NCBI GenBank assembly: GCA_016169945.1
Contig: JADLSH010000382.1
Span: 3,472,001 to 3,536,000, forward strand
Source of the DNA: Trachythela sp. YZ-2020
Taxonomy: Eukaryota; Cnidaria; Anthozoa; Malacalcyonacea; Clavulariidae
Length of the DNA: 64,000 bases
Direction of reading: 5' to 3'
Shown here piece after piece: positions 1 to 64,000 of the stretch. Position numbers and translations under genes: made by a program. The notes beneath the pieces were generated by a model. It was not told where the DNA came from. It saw nothing but the letters and a program-made list of their open reading frames with translations, and ran no database searches. Position 1 is the first letter of the stretch; each line of letters begins with the position of its first letter.

Positions 1-114
1 AATTGTGCAGTTGTTAATGCAGTACTAAACGGTCTTAATTGATTACTGATAAGGTGGATTTACAATTTCCAACCATATTGCAGAGGTAAAAATATATTAA
101 CAGCATAGACCTGA

Positions 115-241
115 TGCATAATTCGCAATTGAGCATAGTATCCTAGGTTACGAGAGTGTATAAGCACGGTAAGACCTAGGTCTTGCTACCTAGGTGTGGG
201 TCTCGTTACCCAGGATTCTATTCCCGATTGCGAATTATGCA
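115..241. repeat. Inverted-repeat (foldback) element
   Basis: The two ends are 15-bp inverted copies (TGCATAATTCGCAAT at the left, its complement at 227-241). The interior contains several CCTAGGT-type motifs that also pair. This is a MITE-like structure with no coding capacity. No family or target duplication is recognised. Confidence 0.6.
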
Positions 242-802
242 TAAGATCTATAATGCTCTACTGCCAGTTCTACACTACAAACCCAATACCTATATATTAA
301 GATGAGATAGTAGATTGGTAAAAAGAAATTAGTTTGTCTTATTTCATATTGAGCTTATTCTTGAAATATTTGACTGAAAATAGTTAGCTATCCGCCATCT
401 TGGATTATTGTGGATATGCATGTTACATCACAAGTGGGATCACACATTTTTAACCTGACATTGACCAATATGAGATTAAAACTCGACTTTGATATCTATT
501 CAAATTCTGTGTTGAAATAAAACATTTTGAACAACTTTTGCTTGTTATGTGGTAACAAGAATATATTTAACAAGTCTAACCCACTATTGACATCACCAAA
601 ACCATAGTTAACCCATCAATGCACAACACTCTTCCCTTGGCGAGTAAAGTCATGTGGCATTGGACAAAATAAGATAATAAAGTAGGGCACATTTGGGCAC
701 ATTGCAGCTTAATTTGTTACCAAGAGACATTGGGAGATAGTTGGTTAACCCATTAATAGGCAAGACTGTCCCTTTGATGAGTAAAATTGTCTGGCATTAT
801 AA
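242..802. other. Non-coding stretch with a dispersed simple motif
   Basis: No gene is seen. Two diverged copies of a dispersed motif (TTAACCCAT... followed by GAGTAAAATTGTCTGGCATT-like sequence) lie near 605-670 and 745-800. A third copy occurs near 62775-62860. They behave as scattered copies of one repeat family. Confidence 0.5.
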
Positions 803-958
803 CAAACATACTTGAAGGGAGGTGAGTCCGGGATTTGACGCACCGAGGGTGGTCGGTAGCTGTCCGAACCTACCGAGCGAAGCGAGGTAGGTTCGGACAG
901 CTACCGGCCACCCGAGGTGCGTCAAATCTCGAACTCACCTCCCTGCAAGTATGTTTGG
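803..958. repeat. Near-perfect 155-bp hairpin MITE
   Basis: The sequence from about 803 to 874 is repeated as its reverse complement at about 884-958, leaving only a short centre (CGAGCGAAGCGAG). Arms are roughly 70 bp with few mismatches. A short open frame across it is an artefact of the hairpin. Transcripts would form a long double-stranded hairpin. Confidence 0.8.
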
Positions 959-2750
959 TTTTTATCTCATGCCTCATAAAAAATCTTGGGTTAAATGATC
1001 AATTTCAAAGGCAGATTTGAGACTCACAAAGTATGGCGCACATGACGTCATGTTCTGATACAAAATAGTAACTACTGGAGCATGACAGTTGGATAATTGG
1101 ATTAAATTCCAAGGCTGATGTAGCTGTGCAGTACGCCCTATTGCAGGAGAACAATTATGAAACTCGTCTTTGCAGCATGGTATGAAGAGCTTAAAGCAAA
1201 AGCCAACTTAACATTTTGGATATACAAACAAATACAAATCTTGAGTTGCACGAGTATTTCAGCATACATAAATTTTTATGTTGTTTTCAAATAGCCAACA
1301 TATTACTTACTTTCTAGACGAACGATACATTATTGCTCAAAAACCAGTACTAAGATAAATATCCATCGTTTAGACAATATGAGTGAAATAAACTTTCAAA
1401 GTGTTTCAGACTGTACATTGAAAAATGGCCCGTTTTACCTACATACTGACGGGCGCTGACGCTGCAAAATCAAATACGTGCATGTATTCCCTAATATAAA
1501 CAACTAACTGAAGTTACCTGGTAAATTCGGTCCGAAAAGGGAAGCAAAATTATTTTGAGATAGCGGGTAGTTGGAAACAATAAGGGTAAATCCACGAGAG
1601 ATGCATGGGTGGCAAGGGTTTAAAGAACTATTTTTGACAGCAGCTGACAAACATGTTCCAATTGTTACACGTCGAGTTCGCGGACGATAATTGAAATCTG
1701 AGCCCTCCTACAGTCGCAGAAATGTAATTAAATTTACTAACTGCGGTAAGAAATTTCAATTTCTTACAAATTTCTTGTCCCCCCCCCTCAACATTTCTCA
1801 TCGGATTTAAACATATCTCGAAGGTCGTTCTGAAGGGTATGGGGGACTCGTCGCCCCAGTTCCACTGCTAACTGCTGACATATCTAACAAAAATAAGTGG
1901 CAAACGTTCAATGAAATGCACCAAAGAAGAGCAATACAGTATTCAATAAACTAGCAAGCCTATTATTTCTTATATAATAGGCTTGAAAGACAATGTGGCG
2001 AACTTTTGTTCTAAATCTAAATTCACTTTAGTGTTAAAATGCAGTGGTATAGCCGATGTAATATGTTATTGCATTTAAACATTGCATTTATTGAATAGAA
2101 AATTGCATTTAATGAACATTGAAATGTCCAGTCGATATTTTCCTAGTCCATTGGATCCTATGGACAGGCGAATGTTTAACAGACGTTTCACTTGATTGAG
2201 TCAATGCAGGAAGCTTACATCTATTTTCATGTTTGGTATGTAAAAGAGTCACCCCCTATATATCTTGTCAAACCGTATCTGGAATTCCATTTGCATGGTG
2301 TGTTAAATAATCATGACATCCTGATATTCAGTTGGAAGGTCAATCTTCAAATGATGGCATGATATTTCATCATCTTGAATACTGTAATCATAATTGTATA
2401 TAAATTTTTCCATCGTTGTATTAATATACATAGAAAGAATTTTGGTAACGCAAAGCATGTTTACAGTTTGCCATGGAACTGAAAGCGAAGTCAATTTAAT
2501 CAGCAGGGTGTCTTCGCCATGATCATAAGATAATTGATATACCGATAGCGTTCATTCTTCTATTCACTATACAGTCTTGAGTCTCAAAGAAGACACAGCC
2601 CAACTCAATTTCGAAAGTAATAGACCATTTTGTTAAGGTAAGCTGTTATTCAATCTTCTACATCAATCATGTTTTTAGTATAGTATCTGTTTTGCTGCAT
2701 TGGCCACCAGTAAATTTAATTTGCTCAAAGGATTACCATCAATTTTCTCC
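959..2750. other. Non-coding stretch, no gene seen
   Basis: Frames are short and lack recognisable domains. A short palindrome around TATAATAGGCTT occurs near 1960-1985, and a C-tract near 1780. Nothing else is supported. Confidence 0.4.
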
Positions 2751-2754
2751 AAAA

Positions 2755-3369
2755 ACTCATGAATTCAGACTCTACAAAATAGAGCAACAAGGGTCATATT
2801 AGGATATGGATATGAGCATGGTCAGTCCGAAGCAGCGCTTTCCGAATTCGGTTGGAAAACCTTAAAAGAACGCAAACTGATCATGAAGGCCAGACTTATG
2901 TATAAAATTACTCACTCGCAAGTATACCGGTTGCTCTGACCGAAATCTTCCAAAATTCCTTTGCCTCACAACATATCTATAACTTGCGTAAATCCAGATA
3001 CTCAGTACTTAAAGAAAAGTATTGGGTTTTGCGGAGCTAAACTTTGGAATGGCTTACATGCAGGTATCTCGCAATCAATCTGAGAATTGCAGATTGTTTG
3101 AATTCATTTAATACGTTGATTGCTGATACTAGCCTGCTTTAAATCAATTGTAGATCTTTGTATACTAATATATTATGTAACCTTAAATTTCTTTATGTAT
3201 TGTAGTGTGTGTTAATTCTCTTAGTTATGTATATTATTTTAACCTGCACGCCCTCCTTGGAAACCAGCGAATTTGCTGAAGGAGTAAGCGAGTAAGTTTT
3301 ATCTTATCTTATCTTATCTTATCTTATCTTATCTTATCTTATCTTATCTTATCTTATCTTATCTTATCT
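2755..3369 (+). mobile_element. 3' fragment of a non-LTR retrotransposon with pentanucleotide tail
   Basis: Broken plus-strand frames from about 2770 encode a fragment resembling the C-terminal end of LINE reverse transcriptases (QNRATRVI..., GWKTLKER..., MYKITH). A fragment with the same GWKTL-ER motif lies at 61155-61469 on the minus strand. The copy is 5'-truncated and carries stops. It ends in a run of about 14 TTATC/ATCTT units (about 3298-3369), consistent with a microsatellite-type LINE tail. The clade (CR1/L2-like) is inferred from the motif only. Confidence 0.6.
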
Positions 3370-4209
3370 TGATAAAACATGTGGTATATTTCCTCATGTA
3401 TAGCATTACAAAAATGAAAGAAGCAATTTTCTTACGAAAGGTTTGAATTTTTTCAAAATATTGCTGCTTACCATATTGCTTAACTGGTTTATTTAATGAA
3501 TAGAATGCTTGGGGGAACGAACTACATGCTTTTTTTTGCACTTCGGAAAAGATCGCAAAACTAATCAAAACGCTTCCTGATTTGTGTGAAGTTTGTGTGT
3601 TACCATAATTATATCGATTATTTTCAGTAAGGTCTATTTGGTGAATTTATCGTAATTAGTATTAGTTTGTGACATAACATTCGTTTAATCAATGTTTGAA
3701 ACTATATTGTAACAATGTTGTTGACAGACATAAGTATTTGGGAGACAGTCATGCATGCATACTGTAACGCCTAGCGGAGTCGTTTAGCTGATGCTAGTAC
3801 TGCAGTAGGTTTTCAATCACGGCCGTTATTCGTTTTACGACGAGGTCGTTAATGTTTTATGTCTAATAAATGACATCCAATACGAAAACTTACTGAAATA
3901 GAGCGAACTTCAACTTACGGACATGCAAGTGGCATTATATCATGACCCTAACGATCATTTAATTGATTTGTTGTAGTACAACTTTTGCCATTTTAATCTT
4001 AATGTTGAGTCAGTAAATAGAGAATTTCAAGATGGAATACTAAAATTAGGGCAAGTTACTGTGCGGTTTCGGTTTCTGAGCATGCAGCGTGTATACGGAT
4101 CTTAATTAAGGTCGCCGCATGCAGTTTCGTTTTAACCAAACATATCCAAACGGATACAGACCGGGACTTGGAATTCGATATCCGTATTGGACAATCTCAT
4201 GTTTCTATT

Positions 4210-5790
4210 TTTCCAAGCATATATTATAAAATCCCAGACTTTTGTTGTAAAATTTCCCGAATTATGTGGTTTTGTTTTCTACCTTCATAAAGAATATGAT
4301 AGTTGCACCCTTTTCTTGTTGGTATCTTATTTTCTGGTAAAACTCTAATAAATACATGTATGCAATAGTAATTTAATTAGTTCTTATCTAATAACTTCAA
4401 TTCCATCTTAATCGTATACCCTGGTTCCAGAGGCTCTTAAAGAACGGGGAGGTAAAATAACGGCGAAGCGAAATAAATACGAGGCGAAAGAGCCTCTGGT
4501 CAAATCGATTGCGAATCTCACTTCCATACTTAATTAGGTTCAGCATCTGAACCTCGCATGTGATTGGCTGTTTGTAAAAACATGTCAAACCGGTTTGGAA
4601 AATAAACACTAAAACGGAACTAATTATAGCCTTTGTGTGTTTAAAATTAGTTCAATGTTTGTTTATTTTCCAAACCGGTTTGACATGTTTTTACAAACAG
4701 CCAATCACATGCGAGGTTCAGATGCTGAACCTAATTAAGTATGGAAGTGAGATTCGCACTCGATTTGACCAGAGGCTCTTTCGCCTCGTATTTATTTCGC
4801 CTTGCCGTTATTTTCCTCGCCTTTCTTTTAAGAGCCTCTGGAACCAGGGTATCTTAATCGGAAAAAATCGGTAGTATAGCTGACGTAGACTATTATGAAG
4901 ATATATGAAGTTTACTATAGTTACGTTTAAAATATTCCGTGCGGCTATATTACGTACATACACAGTTTGATATATATCCGCCAGCTAAGAATGCAGGATA
5001 TTACCTGAAGCTATGTGGTTGTAGGGTGTACCTTGTATATTAACTTTAATAAAATAGTCTAATTATTAAGAACGGCAGGAGGAAAGTATCATATAGAGAG
5101 ACATATTATTCTAATATTCTCGGAGGTGTCCACCAAAGGCAAAGGGGTATTTCAAGCTGTTTTATGTGGACGAGCTTATTCTTGCTTCTTGGCAAATAGT
5201 CAAATAAGAAAGACAATTCCTCGGCGGTAGCTATATCAACCCGTTTACTGAACTCTCGATCCGAAAATCGAAAAATTCTGTAGTCTAGCTGACCCGAACT
5301 GTTTTAAAAGATGCTTCGTCATGCGGCTTAATTTATTACGTCAATGTACAGTTTGGAATAATGTGGTTTTGTTTTCTGCATTCAATGGTTCCACCTTTCT
5401 CTTGGTATCCTGTTTCCTGGTAAAACTCATAATTGATATGCAATACCCATTAGCTCTTATAAAAAGTAATCTGGCGAGCTTTTGTCTACATTGCAATTAT
5501 CGTTTCTAAATATAAATTCATCTTAATAGTTTAACATTCGGAGGTCTATATAGTTGACGCGAACTGTTATGAGGATATATTTAGTTTACTATATAGTTTC
5601 GTTTATGACTTACATGCACAGTTTGGAATATCCGCCAGCTAAGTATTCAGTATATCACCTAAAACTTTATATGTGGCAGTATGGTGTACCTTATATAATT
5701 ATGTCATATTTTAGTAAAATATTTTAATTTTAAGCACGGCGGGATGAAGTATCATAGAGATGCATTCTTTATCTAATATTCTCAGAGGAG
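4210..5790. repeat. Diverged roughly 1 kb direct duplication
   Basis: Sequence at about 4220-4400 plus 4860-5170 is repeated in the same order at about 5330-5790. Shared landmarks are ATGTGGTTTTGTTTTCT, TGGTAAAACTC, TCCGCCAGCTAAG and CTAATATTCTC. The first copy is interrupted by the foldback element at 4415-4851, which the second copy lacks. No coding frame is conserved between the copies. Confidence 0.65.
4415..4851. mobile_element. Long-arm foldback transposon with 9-bp target duplication
   Basis: The two halves are inverted copies of each other (roughly 200-bp arms starting TACCCTGGTTCCAGAGGCTC). The element is flanked by TCTTAATCG at 4406-4414 and again at 4852-4860. A 9-bp duplication together with long arms fits a non-autonomous Mutator-like foldback element; that class is inferred. 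The empty site in the neighbouring duplicated copy (near 5520-5530) confirms insertion. Two mirror-image open frames in the arms are not genes. Confidence 0.8.
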
Positions 5791-5799
5791 GTCGACTGC

Positions 5800-7089
5800 A
5801 TCACAAGACTTATATCAGTTATGGTTTCGATTTAGCAATTCAAATGTGAAAAAATAAAAGTTCTTAACTACGGCATACCGACATAACCAGTTGTTAATTT
5901 TCGTATTTCAGAATTTAAACAATAGTTGTAATTCCGAAATTGGAAACATGATCAAAAAGTCTAATGACTGTGATTTCTGGGATTAAATAGCGCTAGACCG
6001 CGGTGGAAGTCGTATACCTATGACTTTTAATATGCTAGTCCAAGGCACTGATCTGTTGTCCTCGTACCTCAGTTGTACATCACATGTAAGAGCGTTAGTC
6101 TAGCCGACCAATAGTCAAGGGTTCGATTCCCGCCATCATTAAAGTAATTCTCTTCAACTACTTCTGGCGTTTCGATGCATGCAGTTCAAATAAATTTTAC
6201 ACCTGTATGTCTGAAGTGCCTCATGTTAGGTTTAGTTCCATGCAAGCGTATATGACTATGACTTTGTATGTTAGCAATAGATATTATAGCTATAAATATT
6301 TTACAAGTGTTAAAAAAGGCGGCAAATTCATGTTATGCGTGGTTGAACCTTCTTCAGCTATTAGTTGAAACATGTTTAAATATGAGTCCATTGTTCACAT
6401 GTTCACAAGAATTATAGCAAAGTTTTCAAACTCTATAATTTCACGCAGTTTTAAACCATTCAAAATCACCTTTGTTTCATTGGACTTTCGTCCCATTGCC
6501 ATGCAACAACTTGAAATCTCGGTAACACGAATATTCATTGTCTAATTTCCAATGAAGGGCCCTCACTCTAAACCTGTCAGCTCTTTTCTTTAATTTTTAA
6601 TGGTCTATAGACACTTCCCGAATTTGCAGGCTGGCAATGAAAAACTGCCTATTTACCATAGATTACATTGTCCGCTTCGATTTCAAGCTATTGTTTAGTA
6701 TGCACTTAAGCAAATTCTTGAAGTGACTATTGTAGAATACTACAAATATACTGGACCCCACCTTTAAGCAATTAAATTGCAACGCATCACGCTCAGCATG
6801 ATATCACTGCATGCTGCTACATAATTTAAAATAGTTTGACCTGTTCTATTTTGCATTTAAGCACTGTTCGTGCGGTTATACGCCAACGCCAATATTGCTG
6901 CAAAGCAAGTTGATTACAATGCTATCCATCACGTATTTGCTAAATCTATAATAGTCGTATATTATATATAAAACGAAGTTTAGCGCTAAACAGGCGTTTT
7001 TACACCCATGATTTGTTGAAATCTCATTTCTAATGTAGACTTTTGTAAAGTTATTGCTCATTTGCATGAATATACATTTATACTTGCAG

Positions 7090-7120
<31 letters not shown>

Positions 7121-7787
7121 CTATAGGCCATAATTATAGTGACAATGAAAATTTCCTATCCTATGCTAGGGTGATACATGCAGTTATTCTATAGAGCAAA
7201 GATAAAACTGCTCAGCAGTAAACATGCAGGAAGACTTGACACCCTGTTGTTCGACGTGGTTGAGTTCTATAAATCCTGTGGTTCTTGATTGTTGGTCCGG
7301 AGTCAATTGCGTAATAGCTTTTAACTTACACAGTGGTGCTTAGCCGCTATCCAGTGGACAAATTTCATATCCTATGCTAAAGTGATATACAGTTATAAGT
7401 TATTATAAACAGGAAGGCACCGTGTTGTTCAATGTAAGTCAGCCCTATATATCCTGTGGCTCTTGTTTTTTTCGCAATCATGCTATATTTAAGAAATAGA
7501 AAGCGAGTCGCATGTTTTATGGTGTGCCAACGTAAATCACGAGGCGACAACCGACTGTTTTACGCGCTTCTCGAGTGTTCTCCCAACATTCCCGTTGTAT
7601 ATTAAAAAATTCAAAATTTAAAGGAAAGCAGAAGTTTATGGTTAAGCGTTTCAGGCGAAAAGCAGTTATCAACAATTAAGGCGGATCAATTTACAGAAAG
7701 TTCATTACTGTAGAATTGGTTTATATAAAATCTTTTGGGGGGAAATTCTATTTATAGTTAAAAGTGTTAATCTTTCAATTGTATAAG
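5800..7787. other. Non-coding stretch; one tRNA-like 3' half and a TA microsatellite
   Basis: No gene is recognised. Around 6080-6140 the sequence GGTTCGATTCCCGCC resembles a tRNA T-arm (B box), but a full cloverleaf was not found, so it is likely a SINE or tRNA remnant. A TA microsatellite lies at about 7088-7120. Two short related passages (near 7145-7260 and 7355-7460) share CCTATGCTARRGTGATA. Confidence 0.35.
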
Positions 7788-7821
7788 TCATTTTGTGGAA
7801 AAAATACAACAAATAGGTATG

Positions 7822-8207
7822 CTAAGCGTACATGTATCTGCTGATGCGTATAAATTTGTGCCATTGCATTTCAAGTGTTCTTGTAGTTTTTGATGTTCTT
7901 GGAGGTGTTTTATGGGTGCCTTGCCAGTTTCGAAGAGGGATGGGCCAAGGTAGATTATGGAAGTCGCCAGCACCTCTTGTAAGATAGAGCTGAAATTAGA
8001 AAAACCTAATTTGTTTGAATAATTGACTGGTGATAAGTAAATTGGCCTTGAAATGAAACGAAAATATAGAGGCATATAGAGTGCCGCCATAAATGGCAGA
8101 CTGAATAGCGAGCACCTAACTATGTTACTGTTACTCACTAATGAAGAGATAGAAGGACCAACTGACTGATGGCCAGATTGACTCTGGGCAAACTGGTCGA
8201 CCGTCAT
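7822..8207 (-). CDS. Candidate two-exon small gene, unknown function
   Basis: Tentative model. The first exon (8207-8139) starts at an ATG and encodes 23 residues up to a good donor (GTGAGTAAC). The second exon (7989-7822) follows a TTTCAG acceptor and continues in phase 0 for 55 codons to a TAG, giving about 78 residues. The product is basic and rich in Thr, Pro and Arg with no known domain; its end reads ISRYMYA. A roughly 28-bp segment covering this end recurs at 62605-62635, so the last part may belong to a dispersed repeat rather than a host gene. Transcript evidence is lacking. Confidence 0.25.
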
Positions 8208-8524
8208 TAATTTGTTTACAAGACAGAAATATTCCCAAACTACAGCTCAAGAACATGCATGGAAATCTGGCATGTTGACATAGAGTGATATATCAATTGC
8301 TGTGGAGTTTCAAATACTATTTGAAGATACTCTAGATATTCCAGTAGTTTAATAACATACAACTTTTGCCATGGGTCAATAAGTGCACGAGGTCTATCCG
8401 CTCGATCTCCTATATTGCTTTTAAAGCAGCTGTATACATAGAGGGGCCAGGGCCTATAGCCCCTGGGAGCAAATTATAAAAACAATTGCAAAACGTTCAG
8501 ATTTAATATAATCCCTTGTGATTT

Positions 8525-8825
8525 TCGCATGTGAAATTCTATGTGGAATTGAAACATTTCACATGTGAAAATGCACATTTCACATGTGAAATTCAGAATT
8601 TTCACACATGAAATTCTATGTGGAATTGGAACATTTCACATGTGAAATTCAGAATTTTCACATGTGAAATTCAGAATTTTCACATGCAAAATTCGAGTTT
8701 CAAATATACTTTCACATGTGAAAGCGAACGTTCATATGTGAAATATATATTTCATAATTATGTGGAATTGGAACAGTTCACATGTTAAAAGACAGTTTTA
8801 CATGTGAAATGACATGTGAAATTTT
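8525..8825. repeat. Palindromic minisatellite built on TTTCACATGTGAAA
   Basis: About ten copies of the self-complementary core TTTCACATGTGAAA alternate with short spacers such as TTCAGAATT or TTGGAAC. Because the core is a palindrome, each copy can form a small cruciform. No gene is present. Confidence 0.75.
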
Positions 8826-9680
8826 TGTAAGGGATTTAATCGTTTAATCCAAGATACTTGCGTATAACATTCGTAGCTACTATATTGTAGGTAACAGCAC
8901 TATTTACACATTATTAATTTCTTATTCTTTTTAATTAATGTTTCATTACCTCAAATGTTATACCCTTAGTTCAGAAGTTAATAAAACATGATTTTCGCAG
9001 ACCAATGTCACAAATAAAAACAAATTAACACGGCAAATTAACCACCTTTTGAATAATTAGTTGGTAAAACCGAGATTGTGTTTATAAAAGCATATTTGTG
9101 GTAGCTAAATTGAATAATATTACTCAGATAGTTAAGTGCTTCCAATAACTTGATCTGCGAACCGAGGAAATATAGAGATATGAAATGAAGTATTGGCAAA
9201 TATTGTGTGAAAAAACATTAAAATAGTCTATTTAGTAATTTAGATGAGAATATTTTAGAAGTTTACCTATGGATATGAACTTTATTATGACATTATTATA
9301 AGCATGTGATTGTTTCGATTTCATGTGCCAATGGAAGTTTTAAAAGTCTTGAATAGTCTTACTACTAGGAGTTACTATCGCAAGGAAAGTGCTGCCTTGA
9401 CGCCCAAACTGCATGCAAAATTCCTCGACCAATTAGTAATATTGAACGTATTTATATTGCTAATGGCACACTGTATGTATAGATTTATTTTCTTGTCCAA
9501 ACGATGAGATTACAACACTGTGATTACAACACTGTAATTGTAAATAATAATATATAAGAAGTACACAAGTGGTTTTCAAAGCCACATATCAGAGTGTTCA
9601 GACTATTGTCAATGGAATTCTTGGTACCAACATTATTGTTCCTGTTATTAGAAATCATTCTTTACTTCAAAGCTGTCAAT
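8826..9680. other. Non-coding stretch, partly a dispersed repeat
   Basis: No domain-bearing frame is present. Sequence around 9220-9320 (TTTAGTAATTTAGA..., ATGGATATGAA..., GCATGTGATTGT) recurs near 63575-63650, marking an interspersed repeat. Confidence 0.4.
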
Positions 9681-10700
9681 GGACTATTCCCTTATTAATT
9701 GTAGCGCGCAAGGAATCATGGGAGTGTGGTAACCGGCTTGTCTTCCAAACAACATGGTCGCTATGAGCGAGCATTTTGTGTGGTCGAAATTTCGGCGATT
9801 TTACACCTTTTCCTTGAAGAATAAAGTTTGAAAACTTGGTGTGTAGTTTAAGGATAGTGTAATCTATATTTTGAGGAAAAAACATGGTGATCCTGGCATA
9901 ATTTTCTGTTGCAAAATTTTGCTAATGTTGGCGGACGATTAATGGGCTCTTCGAGAAAAGCAAGCACGAGGGATGGAATCACAGCAGAATTTTGTCCGCC
10001 AACCGTGGAGTAATATTTTGCAATAGAAAGATGTAGCGATACCTGTTCTTCCTTTACGGCAAAAAAATTAGGTTGATAAAATGCGATCAGCCGATTTTAT
10101 GCGCGATGTATTTCTACTATGTTTTGACTGTCTAGATAAACAAAATGTCGCATTGTCGGCCTTGACATTCGCCGTGTAGTTTTAAATTTGTTTGGCGGGA
10201 AAAAGCTCTCCTCGTAACTCTCTCAGGCAAAAACAAACTCGAGAAGTTCACAAAAGACTTTTTAACCTGTTTAAAGTGCTTTGGCTCCAAATTTAATCAA
10301 CTGGTGGAAGAGGCTTCGTCCTAAGGTTAGGTTAGGTAATAAATATAGTAAATTTTTAACACAAAATTTAAATTATATTGAAAATTTTTAAATTTTAAGT
10401 AGAATAGCTTAACTATAGCATAAACTATAGCTGGTATTTTTAAATTTTGATAGGAATAGGATAGGAATTTTGATAGTATAATAGAATTATTGAATGTAGT
10501 TGTATTTTTAAAATTATATCTTTGAAATTTAGCTAGAATTTAAATAAATAATAATTGTTTGATAACTATTAAAATAGCATTACTGAGTAGGGTAGTTTTA
10601 AATTATATTTCATTTCAAATACTAAATAAATTAGTATAAATGGACGAAGCCAAACCGCAGACAATGAATGAAGAAACACCACAGCTGGACTGCAGTGGCA
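9681..10700. repeat. Left terminal inverted repeat of the ISL2EU-like element
   Basis: Positions 9681-10410 match the reverse complement of 20333-21077, and about 10410-10700 match that of 13860-14141. The repeat contains the presumed promoter and 5' leader and runs past the transposase ATG at 10640, so it includes about 20 codons. It also preserves the uninterrupted version of the site where the Ngaro element landed in the other arm. Confidence 0.85.
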
Positions 10701-12148
10701 ATACACCATCACCAACATTAGTCAGTCGTGGGGGACGAACATGTTGTGTACCAAATTGTAATAACAACAGCAGACGTAGGCCAGACCTGTCTTACCACAA
10801 GATCCCACAGGAACCAACATTAAGAAAAAAATGGATCAAATTATTGAAAATGAAAGGTTTCTGTAATCCAGGCTCGAACCACTATGTATGTTCAGCTCAT
10901 TTTCCAGGAGGTAAAAAAACTTATGAGAATAACATTCCATCAATTCTAACTTCGGATATACATCCAGCCCCCAAACGAAGAAATATTTTACGTATAAGCT
11001 CCATTGGAGATGAAGCTGGAGGTGGTAAGGAAGAATCTGACACAAACAGTTTATCAGACAGTCCAGTAAATATAGCGTGTAACCAGTTTACAGAGTGTAA
11101 CCAGGTAGATAACATTGAGGGTCTTAAAGAACAGCTTCAGGTGCTTCAAACAAAGTATGATAAATTGCAACAGAAGTACGATAAGAATATGGTAGACATG
11201 CAACAAAAACTGTTCAGAATAGAAAGATTTATTGGTAGTGATCATGATTTTAGATTTTATACTCGTTTCCCAGATTATGGTACTTTTAAAATATTTTTCA
11301 ATTACTTATCACCAGCATGCAATCATCTGCTTTACTATGATGGTTCTACAACCACTGTCATAACATCAGAAACACAGAAGAAACGAGACAAAGCAAGGTC
11401 TTTATCTCCAGAACAAGAACTGTTCATGGTTCTTGTCAGACTACGTTGTGGTCTACTTCTTGAAGACTTAGCCCACAGGTTTGATCTATCACCCAGCCAT
11501 GTTTCCCGCATCTATATCACATGGATAACTTTTCTTAACCAACAGCTTAGACTTTTACCAATTTGGCCAACACGCCAGTCTGTTGACGACAATATGCCTG
11601 AATGTTTCAAAGCAACATTTCCAAAAACAAGGGTCATTATCGATTGCACAGAGATCTATCTTGAAACCCCATCCTCTTGTAGAAGCCAATCAGCCACTTT
11701 TTCAAGTTACAAAAACACTAATACTGCCAAAAGATTACTAGGTATTTCTCCCAATGGTTTCCCAAGTTTTGTGTCAAACCTTTATGCAGGCAGAACAAGT
11801 GATAAGAAAATAACAAGTGATTGTGGAATACTGAATCTCTTAGAGCCAGGTGATCAAATTATGGCCGACCGGGGATTTGATATTGAAGACATTATGCCAG
11901 CAGGGGTAACTCTCAATATCCCTGCTTTCCTAGATGGGAGAGATCAGCTTAGCAAGGAAGAGGAAATCATGACCCGAAAGATAGCCTCTGTTAGGGTACA
12001 TGTTGAAAGGGTAAATGCGAGAATAAAGAGCTTCAGGATTTTGCACCACGTTTTCCCACTCAAGTCAGTTGAGCAACTTGAGCAAATATGGACAATTTGT
12101 TCATATATTAGTTTATTTATGCCACCATTAATTATTGAGAAACAGTGA
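10640..12148 (+). CDS. THAP-domain DDE transposase, intact
   Basis: The predicted 502-residue protein would cut and join the element's own ends in the nucleus. A THAP zinc domain at about residues 31-112 has the C2CH ligands C36, C40, C84 and H87 and would bind the inverted repeats. A coiled coil follows at about 156-195, suggesting dimerisation. A helix-turn-helix (LSPEQELFMVLVRLR..., about 255-300) leads into a DDE_Tnp_4-type catalytic domain with D335 (IIDCTE), D410 (MADRGFD) and E456 (HVERVNARIK). No stop or frameshift interrupts it. The ATG lies inside the inverted repeat and the same start is mirrored in the opposite gene. PIF/Harbinger is the nearest alternative family, but the paired YqaJ gene favours ISL2EU. 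Confidence 0.9.
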   Translation: MDEAKPQTMNEETPQLDCSGNTPSPTLVSRGGRTCCVPNCNNNSRRRPDLSYHKIPQEPTLRKKWIKLLKMKGFCNPGSNHYVCSAHFPGGKKTYENNIPSILTSDIHPAPKRRNILRISSIGDEAGGGKEESDTNSLSDSPVNIACNQFTECNQVDNIEGLKEQLQVLQTKYDKLQQKYDKNMVDMQQKLFRIERFIGSDHDFRFYTRFPDYGTFKIFFNYLSPACNHLLYYDGSTTTVITSETQKKRDKARSLSPEQELFMVLVRLRCGLLLEDLAHRFDLSPSHVSRIYITWITFLNQQLRLLPIWPTRQSVDDNMPECFKATFPKTRVIIDCTEIYLETPSSCRSQSATFSSYKNTNTAKRLLGISPNGFPSFVSNLYAGRTSDKKITSDCGILNLLEPGDQIMADRGFDIEDIMPAGVTLNIPAFLDGRDQLSKEEEIMTRKIASVRVHVERVNARIKSFRILHHVFPLKSVEQLEQIWTICSYISLFMPPLIIEKQ

Positions 12149-12316
12149 ATTTTAATTAACTGATATTGAGTGGCTTACTGCATCTATAGATGACTATTAC
12201 AATTTTGCATCTGAAAGTGTTAATAGCCCTTCATTAATTGCATCATTACATCTTATGTATACTGTAAATAGTATGAGTAAATATTAGTTTGTTTAATTGT
12301 TAACATATATTTTTAT

Positions 12317-13920
12317 CTATTTGCTCAAACTTGGCAACACATATTTGAAATAAAAATGTGTGAGTTCTGGTAACATAACAGTTTCCCATAATGTTTTGTC
12401 AAAATATATTCTTTCAACATGTAAATCTATGTTGGTAAAAACAACAAAATCACACCATTGCAACTTCAATGTTGCCATGGTCCCTTGAACTTGGTAATAG
12501 TAAATGTGACTTTTTTTCAGTTTAATCTGGCCATTAACATTAACAAGATAAAATGAACGATCCTCTTCACACGATTGTTCAATTGTTAGTTCTCTCTTGG
12601 AATATGGGCACTTCACTTCACCCAGGCCGAACTCTGAAACCTCACTTTTATCCTTGATCAGAAAGTCTGGACTTGCACCCAGCCATGGGAAAGATCCATT
12701 AACAACAAAACCACAAAACGAACAAATATTTACCACCTGGTTCTGCCCTTCTTTCAAGTTAGAGTACGCTTTTATCGCATTCATTTCATTGCTACTGCCC
12801 CACTTACAAGCAGTTGGCCTATTCTTTTTGGACCCGTCAATTAGTAACATACTTAAAATGGATTTTGGAAATATTGTTTTCCTTCGGTTGAGCACAACTC
12901 CAAAGTTTGAAGCTGTCAACCTCTTTCCCCTTTCCTGATACCATTCTGTGCTCCCCGACTGTTCTCTTGTATTCCTCTCAATTTCCAAAACCCCCTCATG
13001 TGACTGTTTTAAATTTTCTCCAACAAACTCTTTATCCTGTTCTGATGGCACAAGTGCCCAATTTATGTTTTCAGTTTTCAAATTATCTAGTACTTCTGTC
13101 CTTATCAAAATTTCATGCAACTGGGAAGCATCTCGATGTGCTGCTGTATACCTTTTTTTCGAAGGAAGCATTTCATGAAACTTATCATAGGCAATAGGCT
13201 GGCATTTATTTGACTCCAATAACTTACTGAGGTAGCTTGCTTTTCCAGCTTCTTTTAAACTGTTTGCCAAGCCCTCTATTCTTTCATGACAAGATTCCCT
13301 AGCAAAATGTGGTGTGGGATTATAAACTTCTTCTTTGGGATTAAGGCTGCGTTTCTTAGTTTTTTTTTCACAAGACGACTTTTCAAATTTTATGTCTTCC
13401 AAGAGAACAGGCTCTTCAGTTTCATCAGTTCTTGGGACATGCCACTGCTGGAGGAGTTGTGTGCAAGTTAGGTCATCCGGTACTTCAGTTAGAAGTTGGA
13501 TATAATCAATAATTTGAAAAAGAAGTGCTGCATCATGTTTACAGCATTCACCTTTCCCAGCCTTGCATGCACAGCTGGCATGGACAACTTCTCCATTTGA
13601 CTGATTAAAATGTACATAAACAAGATAGTAGTTGCATGCACCATTGCCTTTACCAAAAACTTCACTTTATCACCTGCCTTCACATTTGGTTTTACTAAAA
13701 CTTGTGTAACGTACTTATCCTTAAACAGTGCATAACCCAATTTCTTGTGCTTATGAGCACCAGTTGAAATGCTGTCACTACCTTTATTAGTTTTTAAATG
13801 TTTTTCCAAAAGTTACTGTGTGAAATGCGGTAGAAACTTCAAATCCTTTGTCCAGCCACTGCAGTCCAGCTGTGGTGTTTGGTTTTCTTCATTCATTGTC
13901 TGCGGTTTGGCTTCGTCCAT
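12317..13920 (-). pseudogene. SWIM zinc finger/YqaJ exonuclease of the transposon, damaged
   Basis: The accessory gene is read opposite to the transposase. The well preserved part (13402-12317) is a YqaJ-type lambda-exonuclease-like nuclease: EWYQERGKRLTASNFG near residue 153, acidic E206, D246 in SPDFL, E262-V-K264 (GEVKCP) and a QVQG motif, as expected for the PD-(D/E)XK fold. Upstream the open frame continues through a SWIM-like zinc motif (CACKAGKGECCKH, about 13590-13550) without an ATG. A frameshift lies near 13650 and an in-frame TAA near 13815. The original start (13918-13920, MDEAKPQTMNEE) lies in the right inverted repeat and duplicates the transposase start. Its role in transposition is inferred. 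A pseudogene unless the lesions are sequencing errors. Confidence 0.8.
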
Positions 13921-14141
13921 TTATACTAATTTATTTAGTATTTGAAATGAAATATAATTTAAAACTACCCTACTCAGTAATGCTATTTTAATAGTTATCA
14001 AACAATTATTATTTATTTAAATTCTAGCTAAATTTCAAAGATATAATTTTAAAAATACAACTACATTCAATAATTTTATTATACTATCAAAATTCCTATC
14101 CTATTCCTATCAAAATTTAAAAATACCAGTTATAGTTTATG
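13860..14141. repeat. Inner part of the right terminal inverted repeat
   Basis: This is the reverse complement of about 10410-10700, including the MDEAKPQTMNEE start. It continues after the Ngaro insertion at 20333-21077. Confidence 0.85.
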
Positions 14142-14667
14142 TTAATGCTCCAATTCGGTTAGTTAATATTTAAAACAATTCAAAGACAATAAAGTACACA
14201 CAATGTTGTGGGAGAAGGGTTGTTGGGGAGAAATGCTCCGATTATACTTTAAACTGAGGCCAAAGTGTCACCCCACAGACTCATTGTTTAAACTAATTAA
14301 AGTCCTCAGGGGATAATGGTCCCCATGTTGGACTCTAGTGCAATTGACGTCCTCAGGGGGTATTGGTCCCCATGTTGGACTGGTGACGTCCTCAGGGGGT
14401 ATTGGTCCCCATGTTGGACTGGTGACGTCCTCAGGGGGTATTGGTTCCCATGTTGGACTGGTGACGTCCTCAGGGGGTATTGGTCCCAATGTTGGACTGG
14501 TGACGTCCTCAGGGGGTATTGGTCCCCATGTTGGACTGGTGCAATTAATGTCCTCAGGGGGTAGTGGTCCCCATGTTGGACATGATCTACTTTTAATCTA
14601 ATATTTTAACTGTATAGTACATCGATTTGTGAGTCTATGGGGTTGAGGGTGACCTTTGGGAGCACTC
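14142..14667 (-). repeat. Split direct repeat B2 of the Ngaro element
   Basis: It matches 15283-15771 from TTAATGCTCCAATTCGG to GGGAGCACTC. It contains a 39-bp minisatellite with seven units. The stretch 14668-14952, between this repeat and A2, holds no gene; it contains T-rich tracts near 14870-14890. Confidence 0.85.
14300..14582. repeat. 39-bp minisatellite (7 units)
   Basis: Units read GACGTCCTCAGGGGGTATTG followed by GTCCCCATGTTGGACTGGT. As 39 is a multiple of three, all frames through the array stay open and give spurious repetitive open frames on both strands. The outer units are more diverged than the inner ones. Confidence 0.9.
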
Positions 14668-14952
14668 TATCGCCCAAAAACCAAATTTTTTATTTTACAA
14701 AACACAGACTTGCAAAGTCAATTCTTTATAGTATGCATTACAGAACATGGACATAAGTAACATAATTAACTAGGAACTCTCCATTATTCAGTTAACACTG
14801 CACCCATTGCAGTCCATGCGATTCTTGATAATGGCCCATGATAGAGTATAAACAAAACGCTATATACAATTCTTTTTTTTTCTTTTTTTTTGTATATATA
14901 TCTATATAAACTGATAAAGTGGTGCAAAATCATTGAAGGGTGGGATGGGAGG

Positions 14953-15282
14953 AAAATTCAACTTTTCGCCGCAAAGGATCCTTCGCTTTGGCTTGCAAGT
15001 GACACAATGAGTCTTGTAACCCAAGCAGGAAGCATATACAGGCAAAACGGTGAGACCTGATTGGTCTATTTTCCGCGCATGTAGAGAGGAAGTGTTTGAC
15101 AATGGTTCATTGTTACTTTCTTGGCGCTTTACGCGTGTCTGATCACGCGTTTCAGAGGCTGACCTTTGTACCTGACCTGATGCAATTGAAGATAACCAGA
15201 CTTTGCACAACTTTACTTTTTATCTGAATGCTTGTTTCATTAACTTAACTTTATAATGCCTATGGGCATGTATAAACTTGCT
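14953..15282 (-). repeat. Split direct repeat A2 of the Ngaro element
   Basis: About 330 bp nearly identical to 20003-20332, from AAAATTCAACTTTTCGCC to ATAAACTTGCT. Its junction with B1 at 15282/15283 would be the junction of a circular intermediate. Confidence 0.85.
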
Positions 15283-15771
15283 TTAATGCTCCAATTCGGT
15301 TAGTTAATATTTAAAACAATTCAGAGACAATAAAGTACACACAATGTTGTGGGAGAAGGGTTGTTGGGGAGAAATGCTCCGATTATACTTTAAACTGAGG
15401 CCAAAGTGTCACCCCACAGACTCATTGTTTAAACTAATTAATGTCCTCAGGGGGTATTGGTCCCCATGTTGGACTCTAGTGCAATTGACGTCCTCAGGGG
15501 GTATTGGTCCCCAAGTTGGACTGGTGACGTCCTCAGGGGGTATTGGTTCCCATGTTGGATTGGTGACGTCCTCAGGGGGTATTGGTCCCAATGTTGGACT
15601 GGTGACGTCCTCAGGGGGTATTGGTCCCCATGTTGGACTGGTGCAATTAATGTCCTCAGGGGGTAGTGGTCCCCATGTTGGACATGATCTACTTTAATCT
15701 AATATTTTAACTGTATAGTACATCGATTTGTGAGTCTATGGGGTTGAGGGTGACCTTTGGGAGCACTCCAT
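15283..15771 (-). repeat. Split direct repeat B1 of the Ngaro element
   Basis: Nearly identical to 14142-14667 but with six rather than seven 39-bp minisatellite units (about 15440-15680). Confidence 0.85.
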
Positions 15772-15858
15772 CCCCACAAATGTGCAGCATGCGCATTCCC
15801 CATAGACGAAACACCCTCCCCCTGAAAGTTGGACCAGAAATATTATTGAGATAGAATT

Positions 15859-17117
15859 TCAAATCTTGGCCAGTGTGGCTGCAACATTCAATAGTGTTGA
15901 TGAAGGAGTTTGTATATATCGTTCATAACAATCCGAAGACCAGCGACCCAAAGTTTTAATGAGCCAGGAAGGTAATTTTGCTGCGGCTGCTGTAGTTGCA
16001 GCACCAATTCTGTAGCTATGACCCGCAAAGTTTGAGGCGTTGAACCCGGCTTGACTGAGCAATTTCCTTGTTTCGAGTGTTAGGGCCTGTTTTGTGAGTG
16101 GTTTACCCGCAACATTTACAAACAGAGGCCCTGATTTTGGCTGCCTTATGGCTAAATATTGTTTCATGGCCAACACTGGACAAAGGGGTGTGTTTGTTCC
16201 TCCAATACTTATTACATGTCCTACTCTGAAGTAGGGATGGGCGATACTGAACCAAAATATCGATACCAACGATACTTTCAAAGGTATCGACACTTTTCGA
16301 TACTCGCAAAAAGTATCGGTAATTCGATGCCACTTGAGCATGCGGTGTTTTTGGTCAGTATTTGTGATATACTTCATGATACAATGATACATGAGTTTTG
16401 TGACTTCAGACTTTCAGTTCAGAGCATTTTCGTTTCTGAAATAAGATTAAAGATTGTCTCGTTGTGATAAAAACTCATGAATTCTGGATATAGGTATGTA
16501 AAAAATTAGTGTAAAAATTAAAGTATCGGTATCGATTTTGGTATCGGTATCGATCAAAATTCTTGGTATCGGCCTGGTATCGTATCGAACACAAAAAAGC
16601 TGGTATCGCCCATCTCTACTCTGAAGGGGTCAGTTTTGGATTCTTTTATCCGTATGAACATGGCAGTAGTTGGTTGTAGGTCGTTGGAAAAAACAACATG
16701 AAAACCAAACCAAAAAATGCCAATGTTATGGCAGCCCAGAACATAATTGAGTTGAAACTTGTTGTGACAGGTATTGCTAGCATCATATGAAAAAGTTTTA
16801 AATGATGGATTGTTATTGGGAGACGCACTCTTATTTTATCTCCTTGGGAACGTTTTATACCTCGAAGAACCACATAGCATCTTTTGACAATCTAATGGAA
16901 AACCATTTCTTATATGAAAATGACGAACCGCTGCAAGATAGTTTTTAATAGATGTATGTTTGATGGTTTTGGCTAAATAGGCTGAAAATTGCACAAGCGT
17001 TTCTTCGTTTGCTGGTAGAAGATGTTTTCCTTCATGGGGCCGGTATAACTTAACGAAAGCAATGAACCGTTTCTCGCCAGCACTGTAAGTCTGTTTGGTT
17101 GAGGCGGCCACAGACAA
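15859..17117 (-). pseudogene. Tyrosine recombinase of the Ngaro element, broken
   Basis: The N-terminal SAM-like core-binding part is seen at 17117-16836 (TKQTYSAGEKRFIAF...). A frameshift moves the reading to 16873-16646, and a 387-bp MITE then separates the catalytic end (16223-15859). That end carries the HSYRIGAATTAAA box (His and Arg of HxxR), LGRWSSDCYERYI with the presumed nucleophilic tyrosine, and a typical C-terminus. The enzyme would integrate a circular DNA intermediate. Frameshift and insertion make it non-functional. Confidence 0.85.
16232..16618. mobile_element. hAT-like MITE in the recombinase gene
   Basis: A 387-bp insert starting TAGGGATGGGCGATAC and ending with the inverted copy GTATCGCCCATCTCTA. 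It is flanked by the 8-bp duplication CTCTGAAG at 16224-16231 and 16619-16626. The interior is rich in GGTATCGATA-type palindromes. The 8-bp duplication supports the hAT superfamily. Related but eroded copies begin near 30338 and 62389. Confidence 0.85.
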
Positions 17118-17143
17118 ATCAATATAATGTTCAATGTCAGTCT

Positions 17144-17737
17144 TTAGATTTCCGACAGAAGGACTGGAATTTTGTGAGGGTTGACATCTGCTTGAGGTGC
17201 TAGGAGTCGAAACCTTTGAAACTGGAAACGAGAAAGGGAATCAGCAAGCTCATTATACTTTCCGGGTATGTGTTTGGCCCGAATGTATATATTATACTTT
17301 AAAGTCAACAGTGTGAGGTGACGGAGGAGATCCATTACCCGGGAAATTCGCGATCGTTTGGAATTGATAATATTAACAACTGATTCATTGTCACAGTTCA
17401 GGATTATGCGTTTGTTTTGAAGGAATCCCCCCCATATGTGACATGCAACTATTATGGCAAACAATTCTTGCCAAGCTATGCTAATTTCAGGTTGTCCTAA
17501 TTGCTGATGGGGTTCCCATTTTCCTTGAAACCATTTCCCCCCAAAAATTCCCCCGTAACCCAAAACCCCTGATGCATCAGTATGGAGCTCGAGGCATTCA
17601 GAGTCTTCCCATGCAGAAGACAAGAAAAAACTGGCACCATTCCAGTTAACAATGAACTGTTTCCACATCTCAAGATCCTTAAAAAAGCCTGCACTAAGTT
17701 TTATGTGGTGGTGGGGCTGTTTTATATTTCTTGTCAA
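17144..17737 (-). pseudogene. RNase H domain of the Ngaro element
   Basis: This continues the RT polyprotein after a one-base frame break at 17738. RNase H signature residues are visible: LHTDASGVLGYGG (first Asp), WQELFAI (Glu), LNCDNESVV (Asp) and ELADSLSRF near the end. In DIRS/Ngaro elements this domain follows the RT and removes RNA from the hybrid. Confidence 0.8.
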
Positions 17738-17738
17738 T

Positions 17739-18953
17739 TCAAATCATTCTCTGTAAATAAGGGCGACCTGGTTGGATAACCTTGCATGCAAAATTTAGGG
17801 TACCTATAAGTGACTGAAGTTCTTTCAAGGTACATGACCGCCTTTTTTGAAATATGTCAAAAACAGCATGAAGGCGTTCAATTTTGTCATCGGGAAGACG
17901 TACTTCCATTCGAACACTGTCCAGGATAATACCCATAAACTCTAAAACAGTTGCTGGGCCTTGTGTTTTGCCAGGGGCTACAGGGATGTTAAGGTTCTTA
18001 AATGTAAGCATCTTGGCAGTTAAACTTTGTTGGCAAGTGCTGTCATGTGGGGGCAGGCGGGATGGTGGCTCCATAATAAGAAAATCATCCAAAATATGAC
18101 ATACAAATGAAATCATGCACCTAGTTTGTAGAATCCATTCAATAGCATCCGAAAGTTGGTTGAAAAGATACGGAGCACTTCGGAGGCCAAAAGGTAAAAC
18201 TTTGTCATAATAATATTTCCCATCCCAGTACATGCCGAGAAGTTCATAGTCGTCCGGGTGCACAGGAATGAGCCGACAGGCAGATTCAATGTCAGTTTTA
18301 GCCAAAAAACAGCCGTGGCCGAAATGCTTAATACCTTCAATTGCATTGTCAATTGTCACATACTGCAGACTGAAATCTTCCTTTGAAATTGATGCATTAA
18401 TACTTGTTGAGCCTGATTTTGGAAAAGAAAGATGAAAAATTGTTCGAAATTTTGCCGAATTCTTTTTTGGTACTAGACCAATAGTCTCGAACGGACCAGC
18501 CACACGGCCAAGAGAAATCTCATGTTCCAAATTTGATGTTACAATATCTGGATGGGTAAGGGCAGTAGGCAAATTTTTTGAAAATCTAGGTGCCCTCTGC
18601 CCTTCAAAACCTATTCGGGTTCCATCCCTTAAATTAGAACATAACTGTGAAACAAGCGTTGGTTCGGGATGTCCCTCTAGAAAATCTTCTAATTTAGTTA
18701 CAATAATAGGTGTTAGTGGTCTAGCTACATTGCTATCGTTTTTCTTGGTTGGAATGGCGCTGGCTGCCGGATGAATAAACTTTTTCTTTTGTTTTATGTG
18801 CTCGGGGTCTTTCATAATCTGGACAGTAAATTCCAGCATGCTCCCCGTCGCAGTGATTACACATGTGTCGGTACTTGCACTGGGCTCGTTTGCAAGCTCC
18901 GTTCCTATTGAAATCCCGGCAAATGCCCCCTCGTTCGGTCCCCGGGGTGGCAT
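17739..18953 (-). pseudogene. Reverse transcriptase domain of the Ngaro element
   Basis: About 404 residues are open. RT blocks include AKFRTIFHLSFPKSGS, the palm aspartate in FLAKTDIESACR, VLPFGLRSAPYLFNQ and HILDDFLIM, where LDD replaces the usual YxDD as often seen in DIRS-like RTs. The frame overlaps the 3' end of gag (18733-18953) and breaks into the RNase H frame at 17738. It belongs to a defective element although the RT frame itself has no stop. Confidence 0.85.
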
Positions 18954-19890
18954 ACTGTTGGGGTCCTTTATAGAAAAGAGGATATTCCTCTCTAAGGGTG
19001 GCTGGTGGTACTGTGAAGATCATCAACCATAATTTCTGATCTATTTCGGACCAGTTGAGGGATTGGTTAAGGGCAGCCTTCCGACGAAACATGATGTCGT
19101 AGATACACCAACCCACCCCTTTATGGCAATGAGCAGCATGGCGAATAATGCTCAGATACTGCAAAAACTCCTGGGCTCTGTCGGGGCATTCATGAGTAAA
19201 CACACTCATGTATGTGGTGAAGGCGGTCGTCCACTTATCGATGTCCGTAATACTTGTGGTGGACTGAGTGGACGGCTTAACTTTAATGATGGAGTTTTCG
19301 AGCGTTAACATAACAGGCTGTTCCTCTACTGTACTAAATAAATTCTTTGGCAAAAGTTTAGACAGTTCGAAAAACTCACCCGACTGGATATTCTTCACAT
19401 ATGATGCCGGTACGTCGTGGAAAGACTGTCCATATGGAAGACGGTTGGTAACAGGAACTCAGGAAGACTCGGTACGGAGGAATGCGGCGCTTCGGGCTCG
19501 AACGTTTGGAACATTGACGTCGAGATTGATGTGGTGTTGTTTATCGACGAAGGCTCAGTTCTTAATTGTTGTGGCTCGTTCGTAGGGACTGGCAAAGGCG
19601 CACTTGCCATGGCTTGTACAGCAGCACGAGCGGCGTTTGTGGCGATAGCACCGATTGTTCAACCGTTTTCGCGTGGCACAGATGTTGTCTCGAGTACTAT
19701 TTGCTCGTTGTTGCTCGCGATCTCGACAATCGTCTCGGCTTCTGTAGCGGTATTGTTCGACGAAGGCGTTGAAGCATGTTGTTTCAGTCTCGCGATCAAT
19801 GTGTTTCGACGGCCGCGGTCAGACAGTCCTTTGTCTAGGCATTATTGTCGAAGCTCGTTCACCGATGGCTGAATTGCATTCTCCGCGCGT
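18733..19890 (-). pseudogene. Gag-like protein with SAP-like start and zinc motifs
   Basis: The main frame (19398-18733, 221 residues) ends with a CCCH-type motif (CRDFNRNGACKRAQCKYRH) and CNHCDGEH, suggesting nucleic-acid binding as in DIRS/Ngaro gag. Upstream, 19610-19395 is open in a shifted frame. Further upstream (about 19890-19612) the same reading carries a SAP-like motif (GLSDRGRRNTLIARL) broken by a TAA and a TGA. At least one frameshift and two stops are present. The SAP call rests on motif likeness only. Confidence 0.65.
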
Positions 19891-20002
19891 TGTCGTGTAG
19901 CGACGCTTTGGCGTCGAACCGGAAGCATAGTCCCGCAGAAGTATGTCCAGTAGTTGCGATATATTATAATTTCTAATTCAAAGATTGCGGTTTATTATAA
20001 TT

Positions 20003-20332
20003 AAAATTCAACTTTTCGCCGCAAAGGGTCCTTCGCTTTGGCTTGCAAGTGACACAATGAGTCTTGTAACCCAAGCAGGAAGCATATACAGGCAAAACGG
20101 TGAGACCTGATTGGTCTATTTTCCGCGCATGTAGAGAGGAAGTGTTTGACAATGGTTCATTGTTACTTTCCTGGCGCTTTACGCGTGTCTGATCACGCGT
20201 TTCAGAGGCTGACCTTTGTACCTGACCTGATGCAATTGAAGATAACCAGACTTTGCACAACTTTACTTTTTATCCGAATGCTTGTTTCATTAACTTAACT
20301 TTATAATGCCTATGGGCATGTATAAACTTGCT
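20003..20332 (-). repeat. Split direct repeat A1 of the Ngaro element
   Basis: The 5' end of the element on the minus strand, nearly identical to 14953-15282. It would contain the promoter. Confidence 0.85.
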
Positions 20333-21077
20333 CTATAGTTAAGCTATTCTACTTAAAATTTTCAATATAATTTAAATTTTGTGTTAAAAATTTACTATAT
20401 TTATTACCTAACCTAACCTTAGGACGAAGCCTCTTCCACAAGTTGATTAAATTTGGAGCCAAAGCACTTTAAACAGGTTAAAAAGTCTTTTGTGAACTTC
20501 TCGAGTTTGTTTTTGCCTGAGAGAGTTACGAGGAGAGCTTTTTCCCGCCAAACAAATTTAAAAGTACACGGCGAATGTCAAGGCCGACAATGCGACATTT
20601 TGTTTATCTAGACAGTCAAAACATAGTAGAAATACATCGCGCATAAAATCGGCTGATCGCATTTTATCAACCTAATTTTTTGCCGTAAAGGAAGAACAGG
20701 TATCCCTACATCTTTCTATTGCAAAATATTACTCCACGGTTGGCGGACAAAGCCTACTAACCTTAAGTTCTGCTGTGAATCCATCCCTCGTGCTTGCTTT
20801 TCTCGAAGAGCCCATTAATCGTCCGCCAACATTAGCAAAATTTTGCAACAGAAAATTATGCCAGGATCACCATGTTTTTTCCTCAAAATATAGATTACAC
20901 TATCTTTAAACTACACACCAAGTTTTCAAACTTTATTCTTCAAGGAAAAAGTGTAAAATCGCCGAAATTTCGACCACACAAAATGCTCGCTCATAGGCGA
21001 CCATGTTGTTTGGAAGACAAGCCGGTCACCACACTCCCATGATTCCTTGCGCGCTACAATTAATAAGGGAATAGTCC
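20333..21077. repeat. Outer part of the right terminal inverted repeat
   Basis: Reverse complement of 9681-10410 with scattered substitutions and one replaced segment near 20750-20770. It ends at GGAATAGTCC followed by AT. Confidence 0.9.
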
Positions 21078-21512
21078 ATTGCAAATAAATTTGGAAGAGT
21101 AGAAACAATGTCTTTTAATATCTTTGTGGTACAATAATAGTTTGAATGTTGTCTGTGTTCATAAGATATTGATACTGCACTTGCCATGTGCTAAACAAAC
21201 ATGTCACAACAGTCTTTGTTTACAATCTGTAGATATTTCATTTCATATTTATTTAGCATTTAGCTTCCATCAGTGTTCATCTGTACTGTCCAGTGAATTG
21301 TCAAAATACATGATTATACAGCAAACCAACATAATAGTATATCTCTCCAAAACAACTGTGAGCAGGGATCCACATGACATATGTTGGAAATATTTAATTC
21401 TTTATATCGCAGATTCCATCCCATTACAGATGATGTAATATATCCATATTATTTTTTAAGTTTGTAACAACCATTTTTTTCAAGTAAATATACCATAATT
21501 TATCAACCAAAT

Positions 21513-22236
21513 TTGGTTTTCATTTTCTGCCTCAACAGGCGGTCAATGTTACTTTGTGCCACAACTGGCTCTGCCACAATGGGCAGATCAATAATATTTT
21601 GTGCCTCAACAGGCTCTATCACAATGAGCTATTCCATTTAAAATCCGTAACCCCCCCCCCCCCCTATCGAGGACAGGGTTTTTTCTATAAACCTGACGAA
21701 TTCCTGACTTTCAACAGCCCACCTGAGGAATTTTGTATTTACAACACCTACCCCTGAAGAATTCCTGTCTTACAGCTATTACCCCCTGAAGAATTTGACT
21801 GCAACCCCCTGAAGAATGCAATTTTTTTACTCAACCCCTGAAGAATTCCAAGCCTAAATAGTCACACCCCTGAAGAATTCCAAGGCAAAATGGCCCCTTA
21901 CCCCTGAAGAATTCCAGGGTCCTCGATGGGGGGGGGTGCGGTATTAAATGGAGTAGCCCAATGGTAGGTCAATGTTTCTTTCTGCCACTATGGGCGGATC
22001 AATATTTTGTGCCTCAATGGGCTCAATTCATTGATATTTTGTGCTACGATCACAGGTACGGGCTCTATAACTACAGCTAGATCACTATTTGTCACTGTCA
22101 TAGGTGGGGTTGTTTTTGCCTGCACAGGCGAGCCAGTTGAGGCACAAAATATTATTGATCTTCCCATTGTGGCAGGGCCAGTTATGGCACAAAGTAACAT
22201 TGATCCGCCTGTTGAGGCAGAAAATGAAAACAGATA
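21513..22236. repeat. Inverted repeat cluster with nested MITE
   Basis: Sequence at 21513-21615 recurs inverted at about 22130-22236, and partly in direct orientation at 21965-22035 (GGTCAATGTT..., ATTTTGTGCCTCAA). Between lies a smaller element (about 21615-21955) with ends GCTATTCCATTTAA / TTAAATGGAGTAGC, a C-run and about six CCCCTGAAGAATTCC units. A possible CAATG duplication flanks it. No gene is seen. Confidence 0.65.
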
Positions 22237-22858
22237 ATTCGTGGTATCAGTAGGTATGACGTAATTACAACAGACAAGACAACCGATGATTGTCTGCAGA
22301 TCTAACGTACCGGCAGTAATTGCTACACATAATACCGTAGCACCATGCATCTTGACTATTATTTTGCACTGAAACGTTGTTAGCATCGCTAATCATTACT
22401 CTATATGGTTTTTGTTATGGTTTTATATTTTATGATAACTCAAGCAATAACGAACTGCCATAATTTTGTAGCGAAAATTTTGCCATGTTGGACGGGCAAA
22501 ATTATGTTTAATTCTAACTTATCAGAATTCTGTAAAATATTCCCCAAAATGCATGAAATGGCGTTTTAGAAATTCTAGATGTCGAAATTTTCTGGAGAAG
22601 CGTGTCCCCATATACCCCATACGGGCTTTGTGCCGTCAGCACTCGATACCTGTGCATCCCCGCTAGCGGTATGAGTGCCTCTATAAACATTTTTGGGTTT
22701 GACCAGCCCCATTACGTCCTGTCCTGACCACACCCTTTTGTGGGACAAAACGAACCACATCCTCCTAATATTTAGACCAAGTTACGCCTTTGACAACTGC
22801 ATGAGTTCTATTTATCAGTTATTTCTATCCCTTTTGTTATTCTTTAGAGATAACAGTG
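22237..22858. other. Upstream region of the ZP gene
   Basis: No gene is recognised. It precedes the first coding exon and may include its promoter and 5' leader; no clear TATA box or initiator could be assigned. Confidence 0.35.
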
Positions 22859-25800
22859 ATGCTTCTGAAGGCGATTCAATTGTTGCTCTGGTGCCTACTA
22901 CTCACTTTAGGTAAGTTGTACTAAACGTATTTATTTTTTGAGGTCCGGTATCCAGTTAAATGGTGCGTTTTTATTGGCGAACGAGCGGTACGGTATCCTG
23001 CTATCTGAACCGGATACCGGACCGTTGCGTGAGCAAAACAAAACAAAACATTGTTTTAATAATTTCAATCTTGTTTCACCGCCCTGCTGTTTTAAACTCT
23101 CAAATTATTAAATAGTTTCAAATATTTGAACTTGTTTTGACCACAGTTTTGACATTGTGTAACCGTTAATTAATTCTAAACATAGGCGTACGGGACGTGG
23201 GGGCAGAAAAAATTTGGAGATTCAAGTCATTCGGGCAAATGGTTCACGAATATTCGGGCAAAATAGATGTATTTAGTCTGAACTTAAACAAAAACAGAAT
23301 TTTATAATTTACAGTAGTGTTTATTTATCTGGTTTACGTCTTGTTGAAAAAATTATGGTTTATAAGATAAATATCCGGGTTTTTGACTTAAAAAGAGATG
23401 GTAAAGTTAAGAGTTTCCGGGAAAATTTTTAATTATTTTGTTGATTATTTATAAGATTAAATATCCGGCTTTAATTTAAAAGTGAGATGGTGTTAAGAGT
23501 TTCGCAAAATTTTTTAATTATTAAGGTTTATAAGAAATATCCAAGCGACTTAAAAGATGGTAAAGTTAAGAGTTTCCGGGAAAATTTTTAATTATTTTGC
23601 TGAATTTGTTAAATTTCTTGCAGTTTCATTTCTTAAACCGCTAAACATAAAAATGTTATTTAATGGCTTAGCTTAGTCCGGAAAGGGGAATACTGTGCCC
23701 TCAGTCGTGAAAACGTTTTCACTACTTCGGGCACAGTATTCCCCTTCCCGGACCTCGCAGCCATTAAATAACATATATATACTGATATTGCTTGAGGTTT
23801 ACTGAAGTCCATTCCAACGTATTAATCTAACTTAAATGCAGGGAACAACAAGCGGAGAGAACATTTGCGTTGTTGGGATTGGAGAAACTCTTTTTGCATG
23901 CAACCGAGACAAACTGTTAATCAAAAAAGTACATATTTGAGGGATCGGACCCAGCCAAAATATTGCGACAAAACTTTCGTAACTAAAATTTTACATGTAG
24001 ACAAATTAAACTCGATTACTCTACATGCTCAATGTCTCGTGTTAACAATCTTTACCCTAATTTGCATGTAAAATGTCCTCGCATCTAAAATGTCTTAAAA
24101 TCGCATGCAAATTAAATGCTATATATGTGAAATCATTTAAGCCGACAACTTTGAAAGCAAAGTCCCACGTGATTTCACCTATAAATTACTCTATATGCGA
24201 CAATCATTACTCATTGGATTTGAGACATCGGTGGCGCAATCGTCAGAGCACGCGCCTTTCACCTCTGATATCGTGGGTTCAAGCCCCGTTGGGGACGACT
24301 TATGATAGTCATGTGAAAAGAGTTAGTCAACGCTCTGCCGAAAGTCGTGGGTTTTCTCCGGGTACTCCGGTTTCCTCCCACAGGGAATGTTGACAGAGTG
24401 GGTTGGGTTTAACCCCTAACTGGCCCTTCCATCGTAGCTGTGCTCCGTGATTGCGAGCAAAAGGTGGCTGCCATATGCGCCCTAGAAAGCCTTCGACTTG
24501 GTCACGTTGAGCTGTGTCCTTCGCAATTCAGCTTAGCTCTCAGCTGCAAGTAAGGATAATAAGCACCCCTGCTTACTTACTTACCTACTTACTTACTGAA
24601 AATATTTAGAAGGAAACCGAGTACCTTCGTTGAAATATTATCAATATGTGTTTCGTTTAGGAGTTTACGGGACTAACGCAAAAAATCTGGACTGGGAAAA
24701 GAAATTCTCATTGGAACAATCATGGGAGAATCAGAATTTTCTAAGTATGATTATTGATATTATATATAGTAATTTATATTATTAATGTTTTGCTTTATTC
24801 CATGCATGTGAATTAATTTAACAGAACCACTAAACCAGAAAATAATGGTTGTGTAAATATGGAATGAGGCACTTTGCGTGCAGTGATTGGAATGTTACAT
24901 TGTTTTATCACGCATATAGTTTTGTAAATCACACAACAATTCCTGTTTTGCAGTCACTCGTTCATTAATTTTGACGTTTGCAAAGGTTAATATTAGTAAG
25001 GAATAGGCAAAAGACTTTGTTTAGTATTATCTTAAATTGGGATAAGCATGATGGAAACAAACGAGAAAACAAGGGAATGTGGGGTAACGTTAGTTTCTGC
25101 AGGGCAGAACAAAAGCAAATGAAACAGCAAATGCTTTCTGCTTTAAAATCGTAAGCTTTAGGGAAATCATTCTTTGTTTTCTCCCTGATGTATATGGGGC
25201 AGTAGTGAATACAGGACTATACAACAATGAGAACAGCGCTCTATTCTAATAGAAAATGTTCCCTTAAGACGTATTATTGCTCCCCATGTCCTTTATATTG
25301 CTTCCTACACCCCTACTTCCTGCTATAAGATTGATGACGTGAAGAGTACGTTGTTAAGTGTACTTGTCGCCATCATTCTTAATACCGTCTATTAACCAAA
25401 TATATATTCCTGTCAACCAGTAAGAATTTAGGAATCTTTCATCCCAAAACTACTGAAAGTAAGATATCGTATACTTAGTTTTGAATTTTTGTTTTAACGG
25501 CAACCTTGACCTAGATGATGAATCAAACAATGAGTTGGTTGCCCTTCGTGAACAACCAGTAAAGGAGATCCGTGTGAAAAGGGAATCACCGAATGATTTT
25601 GCAAGTACAAGTGGAAGTGGTAAATACCGAGCTACTATAAGCTAATACACCATTTCAACGTTACTGGAGCCTACGATTATATACACATACATAGCCTCGA
25701 ATATATATTTGATTTCTTTTGAATTGTATTCAGTCTTACGTAATGTTTGAAGTTTCTGCTTGTTTTTAAAAGAACGAAATCGAAGGTCTACGTGTATAAT

Positions 25801-28800
25801 GGTACACTCCAGTAATTCTGAAAATGGTCTATAAGCACATAACTAATGTAGTTAGAAGCTTCATTGATTTAGAAGACTAATGATTAATACGCCAGGCGGC
25901 AAGTGCAATTTTAATGTAAATATAAAAGCCCAGCAAATGACTTTCAAACAAGGCATAACAAAAACGTTATTCAAAGAAATAAAATTAGTCTTTTGCTGGA
26001 TATTTAAAGCAGTCAAGCTCTCTTCCAGACTAACATAATCTCATCGTTGACATTTATAAATAAACAACACACTAGTGTTTGGTGCAGTTGTTTATCAGGG
26101 TTTAAAGATACGAGACAAAATGGAGTTTACTGATTGGATAAAATGAACATTAATATTATTCTCAAATCCTAAATACAATTCTTAAACTCGTCAATTAAAT
26201 TTTGAGATTTTATTTAATGATAATTATATTTCGCGATCGAACCAGTCTGTGGACTTACATTATAAACGTGCTTTACAAACCTCCCAAAATGTCGTTGATT
26301 AAACCTAGTCTTGGGTTAAAAGTTAACACTTTTTGTTTTGTTTTTATGTTCGTTTGAAATCTAAAAAGTCATTTGTGAAAAGTTTAATGACATTTATGTT
26401 GTTTCTTATATTTTTAGGTGAAAACATTACAAAATGCACGAAAAAGCTTGATCTTGGGTTTATGTTAGACAGTTCTGGCAGTATCGGGCAATCTAATTAT
26501 AATAAAATAAAATCTTTTGTCGGCAAGATCTTACCGTTCTATAACTGTATAGAAACACGGAAATTTTCCCGCCAAAATTTAAAATCATAAAAAAAAATTT
26601 AATGCGAATTATAAAACTTTGAAGTGTATAGAAACACGGAAAATGTTTTCTATTTCTTAAATAATACATACTAATACATAATACATAATACGAATACATA
26701 ATACTAATACATAATACTAATACATAATACTAATACATAACATATTAATACAACAATAATTGCTCTACATATTCAATCAGCATTGATGAATTATGCAAAG
26801 GGCCTATTTTGTAATTAACGCTAGATATATATTTTCCTTCCAGGAATGTCATACCTAGTGATATGCGAGAGAGATAATATTACAGTGGTAATTGGAAGGC
26901 ACGAAGTATCATCTGTCGATCTTGACAACATGTATCTTGCTGACAGTACGTGTAAAGCAAGCTACAATGAAACAGATGTGTATATAACGACAGAATTGAA
27001 TAAATGTGGAACGATGTATTCTGAAACTGATCAAGAAATGTATTATAACAATACTTTGACAGCGGCTGTTCTAACCTCACCTGGTTCAGTTATTACAAGA
27101 AAACAATCATTCGCGTTCGCTTTCAGATGTGCCTATAAGCGTTTGATAAGCGTCGGTGGCTTTAAATTTGAACCTCCTAAGCCAGAGATAAAAATTGAAA
27201 AAAGTAAGTAATTTGGTTTTTCGACCCTATAAAATGTCAACAAGAACGTACGTCACATGTAGACCCGTTTAACCGTCGCATACAAACGAATGATGAAAAT
27301 GCAAATTACATAGAAAAACGATAGTTGTAGCTTCGGTTAATACAAGACGGCCTTATATTGAAGAGGGTCGTGAAGGGGAGCTTTAAATCACAGTTTCCCA
27401 ACGAAAATTTTGCCGCAATCACAGTCACCCGACCCACTGATTTGCCAAAATCCCATTCATAGTGCTCAATTGTATAGCCGTCGTCCTTCCATGATTAAGG
27501 CCAATATATTATAGGAAGAGAGTAGAAATTCCTTTAGCTTAAGTAAAGACTTTTTTGACGTACACTGCCTACATGGATACCGCTGCAGGCAAACCACTAA
27601 TACAAACATAACATAGAATTTCACCCTTTTATTGTAATTGGTCTCATCCTATTTTTAATTTAGGTAATCTAGGAGACTTTACCGTGAATATGGGTTCCTT
27701 CACCGACGCTGGTTTCCTCTCTTCTTCTGAGGAGGAGTATCCAGCATTTAAAAGTTTTGCTGACCGTATCAACATCCAGTATGGTATAGACACCAGCAAC
27801 ACTGATATTGTTGTACGAGCCGAAACATGCCGTGCAACACCAAGTAACAATCCTGATGCTACACCACAATATGAATTCATATCTGGAGGGTAAGAAGTAA
27901 AAATAACATTTTGCACTAACTTTTATATTGTGTAACTTGAACTTCGTTTGAATTTAATGTTGAAATGAGTATATCATATATTTTGAAAACATGGCATGAA
28001 GACAAATGTTTGTAAAAATACTGTAGATGTAGTCTATTTCAGTGGATCTATTTCAACAAACAAGAAACGCGCGACTATAGCTGATTAAATTTGAATGGGA
28101 AGAGTCTCCATTACCTTCGATTAATTAAGCTACGTGCAGTATATATTTATTCATATTATTGCAGTCACACTTTATAGCAATTTAACAAATTTCAATGAAT
28201 GTCCACGTTGGCAAAGTTTGTAGCAAGGCTTTTCGCAACTTCTATAATATTCGTCAAATTAGAAAGTTTTTATCTCCTGACTCAACTAAAATACTTATCC
28301 ATGCTTTTGTCACTTCACATCTCGACTATTGCACCTCTCTACTGTATGGTATACCTCAGTATCAGTTTAATCGATTACAGCGTATTTTGAATGCTGCTGC
28401 TCGAGTAGTTTGTCTTGTTCCCAAGTTTGAGCATATTACACCTGTTTTAAGGAAACTTCATTGGCTACCAGTTCGGTACCATGTGGTTTTTAATATTGCT
28501 CTTATCGTTTTTAAAGTGCTACACGGTGAGGCACCCGTTTATTTGGAACACTTGCTTCGGTTAAAGGACGCTGGTCCTTATTGTTTAAGATCCAACGAGC
28601 AGAAGCTACTTGTGCCGTTCCCAAGAACAACTTGCAAGACTTTTGGAGACCGGGCTTTCTTCGAAGCTGGACCTGTTGTTTGGAACAGTTTACTCTTAAA
28701 TATAAGAGAATCTTCTAATGTGTCCTCTTTTAAGAAACTTTTGAAGACTTATTTGTTTAAGAAAGCCTTTGACATACCTGTTTAGCTCTTAATAGTTTTA

Positions 28801-31378
28801 GGATACATTTTTTAACTTTCCTGTAATAGATATGCAATATTGTAATTTTATAATTTTATTATTGTAAACTGCGCTTTATAATATTTATAGTTTCAGCGCA
28901 ATATGAATATCTTTAAATTAAATTAAATAATCTCAATGTCAATGTTGGGACAAATAGAAGGTTTTGGAGATGTACCATGCAAAGATGTTAATTGTACCAA
29001 GGCTGGAAAGCAATATCTACCTAGTGTGAAAATGTCAGAAAAGCTGTAAAACTACGGATATGGACACCACAAAAATTATTACAGAAAGACTTTAGTTTAG
29101 TTTTAAAAACTAAATACTAAACTTTAAACTGGGAGAAACTTTAGAGACCTTGGAAAAGTCACTAAGACTCACTATCCATGGAGGGGATAGCCATCATAGC
29201 CGGGTATGTTTTCGTGCGACGCCTTGGTGAGAATAACTTATAACTAGGCAAAAATCAGCGCGCAGAAAACCCGATGAAAATTTGGGTTCACCAAGGTTGC
29301 GGTTACATATGGAGGTGTAAAATACAAAAAGCGAGTAATCATAGTTTATAATATATTTCCAGATGTGACCAGGATCCAACCATCACTCACCATACAAGTG
29401 GTTTACAGCAATATCACAAATTCAGTATCCAAGTTTTCAGATTCGTGACCAATCACACATTTGTTTACATTCATTGTGATCTGCGAATATGTAACAAAAA
29501 TACTCCAGGTTCCGTTTGTGCTCGAAGTACCACTTGTTCGAAAAGAAGAAAACGTCGTGATGTGCCATCATTTGATGCTACTGACCGCAGCTATCAACTT
29601 TCTATTGGCCCTATTATGTATCGAGAGGAGACGAACGACAAAAATGTCAAAAATGACCAAGGACAAGGTTTGTTCACTTCAATTTGTCACTACTAAATCA
29701 ATTTTCACAGGAAACGTTTGCTTAGTATAGTTTAAGGGAGGCCACTGGGCACGTCAATTACCTGTTAACAATAAAAGTTAGTATACTGTATCGAAACCAA
29801 AAGATATAAGTGTTTTGTAGGCATTCGCATTATGCGGCTTCGGTGGGACAGTTGTCAGAGCAGACGGGAAGCGTCTTTCACCCGCTCTGAGATTTTGGGT
29901 TAGATTTTCGATGCGGACTCATGACATGACACTTGTGAAAACATTCAGTCAACGCACTACCGAAAGTCGTGGCTCTTCTCCGGGTACTCCGGTTTCCTCC
30001 AACAGGGAATGTTGACAGAGTGAATTGAGATAAGCCTTAACTAGCCCTTCCTTCGTGACTGTGCTCCGTGATAAAACATGAGTCATACTGTGGAAGCCAG
30101 AGGCGGCTTCAAAAACCTTAGATACATACATACATTATTCAGCTCACTCCCCATTGGGGCTTTTCAGTGACCGATTACATCAAGTATCTAGCTTACCTAT
30201 ATTATGTACTTAGCCTACATTATTTATTTTTACAATTGTGATATTACTTTCCTAATCTGTCTATCCTAACCCACCCAGTCAACTTTCCCTGTGGGAAAGT
30301 TTGATGGACCGTTTGATGGCATGGTAGGCTATATAGGGATGGGCGATACAAGCTCTTTTTATCCGATACGATACGGTATCGTCGATACCAGTCCAATACT
30401 AATCATTTTGGCTGGAACCGATTCTAATACCGATGCTTCAATATATATAGTGATCAGAATAGCGTTTGATAGCAAGAATATTATTAAGTAGATCAAGAAT
30501 TAACAAGCCTATCTTTATCTACAATTCAGGGTTATATAAATGAGTTCCAAAAAGGAACTGCTAAATTATGCAACTCTTATTTTCTACTGACATTCTCCTT
30601 ACAAACTTGCTACATTTTCATACGATACTTTGTTGGTATCGATATTCGATATCAGTCCATTCTTAAGGAATGGCTGATGAGCATTGTCTGTTTCTCGTCT
30701 AGAGACATATCACATTGTCTAGTCGAGAATGAGAAGATGGGCTTGAGTTTGTAGTGGCCTCTTTCAGCAAGTACAAACTCAATCGTAGCAATAAATTGTT
30801 CCAGGTAAAGTTTCTCATCTCCTTCTCCACTAGATGACGGATACGTTTCTAAACGAGACAAACAAATAGGGGTAAAACGTGGATAATTTGCGTCGGGACA
30901 TCAAAGAAAACCGGCTCAATCATGATAATTTTTCATATTTGAATTAAAGCTTCGGAATCTTAGTGATGGCATTTCATTATCAAAAAGGACAATACATATT
31001 GGGCTGAATACTCAACAACTCTAATTATTCAATTCAAAATCCTATGCCAGGTCTAGAGATTTCTGTCACGGGTATACAAAATCGAATAAGCTAACATTGT
31101 ATTGAACAAAGCCATTATTACAGTATTTCTCTTAATATTTACTACTTGTAGCAACGCACACTGAATCCAGTCCAAACACAATGATGATAGTCATACTGGC
31201 TTGTGTTGCGCTTATGATCGTCTTGTTGGCTATAACTGTTGTGGTTTTGGTCAAAAAACGTCGTGGAGGAAATCCCACAACATCCCTTGAAGTTATTCCC
31301 ATGGAATACCCTGCTGAGAAAATGGAAGCGTTTGGCATCAGCAACATGGGCAGCAAAATAGGAAGTATCCATGGCTGA
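22859..31378 (+). CDS. Membrane ZP-domain protein with truncated VWA domain
   Basis: Exons joined by eye, all with AG/GT borders: 22859-22910 (signal peptide, MLLKAIQLLLWCLLLTLG), 24661-24744, 25515-25619 (basic KRE motif), 26418-26546 (VWA start with MIDAS DSSGSIG), 26844-27203 (ZP-N, CGT motif), 27664-27889 (ZP-C, CRATPSNNP), 29363-29667 (rest of ZP-C, HCDLRIC, then furin-like KRRKRR) and 31152-31378 (transmembrane segment VILACVALMIVLLAITVVVL and a short tail ending TGA). Phases agree at every junction except 26546/26844, where the join makes a TGA. There only about 40 residues of the VWA fold remain, so one or more exons are missing or the gene is broken. ZP proteins polymerise as extracellular filaments after furin cleavage; VWA could bind matrix ligands. 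The product is probably secreted or membrane-anchored matrix. Confidence 0.85.
22942..23023. repeat. Short inverted repeat in intron 1
   Basis: GGTCCGGTATCCAG at the left pairs with GAACCGGATACCGGACC at the right. A small foldback element inside the first intron of the ZP gene. Confidence 0.6.
23653..23774. repeat. Hairpin MITE in intron 1
   Basis: The left arm starts ATGTTATTTAATGGCT and its inverted copy ends the element. The inner arms (GGGGAATACTGTGCCC) also pair. Upstream, 23340-23620 contains three diverged copies of a TAAATATCCGG...AGAGTTTCCGGGAAAA unit. Confidence 0.75.
24227..24598 (+). mobile_element. tRNA-derived SINE in intron 1
   Basis: The head has RNA polymerase III promoter boxes: A-box-like GTGGCGCAATCGTCAGAGC and B-box GGGTTCAAGCCCCG. 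The body includes CTCCGGTTTCCTCCCACAGG and the 3' end is a CTTACTTACTTAC microsatellite tail. Related copies occur at 29838-30135, 30136-30300 (reverse) and 47985-48452 (reverse). Confidence 0.8.
28190..28926 (+). mobile_element. 5'-truncated LINE (CR1/L2-like) in a ZP intron
   Basis: A 196-residue open frame (28195-28785) matches the C-terminal part of LINE reverse transcriptases: SHLDYCTSLLYGIP, RLQRILNAAARVV, LRKLHWLPV, FGDRAFFEAGPVVWNSL. It ends normally and is followed by an AT-rich 3' UTR with a TTAAATTAAAT-type tail. The frame lacks the catalytic core, so it is a dead 3' fragment in sense orientation inside the intron between 27889 and 29363. It still has no stops, suggesting recent insertion. 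Confidence 0.8.
29838..30300. mobile_element. Two tail-to-tail SINE copies in the last intron
   Basis: 29838-30135 is a plus-strand copy (TCGGTGGGACAGTTGTCAGAGC head, CTCCGGTTTCCTCC body, ATACATACATAC tail). 30136-30300 is the body and tail of a second copy in reverse orientation (CAGCTCACTCCCC, CCCACCCAGTCA). Both lie in the intron between 29667 and 31152. Confidence 0.65.
30338..30655. mobile_element. Eroded copy of the hAT-like GGGCGATAC MITE
   Basis: It starts TAGGGATGGGCGATAC like the element at 16232 and has GATACGGTATCGTCGATACC-like sequence. The right end is diverged (GGTATCGATATTCGATATC near 30637-30655) and no target duplication is clear. Confidence 0.55.
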
Positions 31379-31532
31379 TTTGATGAAAAGTTTGGTGAAT
31401 GATTTATATACAGTAGAACATGCATAGAAGTGAAGAAAGTTTGAATAAGATGTTGCTACTATAGGTTTAACGGCTTATTCACGTTAGTTACTTTATAGAT
31501 AATTCCTTTTTGGAATGTTCTTGCAGCGTATG

Positions 31533-31557
31533 TTTATATATATATATATATATATAA
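31533..31557. repeat. TA microsatellite
   Basis: About twelve TA units, 155 bp downstream of the ZP stop codon. Confidence 0.8.
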
Positions 31558-31902
31558 TCAGTCCTAGTATATTTTATTATCTCTGTATGCGCATGTATGA
31601 TATATCGACTTACCACTTTCTTTTATCCATATATTTAACCAATTCAATTGCACTAGAGCTACAATATGACACCGAGAACATTGCGGGATAATATAGAAAT
31701 ACTTGCACTAAAATTTCAACTAAAATATAACAACAACAACAACTCTATTTGACCCTTGGAAATTTATATACAATAGTTTGATAATTCATATAATTTAAAT
31801 AATTAAAAGGGTACTGGCACCGTAAGACACGTAGCTATACATTAAAGACAAATACACAAACAAAAATAACAACTACAATTACAGCTATCTTAATAAAAAA
31901 AA

Positions 31903-32190
31903 TTAATAGTTTGAGAAATATTCATTTATAAGACATTTTTTTAAATATTTTAAAGACGAGATTTTTAAATCATCTTCCAAAGAATTCCAAATTTGAGGCC
32001 CAAGAAATCTTATGTTAAATATCCCACAGTTAGTCCTAATACGTGGGAGGTAGTATGTTTGTCTTGTAGCAGATCGTGTGCTATATAAGTGTATATGAGA
32101 TACAGGAGTGGACATATTATTAAAGGCGGACATGCAGTAACAATTGGTTATAGTATTGGTACATAAATATTGAAGTGTGAAATAGTACAA
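31903..32190 (-). pseudogene. LINE reverse transcriptase C-terminal fragment
   Basis: The motif HLYSTRSATRQTYYLPRIRT, then FLGPQIWNSLEDD and SSLKYLKKCLI, is the usual last 90 residues of LINE RT proteins. The sequence upstream on this strand (32191-32400) is diverged and no start is present. A dead fragment 0.5 kb downstream of the ZP gene. Confidence 0.6.
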
Positions 32191-32199
32191 AATCCTTTA

Positions 32200-33864
32200 A
32201 CTTAAGGTTTAGACCGGAATTTAAGTTCTTTCCTAGAAAGCTGTTTGATTGGAATATGCTTGTCTATTATTTGTGAGATTTTACCATAGAAAGAATCGAA
32301 TAGACAAGACGGATCTGAATCTGTTCCAAATTCAGATGTCATCCTGCCAGTATGTTTTCATGGAATATATATGAGGAGCCTTGCACTTTATTGACGAACA
32401 CTATACCTGCACCGCATTCCAACGTTTTAGATAACATTACAATTTATTTACAATTATTTGACGAGGTTGAGCAAAATATCGTGATTTGTTAGTGGCGAGC
32501 AGATCAATGACAAATCAAACTAAAGCGTTGGCGAGCTGATCTTGCTTGAAATTTGTGAACTTGTAAGACTGGAAGAATTGGTATGCGTGAAATGCAGACA
32601 AACACAAGAGGAAATAGATGCTTGTGGTAATCCTAGTGCTTGCAAGAGTCCTCCAGGAAGATCGGGTGTTTCAACGATTAATGTAGGATTACTTTCTTGT
32701 CTATATTTTTGGAGAAAGGGGAATAATTCACGCGTCGGTGCTTTGCCTCTCTTCCTGGGTCCACCATATACTTACATGATGCAAAGTTTTTGAATTTTCT
32801 TGTTAGATACCTTAAAGTGTTTTTATATTGTGCAGTACTCGGGTAAGTAGAGTTACGTCTCTCCTGCATGTGATATGTGCATAAAGAATGGTTAGATGAT
32901 GCGGGGATAGTATACACTTAGTGATCTATAATGTTCTAGAAAACTCACTGCTGTGTAAAGCTTCATGGTTAGACCATGCGCTGGTAGCGCATGTACTTGA
33001 ATGTGCGCCACCCTAAAGTGCTCTGCAGATGTACAGATCTCACTGCTGAATTAAATTAAACATGGTCATAGATTGTGCATATAATTATTATATACGTTCT
33101 TTAATGCGAACTATACCTTAATTTGATCTGATGTTGTACAGAATTTACTGCTGGGTTAAGCATGATTAGATTATGCAATGGCATGTCAGCTACTTTAAAG
33201 TGAACTACATACAGAATTACTGTAACTGCTGAGTTAAGCCTCTCCTATATGCTACTCTTTCAGTTGACTCGACTGATGGAGGTTCTGCTAGAGAATAACT
33301 TGTGTGAATTGTAATAGTGTGCAGTCCAGGACTTCCAGGGATGTCGCTAGCCCTAATCCGAATAGCACTATATAAAAATATGCACAAGTTCCCCCTCGCA
33401 ACAAAACATCTGGATCCGCGTAGAATTGAATAATAATGCTGAAATTTTCCAGGTGTTGATTGGAGACTGCCACACATACTATCATACTCAGCAAACCTTA
33501 TAAAAAAGACACAATATTTTGCATTTTTTATTTTCTTTATCTTACTACAAAGATCTAAAACAGAAGCATACTTCTTAAAATTCTAAATTGATATAATTAT
33601 ATTCTAATTGTTTTGATAGTGTTGGTCTTGTTTGAACACGTTAGAGTTTTTACAAAATTGCACATGATTATACCGATTTCAAATTAATCAGACTATTCAT
33701 TGATTACTCTTTATTGATTACTAACTATACACACCCATGTTTTTTCTTCTACTTACATTTTGACTGGCGTACACGCTTACTTCACCTCTACCTTACTTAC
33801 TCACTATCATACTTACTATTTACTTACTACTTATTTATTGATTTTCATTTACTATTTATTTACA

Positions 33865-33902
<38 letters not shown>

Positions 33903-33958
33903 CCGCCCATTTTGCTTACATTTCTACTTACTTACGTACAAAGCCACAATCTTTTCAA
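32200..33958. other. Non-coding stretch with degenerate repeats and an ACTT microsatellite
   Basis: No gene is supported. At about 32935-33245, three or four diverged copies of a unit share CTGCTGNRTTAA, GATTAGA/GGTTAGAC and a CTTTAAAGTG/CTAAAGTG motif. An ACTT/TTAC repeat tract (about 33780-33905) resembles SINE tails. A small open frame across the tract is a simple-repeat artefact. Confidence 0.4.
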
Positions 33959-36614
33959 CTACTCGTTTACTGGCTTCTTTTTTGTTGGGAAGTATTTCTT
34001 TTTAAGCAACCTGTAATTTTTTCGTGTAAAGACAAACGCAATTCCTACGTAGACACCACTAAGTAACATCACAGTAGATATCGCTTCCTTTATGTCAACA
34101 TTAATATCCTGCGTCCCAAACATAACAAAAAACGAGGATATGGCAGTGGTGGATGACAGCTTTAGCAATAGGACAAAGGTTTTGCGATTCCTAACAATAT
34201 TCGATTGCTGTACAATGCTACTGCTTGCCTTGAGTTTCTGCCGAATTCGATAAGCAGTGAAGATGAACGTTACAATAATGTACAACAAAAGACAACATGG
34301 AAGACCATAAAGTTGCATAACAGCTGACCAATCAGGAATATTATTGCCAATGGCACAATATCCATCTCTACTACCGATATGTTGATAAAACCATAAAATA
34401 TCTTTCTTCACAAGTACAATGTAGACAATAGTTATGATGACAGGAACACCCCAGCTAAAGAGACAATACTTCAAAAAGGTTTTCAACTTGTTTACATCGG
34501 ATTTCACTAGAGTATTGCCACAAAATGTTTTTCTTAAGTGATAGACATTAACAGCAGCGTTCATAAATATGCTATATAAACCGAATTTCTCTGTTATTAC
34601 CAGCCTGGCACATGGTACTTTCCACACTTTATCTACACGTATATACAGTGAAAGATATACTACAAGATAAGTCTGCCACAACAAAAGAGCGAAGCTTAGA
34701 CTCATTAAATTCAAACCAGGAAGGGTGCGCAGTTCTGGAAGCATGCCATAAACTATCAACAACAATAGCAAACAGATAATAGAAAGCGCTAAAGCACATA
34801 ATGGTGCCAGCTTAACACCTGTAATGTGAAGAGCTAGCAGTTTTTCAGCACATATTATAAATTTATCTTCAAACACACCGTAATCGAACTTCGCAATAAC
34901 CTGCTTTGGCTTCAAAATGAGAACTCTAAAATCCTTAAACACAGTGTAATACCCTCGTTCGAGCGCTCGTTCAATAATGGGTTTATTGCAACTTTCAAAG
35001 TGCCTTTGTCCCTTTACCCAGTAATTACGCAGTTTCCAAATATTCCGTATGTAGTTATCAGTGGAGGTACAAATCTTTATGCTATCATTCAGAACTCGGT
35101 ACTCGGTATATTCATATACCTTGTTCTTATAGAGTATTGAAAAGTTATCCCAAACTCTGTATTCATCATCGTATTTTATATTGATGATCGAGTCGTTGCA
35201 CATTGACATATCTTCTTTTGTAAACTCCCGTGTTTCCAGTGTGAGCTTTTTCTTACAGATTAAAAGTTCACCGTGTTTCACCATATACTCATCTCTTTCG
35301 AAAGATTGACCATATCCTGCCAAGAAGACATTGAAATTCTTGCCCACAAAATAATACATTCTCTCAAACTTATTTAGCAACCCATTGCAAAGAAACACAC
35401 CTTTTTCCACGCATTTCGAGTTCTCCAAATAGATTGAACTTTTGGAACATTGGAACCACATATTTCAAGACTCTCATTGCTGAATCGATATTCATGATAT
35501 TCGTATATCCTGTTGTTGTAAAACAGCGAAAAATTCTGCCAAACATTGTATTGCTCCTCGTACTTTACTTTAACCAACAAATCATTGCAGGATAAACTGA
35601 GCTTTGCCGAACAAATCGCAAAACGTCCAAGAATCACTCCGTAATCTTGTCTTGTGAAACTTTGCCCAGTAGGCTGGAAGAAAACGGTAAAATTTTTGTA
35701 TAATGTGTAATTGAGTAAGTAAAATCCGTCATTACAATTTTTGAAAGCCATCATTCTCTTTTCCAAGATAATCAAAATCCGCCATCTTTGTTGAATAAGA
35801 GGGTCAACAGAGCTACAAACTTGCAAACCATTGTCTGTCACTCTATAGTCGTGATAATAGTACTGTCTATCTTTGTATATCATTGCGAAGTTGTTCCATA
35901 TTTTGTATTCATCTTCGTATTTTATAGTAAAGGTAAAATTGGCGCATTCTGTCGGACCCATCTTACTACCCGAGATCGCGCCAATTTCACGTCTGTTCCG
36001 GTGATGTTGAGATATGAATGAAGCAACCTTTTCTCTTTTGGCTGTCCCTGTCCCTGTCATGTCATTCTCATGAAAAAATAGTCTGTTTTCTAACGAAGAT
36101 ATGTTTCTGCCAACATTCTTGTGCCATTTAGTTTCACTTGAATGGGAAATGGTAGTCGATTCTATGCCCGTAACTTTTTCTTCAGGCGTTGAGGGAAGTA
36201 AAAAAGGCAGTCCTGAGTTCCTACGTATTCCGTAACTTCGGAATGTTTTCTTCACAGTCTCTAAAGAGGAATTTGCGGTTAACAGTAACTCCTTCTGAAA
36301 AGCAAATATTCTCATCTAAAAATTTACCTTTTCTTCCCATCTTGGAATGATCAGTTCCTATTTTCGTGTCATCGCCATCAACTTGTTCGTATTTTCTGTC
36401 AAGTTAGGAATGCATTCGTCCTGTTCGAAAAATCTTTACCATTTTTAAATGGTTTACCATTGATCCTTTCTTTTAATTTACTCTGTTCTGTTTTGCACTT
36501 TCGCGTAGTGTACACTGAACCACCACCATGATAAAAAGAGGCAATAATCAAACAGTAGCAAAAGAAAACGATCAAGTCGTTTCTGAAGAGTCGAAAACTA
36601 CAGCCACGAACCAT
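33959..36614 (-). CDS. Methuselah-like (secretin-type) 7TM receptor with three ectodomain repeats, frame broken
   Basis: Two overlapping frames (36315-35374 and 35461-33959) form one gene. The 7TM part (residues about 217-490 of the second frame) has TM1 LCALALSIICLLLLLIVYGM, the family-typical LPGLNLMSLSFALLLWQ in TM2, and a basic tail ending at 33959. The extracellular part holds three tandem modules of about 115 residues, each with C-x-n-KYEDEY..W.NF..IYK...YEY.EYR....L.IC and a second half ending F.IC. The second module is split by a one-base frame break near 35390-35400, beside an A5 run. Upstream, 36614-36399 encodes a likely signal peptide (NDLIVFFCYCLIIASF) in another frame, so the 5' end has a second break or an unseen intron. 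Ligand unknown. Functional if the breaks are sequencing errors; otherwise a pseudogene. Confidence 0.7.
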
Positions 36615-36619
36615 GTTGC

Positions 36620-38080
36620 AACTGCAGGCGTCGTTAATCAGCCGAGATCTGTTTGGACTAAACGGAGTTCAAAACGTTATTAATCAGAAAGCACTCAGAA
36701 GGTGTGTGTGTGTGTGGGGGGGGGGGTGGGCGGAAGTTAACCAATGATCCAGTTGGTCGCAAAATAAGTGCAGTCGCGGTCTCAAAATTTTGCATTGCTA
36801 AATTGGACGCATTATGCCAGGCAATACCGCTATGCGGGACCGGCTAAATAATTTGAGAGACCGACTTCAATCATTGCATTATTGGCAATTCCCAACACGA
36901 GTTATTTAAATTGCAGTTACTTGAATATGTCCACATAAAGTTTGCCGAAATCCTGTTTCGGTCTTTGTTGCATATCACATTATCACTCATATATAGTCTT
37001 AAGGTTGCACTTTATGAGTGTATTTTCCTCGTCTTCAACTATTGGAGTATTGCAATGATTTTTGTCTTAGAAATTTGAGACAGGAGGCAAAAACTGACTA
37101 CTTTGAAATAGAACCATATTGCCACAACTGCTATAATCTACATATTAACTACTTTATGGCAAAACGTATTGTACAGGCAGCTAAACTTATTTTTATCCGG
37201 AAAAACTATGTTGTTTTTGCAATATAGTTCGAATTGTTGACGTATCTTTCTGCAGATTTCCACGTACAAATTCGAGAATAAAATGTTTGTTCAGAACGCA
37301 GGAAATCGCGTCTCCGAGGTCCTAGATTTCCTTCCCAGGGTGTCCTACTGCATCAGTCGTTCTATTCTGATCGATCTGCCCAGTATCTGCTGAATGAGTT
37401 CAGTAAAAATATGAAACGTAACTTATCTATAAGTGAATATTATGTGCATTGAATTGTGTTGCTATTCAAGTTATTGCAGCAGCACGCAGAATTTATCGAC
37501 ATTTCGGATTAATATAATTCGGTCGGGTTAAAAGTCGGCCTGGATTTATGGGTCGGTCTAATTTCGAGACTTCATCCCCCCACATCCTAGCCAAAATCTA
37601 TATATATGCCTCTGAAAGTACTTGAGAATATGTCACGAGCTGTACTAATGAACTACATTCGAACGTTATTAAGATGGACTCGATACAAAATTTGGAATTT
37701 GAGAATTTCAGGTCTGCAGTGTTACAGTTTACAAATTTATAGTAGTTTAGAATACTTATATGTCATATTTTTAGGTTTTGTTCAGACGATATTGGGTTGT
37801 TCAAATATTTAAACTTATGGGATGTTGACTTGATTGTGTTGAAATGTTTCCTTCATATTCTGTTCATTTTCTTAACACTATAAATGGGCAATCCGAGCTC
37901 AACAGGGTTTGAAGTAAACGCAGAATGAACGTTGAATCATTTTATGAAATTTTCATTCGATCTTTAATTAAACAAATAACAATAATACTATTACTAAACT
38001 ATCGCCGCTAAGTTAAATATTAATTATAATATAAAGATAAACTCTTACTTCTGTGTATGAGGCTTCCAACGAACGTTTAT
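36620..38080. other. Non-coding stretch, no gene seen
   Basis: Short frames only. A GT/G-rich tract lies at about 36700-36730. Confidence 0.4.
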
Positions 38081-38199
38081 CAAAACTTGTCTGCAACAGG
38101 CTGTTTCATCTGTAAAAGAATCATCAGGCAGTTTACAAGTATCGAAAGAAATGACCGCTTATATGCTTCCTGCCGGGGCGTGGGGGTGTGTGTGGGAGA
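38081..38199. repeat. Inverted arm of the Penelope-like element (left)
   Basis: Reverse complement of 40035-40154. On the minus strand it contains CTGC-CTGATGA ... GAAACAGCCTGTT-GCAG, which can fold like a minimal hammerhead. Confidence 0.8.
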
Positions 38200-38533
38200 C
38201 AATGTGTGCATGCATGGCTTTGTTTGCGTTGTTTACGCGAAATTTGTTACGATGACGACATCGTGAAATTATTTCAGCTCTTTTGTTGAGTAAACAATCC
38301 TTGTTTTTTTCTTTCAAAATACAAAATTTTTCTTCTAAACATAAATTGCATCGTTTTGATCCTCCCGTATACGAAATAGAATGTTTTAAAATTTGCCAAT
38401 TAATACTGAAATCCTTATTGTTTTCTTTCAATGTCCAAATATATTTCGAAAGTTCCGTATCATTTGCATGCTTTTTATGCTGAAAAGATTTAGTGTGGTT
38501 GGCCAATCGCTCTTTGAATGTGGTTGCAGTCAT
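38159..38533 (-). pseudogene. GIY-YIG endonuclease end of the Penelope-like element
   Basis: YIGMTATTFKERLANHTKSF with catalytic-type Tyr and Arg, HANDTELSKYIWTLK, and CLEEKFCILKEKN with the conserved Glu resemble the PLE GIY-YIG domain. Its first residues (YIG) lie where this frame overlaps the upstream RT frame (38490), so a frameshift separates them. It runs past the element core into the inverted arm. Confidence 0.75.
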
Positions 38534-40047
38534 GCCAATGTAATTTTTGATCGTACATGTTTGTGTTGCTTACTGTGACTGTTGCTTTGTATACTATGTC
38601 CCTAGTCATGCATTGTTTTCGAAGCGGGCAAATGGTGTTTTTTCTACTACTGCAATTGGTAGTGTCCCTCTCCTGTGGCTTGTTATTTCTAGATATGCGT
38701 GCATTGTGTTTAGTGATTACTGACTTAATATTGTTCATGCAGCTATAGCTTACTTTAACTGTATTTCTGTTAAAAATTTTATGTAGGTTGTGGTGCGGTG
38801 GAAAATGCTTGTCAATTAGACTAAGGAAATTACGTCCCATGTTTGTGCTAACACTCTTGCTAAATGGTGGGTTGAACCAAATGATGTTGCGTTGCCTATT
38901 CCTGCGTTGTTTTTGCGGCGTGTGCTGAGTGTAGCTAAGTTCATGATTAAAGTTGCTATGCCTAAGTGCGTTCTGATATATGGGTGCAGATTCCTGAAAA
39001 GTTTGCTCATCTGATGAAAGAAGTGCGATGCGCTTGTTAATTGATGCAGGTAGTTGCCTTGTGATGCTCGGTGGGTGATTAGAGTGCATATTTATGTATA
39101 GTGGATCGTCATTGGGCTTCCTATAGGGCCTATGTTTTCCATTGTTAAGGTCGAAAGTTACATCTAAAAAGTTTACAATGCGTAAATTTGATTCGGCGGT
39201 AATTTTTAGGTCAAACTGCTCGAAAATTTTGTGGAGATCTTTTCTTGTTTTGTCTGCTAAACGTGCTGATTTACTTTTTATAATAGCCAAACCGTCATCT
39301 CTATATAGGCCGATGCTTTCTTTGCCAAATTTCTTACTCAGGTGGTTTAAAATGAAAAGGCCTACTAACTCACAAATTTCCGCGCCGTCGAAACTGCCCA
39401 TGCTAACGTCAAACAAACTATGGCTATCTTTTTTTATCCATGAAATTCCGGTATTGAAAAGGAGAGATTTTCTAGCGTGTTTTATTATTGAAATATCGTT
39501 TTCAGGTATAGTAGCCAAATTTGAAGCCCAAGAGAAAGCTTGGCCCAATAATTTTTCAGAAATAGATGGGTAGAAATCGACAATGTCAAACGAAATAAAA
39601 CTGTGTCTGTCCTTATCTTTTATATTGCCAAACCACTGAATAACTTGTTTTGTATTCCTCCAAATTGGAATTAATTTTGTCCAAAATAACTTTGCTTATT
39701 TTTCCGGATTCGCTTTTAGCGGGATTAATTAATCGGCATTTTGGATTGTTTTCGAAATTTTCTTTGTGATCTTTTAAAGATATAAATGCTTCGCGTTTTT
39801 TCATTTTTTCAATTCTGTCGCCGATTCCTAAATTGTTCGAAATGTTTTTTAGTTCTGAATCAATTTCATCTATAGTGTCCTCGGATCCATGCTTATATGT
39901 TTTTGTGATGTTGTCATGTAAGAGCTTGTTGTATGTGTCGAGCGAGGTTTCATAAATATTCCTAGTTTTGTCTGCAAAAATGAAAATGTTGGGAGACGAA
40001 TTGATTTTCTTTAGATCGTTAGTCAAAGATTTCTGTCTCCCACACAC
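38490..40047 (-). pseudogene. Penelope-like reverse transcriptase
   Basis: The first frame (40047-39613) has CRLINPAKSESGKISKVILD, an RT finger motif of PLEs. After a frame break near 39610 the sequence continues through FDIVDFYPSIS (palm Asp) into 39548-38490, with IGLYRDDGLAII (catalytic YRDD), then the thumb and a Cys-rich linker (CPLRKQCMTRDIVYKA) leading to the GIY-YIG domain. The N-terminus is absent. The family is well recognised; this copy is broken. Confidence 0.8.
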
Positions 40048-40154
40048 ACCCCCACGCCCCGGCAGGAAGCATATAAGCGGTCATTTCTTTCGATACTTGT
40101 AAACTGCCTGATGATTCTTTTACAGATGAAACAGCCTGTTGCAGACAAGTTTTG
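40035..40154. repeat. Inverted arm of the Penelope-like element (right)
   Basis: Reverse complement of 38081-38199. It may be the start of a second, truncated copy in opposite orientation. Confidence 0.8.
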
Positions 40155-40262
40155 AGGTAAGCGAAAATCTATAATTTGCTCTAACTATATGTTGTCGAGC
40201 ACTCTTTGCGTTTCGTAGACCTAAACCTACACGTATATATATATATATATATATAGCTAAAT

Positions 40263-40306
40263 CTGCAGACATGCATGTTTCGCCGTTCAACGGCTCGTCA
40301 GTGCAG
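40263..40306 (-). ncRNA. Type I hammerhead ribozyme, copy 1
   Basis: Read on the minus strand: helix I CTGCA/TGCAG, core CTGACGA, helix II GCCG/CGGC with a 5-nt loop, GAAA, a very short helix III in the palindrome ACATGCATGT, then C as cleavage nucleotide (GTC). All invariant core positions match. Expected cleavage is between 40268 and 40267. Palindromic minimal helix III suggests action as a dimer. Confidence 0.9.
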
Positions 40307-40568
40307 CTTGTAACGCAGTCTAGATGCGAGTGACTTCGTATTTATACACCATACTCTTGCCCTCACCAAGCGCATGTGGTACAATACTCAGACACATGCG
40401 CATCCAGACATGCGTGAAGTGTCTTGGGGCCAGAGTGCTCAAACGACCACAAGGGAAGTGAGCTTTTGCATTATAGCTTATTAGCCACCAATTAACCTCA
40501 CAGAGTGCTCAACAACACAAGTGAAGGAGCATATATAGCTAAATATATATATATATATATAGTCAAAT

Positions 40569-40612
40569 CTGCAGACATGCATGTTTCGCCGTTCAACGGC
40601 TCGTCAGTGCAG
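40569..40612 (-). ncRNA. Type I hammerhead ribozyme, copy 2
   Basis: Identical core and helices to copy 1. Cleavage is expected between 40574 and 40573 on the minus strand, releasing units of array length. Confidence 0.9.
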
Positions 40613-40850
40613 CTTGTAACGCAGTCTAGATGCGAGTGACTTCGTATTTATACACCATACTCTTGCCCTCACCAAGCGCATGTGGTACAATACTCAGACA
40701 CATGCGCATCCAGACATGCGTGAAGTGTCTTGGGGCCAGAGTGCTCAAACGACCACAAGGGAAGTGAGCTTTTGCATTATAGCTTAGAGCCACCAATTAA
40801 CCTCACAGAGTGCTCAACAACACAAAGTGAAGGAGCATATATAGTCAAAT

Positions 40851-40894
40851 CTGCAGACATGCATGTTTCGCCGTTCAACGGCTCGTCAGTGCAG
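40851..40894 (-). ncRNA. Type I hammerhead ribozyme, copy 3
   Basis: Identical core and helices to copy 1, 282 bp from copy 2. Confidence 0.9.
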
Positions 40895-41132
40895 CTTGTA
40901 ACGCAGTCTAGATGCGAGTGACTTCGTATTTATACACCATACTCTTGCCCTCACCAAGCGCATGTGGTACAATACTCAGACACATGCGCATCCAGACATA
41001 CGTGAAGTGTCTTGGGGCCAGAGTGCTCAAACGACCACAAAGGAAGTGAGCTTTTGCATTGTAGCTTAGAGCCACCAATTAACGTCACAGAGTGCTCAAC
41101 AACACAAAGTGAAGGAGCATATATAGTCAAAT

Positions 41133-41176
41133 CTGCAGACATGCATGTTTCGCCGTTCAACGGCTCGTCAGTGCAG
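41133..41176 (-). ncRNA. Type I hammerhead ribozyme, copy 4
   Basis: Identical core and helices to copy 1, 282 bp from copy 3. Its unit is cut short at a GAAAGATATAT palindrome near 41285-41310. Confidence 0.9.
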
Positions 41177-41299
41177 CTTGTAACGCAGTCTAGATGCGAG
41201 TGACTTCGTATTTATACACCATACTCTTGCTCTCACCAAGCGCATGTGGTACAATACTCAGACACATGCGCATCCAGACATGCGTGAAAGATATATATA

Positions 41300-41557
41300 T
41301 ATATCTTTCACTCAACTCAGGTTAGGCGAGAATCCGGTTAGCTTTTACAGACTCACAACACTAACAACAGTTCGTTATACTTTACAGTTCAGAAAAATGT
41401 CAGAAAAATGACGTAAATGTCAATTAAATATATTGTTTGTTTGAAATGTTAATTTCGAGTTTATATATAAATGTTAGGGTTGAGCAGCGTCTGCGGAGCG
41501 CGTAACAAACTTTATACTGGCTAAAATTACTTATTGTGTATGCGTATTTTCCTTTAT

Positions 41558-41599
<42 letters not shown>

Positions 41600-42234
41600 A
41601 TATATAGACAAACGATGTCTACGAAAAAGTATTAAAATGTTAAAGGTATGTTGGTTATATAGAATGGAAAAAATTCGAAACCCTTATAAACAGGTACCTG
41701 CGTCATAGACATATAGGACCGTTTATATGGCGATTTAATTTAACTTATACTTTCATGCTTAAATGTTGTGCTCATTTTTAGTATTGTGATGAGGGGCGAA
41801 AATTCACACGAGCTATCATACATACAACATAGATACATACATCATAGTGTAAACTTTCCGGGGGGTGATACAATTTATGTTTCTTTTTAAATTTCATTAA
41901 CATTTAGTGATTTAGTGCTTCAAGACAGGGCTTCACATTTTTCTTTAAATATTCTTTTGATCTTATGGCGATTTTACCGACAAACTATGCTGAATTAGAG
42001 TCTTTATATTGAACTTGAAACATTTGCTGAAGACGTTGAATTGACATTAAATTGGCGAGCTTTCCCCCGGAACACCCGATTTTTTGTGCAATCTCAAATG
42101 CACGCTATCAAGTGCGTGGCCGCGAGGTGATTGCGAGATTCGTACACGTGCCGTGTAGCGAGTCTAGCGACAAGAATATTATCATTTATATTATTTGACA
42201 TTTGCTTTCGAGAATATGATTATGACAAAATATA
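41300..42234. other. Non-coding stretch with TA microsatellite
   Basis: No gene is seen. A TA run lies at about 41562-41596. Confidence 0.4.
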
Positions 42235-45200
42235 AGGGGGGATGCTACCTGAAAATTCATGTCGCGAACACATTGTATACTAATGACTGTATTTTATTAT
42301 GGTTTCACTTATATGCAACATGTTATACATCATTTTAAAGCTCATAACATGCTCTACACAAATAGCAATACAGATGCCTTATAAGACCAAACCATAATTG
42401 TAAAAAAAAACAAGGAAAGGCAAAATAGCTATTTTCTGCCGAACCATCTTTGAATGCTATCTAGTGAAAAACTAAACATCAGAAAGTGTTTATTTTAACT
42501 AGATAAGTAGAATACATTCCAGGCAACAGATTAATGAATGCTTTTGGTGCTACACCATATATTTTGGTCAAAACGACAGATATTTCAAATTTTATGATTG
42601 GGCAAAAAGGATTCATTAATCTATGGACAGCTACCTAAAGAACAATCTCTGAAAAAATTAGCAGCATTGGTCAAATAGTTTTTGAGTTATGAGAATTTAA
42701 GTAATAGTCGCTAACCGAAATCTTGTCTCTGAGAAAACGGCTAATAAAGTTAGTACAGTGAATGTCACCGATATTCTTATGAATAGATACAATGTACCTG
42801 ACCAAAATCAACACATAACAATGTAGGAATGCAACAGTCACTTTCTTTGACTTCCACTGACCAATTGAGCTAATGGAGCATCATCACTGTCATCAGAATC
42901 GTTGTTATGAACAAGCCAAGCTAAAGGATAATTGTCTTCATCGTCAGATGATGATGATGAAGCTTCAAAGTCAAGTGGATCCACTTCATTAAACTTTCCA
43001 CTGGCATAGGATGATTCCCCTTGGTTTGCTGCAAGCTTGGCTTGTCTTCTTTTCCTCCTTCTTTCCTTTTATTTCATCTGCGCACTTGTAACCGAGCTCG
43101 ACATCCTCTTCTTGTCTTTTGCTAAACACCCCTCAAAAGTGAACTCACCACCTGGAATGTTAGCTGCTTCCATGACATCCTGCCTTGAGGCAGCACCATA
43201 ATTAAAATAAAGAATAGCAGACATCACAGCAATCTTCACAACTTGAGGTCCTTTATAACGGTGTTTAGGAGCACGGTTCCAAACAAGGCTGTTGAGGCTT
43301 TCGTTCACATTCTGTGAATACCCAGGAAGACAGCGTAGCAACAGAGAATACTCACTGAGGCACTGGAACTCAGGTAGCAGGAAATCTAAAAAAACAGCAT
43401 CCAAATGGTGATCTTTCCTTTGGAAGGTACCATCTCTTCTGTAGGAGCACCAGCTATCTGGCCCTGGTGGACAGTATTGGTGTCTCTTCTTGTCATCTGG
43501 AAGTTCGCAAGTGTGATAGAGAACTGCCAGTATAGCCTTTTGCATTATTTTTTTTGTTTTCTCTGTTCCTGTGGAGTTAATTTTCCTGGCTTTACATTAG
43601 CCCTGATGGCATTTCCATAATAAGTTTGGAGCTTGTCTAATGTTTTGTCTGTCAGTCGGTGTTTGCTGCCTTTGACTGATTTCCCATCCTTCAGCTTTGG
43701 TTGTTTCTTCCTAAGTTCCCGCAAGTGTGTCCCCATTCTTTTTTGCACATGGCCAATACAATCCAATTTTGAAACCCTTGCACACTCTGCCATTCCGCTT
43801 TCATGGTTTTGTTTCCAAATCTCATACTCCTTGGACGCGCGCCATTTCTTGTACTCTGCTGACCGCTTGTCCATCTTCTCCCATTTCTCACACTTATCGC
43901 AACAACCATAGGTATCCCAAATACGTCCATAAGCTTTGCTATCACCATCGCTGATCATAGATTTATAATGTAAATTAGTTTCCTTAGATCTGTCCCAAAT
44001 CTTCTTAGCTATGGAGCACTCCATTGACCCACTTGATCCAGTGTGAGTTTTGGTGCATTTGTCTTTATGTCCCTGGTACCACATGTCATACTCGGGAGAA
44101 TCTTCACCAAGATCCTCCTTTGTTGATTCACATGCTTTGCATATCTTTGACTCTAAATCAAAGTCAAGTACTTCACCAGTTTCAACCGATACCACGAAAC
44201 CAACACCATAATTAGCTGTGTACCCCCTTTTCGACCAAGTACCATCAAAGCTCACCGCAATCTCTGCGACATCAGTTTCATCAGAACAATAACGTGAAAA
44301 TACTTTGTCTCTTGCCTGCTGTAATTGTTCATCAACAACTTTCTTGTGGGCATCATACAGAGCTGAAACATGGTTGTCCCATGCTTTGTGTTGGCAAGGG
44401 GTAGGCATATTGAAAATATCAGACATCACTGACATGGCCTCTCGTCCTACACCCATTTCCATTGCAGAGTAAACCATCCGCCTATTTGTATCCATGGAAT
44501 TTTGAGATTTCCACACTTGGCTTTCACACCCAGAGGTTTGAAGCTCGATCTTGACCTCGCATTTAGAGCACTGGACATTGATTACAGACTAGAGCCATAT
44601 CTACGTACCTCGTCCTCGCTAAGTTGTAAGTCTCCACCAAGTTGACAATTATGCAAAGGTTGAAACGCTCTTACCAAATTTGATAGCTCAATCAGTCTAT
44701 AGCTGTATGCCCCATCAAAATCTTGGTTTCTTTTGCTTTTCTGATCCGTTATCTTTCGAACAGAAGCCGTCTGAGGCACTGGAGTAGACGCACATGGAGA
44801 AGAATTTGATGATTTTGATTTGGCGGCATCCCATTGATTTTGGCCACGAAAACGCCGCTTTTTCGATACTTTTGGCATTGTAAAGAAATATAATCTCGAG
44901 GAGACTATTTTCCGCTACCAAAAAGCAACAAGATAAAAATAATACAGACAAAATCTAAATCGTTGATGTGTTTTCACAAGTGTTTCACCTCAAATGGCTA
45001 TGTTTTCGAACAGGAAGGAAAAATGTGTTGTAGAATAGCTATGTGACCAGGCCTTAACTTGTTACCAGTCCTTCAGGTTGTCGATTTACACAATCAGCAA
45101 AAAAAAATTCCAAACCCCCACAAACAACGAAGAAACAAGGCATGAAAAACAATAAACACAAACCCGTTTCCATGGCAACGTGAAATATTGTAGCCTACTC

Positions 45201-45345
45201 TTTCAAAAACAGCATATTCTGTAAGGAAGGAAGGCTCTACAAGGTCTATTTTCACTTTTACAAACATCTACATATACTAATTATGATTTCTAGGCAAAAA
45301 AATTTATTTTTAATTTTTCAAAGTTTTTCAGGTAGCATCCCCCCT
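42235..45345 (-). mobile_element. Mutator-like DNA transposon
   Basis: Terminal inverted repeats AGGGGGGATGCTACCTGAAA start at 42235 and end at 45345. One damaged transposase gene on the minus strand fills the element. No target duplication is evident in the flanks. The right subterminal region (44950-45325) and left subterminal region (42255-42837) hold no genes. Confidence 0.8.
42838..44878 (-). pseudogene. Mutator-like transposase (metazoan type), broken
   Basis: The N-terminus (44878-44582) is basic (MPKVSKKRRFRGQNQWDAAK). After a frame break, 44516-43545 carries VNRR-like DTNRRMVYSAMEMGVG, EIAVSFDGTWSKRG (first catalytic Asp, residue 91), the acidic DLESKICKACESTKED zinc segment, and ISDGDSKAYGRIWDTYG (second Asp). 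A second break at an A8 run (43545) leads to 43545-43069 with HQYCPPGPDSWCSYRRDG and NVNESLNSLVWNRAPK (presumed Glu). An in-frame TAA follows at about 43068, and the same frame stays open to a Ser/Asp-rich tail ending at 42838. I recognise the family as the metazoan Mutator-like transposase domain. Inactive copy. Confidence 0.8.
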
Positions 45346-45584
45346 GTAGACTGTACCTCAAATGCGAGTTTGCAGATTATATAAATGTTAAGGAAGGTAA
45401 ATGTGGTAGCAGTTTAAAGGCTATATTATTTCAAATACAACTATAGCCTTATGAACTATAGGGGCAATGTCAATAAACTTGTGCAAGTCGATGGCTGGAT
45501 ATATATAGTATACTGCATGTATTCGTATGGAATGCCATAGCTGTCTTAGGTGGTCATCTTTTATTACATGGTGACCATTCATAA

Positions 45585-45950
45585 ATATATGCGGTGCGAA
45601 CGTCATTATATGCTGTCAATTTGCCATTATATTCGGTCAATTCGCCATTATATGCGGTGCAAACTTCATTATATGCTGTCAATTTGCCATTATATGCGGT
45701 GCAAACTTCATTATATGCTGTCAATTTGCCATTATATGCGGTGCAAACTTCATTATGTGCAAACTTCATTATGTGCAACTTCGTTATGTGCAACTTCGTT
45801 ATGTGCAAACTTCATTATGTGCAACTTCGTTATGTGCAACTTCATTATGTGCAACTTCGTTATATGCAACTTCGTTATGTGCAAACTACTTATGTGCAAA
45901 CTTCATTATATGCAACTTCGTTATGTGCAAACTTCATTTCCGCTTCGCAA
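45585..45950. repeat. Satellite inside the left inverted repeat
   Basis: Tandem units of 12-18 bp in two flavours: CATTATATGCTGTCAATTTGC / GCGGTGCAAACTT nearer the end, and CTTCGTTATGTGCAA inwards. The array is mirrored at 52198-52575. It gives long artificial open frames on both strands. Repeated units are likely transposase-binding sites (inference). Confidence 0.8.
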
Positions 45951-47984
45951 CTTCCGTTCTCGCTTTCCCGCCATATGAACAAGTACATCCGGGAGAACAA
46001 AAGAGTAAACACATACAATATCAATTGACATAATTGTTGATAAAATATTTGCGCTTATTGTAATATTTTGGAAAATACAAATGGATAAAATTTTAGAAGA
46101 CGCTGGTCTTTCTACTTTACGTGAAAGGTTTCAGGAAGAAAGAATCGATCCTGAAATAGTTATTGCTATGTCGGATGCGGAATTGGCTCGGCTTGGCGTT
46201 CAAACTATTGGCGATCGGATTCGTCTACGTTCAGCATGTCGAGGAAAGAATGGTCCACCAAATGTTACTCCTGAAAACAATACTTCTTCATCAAGTGCAA
46301 CCCCATCATCTAGTTCAACTGCCGCGACAGTCGCATCCGAACGTGCAAGATTGTTTAATCCCCGACATTCAAGAGTGGCTAGCAGAAAGAGGAAAGCTTC
46401 TCAAGGTTCTGGTAGAACGTGGACGGCTCAAATTTTTTGCTTGGCTGATCGCCAACAAACCACCATACCAAATGCAAGCACGAAGCAAGTTCTACACAAT
46501 GCAGGTTTGGGGTTGAAAAAGATCAGGTTTTTACTCGAAGATGACGAAACCCAGGTTGCTCAAAAAATCATGTCAGACGAAGTTGTGGAAGATGAGACAC
46601 TGGGCTTCCCACAACTTAAAGTTGGGGGTGGGTTCGAGTTGCTACAGTGCCAATCAAACTGCAGGAAACTAACCATGATTACATGTCGTTGGGCTGTTAA
46701 AAATCTAAATTAAAAGCAAACCTTGGTACGCAGTCCAAGATTTATGTTCGACCAATCCAGCAGAACCTCTCTACGAAGCCTCTTAAGCCAGAAAAAGTAA
46801 TCCAGGTGAAGCAGACATGTAATGGGTGCCTAGAAGAATTCCTTATGCACGAATTAAGAAATCATTTATATACATGCACAGCAGGACTATTTGACTCAAA
46901 TTCTGAATCAGAAGCAAATGATGGTCATGGTATTCAAACTGGTTATGATACATTGCAGCAACACCAACTGAGTAATGAAGTCATTGTAAACAATGTCAGT
47001 ACTGTAATTATTACACAAGATAATGATGAGTCGGAGATAACCATCAGTACTCCATTGGTTACAGAGAATGGGGAAAATACTCATGTACATGACCCTATTG
47101 TTAATTACATTGACATTGAAAGCACAGAGAATAACAATGAAATCGAGACAGGAATGGTACAAAATATGGATCAAATTGAAGAAACTTCAATGGATATCAA
47201 TTCAGTTATTGATGAAATTTCTGACTACTGCCAGGAAAACAAAGTTTCCAGCACTAAAGAAGTTGTACGTCTGATGCAATCTAAGCTTGTGAGGGGGAGA
47301 AGCCTGGAAATAGAAAGTGAAGACACGTGTCCAGGAGGTGCAGCAAACTACATCCTAGTAGATCGCTACAACATTTTGGAAACAGGCATGGAAGAGATAG
47401 CTGGTTTACATGATCCTTTTCTCACCCTGGATGTCCAGTTTTATGGAGAGGTAAAATGATTTTCATTTAACTATATTAAATTTTTGGTATGTTTCTATAC
47501 TGACTTTAACCATATAATTAACTTGTCAGCAAGCCCAAGACTACGGGGGCCCGCGAAAAGAATTTTTTCGCTTAATCTTACGGGAAATCAAAGAAAAGTA
47601 TTTCGATCATGGACTTCGTGACCTCTTGGCAGAAGAGTACATTACCATTGGAGTGATAATGGGTATATGATTTTGTCATTTTTATCTTTTATAAGAACCT
47701 TTTTCAAGTCCTTACAGTATAACAAAGTCTACAATATTAATGTTAATTTTGTAGGACTAAGTATTTTACAGAATGGAAAGCTTCCACAATTTCTGTCAGA
47801 CAAGATCATTCATGACATATTTATGGCAGAGGAGAAATCACAATGTGTGAAATATCTAATTCAAGGGTTTGAAAAATTGGGCATATTTCAGGTAGATTTT
47901 AATCCTATATACATATATTATTCAGCTCTCAACCGTCAGTTTTCCGTGACCGACCAGGTAGATTTTAATCCTATATACATATAT

Positions 47985-48452
47985 TATTCAGCTCACTCCC
48001 CGTCGGGGCTTTTCCGTGACCGATTACATGAAGTATTTCGCGTACTTAGCCTACACTGTATATTTTTACAACAATTGTGATATTACTTTCCTAATCTATA
48101 TATCCTAACCCACCCAGTCAGCTTTCCCTGTGGGAGGAAACAGGAGTGCCCGGAGAAAACCCACAACTTTCGGCAGAGCGCTGACTTACTCTTTTCACAT
48201 GAGTAGAGTCCCCAGTGAGAATCAGGGACGTAGCCAGAACTTTCAAAGGGGGGGAGTCCTGTGGGGATTAAAGGTAGCTGTGGCTATATGTGGGGCATAA
48301 TTCCTGGTTTTGCAGTAAGTATTAGCACTAAATATTACCAAAGGGGGGGAGCCGCGGCTCCCTCGGCTCCCCCCCTGGCTACGTCCCTGGTGAGAATCGA
48401 ACCCACAACTCAGAGGTGAAAGGCGCTTGCTCTGACGACTGCGCCACCGTCA
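47985..48452 (-). mobile_element. SINE (reverse) in a HECT-gene intron
   Basis: Minus-strand tRNA-like head GACGGTGGCGCAGTCGTCAG with B box GGGTTCGATTCTCA and the shared body. It lies between exons at 47891 and 48508. A 66-bp partial duplication (GGTAGATTTTAATCC...) occurs at 47890-47996 next to its tail. The hAT MITE at 48223-48389 split it. Confidence 0.75.
48223..48389. mobile_element. 167-bp hAT MITE inside the SINE
   Basis: Ends CAGGGACGTAGCCAG and CTGGCTACGTCCCTG are perfect inverted repeats. The 8-bp target duplication GTGAGAAT is at 48215-48222 and 48390-48397. No coding capacity. Confidence 0.9.
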
Positions 48453-48699
48453 TTAATATTTAATATAACAAGACTTTTCAATAATAAATTTTTATTCTTA
48501 ATCCTAGATCTGTTGCAAATTTCCATCAGTGCAAGAGGTTTTTAAGCCCATCCCATTGAGTGTGTTGACATTACGGAAGATCAATTCACTTCTTGTTCCA
48601 GAATTCAGTCCTGTGGGTTCAAACAGAAGAACTTATGAAACTAAAGTGTATACGCTATTTTGCAAGTATATGCGAGAAGTGGCTTGTAAGTTTTTTTTC

Positions 48700-49185
48700 A
48701 TTCACTTCCTTTTCCCCCGAGCCAACGCGTTAGCCCGGGGCAAGGGTACTAATTCCGCTCGGCTATTTACACCCGGGAAAAGGCGAGCTAGCAGATTGCA
48801 AAGTTCATCAATGATTGCGGGCACCATGGGTGTCATGGGCAGTGAACTCTATTATAACTGGAATGATAACTGCAGGTAAAAGGCCCTATGATTGGTTGAA
48901 GACAAGATGGCGGAAATTGAAGGCTGTCTTGTAGGTATAAAACATGTGTGCTTTTCGCGTGGACTGTGTGGGAACTGAAAAATGAGCGAGGTTTCCCGTG
49001 GGTTTTCCGATCCATGTTTTTCAGTTTTTGCAAGAAAATGCTCATTTTTAGAACTGAAAAGCCTACCTAAACCTACCTTCAATTTCTTCCAGCTTGGCTT
49101 CAAAAATCAACCCCGAGTTATCGTTCCAGTTATAATAGAGTTCACTGGTCATGGTGGTCATCTCACTGATCTCAAAAACACGACA
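48700..49185. repeat. Dispersed repeat in a HECT-gene intron
   Basis: Begins near CCCCGAGCC and contains GGGTACTAATTCCGCTCGGC; it ends with GGTGGTCATCTCACTGATCT. Shorter copies are at about 61600-61770 (same strand) and 56060-56140 (reverse). No coding capacity is seen. Confidence 0.6.
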
Positions 49186-49567
49186 TGAGCCCTGCTTTCA
49201 GTCACAGAATACATACTAGACCAGAATTGTCATTCCTATGTGTTTTGGCTTGGGAAAAACGTCCGAAATTTTGTGCTGACGTGAAATACGCCGTCAAAAT
49301 GGGTACAAAGTGCCGTGTGAACCCCAGGATGGCGTAGAAATTGAGTCATATGACGGCAAATTTTTCATGGGTACAAAGTGCCGTGTGCACCCGTTATCTT
49401 TCTGATTCTGCGAGATGACAAAATCGTTCTTACCACTGGCTAATACTTGCATAAATGTGATGACACTTCCGTATGCTTCACACAGTTCCATGCCATTGCC
49501 ACCTGACAATGTTCTGTTTGACTTGTATGATGAGGCATATGCTAGTGTATATTTTGGAAACGTTTGA

Positions 49568-50778
49568 TAAGCACAAGGATCATAGAGGATGGAAAATGAC
49601 TGGTGTTCAAATTTGAGATGAATTATAAACATCATGCTTCAACATCTACAGTACAATAGTACATCCCTAAGTTGTTACATTTTAAATTGGTTTGCACTGT
49701 TGATATTATTTTGCACTACATAGGCGGTCAAGTCCTAGTACACTAATACAGTTTGTGTGTACATTCGTTACAATATGAAATATGATGTACTTAAGGTGAC
49801 TCACTACAGTTACAGTATTTTCAAAAATGGAAAATTAACGATTTGCGCCCGATATTTTGGACAGTTATTACTTGTTGGAAAACAAAGCGTGTTTGAGAAT
49901 TGTGTTTGAGTTTTATAAAGTAACATCGGAAGAGTTCTAATTTTTAACAAAAGTCACGTAACTGCCGTTGCCATGGCGACAATAGAGAGTTTGGCAACCG
50001 AGAACGGCAACGGCAAAAATATAATTACTTATGTTGTTTTATTTGAGCCAAAGTATACGTTAGTTACCACACTTAATTTGCCTCTTTAAGTATCCCTCTT
50101 TCTCTTAAGACTTAAACAGCTCTTAAATAGCAAGTAGTCGGCGAATTCACATCGAATACGCCATATAACACCGAACGAATTAACTGTTGCCGTGGTCATG
50201 CACCGTGAAAATGATGCAAATAACGTAGCAGTTTCAACAACTACGGCATTTTACAACGCTTAAGACCATGTAATTTACATTCGCCTTTGTCTTTGAGGAT
50301 CAATGCTATTGTTGACGAGCACGTTGTCGTTGTCGTTCTCGGTTGCCAAACTCTCTATTGACGTTTCAATATGGCGTTTCAATATATAAACTTCTCTATT
50401 TCGTTTAATTATCTTGAAGATTCAAAAAGAATGTTATCACGCATAATCACGTTTAACGAATTTGGAAAAATTTTAGTCGACAAAATTTTTTTTAAATCAT
50501 CAAATAAATTCAATATATTATGAGAAAGCACTTTATGAAATAAAAAATGGGGGTCACCGAACTCGTTTTCGAGTAAAGTTACTTTAAAGACGAAATATCC
50601 GCCAATTTGGGTATTGCTTACATCGAAGGGTTCTCACATAACACATGCGTAGAAAGGTCCTGACCGCCTCTTTTGAAGACTGCATGTTATCATTGGTTTA
50701 TAACTTTTTATAAAGTTGTTTTTAAGGGTTAACAGAAAATACATTACCTTTCACCACGTTCCTAACTACTTTACTAGT
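49568..50778. other. Intergenic centre of the HECT transposon
   Basis: Between the convergent gene ends. It holds an inverted repeat: CAATAGAGAGTTTGGCAACC at about 49980 and its complement near 50342-50361, possibly a small MITE. No gene is seen. Confidence 0.5.
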
Positions 50779-52141
50779 CTAATGCTCGCTTTCTGAATGC
50801 CTTTCAATGATTTCAAGGTTCGTCATATATTGATCGATCCAATAGTTACTTGGATTTGGCGCAACTGCGTTAAGCTCAGTCAGGCATCTTTCATTGAATT
50901 CTACAACTGGTGGAGAAAAAATAGGCCTGCCTTCTTCATTTTCATCAGTTTCATCGTCGATATCACCTTCCACACCATATTGGTTCAAATCATGAAGAGG
51001 AATATCAAGACCGACTGGGTTTTTCGCTTGGCCAGCAATCCATAGGCGTAATGGGCTTGTTTTAGTTGTTCGCATTCTATGGTTTGCCCATGCTCTTTGC
51101 CAAATTTGAAGCTTATTATTTATTTCATGTAAGTATGTATGATGCAATGCAGCAATATGACTGATGTTAAGTGAATCAAGGAGGTTTTCATCTTCCAAGA
51201 AATAAAATAAGTGGTAAAAGAAACTAAGAACGCCCTGAAAAACATCTCTCCAAAGCCTCTCAATTCTTTGATTGTGAGTACTTCGGCCAGTGATAATACT
51301 TCCACGATCAGTTCCTCTTTTTTCAATCATGTAGTCGGCGATTCGAACATTTTCCAAGCCCTTGTCTGTTCTTACCCGACTTGGTAAACCATATTCATTC
51401 ACAGCAGCCAAGAAACAGTTAAGCAATGTATCAGCTTTATTGTTGTTGGTGCAAACAAGCGTCACTGGTAACCGGCTGAAACCGTCAATACCACCAACAA
51501 TTACAAAATTCCATCTCACTAGCTTATGGTTTGTATCAACATGCCACAAATGATTAGGACCTTTCACATTATATACTCGGCGTTGTAACCTCTTTTTTTT
51601 CTGTTTGCCACCCCCTGACTATCAACTCGGTGAATTGAATCACGCATGCGCGATCTCTGAACTTTGATACCTTTGCCAAGTAATAGCTGTTTTATCATGT
51701 TTTCTCCACAAAAAGGAAAGTCCTTGACAATTTTACTTACATTGATGTCTAACTGTTGATCGCTTATTTCCGAAAAGTCAAGTTTGCTAAGGTCATAGCT
51801 CCTCATGCGACGGTAAATCGTTGATTCAGATACGGACAACATCGTGGCTATTTCACTTATAAGAAAGTCTTCATCAAGAAGACTTCTTTTGGTATCTCGA
51901 ATTTCGGGTAGTCTCCATCTGTTCGCGTTTTTACTGGTTTCACAGAGCCATATTTTGTGCATTCCATTCGTAAAGCCATAATTTCACTCGATGTATTCAC
52001 TCCCAATTCACGGAATTCGTATAAAGACAGCATACAAACGATATCAGGCGTGACCTTTTGGTTTGAGAATCGTTGGGTCAGCGAACCAAGGCCAAGTTTC
52101 TCTAAAATATTCTTCATTTGAGATTGAAAATCCGGATCCAT
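50779..52141 (-). pseudogene. SAM-HTH-integrase-core transposase, frame broken
   Basis: The N-terminus (52141-51857) is a SAM-like domain (ILEKLGLGSLTQRFSNQKVT). After a frame break, 51962-51564 carries a helix-turn-helix (EIATMLSVSESTIYRRMRSY). A second frame break near 51566 leads to the rve-type catalytic core (51567-50779): D11 in WHVDTNH, D68 in VRTDKGLEN and E103 in NQRIERLWRDV form the DDE triad. It would mobilise the element. The core is 262 residues with an acidic tail. Convergent with the HECT gene, and its start lies just inside the right inverted repeat. The core without context could be annotated as a host integrase-domain gene, but the inverted repeats show it belongs to a transposon. 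Confidence 0.8.
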
Positions 52142-52197
52142 TTTGTATTATTGATAGTCAGATTTGCCGGCAAATATAAGTAAAAACAAAATACTAT

Positions 52198-52575
52198 TAT
52201 TTTGTACATAACGAAGTTTGCACATAACGAAGTTTGCACATAACGAAGTTGCATATAACGACGTTTGCACATAACGAAGTTGCATATAATGAAGTTGCAT
52301 ATAATGAAGTTTGTACATAACGAAGTTGCATATAACAAAGTTTGCACATAATGAAGTTTGCACATAACGAAGTTGGCATATAACGAAGTTTGCACATAAC
52401 GAAGTTGCATATAACGAAGTTGCACATAATGAAGTTTGCACCGCATATAATGGCAAATTGACAGCATATAATGAAGTTTGCACCGCATATAATGAAGTTT
52501 GCACCGCATATAATGGCGAATTGACCGAATATAATGGCAAATTGACAGCATATAATGACGTTCGCACCGCATATA
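52198..52575. repeat. Satellite inside the right inverted repeat
   Basis: Mirror image of 45585-45950, with the units TTGCACATAACGAAG and GCACCGCATATAATG. The order of unit types is inverted relative to the left end, as expected for terminal repeats, but copy numbers differ. Confidence 0.8.
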
Positions 52576-52615
52576 TTTATGAATGGTCACCATGTAATAA
52601 AAGATGACCAGCTAA

Positions 52616-53359
52616 AGCCCGGCGCACACTAGTGCAAGTTGTACGCACAGATGTCATTCGTGACCAATTACGTGCGACGAAAATCCTAGTGTGCGGGGAA
52701 AATATACAGGATTTTTGTCACTCGTGTCGTGAACAACAAATATCAAACGTGTTTGATATTTTCTGTCATTCGTGACAAAAATTCCTCGCAGCAAAGAATG
52801 TATGTTTAGCATTATATATAGTGGTTTATTGCAATTGCATTCAGCGAGCTAGTAGGTGGCGTAGTGGTTTAGGGCGTGCGCTGGCTACAGTTTCTTAGAG
52901 CGGCTGTTCAAGCCCGGTCAATCCCGGCCAAAACTTTTTTCTCACTTAAATTATTTTTTCTTTCAAATAATTGTTTCCGACTTGTTTTAACCCCAAAATT
53001 CCTTTTCAGACATTTCTGGTTAGGGTTAGGTTAAGGGTTGGAGGTGGGAAAGGTTTATTTTATAAGTATTTGACTTAACTATAGTCAGGCAAATGCCCGC
53101 CGCAATTCCTATCGCTAGCTGCAAGTGTTTGTTCACTATCCGCCATGTTGTTTTGGGAAATAACACGCATGCGCACTTCTTTGCTGCGAGGAATTTTTGT
53201 CAAGAATGACAGAAAATATCAAACACGTTTGATATTTGTTGTTCACGACACGAGTGACAAAAATCCTGTATATTTTCCCCGCACACTAGGATTTTCGTCG
53301 CACGTAATTGGTCACGAATGACATCTGTGCGTACAACTTGCACTAGTGTGCGCCGGGCT
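52616..53359. mobile_element. PIF/Harbinger-like MITE with tRNA-like core
   Basis: Inverted repeats of about 185 bp start AGCCCGGCGCACACTAGTGC. The TAA target duplication lies at 52613-52615 and 53360-53362; 3-bp TWA duplications are typical of PIF/Harbinger. It split the right end of the HECT transposon between GACC-C/GCTAA and AAGACAGC, so it is younger than that element. It carries a tRNA-like segment at its centre. Confidence 0.85.
52850..52925 (+). other. tRNA-like segment inside the MITE
   Basis: GTGGCGTAGTGGTTTAGGGC resembles an A box and GTTCAAGCCC a B box, about 45 bp apart. The fold is incomplete, so it is not called as a tRNA gene. It may be a SINE head trapped between the arms. 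Confidence 0.45.
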
Positions 53360-53388
53360 TAAGACAGCTATGGCATTCCATATATTCG

Positions 53389-56050
53389 ATCTGTAATCTG
53401 TATTATGAACTATCAAAACAGTGTAGACTATAGTATCCGATTTATATTATAACCTCCATGGTATAAAACGGAATCATATAAACGTGCTGCAAAGCCTGCA
53501 GTCCCAATAGTCGTGTTAATTTAAACTTTACAGTATACCTTGACTTGATGGGATATAATTGTATTGGGATGTATAATATTTTAAAATAAATGTAAATTCT
53601 GATTTTCTGTGATATAAATAATTACGTTTGAAGTGTGAACGTAAACAACAGTACTGTTTATATATGCATTGTCATTGACATTGTTAGGAAAACGAAAGTT
53701 ACACAGTATTTCCGCTTTAAAAAAAATCCCCTTAAAAATTGTGTCGGTGTTCTAGTTGAAGGCAGTGGCCGACTATACACCCTTAGTTTTTATACTATTT
53801 CACCAAACAATTCAGATTTCCGACTTGGACTTACTTAACTTGGGCTAATATATAATAGCCGCCCATGTGCAAAATTTGAAGTGACAGTCCGGAATTATAG
53901 AGTACAAACATATACAGTAGTCATATTACTGTAAACAAAATTTTCAACACAACATTTAATAATAATATGAACCCTGTAATATTTACAAAACTAAACTATA
54001 TCATACATGTAACTACTCTTTACTCTTTGTCTTTCTATAACTTAATACTGAGTATAAGTCATAAACATAACGATTAACGAATGTTTTTCTTTCAACACAA
54101 CGACAACGTAATATTTACTGTAACTATTCATCCACAACATTCATTGCCTTGACAACTTTGTCCTCTCTCAAGATTACAAATAAAATCTTTTTTACTAAAA
54201 GCATTTTCTTGGAAAGCTTGGTAGGGTCCGTCTCTTGTTACAAGTAATTATAAATGGGGCATAATTTGCCTGCGTATGTTTACGCTTGGCGTTAAAAACA
54301 CAATTTTCAAAAGCGAAGTTAAAAATAGGCCTTCGAAAAACAAATGTCATGAGAACTTGACAATCTTGACATATAAATACTGCTACTAGCTATAATTCCA
54401 TGCATGACTCATCATTTACTATGTGAAATATTCTTTATCTGTAGGATCAAGGAGAGATTTTTCTGAAACATTTACTTGCATTACTTGTAAATTATGGTGT
54501 TACAGGATCCAAAATTCAACAAAAATATGTCTTCGCCGCAGAGTACTTCAGTGCTTCCATATTAATCTTTCGTTTTTCTTACTGAATTTCCCCCCATTTT
54601 CACTCCCATTTTCCTCAAAACTTATGGCTCTTTGAAACTTTGCACAATCCTTGGATCCCTAGTTACATATAGACACAGTACCTCTGGTGATCCCGTTACT
54701 TGTGATGTAAGCAACAAGTTAGACTGCGAAATAATTGAAATCTAATTACAAGTTATTAAAGTATACAACTGTTCGTTGGGCTTCCATATATTCATATAGT
54801 TCAATGGCATTTTTCACCTGCTCTAAACGTTTGTCACGAATAATTGTTTTATAGCAGTGGAAGCGTAAGACTTCCTATCGATATATATGTAAAACAAATA
54901 CTTCAAAAATCATCGACAAAATTCGGCAAATTACAATCACGTACCACTCATGCGTGGTTTGACTGAAAAGCTTCGTTTTCATCTTAAGCTTACGTTGACA
55001 GACAGATTTAGAAATGACGCACTAAGACGACGCGACGTCAAAGACGACGTGAAAATAGCGTAGCAAGAGGTATTTTGGACGTCATTTACGTTGTGTTTAG
55101 GACGTCATTCAGCTTGTTTTCACGACCTCTTTTGAACGTCGCTTATACTTAATGTGATTGTTTTGAAAAAATATAAGAGTATGCATCACAAAAATCGTTC
55201 TATTTTGTTAGTACCCATGTATTTTTCAAAAGTTCTGGTTAAATATCTTTACTGACAAGTTGTTGTTATTTTATTTCGCTAAATTTTGCATGCATGGATG
55301 TGTAACAATAAAACTGCGAGAAAGTACAAAAGGTCCATGGTCCTGGTCCCCTATCTGGAGCCGGTCCATAGACCCTTTACCAATTGACCCGGTCCTTATC
55401 CATATCGACGCTGTATAGCCATTTTAAATCACGGAAACTAACCGTCGATCATGTTATACATTACTATATATCATATCACTTGTGACATAGCTGGTGATGT
55501 CATACACGGCACATAAGCAGCGCAAATTTGGCAAAAAGCTAGCTTCGAAAACTACACCGTCGCAATATTTGAAGGAAATAAAGCGATTGGTAAGGATCTG
55601 CACGGTAGACAATTTACCCCTTCAAATGAAGCTCTGTAAGTCCTGTAACAAAGGAAGCTAGATTTATTGTTTTTATGTACAGTATTTCTGACTGCCTAAT
55701 TTCCACATAATTATAGGCAGTTGAAAATCACATTTGTTTAGCCGACATTTTATCAACATGTCCCCGGCAGAGGCATGGCTTCACTTGGTTTACTGCCGGG
55801 CAACTTTCTAGTTATTTCCGAACAGTATTGACTGTAAGACAGTTTTGCTTTGTTTCTAAACTAAACCAGGTTTGGATACAAAGCCAATATATTCTCTTTG
55901 GTCTTTGAACGTTGATCAAATAGAAATGTGTGTGTATAAATAACAAAAAACAGACTGTTGATCACACGTACGTTTTGTACCTGGAATTAACTCTCGGTCA
56001 ATTCGTAATAAAACTGCTGTATTTCAAAGCTATCTATCAATCTATGTGAC
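53389..56050. other. Non-coding stretch, no gene seen
   Basis: Short frames without domains. Around 55010-55140 a GACGTC/ACGTC-rich passage repeats loosely (CGACGTCAAAGACGACGTG...). Nothing further is supported. Confidence 0.4.
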
Positions 56051-56059
56051 AACAATATT

Positions 56060-56140
56060 GACTTGGGGTTTCCTTCGTCTGTGATTAAATAGCCGAACGG
56101 AATTAGTACCTTCACAATAGCCTTTCGCCCAGGATTTTGA
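56060..56140 (-). repeat. Dispersed repeat fragment
   Basis: Minus strand contains GGTACTAATTCCGTTCGGCT, shared with 48700-49185 and 61600-61770. Confidence 0.55.
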
Positions 56141-56150
56141 TTTACGACAC

Positions 56151-56393
56151 TGGGGCCGGTTGTACGAAGGCCGTTTAGCTTAAACAGTGGATAAGCCAAA
56201 ATTAAATAACACTATCACGCATTTTGTGAATGACTGAACTTAAATCTTATGCACTTAATATGTAGTTGCAAACATAATTGTCAATTCAAGTTTAAAAATT
56301 TTAAGCTTGGTTATTCGATGAATGTATAGGATTGATCGATATTTTCGATCTATCCACCGGATAGGCTAAACGGGCTTCGTACAACCGGCCCCA
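56151..56393. mobile_element. MITE with TGGGGCCGGTTGTACGAAG ends
   Basis: Left end TGGGGCCGGTTGTACGAAGG and the inverted copy at the right (CTTCGTACAACCGGCCCCA). Arms extend further through TTTAGC and GGATA. No coding capacity; no clear target duplication. Confidence 0.75.
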
Positions 56394-56399
56394 GACTGC

Positions 56400-57837
56400 T
56401 AAGATATATTCCGAGGGTAGAGGGAAACATTTTCTGATGCCCCTAGCTATAACGTCATCATCGCAGAGTGGTGCTATACTTTGGAACGCCCTCTACAGCG
56501 CTCAGAATTTGAAAATATGCTTACAAGAGGCTTTAGGAGTTAGAGCCTGTACCGATTGTGCTCCTCAAATCGTAAAAGTTGCCACCAAAATGAGAAAAAG
56601 TTGCTAAAATTGTGCCAAAAATTCAAAACGTTGCCACCCCGAAACTTCAAGATGCTCCTACTTGCTTTGGCACCCCCTCAAATTGTAAGCCCCGGTTGGT
56701 CCCATGGAACTTGCCTCTCTGCCTCTAATCCCCCTCCCCTCGTCTCGGACTCTCGGCGGCCCTCTTCAGGATTGTAGAAGTACATACCATTCGAACCTTC
56801 TGTCGCTATATTTTCAATTTTGTATAAAATATGAAATATGTTCTATTTCTATTTGGGAAGTTCTGTTTTACAAAGTGGAAAACAAAGTGCACCCTTGTGC
56901 CCGCGACAACCTGCAAACGCAGGCGGTAATTGTGGATTTTAAAAGAATTATGGAAGTTTGTGTTGACTCTGTGCAATCGGCAAAAAATGCAGAAAACGGA
57001 GGTATGTAGATATTCTTGTGAACTGAGGGAGTTAAGTACAAGATATTTTGTAAGAAATATTTATAAATCAATAATCGATATGTCAGTCATGTATTGTTTG
57101 TATGGCTGAATACTGTTTAGATTTTACACCCCCCTCCCCCCCCTCCTGTATTGCTGACACCCATATTTGTATTCTTCCACCTGTGAAATGCCCTACATGG
57201 TTTTTACCCATGGAATTTCCACAGATTTCAGATTAATTTCTAACCGAGCCTTAGTAAATTGTAACTGTGGAATTTCCATTGTAAATGTGGAATATCAGAA
57301 TATGATATCCCTTGTTGGTCGTTAATCCTTTCTTCTGCAGGCATCCCCTAACTTCTTTCTTGCCGACCTAGCTCCGACCTGCAGGGATAATTTAGTTTCT
57401 AACTTTCTAAACAGCAACCTATGTGATGCCTGTGGATAAGACATTTCCTTTGAAATTCCTATTTCATTCTCGACAATCCCAACATAATTCTCTAAATTTT
57501 AGTTACTTTTTATAAATTTATACCTACCTTATGGACTCACCCAAAAAATAGCTTTAAAAACAGTGTAGCTAGATGCCTACTTGCAGGTTGTCATGATTAC
57601 TGATAACACAATACAGGCTGACTACATTTTTATAAATAGATTTGTATTAAAATGCTGTGGCAGATACTTTGTGTAATGTTGGGGGGGGGGGGGATTTATG
57701 TTGCTAACATATAATCAGTCATTTGTTGCAGAAAATCTCAATTCTTTAAACTTTTTTGCCCTAAATTTATAGCCTAACAATATGCTTTCATAGTTCAATC
57801 ACAGTTTGTCAAATGAACTGTTTCAACTTTGTTACAT
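56400..57837. other. Non-coding stretch, no gene seen
   Basis: No domain-bearing frame. C- and G-runs near 57125-57145 and 57680-57695 only. Confidence 0.4.
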
Positions 57838-58106
57838 ATTACGGATCTCACCGAACTGTGGAATTGCATCAAAAATTTGTATCACTACCACACCCACAAA
57901 CGTCTACGACCACACCTACATATTTTTACAGTTTACAATTCTATAAATAATAAACATTTATAGCAATTGTTACTAAGCCCCGGATTGGCTGTTTGAAAAT
58001 AGAATTGTAAACATGCAAAAATATGTAGGTGTGGTCGTAGACGTTTGTGGGAGTGGTAGCGATACAAATTTTTGATGCAATTCCACAGTTCGGTGAGATC
58101 CGTAAT
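57838..58106. mobile_element. MITE with roughly 100-bp inverted arms
   Basis: The left arm starts ATTACGGATCTCACCGAACT and its inverted copy ends at 58106. Arms contain TGTAGGTGTGGTCGTAGACG and pair for about 110 bp. No gene. Confidence 0.8.
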
Positions 58107-58505
58107 TTAATTATTCAGGAATTGTTTGGGGGGACAACCACCACCTCGCCTCCCCTGCTCTCCACGTAACATAAGAATTACTCTTAATATAATTGACTTG
58201 TTTTGTGGAAAACACCAGAATGATTTATTTTACAAAACCTTTGATATATATATTGCTCTGCATAAAGATTTACTTTGATGGATCGAAAGAAGTGTCAAAT
58301 AGATATCATAATTGGAAAAATATATATTTTTGTTGTTTTTCCACAAAAATTACATAATTAAATGATTTGTTGTTTCAGGTCTGTGCCTATATTTCAAATA
58401 TTCATGACTTAATTTTGTTATTGTAATTTGTGTCTATGTGACCCAGTGATGTGACCATGGTTTAAATAACCTCTTACCCAGGCTCTTGAATCAGCATTTC
58501 TCTTC

Positions 58506-59010
58506 TTGCATCTTGGGAACATGCTGGCCGCGCTAGCGGTCAAACGATTTTCAAATTCAGGTCATTTGTCAAGCCATAAAAGAACACACACTGGAGACAA
58601 ACCTTATGAATGTGATGTTTGCAATAAAATATTTTCTCAATCAGGCAGCATTGCAAGGCATGAAAGAACGCATTCTGGAGACAAACCTTATGAATGTGAT
58701 GTTTGTAATAAGAAATGTTTGCATTCATGGTATCTTACAGAACACACAAGAACACACACAGGAGAAAACCTTTTGAATGTGGTGTTTGTAATAAGGGTTT
58801 GCACGCTCTCGTAATTTGGTAAAGCATAAAAGAATGCACACTGGGTGAAAACTTTATTAATGCAATGTTGCCAGAAGAGATTTCTATGTTCTGGCCATCT
58901 TACAGATCATAAAAGATCGGTAATGTTGTTTGATATTTGTAAGAAGATGTTTTCATATAGAAGTAACCTTATGTGGAACAAAAAGGAGCGTTTATTGTGC
59001 ACCACTTGCG
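58506..59010 (+). pseudogene. C2H2 zinc-finger gene remnant
   Basis: Two complete fingers with canonical linkers are visible (HTGDKPYECDVCNKIFSQSGSIARHERTH, split here as HTGDKPYECDVCNK and SGSIARHERTH; then HSGDKPYECDVCNK with YLTEHTRTH). The first unit lacks its cysteines and later units are shifted: after HTGE the frame breaks, and the next finger needs a one-base shift. At least five finger units can be traced to about 59000, the last strongly eroded. No upstream exon or KRAB/BTB-type domain is seen. A decayed gene or a 3' fragment. Confidence 0.6.
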
Positions 59011-59259
59011 GCAGAGAGATTATTATAGGGAAGCACGGGTGGCAGATGAGGTTAGCGTGCTGCTCCTTAGCTAACTAGGTCGAAGGCACGGATTTACTCA
59101 GGTTGGGTAACGTCAGTGTGCTTGATAAACTCATGTAAGTTGAGATTGGTTGGTTCTCTCCTGTGCCTCGAGGGTTTTTCTCTGGATACTCCGGTATCCC
59201 TCCCTCGCTAAAAACTAACCCTTAGGCACTAACCACTAACTAACCCTCGGAACCGTTGT

Positions 59260-59415
59260 CAATACACCCTTTCGATAATTACGTCACGAATATTCCCTTG
59301 GCCTGTAAGCCTCGCTCTCATGAATCAAGGCAAAAGGCATTCGCTAACGATTCATGAGAACGAGGCTCCCAGGCCAATGAGAGATTCGTGACGTAGTTAT
59401 CGAAAGGGTGTATTG
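59260..59415. mobile_element. Foldback MITE with CAATACACCCTTTCGATAA ends
   Basis: The left arm CAATACACCCTTTCGATAAT pairs with the right end (TTATCGAAAGGGTGTATTG). Inner sections TCATGA and GCCTCG also pair. About 156 bp. Confidence 0.75.
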
Positions 59416-59419
59416 GGTT

Positions 59420-60220
59420 GCAAAACCTGTTAAGGCTTTCCGTCCACCTCAGAGTGATAAACACAATGAACTACCACAAGATTTGCAAAACATTTTATTG
59501 TGGACAGAGAGACTGGAAGACGTGTTTGTATTACCATAGACAATCCAGAAGACAGGGACTGGAAACGTACGCTAAAGTTCAAATGTTACTGACGGGATAT
59601 TTTTACGTGAACGTTAGCAGGGAGTTATTGCCAAAAAACGTTTTAATTTTTTCATTTTGACTGTAAATAGTAATCATAGCGTCTAGTCGTCTACATCAAA
59701 ATGGCGTGCTTAGCATGGATCTTTATTTAAGTAGTTCTCTTTCAAACCCTGTAACTTGAAGATAGGGCTATTACTTCACTTATACAACATATATTTATGA
59801 TATCAAATAACATGATAATGCAATTAGGACTGTTGCAACTTTGTGTAATATGCCAATCTTGTACAAACAAGATTTTTTCACGACTGGACTTGCTCGACAA
59901 CAAGAAGATCAGCATTTTAGTTGTCCTCACTTCAAACCCTGTAACTATAATTTAAATAAGTATTGGCCATTAGGAATTTCATTTACATATTGTGACCAAA
60001 AAAAGAAATGTGAATGCAACTATCGCTTTTTCAAACTCATATATCACCTTTCTCAATCTCAATTTATTAAGTCGGTAAACTTCTACAAGATTACACCAAC
60101 TTTAAAAACTATAATAAACTAATTAAAATATGAACAATGTCAATGCATATAGATACGTTTAAAAGGTCCTAAGTTAGGTAAAATACAAATATAATTACTG
60201 ACGGTCATAATAACCTATTG
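59420..60220. other. Non-coding stretch, no gene seen
   Basis: One short frame (59841-60122) is Cys- and Lys-rich but shows no domain, start context or splice sites that would support a gene. Confidence 0.3.
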
Positions 60221-60227
60221 TTCTCTC

Positions 60228-60400
60228 TCTGCATTATACCAGCGAATGCAGAGTGCGCTTGCTGGCACACAGCAATATTAAAAATATTGCAGCCTGCACA
60301 CAGCACACAGCAATATTAAAAATATTGCAACCTGCACACAGCAATATTAAAAATAATGCAGCCTGCTCACAGCATTATTAAGAATATTGCTGCCAGCATG
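60228..60400. repeat. Tandem repeat CACACAGCAATATTAAAAAT
   Basis: About four diverged units of roughly 35-40 bp around CAGCAATATTAAAAATATTG, which is itself partly palindromic (AATATT). Confidence 0.7.
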
Positions 60401-61005
60401 GCGCATTAAGGTGGCAGTGCTCTCTTCGAGCAAGCTAAAGACCCCTCAACCACTACCAGACGTTCGTCAGGAAGAAGTGCCTATCATCGGGTGCCTCAAG
60501 CTTTGCCACCTGAAGGTGAACTGAATCCCTCATTTCAATCTCTTGAATTTATACAGCAATAGTCTGCCGTCAGTGCCGTGCGCTTGTGGTATTTTATCGA
60601 ACATCTGCACATGTGCAAAACACATTAAAAAGTTTTTATTCGTGTCTTATTCTGTTTAATTAATTCTGCACTTAGAATTAGTGCATCTCTGCATTGCTCT
60701 GTTCTGTTGCCTTTCCGTTTTTGATGAAGATTGCGTCATAACTTTCGTCTGGAGTCGTCGCGCAACGCATGTCGCAGCAAGCGTTTGCTCTAACATGCGC
60801 ATATTCAGCTGTTGTATTTATGCTGCAATTTCTTGGCTTGCGCTTGTGGGATTTGAAAGAACAACACGCTTGCTCATTGTGACTCAGTCCAACAAGCAGC
60901 ACCCTAATCTTAGAACGTAAAACAATTACTTTTGATTCGGGTCGATGCCTGAAATCGCTGCGATCGTAAAGAGAAGGAAAAATACGTTTGACTAACGTCA
61001 GTAAT

Positions 61006-61126
61006 TATAATAGATAATTACTTCGGCCAAACGGCATTCTTGAATATATTGCAGCCAGCTTCGGCCGCAGCTGGCTGCAATATATTCAAGAATGCCGTTG
61101 GCCTCAGTAATTATCTATTAAATAAT
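61006..61126. repeat. Hairpin with tight centre
   Basis: Arms containing GGCATTCTTGAATATATTGC pair almost completely with their inverted copy. The centre is CTTCGGCCGCAG. A foldback MITE. Confidence 0.75.
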
Positions 61127-61154
61127 ACAATTAAAAATGACCACTTAGTTTCGT

Positions 61155-61469
61155 TTAGAATTCGCCTAATGAACTTGAGAGGACTAGTTCAGGTGGTAGT
61201 TTATTCCATTCTTTGACAGTTCTAGGAAAATATGAATATTTAAAAACGTCTTTAGTTGCCTTAGGGATCTGATATTTCAATGGGTGGCTGCCGCGTGTTC
61301 TAGATTCTGGGTGTAATTTCAAATACTGATCGGTGTTAAAATCTACAAGGTTATGACTTATCTTGTACATCATTGTTAATCTTGATTCCACCCTCCTCTC
61401 TTCCAATGTTTTCCATCCAAGCGTGTCCAACATACCTGTAACACTGGCAAGTGGAGCATAGTTCTGCAA
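61155..61469 (-). pseudogene. LINE reverse transcriptase C-terminal fragment
   Basis: Motifs LGWKTLEERRVESRLTMMYK, HPLKYQIPKATKD, FPRTVKEWNKLPPE are those of the C-terminal region of LINE RTs. No catalytic part is present. Confidence 0.65.
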
Positions 61470-61599
61470 GCAGAATCTAGTGTCTTAATGTCTTTCTTGT
61501 AGTGTGGGTCCCATGGTTTGGACAATCCCAAACATTTCTTCGTGCCATTCCAAGTAATTTACTTGCTGTATTTGGGACATGCTCCGAGAACTTCATTTT

Positions 61600-61770
61600 G
61601 TTATCCCCGAGCCGGGCGAAAGCCCGGGCGAGGGTACTAATTCCGCTCGGTTATTTATCACACCCGGAAAAAGGAAATCCAAGGGAGATCTAAAGTTCAT
61701 CAATAATCGCGGGCGCGTGGTTCAAGGTTGGTGGGTGGTCATCTCACTGATCTCAAAAGTATGGCAGATT
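61600..61770 (+). repeat. Dispersed repeat copy
   Basis: Shares CCCCGAGCC, GGGTACTAATTCCGCTCGG and GGTGGTCATCTCACTGATCT with 48700-49185, but with a shorter distance between these blocks. Confidence 0.6.
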
Positions 61771-62388
61771 GTCAGGAGTGGAGTGAGTGAGATTATAAAA
61801 AAACTTGAGAAAGTCTGAATTAAATGTCGCTTTTGGAACTTTATTGGAAGAGCTGTGTCTGTGGGACGGATCTAATCGCTTTAACTTTAGCAAAAAAGAT
61901 AAGAAGAGTCCAAATAGAGGCAGGTTTGTTATATTACTAGAAATACATGCATGCAGCAACCCCTCGCCACAGCTAAACAACGACATTTTCCAACATTATA
62001 CTAAGCTTTTTTGTTGCAAAATCTGCGATGCAAAACGCAGGAAAAAGGCCGTTACACCAGCAGTCTTTCTGCTGGAAATGGGATTCGGGAAATCAGTGGC
62101 CGCGTGTTTGGTATCTTCGATTCAGGCATAATTTTCGCTAAAAAACATAATTGAATTATCTCCTCCCTCTCCATTTATGACGCACTCAGAGACAGCGTCA
62201 TATAAGTGAACTCTTTGACATAAGTGTTTTCGTTCATTTCAAATGAGTTTGAAGGAAAACAATACTCTAATAGCTTGAAAGGAAAACTGTAAAGGAAACC
62301 GGGAAATATATATACATGGTTTCTTGAAAGATACGCAACGGAAATATTTCTTAAGTAGTGGAAGCACTGTAGTCATAGCAACTAGTGG

Positions 62389-62490
62389 TGGGCGATACTG
62401 CGAATATCGATTTCGATACGATACCGAGTACTTTTTTATCGATACCACTGTTTCGATACTTTTTTTCGATACCGATACTGGTCAGTAGAC
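62389..62490. mobile_element. Fragment of the GGGCGATAC MITE family
   Basis: Starts TAGTGGTGGGCGATACTGCG and contains several GATACCGATAC palindromes, like 16232-16618. The right end is not found. Confidence 0.45.
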
Positions 62491-62499
62491 AAAGTACTT

Positions 62500-64000
62500 C
62501 ATACACTAGTTAAATATGTTCGTACCACAACGATTAATAGTCTTTATATTTAATTTAACATTTCTGCCATTTTCCAGCATGAAAAGGAAAAACCTGGAAA
62601 AAAATAGGTACGCTAAGCGTACATGTATCTGCTCATGGTGATCCCACTGTTGTCATGAAGGAATAATAATCTACAATTCTATTTGGCCTTAATTTGTATA
62701 AGTTACACATATTTTGTATAAAAACATACACTTAATTCAACCAGTAACTTGTAAAGAATAAGAGATTGATATTTAACCCATTAACCGGGAGTACCCTACC
62801 ACTCACAAGTAAAATCATCTGGCATTAGACAGAGTAAAATACTAATAAAAGTAGGGTGCATCTGGGCTTGCCAGCTAATGGTTAAAATAATGTATTTTTA
62901 TAAATATCACAAAAATATATATCATACACAGTAGAACAAGGTTTATTGTTAAATGGGGTTCACAATTTACAGTATCACTATGCCAGACAGTTTAGTACAT
63001 ATGACAAATAAAATGGCTGATATAATTTTCACTAGCAGAAACTATTTCCATATTAACACAACAAAGATTTTATTTAATTTTATGATGTCATTGCTGAAAC
63101 ATGTTAGGTTCACAATCTTCTCAATAGTCCATAATATACTACAATCAGGTATGTGAAAAAATTGTAGATGCATGGATGTTGTCAGAATACCAGGTGTTGC
63201 TAACACATCCTCACAGAGTTTCAACAGACTTTTTAGACAAATTGATACATGACGTCAACATGTGGTATTCAGGGATGGTGGAACACAAATGAACTATTTA
63301 TTCCACATGGATGTGTTAACAAATAGGTCATATTATTGAAGTCAAATGTTAACTATATGTTGAAAATCAGGAGTATAATTTAACACATGTATATAGTCTG
63401 TGAATATAAAGTATAATAATATAAACAGAGCATATCAGATCCATACATTGGCTGGAATTGACTAGTCAAAGCTGCAGTGTTCCGTGTGTTTGTTCACCCT
63501 ACAATACAAATATGAGAGCGATGTATGTGTAAATGTAAAGTACAGGCTTGAAAAGACATTAAATATAAGCAATTTAGTAATTTAGAGGAGAATTTGCCCA
63601 TGGATATGAAGTATGAATTTCTATTATGAAAATTATAAGTATGTGATTGTGAGACCGTCTGCAATAAATGTCATGCCAAAAGGAGTATTGTACAGTCTTA
63701 TCTTTTACCGTCTTAAGTCTTAACTATTATATACTATAAACAGGACTATATTTGTACACAATATTTTATTTAAGACCACTATAAAATGTGGAATTGCTAA
63801 ATGTGGGATTAGCTAGTATTCATGGTAGTCAAATTTACTTTAGTATTGAAAACTTATCTGCATATAAAACAAGATGCTATATTTTACAATTTACGCGTCA
63901 ATTTTATGTTAATATGTTGTAGACTTGTAGTATTTCTTATTTTCTTACCTTGATCTTCGTCCTTCCGAAGATAGTTCGACTGTTCACTGTTTCACTGTTT
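62500..64000. other. Non-coding stretch with dispersed repeat pieces
   Basis: No gene is seen. It holds the segment shared with 7815-7850 (near 62605-62635), a copy of the TTAACCCAT/CTGGCATT motif (62775-62860) and a copy of the 9220-9320 repeat (63575-63650). Confidence 0.4.

Follow-up and report, generated by a model that had tools for sequence, protein, structure and literature searches.

Short tandem repeats that each carry a hammerhead motif lie close to a Penelope-like element (PLE) in the octocoral Trachythela sp., which raises the question of what these repeats are and whether the neighboring PLE is involved in their origin or movement. The window analyzed here is the whole 64-kb stretch of DNA that contains them. 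The array very probably represents a metazoan non-LTR retrozyme inserted in the genome. Retrozymes are small parasitic elements that are proposed to move by way of circular RNA. That the array is a new example of animal retrozymes, already known as a group, is well supported, while a special tie to the adjacent PLE is unsupported.

The repeats contain a type I hammerhead of 44 nt on the minus strand, one complete copy per unit, and the four copies are letter-identical. In RNA letters, the motif consists of helix I (CUGCA/UGCAG), the core CUGACGA, helix II of 4 to 5 bp, GAA, helix III (ACA-UGCA-UGU), and then GUC, after which the RNA would be cut. Helix III is a 10-nt palindrome that is able to form 3 bp and a tetraloop but is weak. 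An A is bulged in helix I, in which loop 1 is not clear, and inspection by eye revealed no evident canonical contact between loops 1 and 2. A strict type I pattern (CTGANGA, helix II, GAA, a closed helix III from A to U, H17, and helix I) was scanned against both strands of the window. It matched exactly four times, always on the minus strand, with cores at 40295-40301, 40601-40607, 40883-40889, and 41165-41171, in agreement with the first-pass annotation, which had reported four minus-strand hammerheads with a complete core. Looser patterns, either without a requirement for helix III pairing and with a 4-bp helix II or limited to the core plus helix II, gave no match in the window beyond these four. 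One hundred windows simulated by a Markov model with matching dinucleotide content contained two matches in total, none with a comparably short helix III and short motif, and these simulations exclude a chance origin of the motifs.

No Rfam family reached its gathering threshold anywhere in the window, and the Hammerhead_1 search proposed in the first-pass annotation gave no accepted match. At relaxed thresholds, RAGATH-1-hammerhead matched all four motifs (22.6 bits, E = 0.74), Hammerhead_HH9 matched three of them (23.0 to 23.2 bits, E = 0.008 to 0.009), and Hammerhead_3 matched the one that Hammerhead_HH9 missed (19.2 bits, E = 0.78). The curated cutoffs of these families, at 48 to 56 bits, are far above the scores obtained; the relaxed table omits three lower-scoring matches of the same clan and has no Hammerhead_1 row. 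The short helix III may be the reason for the subthreshold scores. Scans with the motif pattern gave no match in viral contigs and none in phages, and two matches in bacterial genome contigs lacked helices I and II and look like chance. The collections searched for relatives of the 282-nt unit, which hold few eukaryotes, yielded none.

The motif, its fourfold repetition and spacing, an upstream box, and the ends of the array are observed directly in the DNA (Table 1). The units are direct tandem repeats. In plus-strand order, three full units of 306, 282, and 282 nt are followed by a fourth of only 170 nt (41119-41288), which amounts to about 3.6 units with sharp array boundaries. The extent proposed earlier, 40235-41290, agrees with ours to about 15 bases. 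Of the four tandem units that had been claimed, all four motifs are present, but the last unit is truncated. Measured between the cleavage-site residues (C17, at the cut positions in Table 1), the spacing is 282, 282, and 306 nt in the RNA sense, the same values as in the first-pass annotation. The longer spacing comes mainly from a 24-nt TA-rich insertion. The GC contents of the 282-, 282-, and 306-nt units are 0.472, 0.475, and 0.441. Pairs of units differ by 1 to 7 substitutions over 170 to 282 aligned bases (97.5 to 99.4% identity, gaps left out), and because the differences are so few, the array looks fairly young. Each of the three full units has stops in all six frames (two to five per round); the longest stop-free stretch is 86 codons in one frame of one unit, and it is 50 in the next unit. 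The units are apparently noncoding, and stops in every frame of three units disfavor a protein-coding circle.

Table 1. Coordinates of the array, its ribozymes and boxes, and the adjoining features
Feature	Position	Strand	Remark
Penelope-like element	38080-40033	minus	5'-truncated, frameshifted, outside array
Inverted copy of PLE 3' end	40034-40155	plus	122 nt, 100% identical to 38080-38201
Diverged inverted fragment of retrozyme unit	40169-40212	plus	~79% identical, just outside array
TA tract, RNA-3' end of array (insertion side)	40234-40255		22 nt
Retrozyme array	40249-41288	minus	full units of 306, 282, and 282 nt, then a truncated one of 170 nt
Hammerhead motif 4	40263-40306	minus	predicted cut after C at 40268
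TATAAATA box	40339-40346	minus	equal position in unit
TA tract inside 306-nt unit	40543-40560		part of 24-nt insertion
Hammerhead motif 3	40569-40612	minus	predicted cut after C at 40574
TATAAATA box	40645-40652	minus	equal position in unit
Hammerhead motif 2	40851-40894	minus	predicted cut after C at 40856
TATAAATA box	40927-40934	minus	equal position in unit
Hammerhead motif 1 (5'-most in RNA sense)	41133-41176	minus	predicted cut after C at 41138
TATAAATA box, truncated unit	41209-41216	minus	40 nt upstream of ribozyme 5' strand
28-nt perfect palindrome, RNA-5' end of array	41284-41311		holds 14-nt TA tract 41291-41304

These features are those of metazoan non-LTR retrozymes, which are described as 170 to 400 nt long with less than 50% GC (PMC7229834) and for which we took tandem units of about 150 to 450 bp as the length criterion. 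The array has a type I hammerhead core in 4/4 copies, tandem units of 282, 282, and 306 nt, a GC content below 50%, and no gene-sized frame. The earlier description of retrozyme-like type I hammerheads that have a minimal, palindromic helix III and recur in tandem units of about 282 nt thus matches the published metazoan elements. Since the features match, minus-strand multimers would be predicted to yield 282-nt monomers. Retrozymes have been reported in stony corals, jellyfish, and anemones (PMC7229834); the word octocoral is absent from the main text of that report, and a literature search keyed on octocoral and coral found no paper on octocoral retrozymes.

Among known systems, the cnidarian non-LTR retrozymes (Acropora millepora, 220 to 245 bp; jellyfish; anemones) share the type I hammerhead, short tandem units, and low GC, and no coding gene is seen in them either (PMC7229834). 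The unit described here differs in its length of 282 nt and in that loop-loop contacts are not evident by eye; such tertiary contacts between loops 1 and 2 are canonical in metazoan retrozymes but mostly absent in mussel. Our unit is predicted to act as a dimer (see below), whereas cleavage in the monomeric form is reported for most type I hammerheads of invertebrates. The newt and axolotl hammerhead repeats, which cleave as dimers, are 330 to 350 bp long and likewise have a short helix III with a palindromic tetraloop (PMC7229834). Compared by description only, they have 1 to 2 bp in helix III, against a possible 3 bp here, and a very different host. Plant LTR retrozymes are also small hammerhead elements with a circular RNA intermediate, as our array would be, but they have type III hammerheads, units of 600 to 1,000 nt, and LTRs with a PBS and PPT, and they are likely mobilized by Gypsy elements.

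The ends of the array suggest how it may have been inserted. TA tracts lie at both ends, and four of the six TA tracts of at least 12 nt in the window are within the array or no more than 300 nt away. At the RNA-5' end, the array breaks off within the unit at GTGAA and runs on into the 28-nt palindrome. These ends would fit a model in which an AT-rich nick primed reverse transcription at the TA stretch of the unit itself and microhomology brought it to an end. Target site duplications (TSDs) are inseparable from the tracts, the unit itself having a TA stretch; metazoan non-LTR retrozymes have TSDs longer than 4 bp when these are present, and 15-bp TSDs are reported for the Nematostella repeats (PMC4918200). 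A second, diverged piece of the unit lies inverted in the flank at 40169-40212. Its best local score, 39, was reached by none of 2,000 Markov flanks and none of 804 other pieces of the window, and its E value in a self-comparison of the window was 0.004. An earlier comparison with different scoring also ranked it above all other matches in the window, though at a weak E value of 0.05. The fragment is probably an older relative of the unit. A single event giving both the array and the fragment is unlikely, given ~79% identity for the fragment against 97.5 to 99.4% within the array.

Several other features were recorded in the window. The reading frame at 33959-35464 matches secretin-family seven-transmembrane proteins and has 159 homologues at an E value of 0.001 or better; in the 120 of these that are listed, the rows that name a species all name either Paramuricea clavata or Dendronephthya gigantea (both octocorals), most rows being nameless, and identity among the matches listed is 37 to 77% over the aligned part. 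The region 45546-52615 is an element of about 7 kb with inverted arms of tandem repeats, whose 194-nt tips are 87% complementary. It contains an rve/rva_4 integrase-type frame (50779-51618) and a weak SAM-domain match (46009-46713) and looks like an integrase-type DNA transposon. On the minus strand, 15859-19458 has consecutive reverse transcriptase (RT), RNase H, and phage-integrase-like segments, not all of which reach the Pfam cutoffs; it looks like a tyrosine-recombinase retroelement, which we take to be of the DIRS/Ngaro kind. An open frame of 502 codons at 10640-12148 (plus strand) has THAP and DDE_Tnp_4 domains and encodes a DNA transposase. A Mutator-like transposase match lies at 43545-44588 (minus strand), and the overlapping frame 43069-43596 may continue it. 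Two arrays with a common 39-nt unit, at 14345-14581 and 15486-15683, are about 1 kb apart.

The first-pass annotation had placed the array directly upstream of the neighboring PLE and had taken this position as a sign that the PLE machinery generated or mobilizes it. We recognized what we take to be RT and GIY-YIG motifs in this PLE. Its coding pieces lie in three frames, 82, 75, and 64% identical to a relative (P0003), and the alignment begins at P0003 residue 114, so that about the first 113 residues are missing; the copy is thus both broken and 5'-truncated. The element has 5,569 homologues at an E value of 0.001 or better. Pfam and NCBIfam scans of it gave nothing usable, and no solved structure matched it by sequence. 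A structural model of P0003 (mean pLDDT, 78; pTM, 0.55) had a telomerase RT as its best Foldseek match (E = 3e-8), with a TM-score of only 0.32. PLE RTs are akin to telomerase. The 3' end of the element is present as a perfect 122-nt inverted repeat at both of its outer ends. This inverted copy, and not the PLE 5' end, lies between element and array, 93 bp from the latter, so the array faces an inverted PLE tail and not a pLTR. Inverted ends of this type could come from priming and extension on both target strands, by analogy with an Anolis PLE for which such two-strand extension was demonstrated in vitro (PMC11167929). Neither strict nor relaxed scans found a hammerhead in the neighboring PLE, and no similarity was found between it and the retrozyme unit, although that copy lacks its 5' part and hence its pLTR. 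With a broken copy, an inverted tail, and neither a hammerhead nor unit-like sequence in the PLE, the inference of a helper from position falls. Mobilization by PLE machinery is a published general hypothesis for retrozymes (PMC7229834); at this locus, it is not supported by anything beyond the AT-rich insertion site.

The same observations bear on other ways to explain the array. The units could be tandem pLTRs of a PLE that has lost its coding part, the hammerhead then being the PLE's own. PLE pLTRs do carry tandem type I hammerheads, usually minimal ones (PMC7761336, PMC11167929), with possible dimeric action, and a PLE with its inverted tail 93 bp away is close by. However, PLE hammerheads are usually without helix III, whereas here a weak one of 3 bp and a tetraloop can form. 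There is no PLE coding sequence in or between the four units, and no frame with RT and GIY-YIG flanks them directly, while in the Anolis PLE the reading frame begins within the stretch that it shares with the hammerhead (PMC11167929). Together with the missing similarity to the neighboring PLE, as far as that 5'-truncated copy allows the comparison, these differences make a pLTR origin unlikely. It is very improbable that the neighboring copy itself generated or mobilizes the array. A preference for AT-rich sites is described for the PLE enzyme that was examined in vitro (PMC11167929), and the array, which lies close to the copy, ends in TA tracts; but the copy, broken into three frames, has no counterpart to roughly the first 113 residues of P0003, and it is its inverted 3' end that faces the array. 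Its nearness means little, because the window holds several other mobile elements.

The units might instead be inert satellite DNA, spread by unequal crossing-over and retaining an ancestral hammerhead without mobility. The tandem layout and the high identity among units are as expected of a satellite, and the amphibian members of the group were first described as satellite DNA (PMC7229834). Against this, there are only ~3.6 units with sharp bounds, and crossing-over alone could not give the diverged inverted piece next door. The four ribozymes are letter-identical while differences occur elsewhere in the units, although at most seven differences per pair are too few to prove selection. We give the satellite explanation a slightly slimmer chance than a pLTR origin. 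A retrozyme copy accounts best for the observations.

Each unit has its own candidate promoter. In 4/4 units, TATAAATA lies 40 nt upstream of the 5' strand of the ribozyme. The Markov chance of finding it is 0.0002 per 46-nt stretch, and that of a looser TATA consensus is 0.002, for a position that was picked after being seen; the TA stretch of the unit also fits the looser consensus. Transcription typically starts about 30 nt downstream of a TATA-type box. A start at this distance from TATAAATA would keep the whole ribozyme in the transcript.

To characterize how the ribozymes might fold, lone hammerheads were compared with a double hammerhead, in which the 10-nt palindromes of two neighbors pair together, in 36 tandem contexts (three neighboring pairs, four upstream lengths, and three downstream lengths). 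The energies come from a model that ignores tertiary contacts and core geometry. In 32 of the 36 contexts, the predicted energy of the double hammerhead was below that of a separate pair, and in 11 it equaled the minimum; none of the minimum-energy folds contained a complete lone hammerhead. Mean energies above the minimum were 1.7 kcal/mol for the double form, 8.3 for one lone hammerhead, and 11.5 for two. The four contexts without the preference all had 40 nt downstream and involved the pair spanning the 306-nt unit; for this pair, the double hammerhead was never the minimum (0/12). Pair probabilities, computed for a single context, averaged 0.17 for the double helix III and 0.003 for the lone one; the double form is thus predicted to be preferred over the lone form, yet not to be dominant.

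When single copies were folded alone as 68-nt pieces (n = 4), the minimum was never a hammerhead. In circles of 282, 282, and 306 nt, the complete lone hammerhead was 2.5 kcal/mol above the minimum in all three. The minimum folds of the circles contain helices I and II, although the 306-nt circle has an equally stable alternative that lacks helix I. Compared with 100 dinucleotide shuffles each, the circles were predicted to be more stable (z scores of -2.2, -3.0, and -3.5), with paired fractions of 0.60, 0.62, and 0.67 against shuffle means of 0.64, 0.64, and 0.65. These fractions fall below the more than 70% pairing stated for other metazoan retrozyme RNAs.

Published retrozymes provide the model for a cycle of transcription, cleavage, circularization, and rolling reverse transcription with a helper enzyme. 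A minus-strand multimer would arise from the promoter in each unit, at the TATAAATA box, or by read-through, and would be cut into monomers that a host RNA ligase would circularize. The circle would resist recutting because a lone hammerhead is not the favored fold. An autonomous element would supply the RT, which, with an AT-rich nick as its primer, would go around the circle several times; the resulting tandem cDNA would be inserted. We suggest only tentatively, as the less likely outcome, that the array represents an octocoral lineage with a TATA promoter in every unit, in which only multimers are cut, through the double hammerhead, and the circle is protected since the lone ribozyme cannot fold.

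For the study of such elements, this locus indicates that proximity to a PLE can be a poor guide to whether the PLE acts as a helper. A published puzzle is why the circular RNAs of metazoan retrozymes are not reopened by the hammerhead that they contain (PMC7229834). If our assignment is true, hammerhead retrozymes extend to octocorals; and if cutting is confined to dimers, this would explain, for this octocoral retrozyme family, how circles persist without being reopened.
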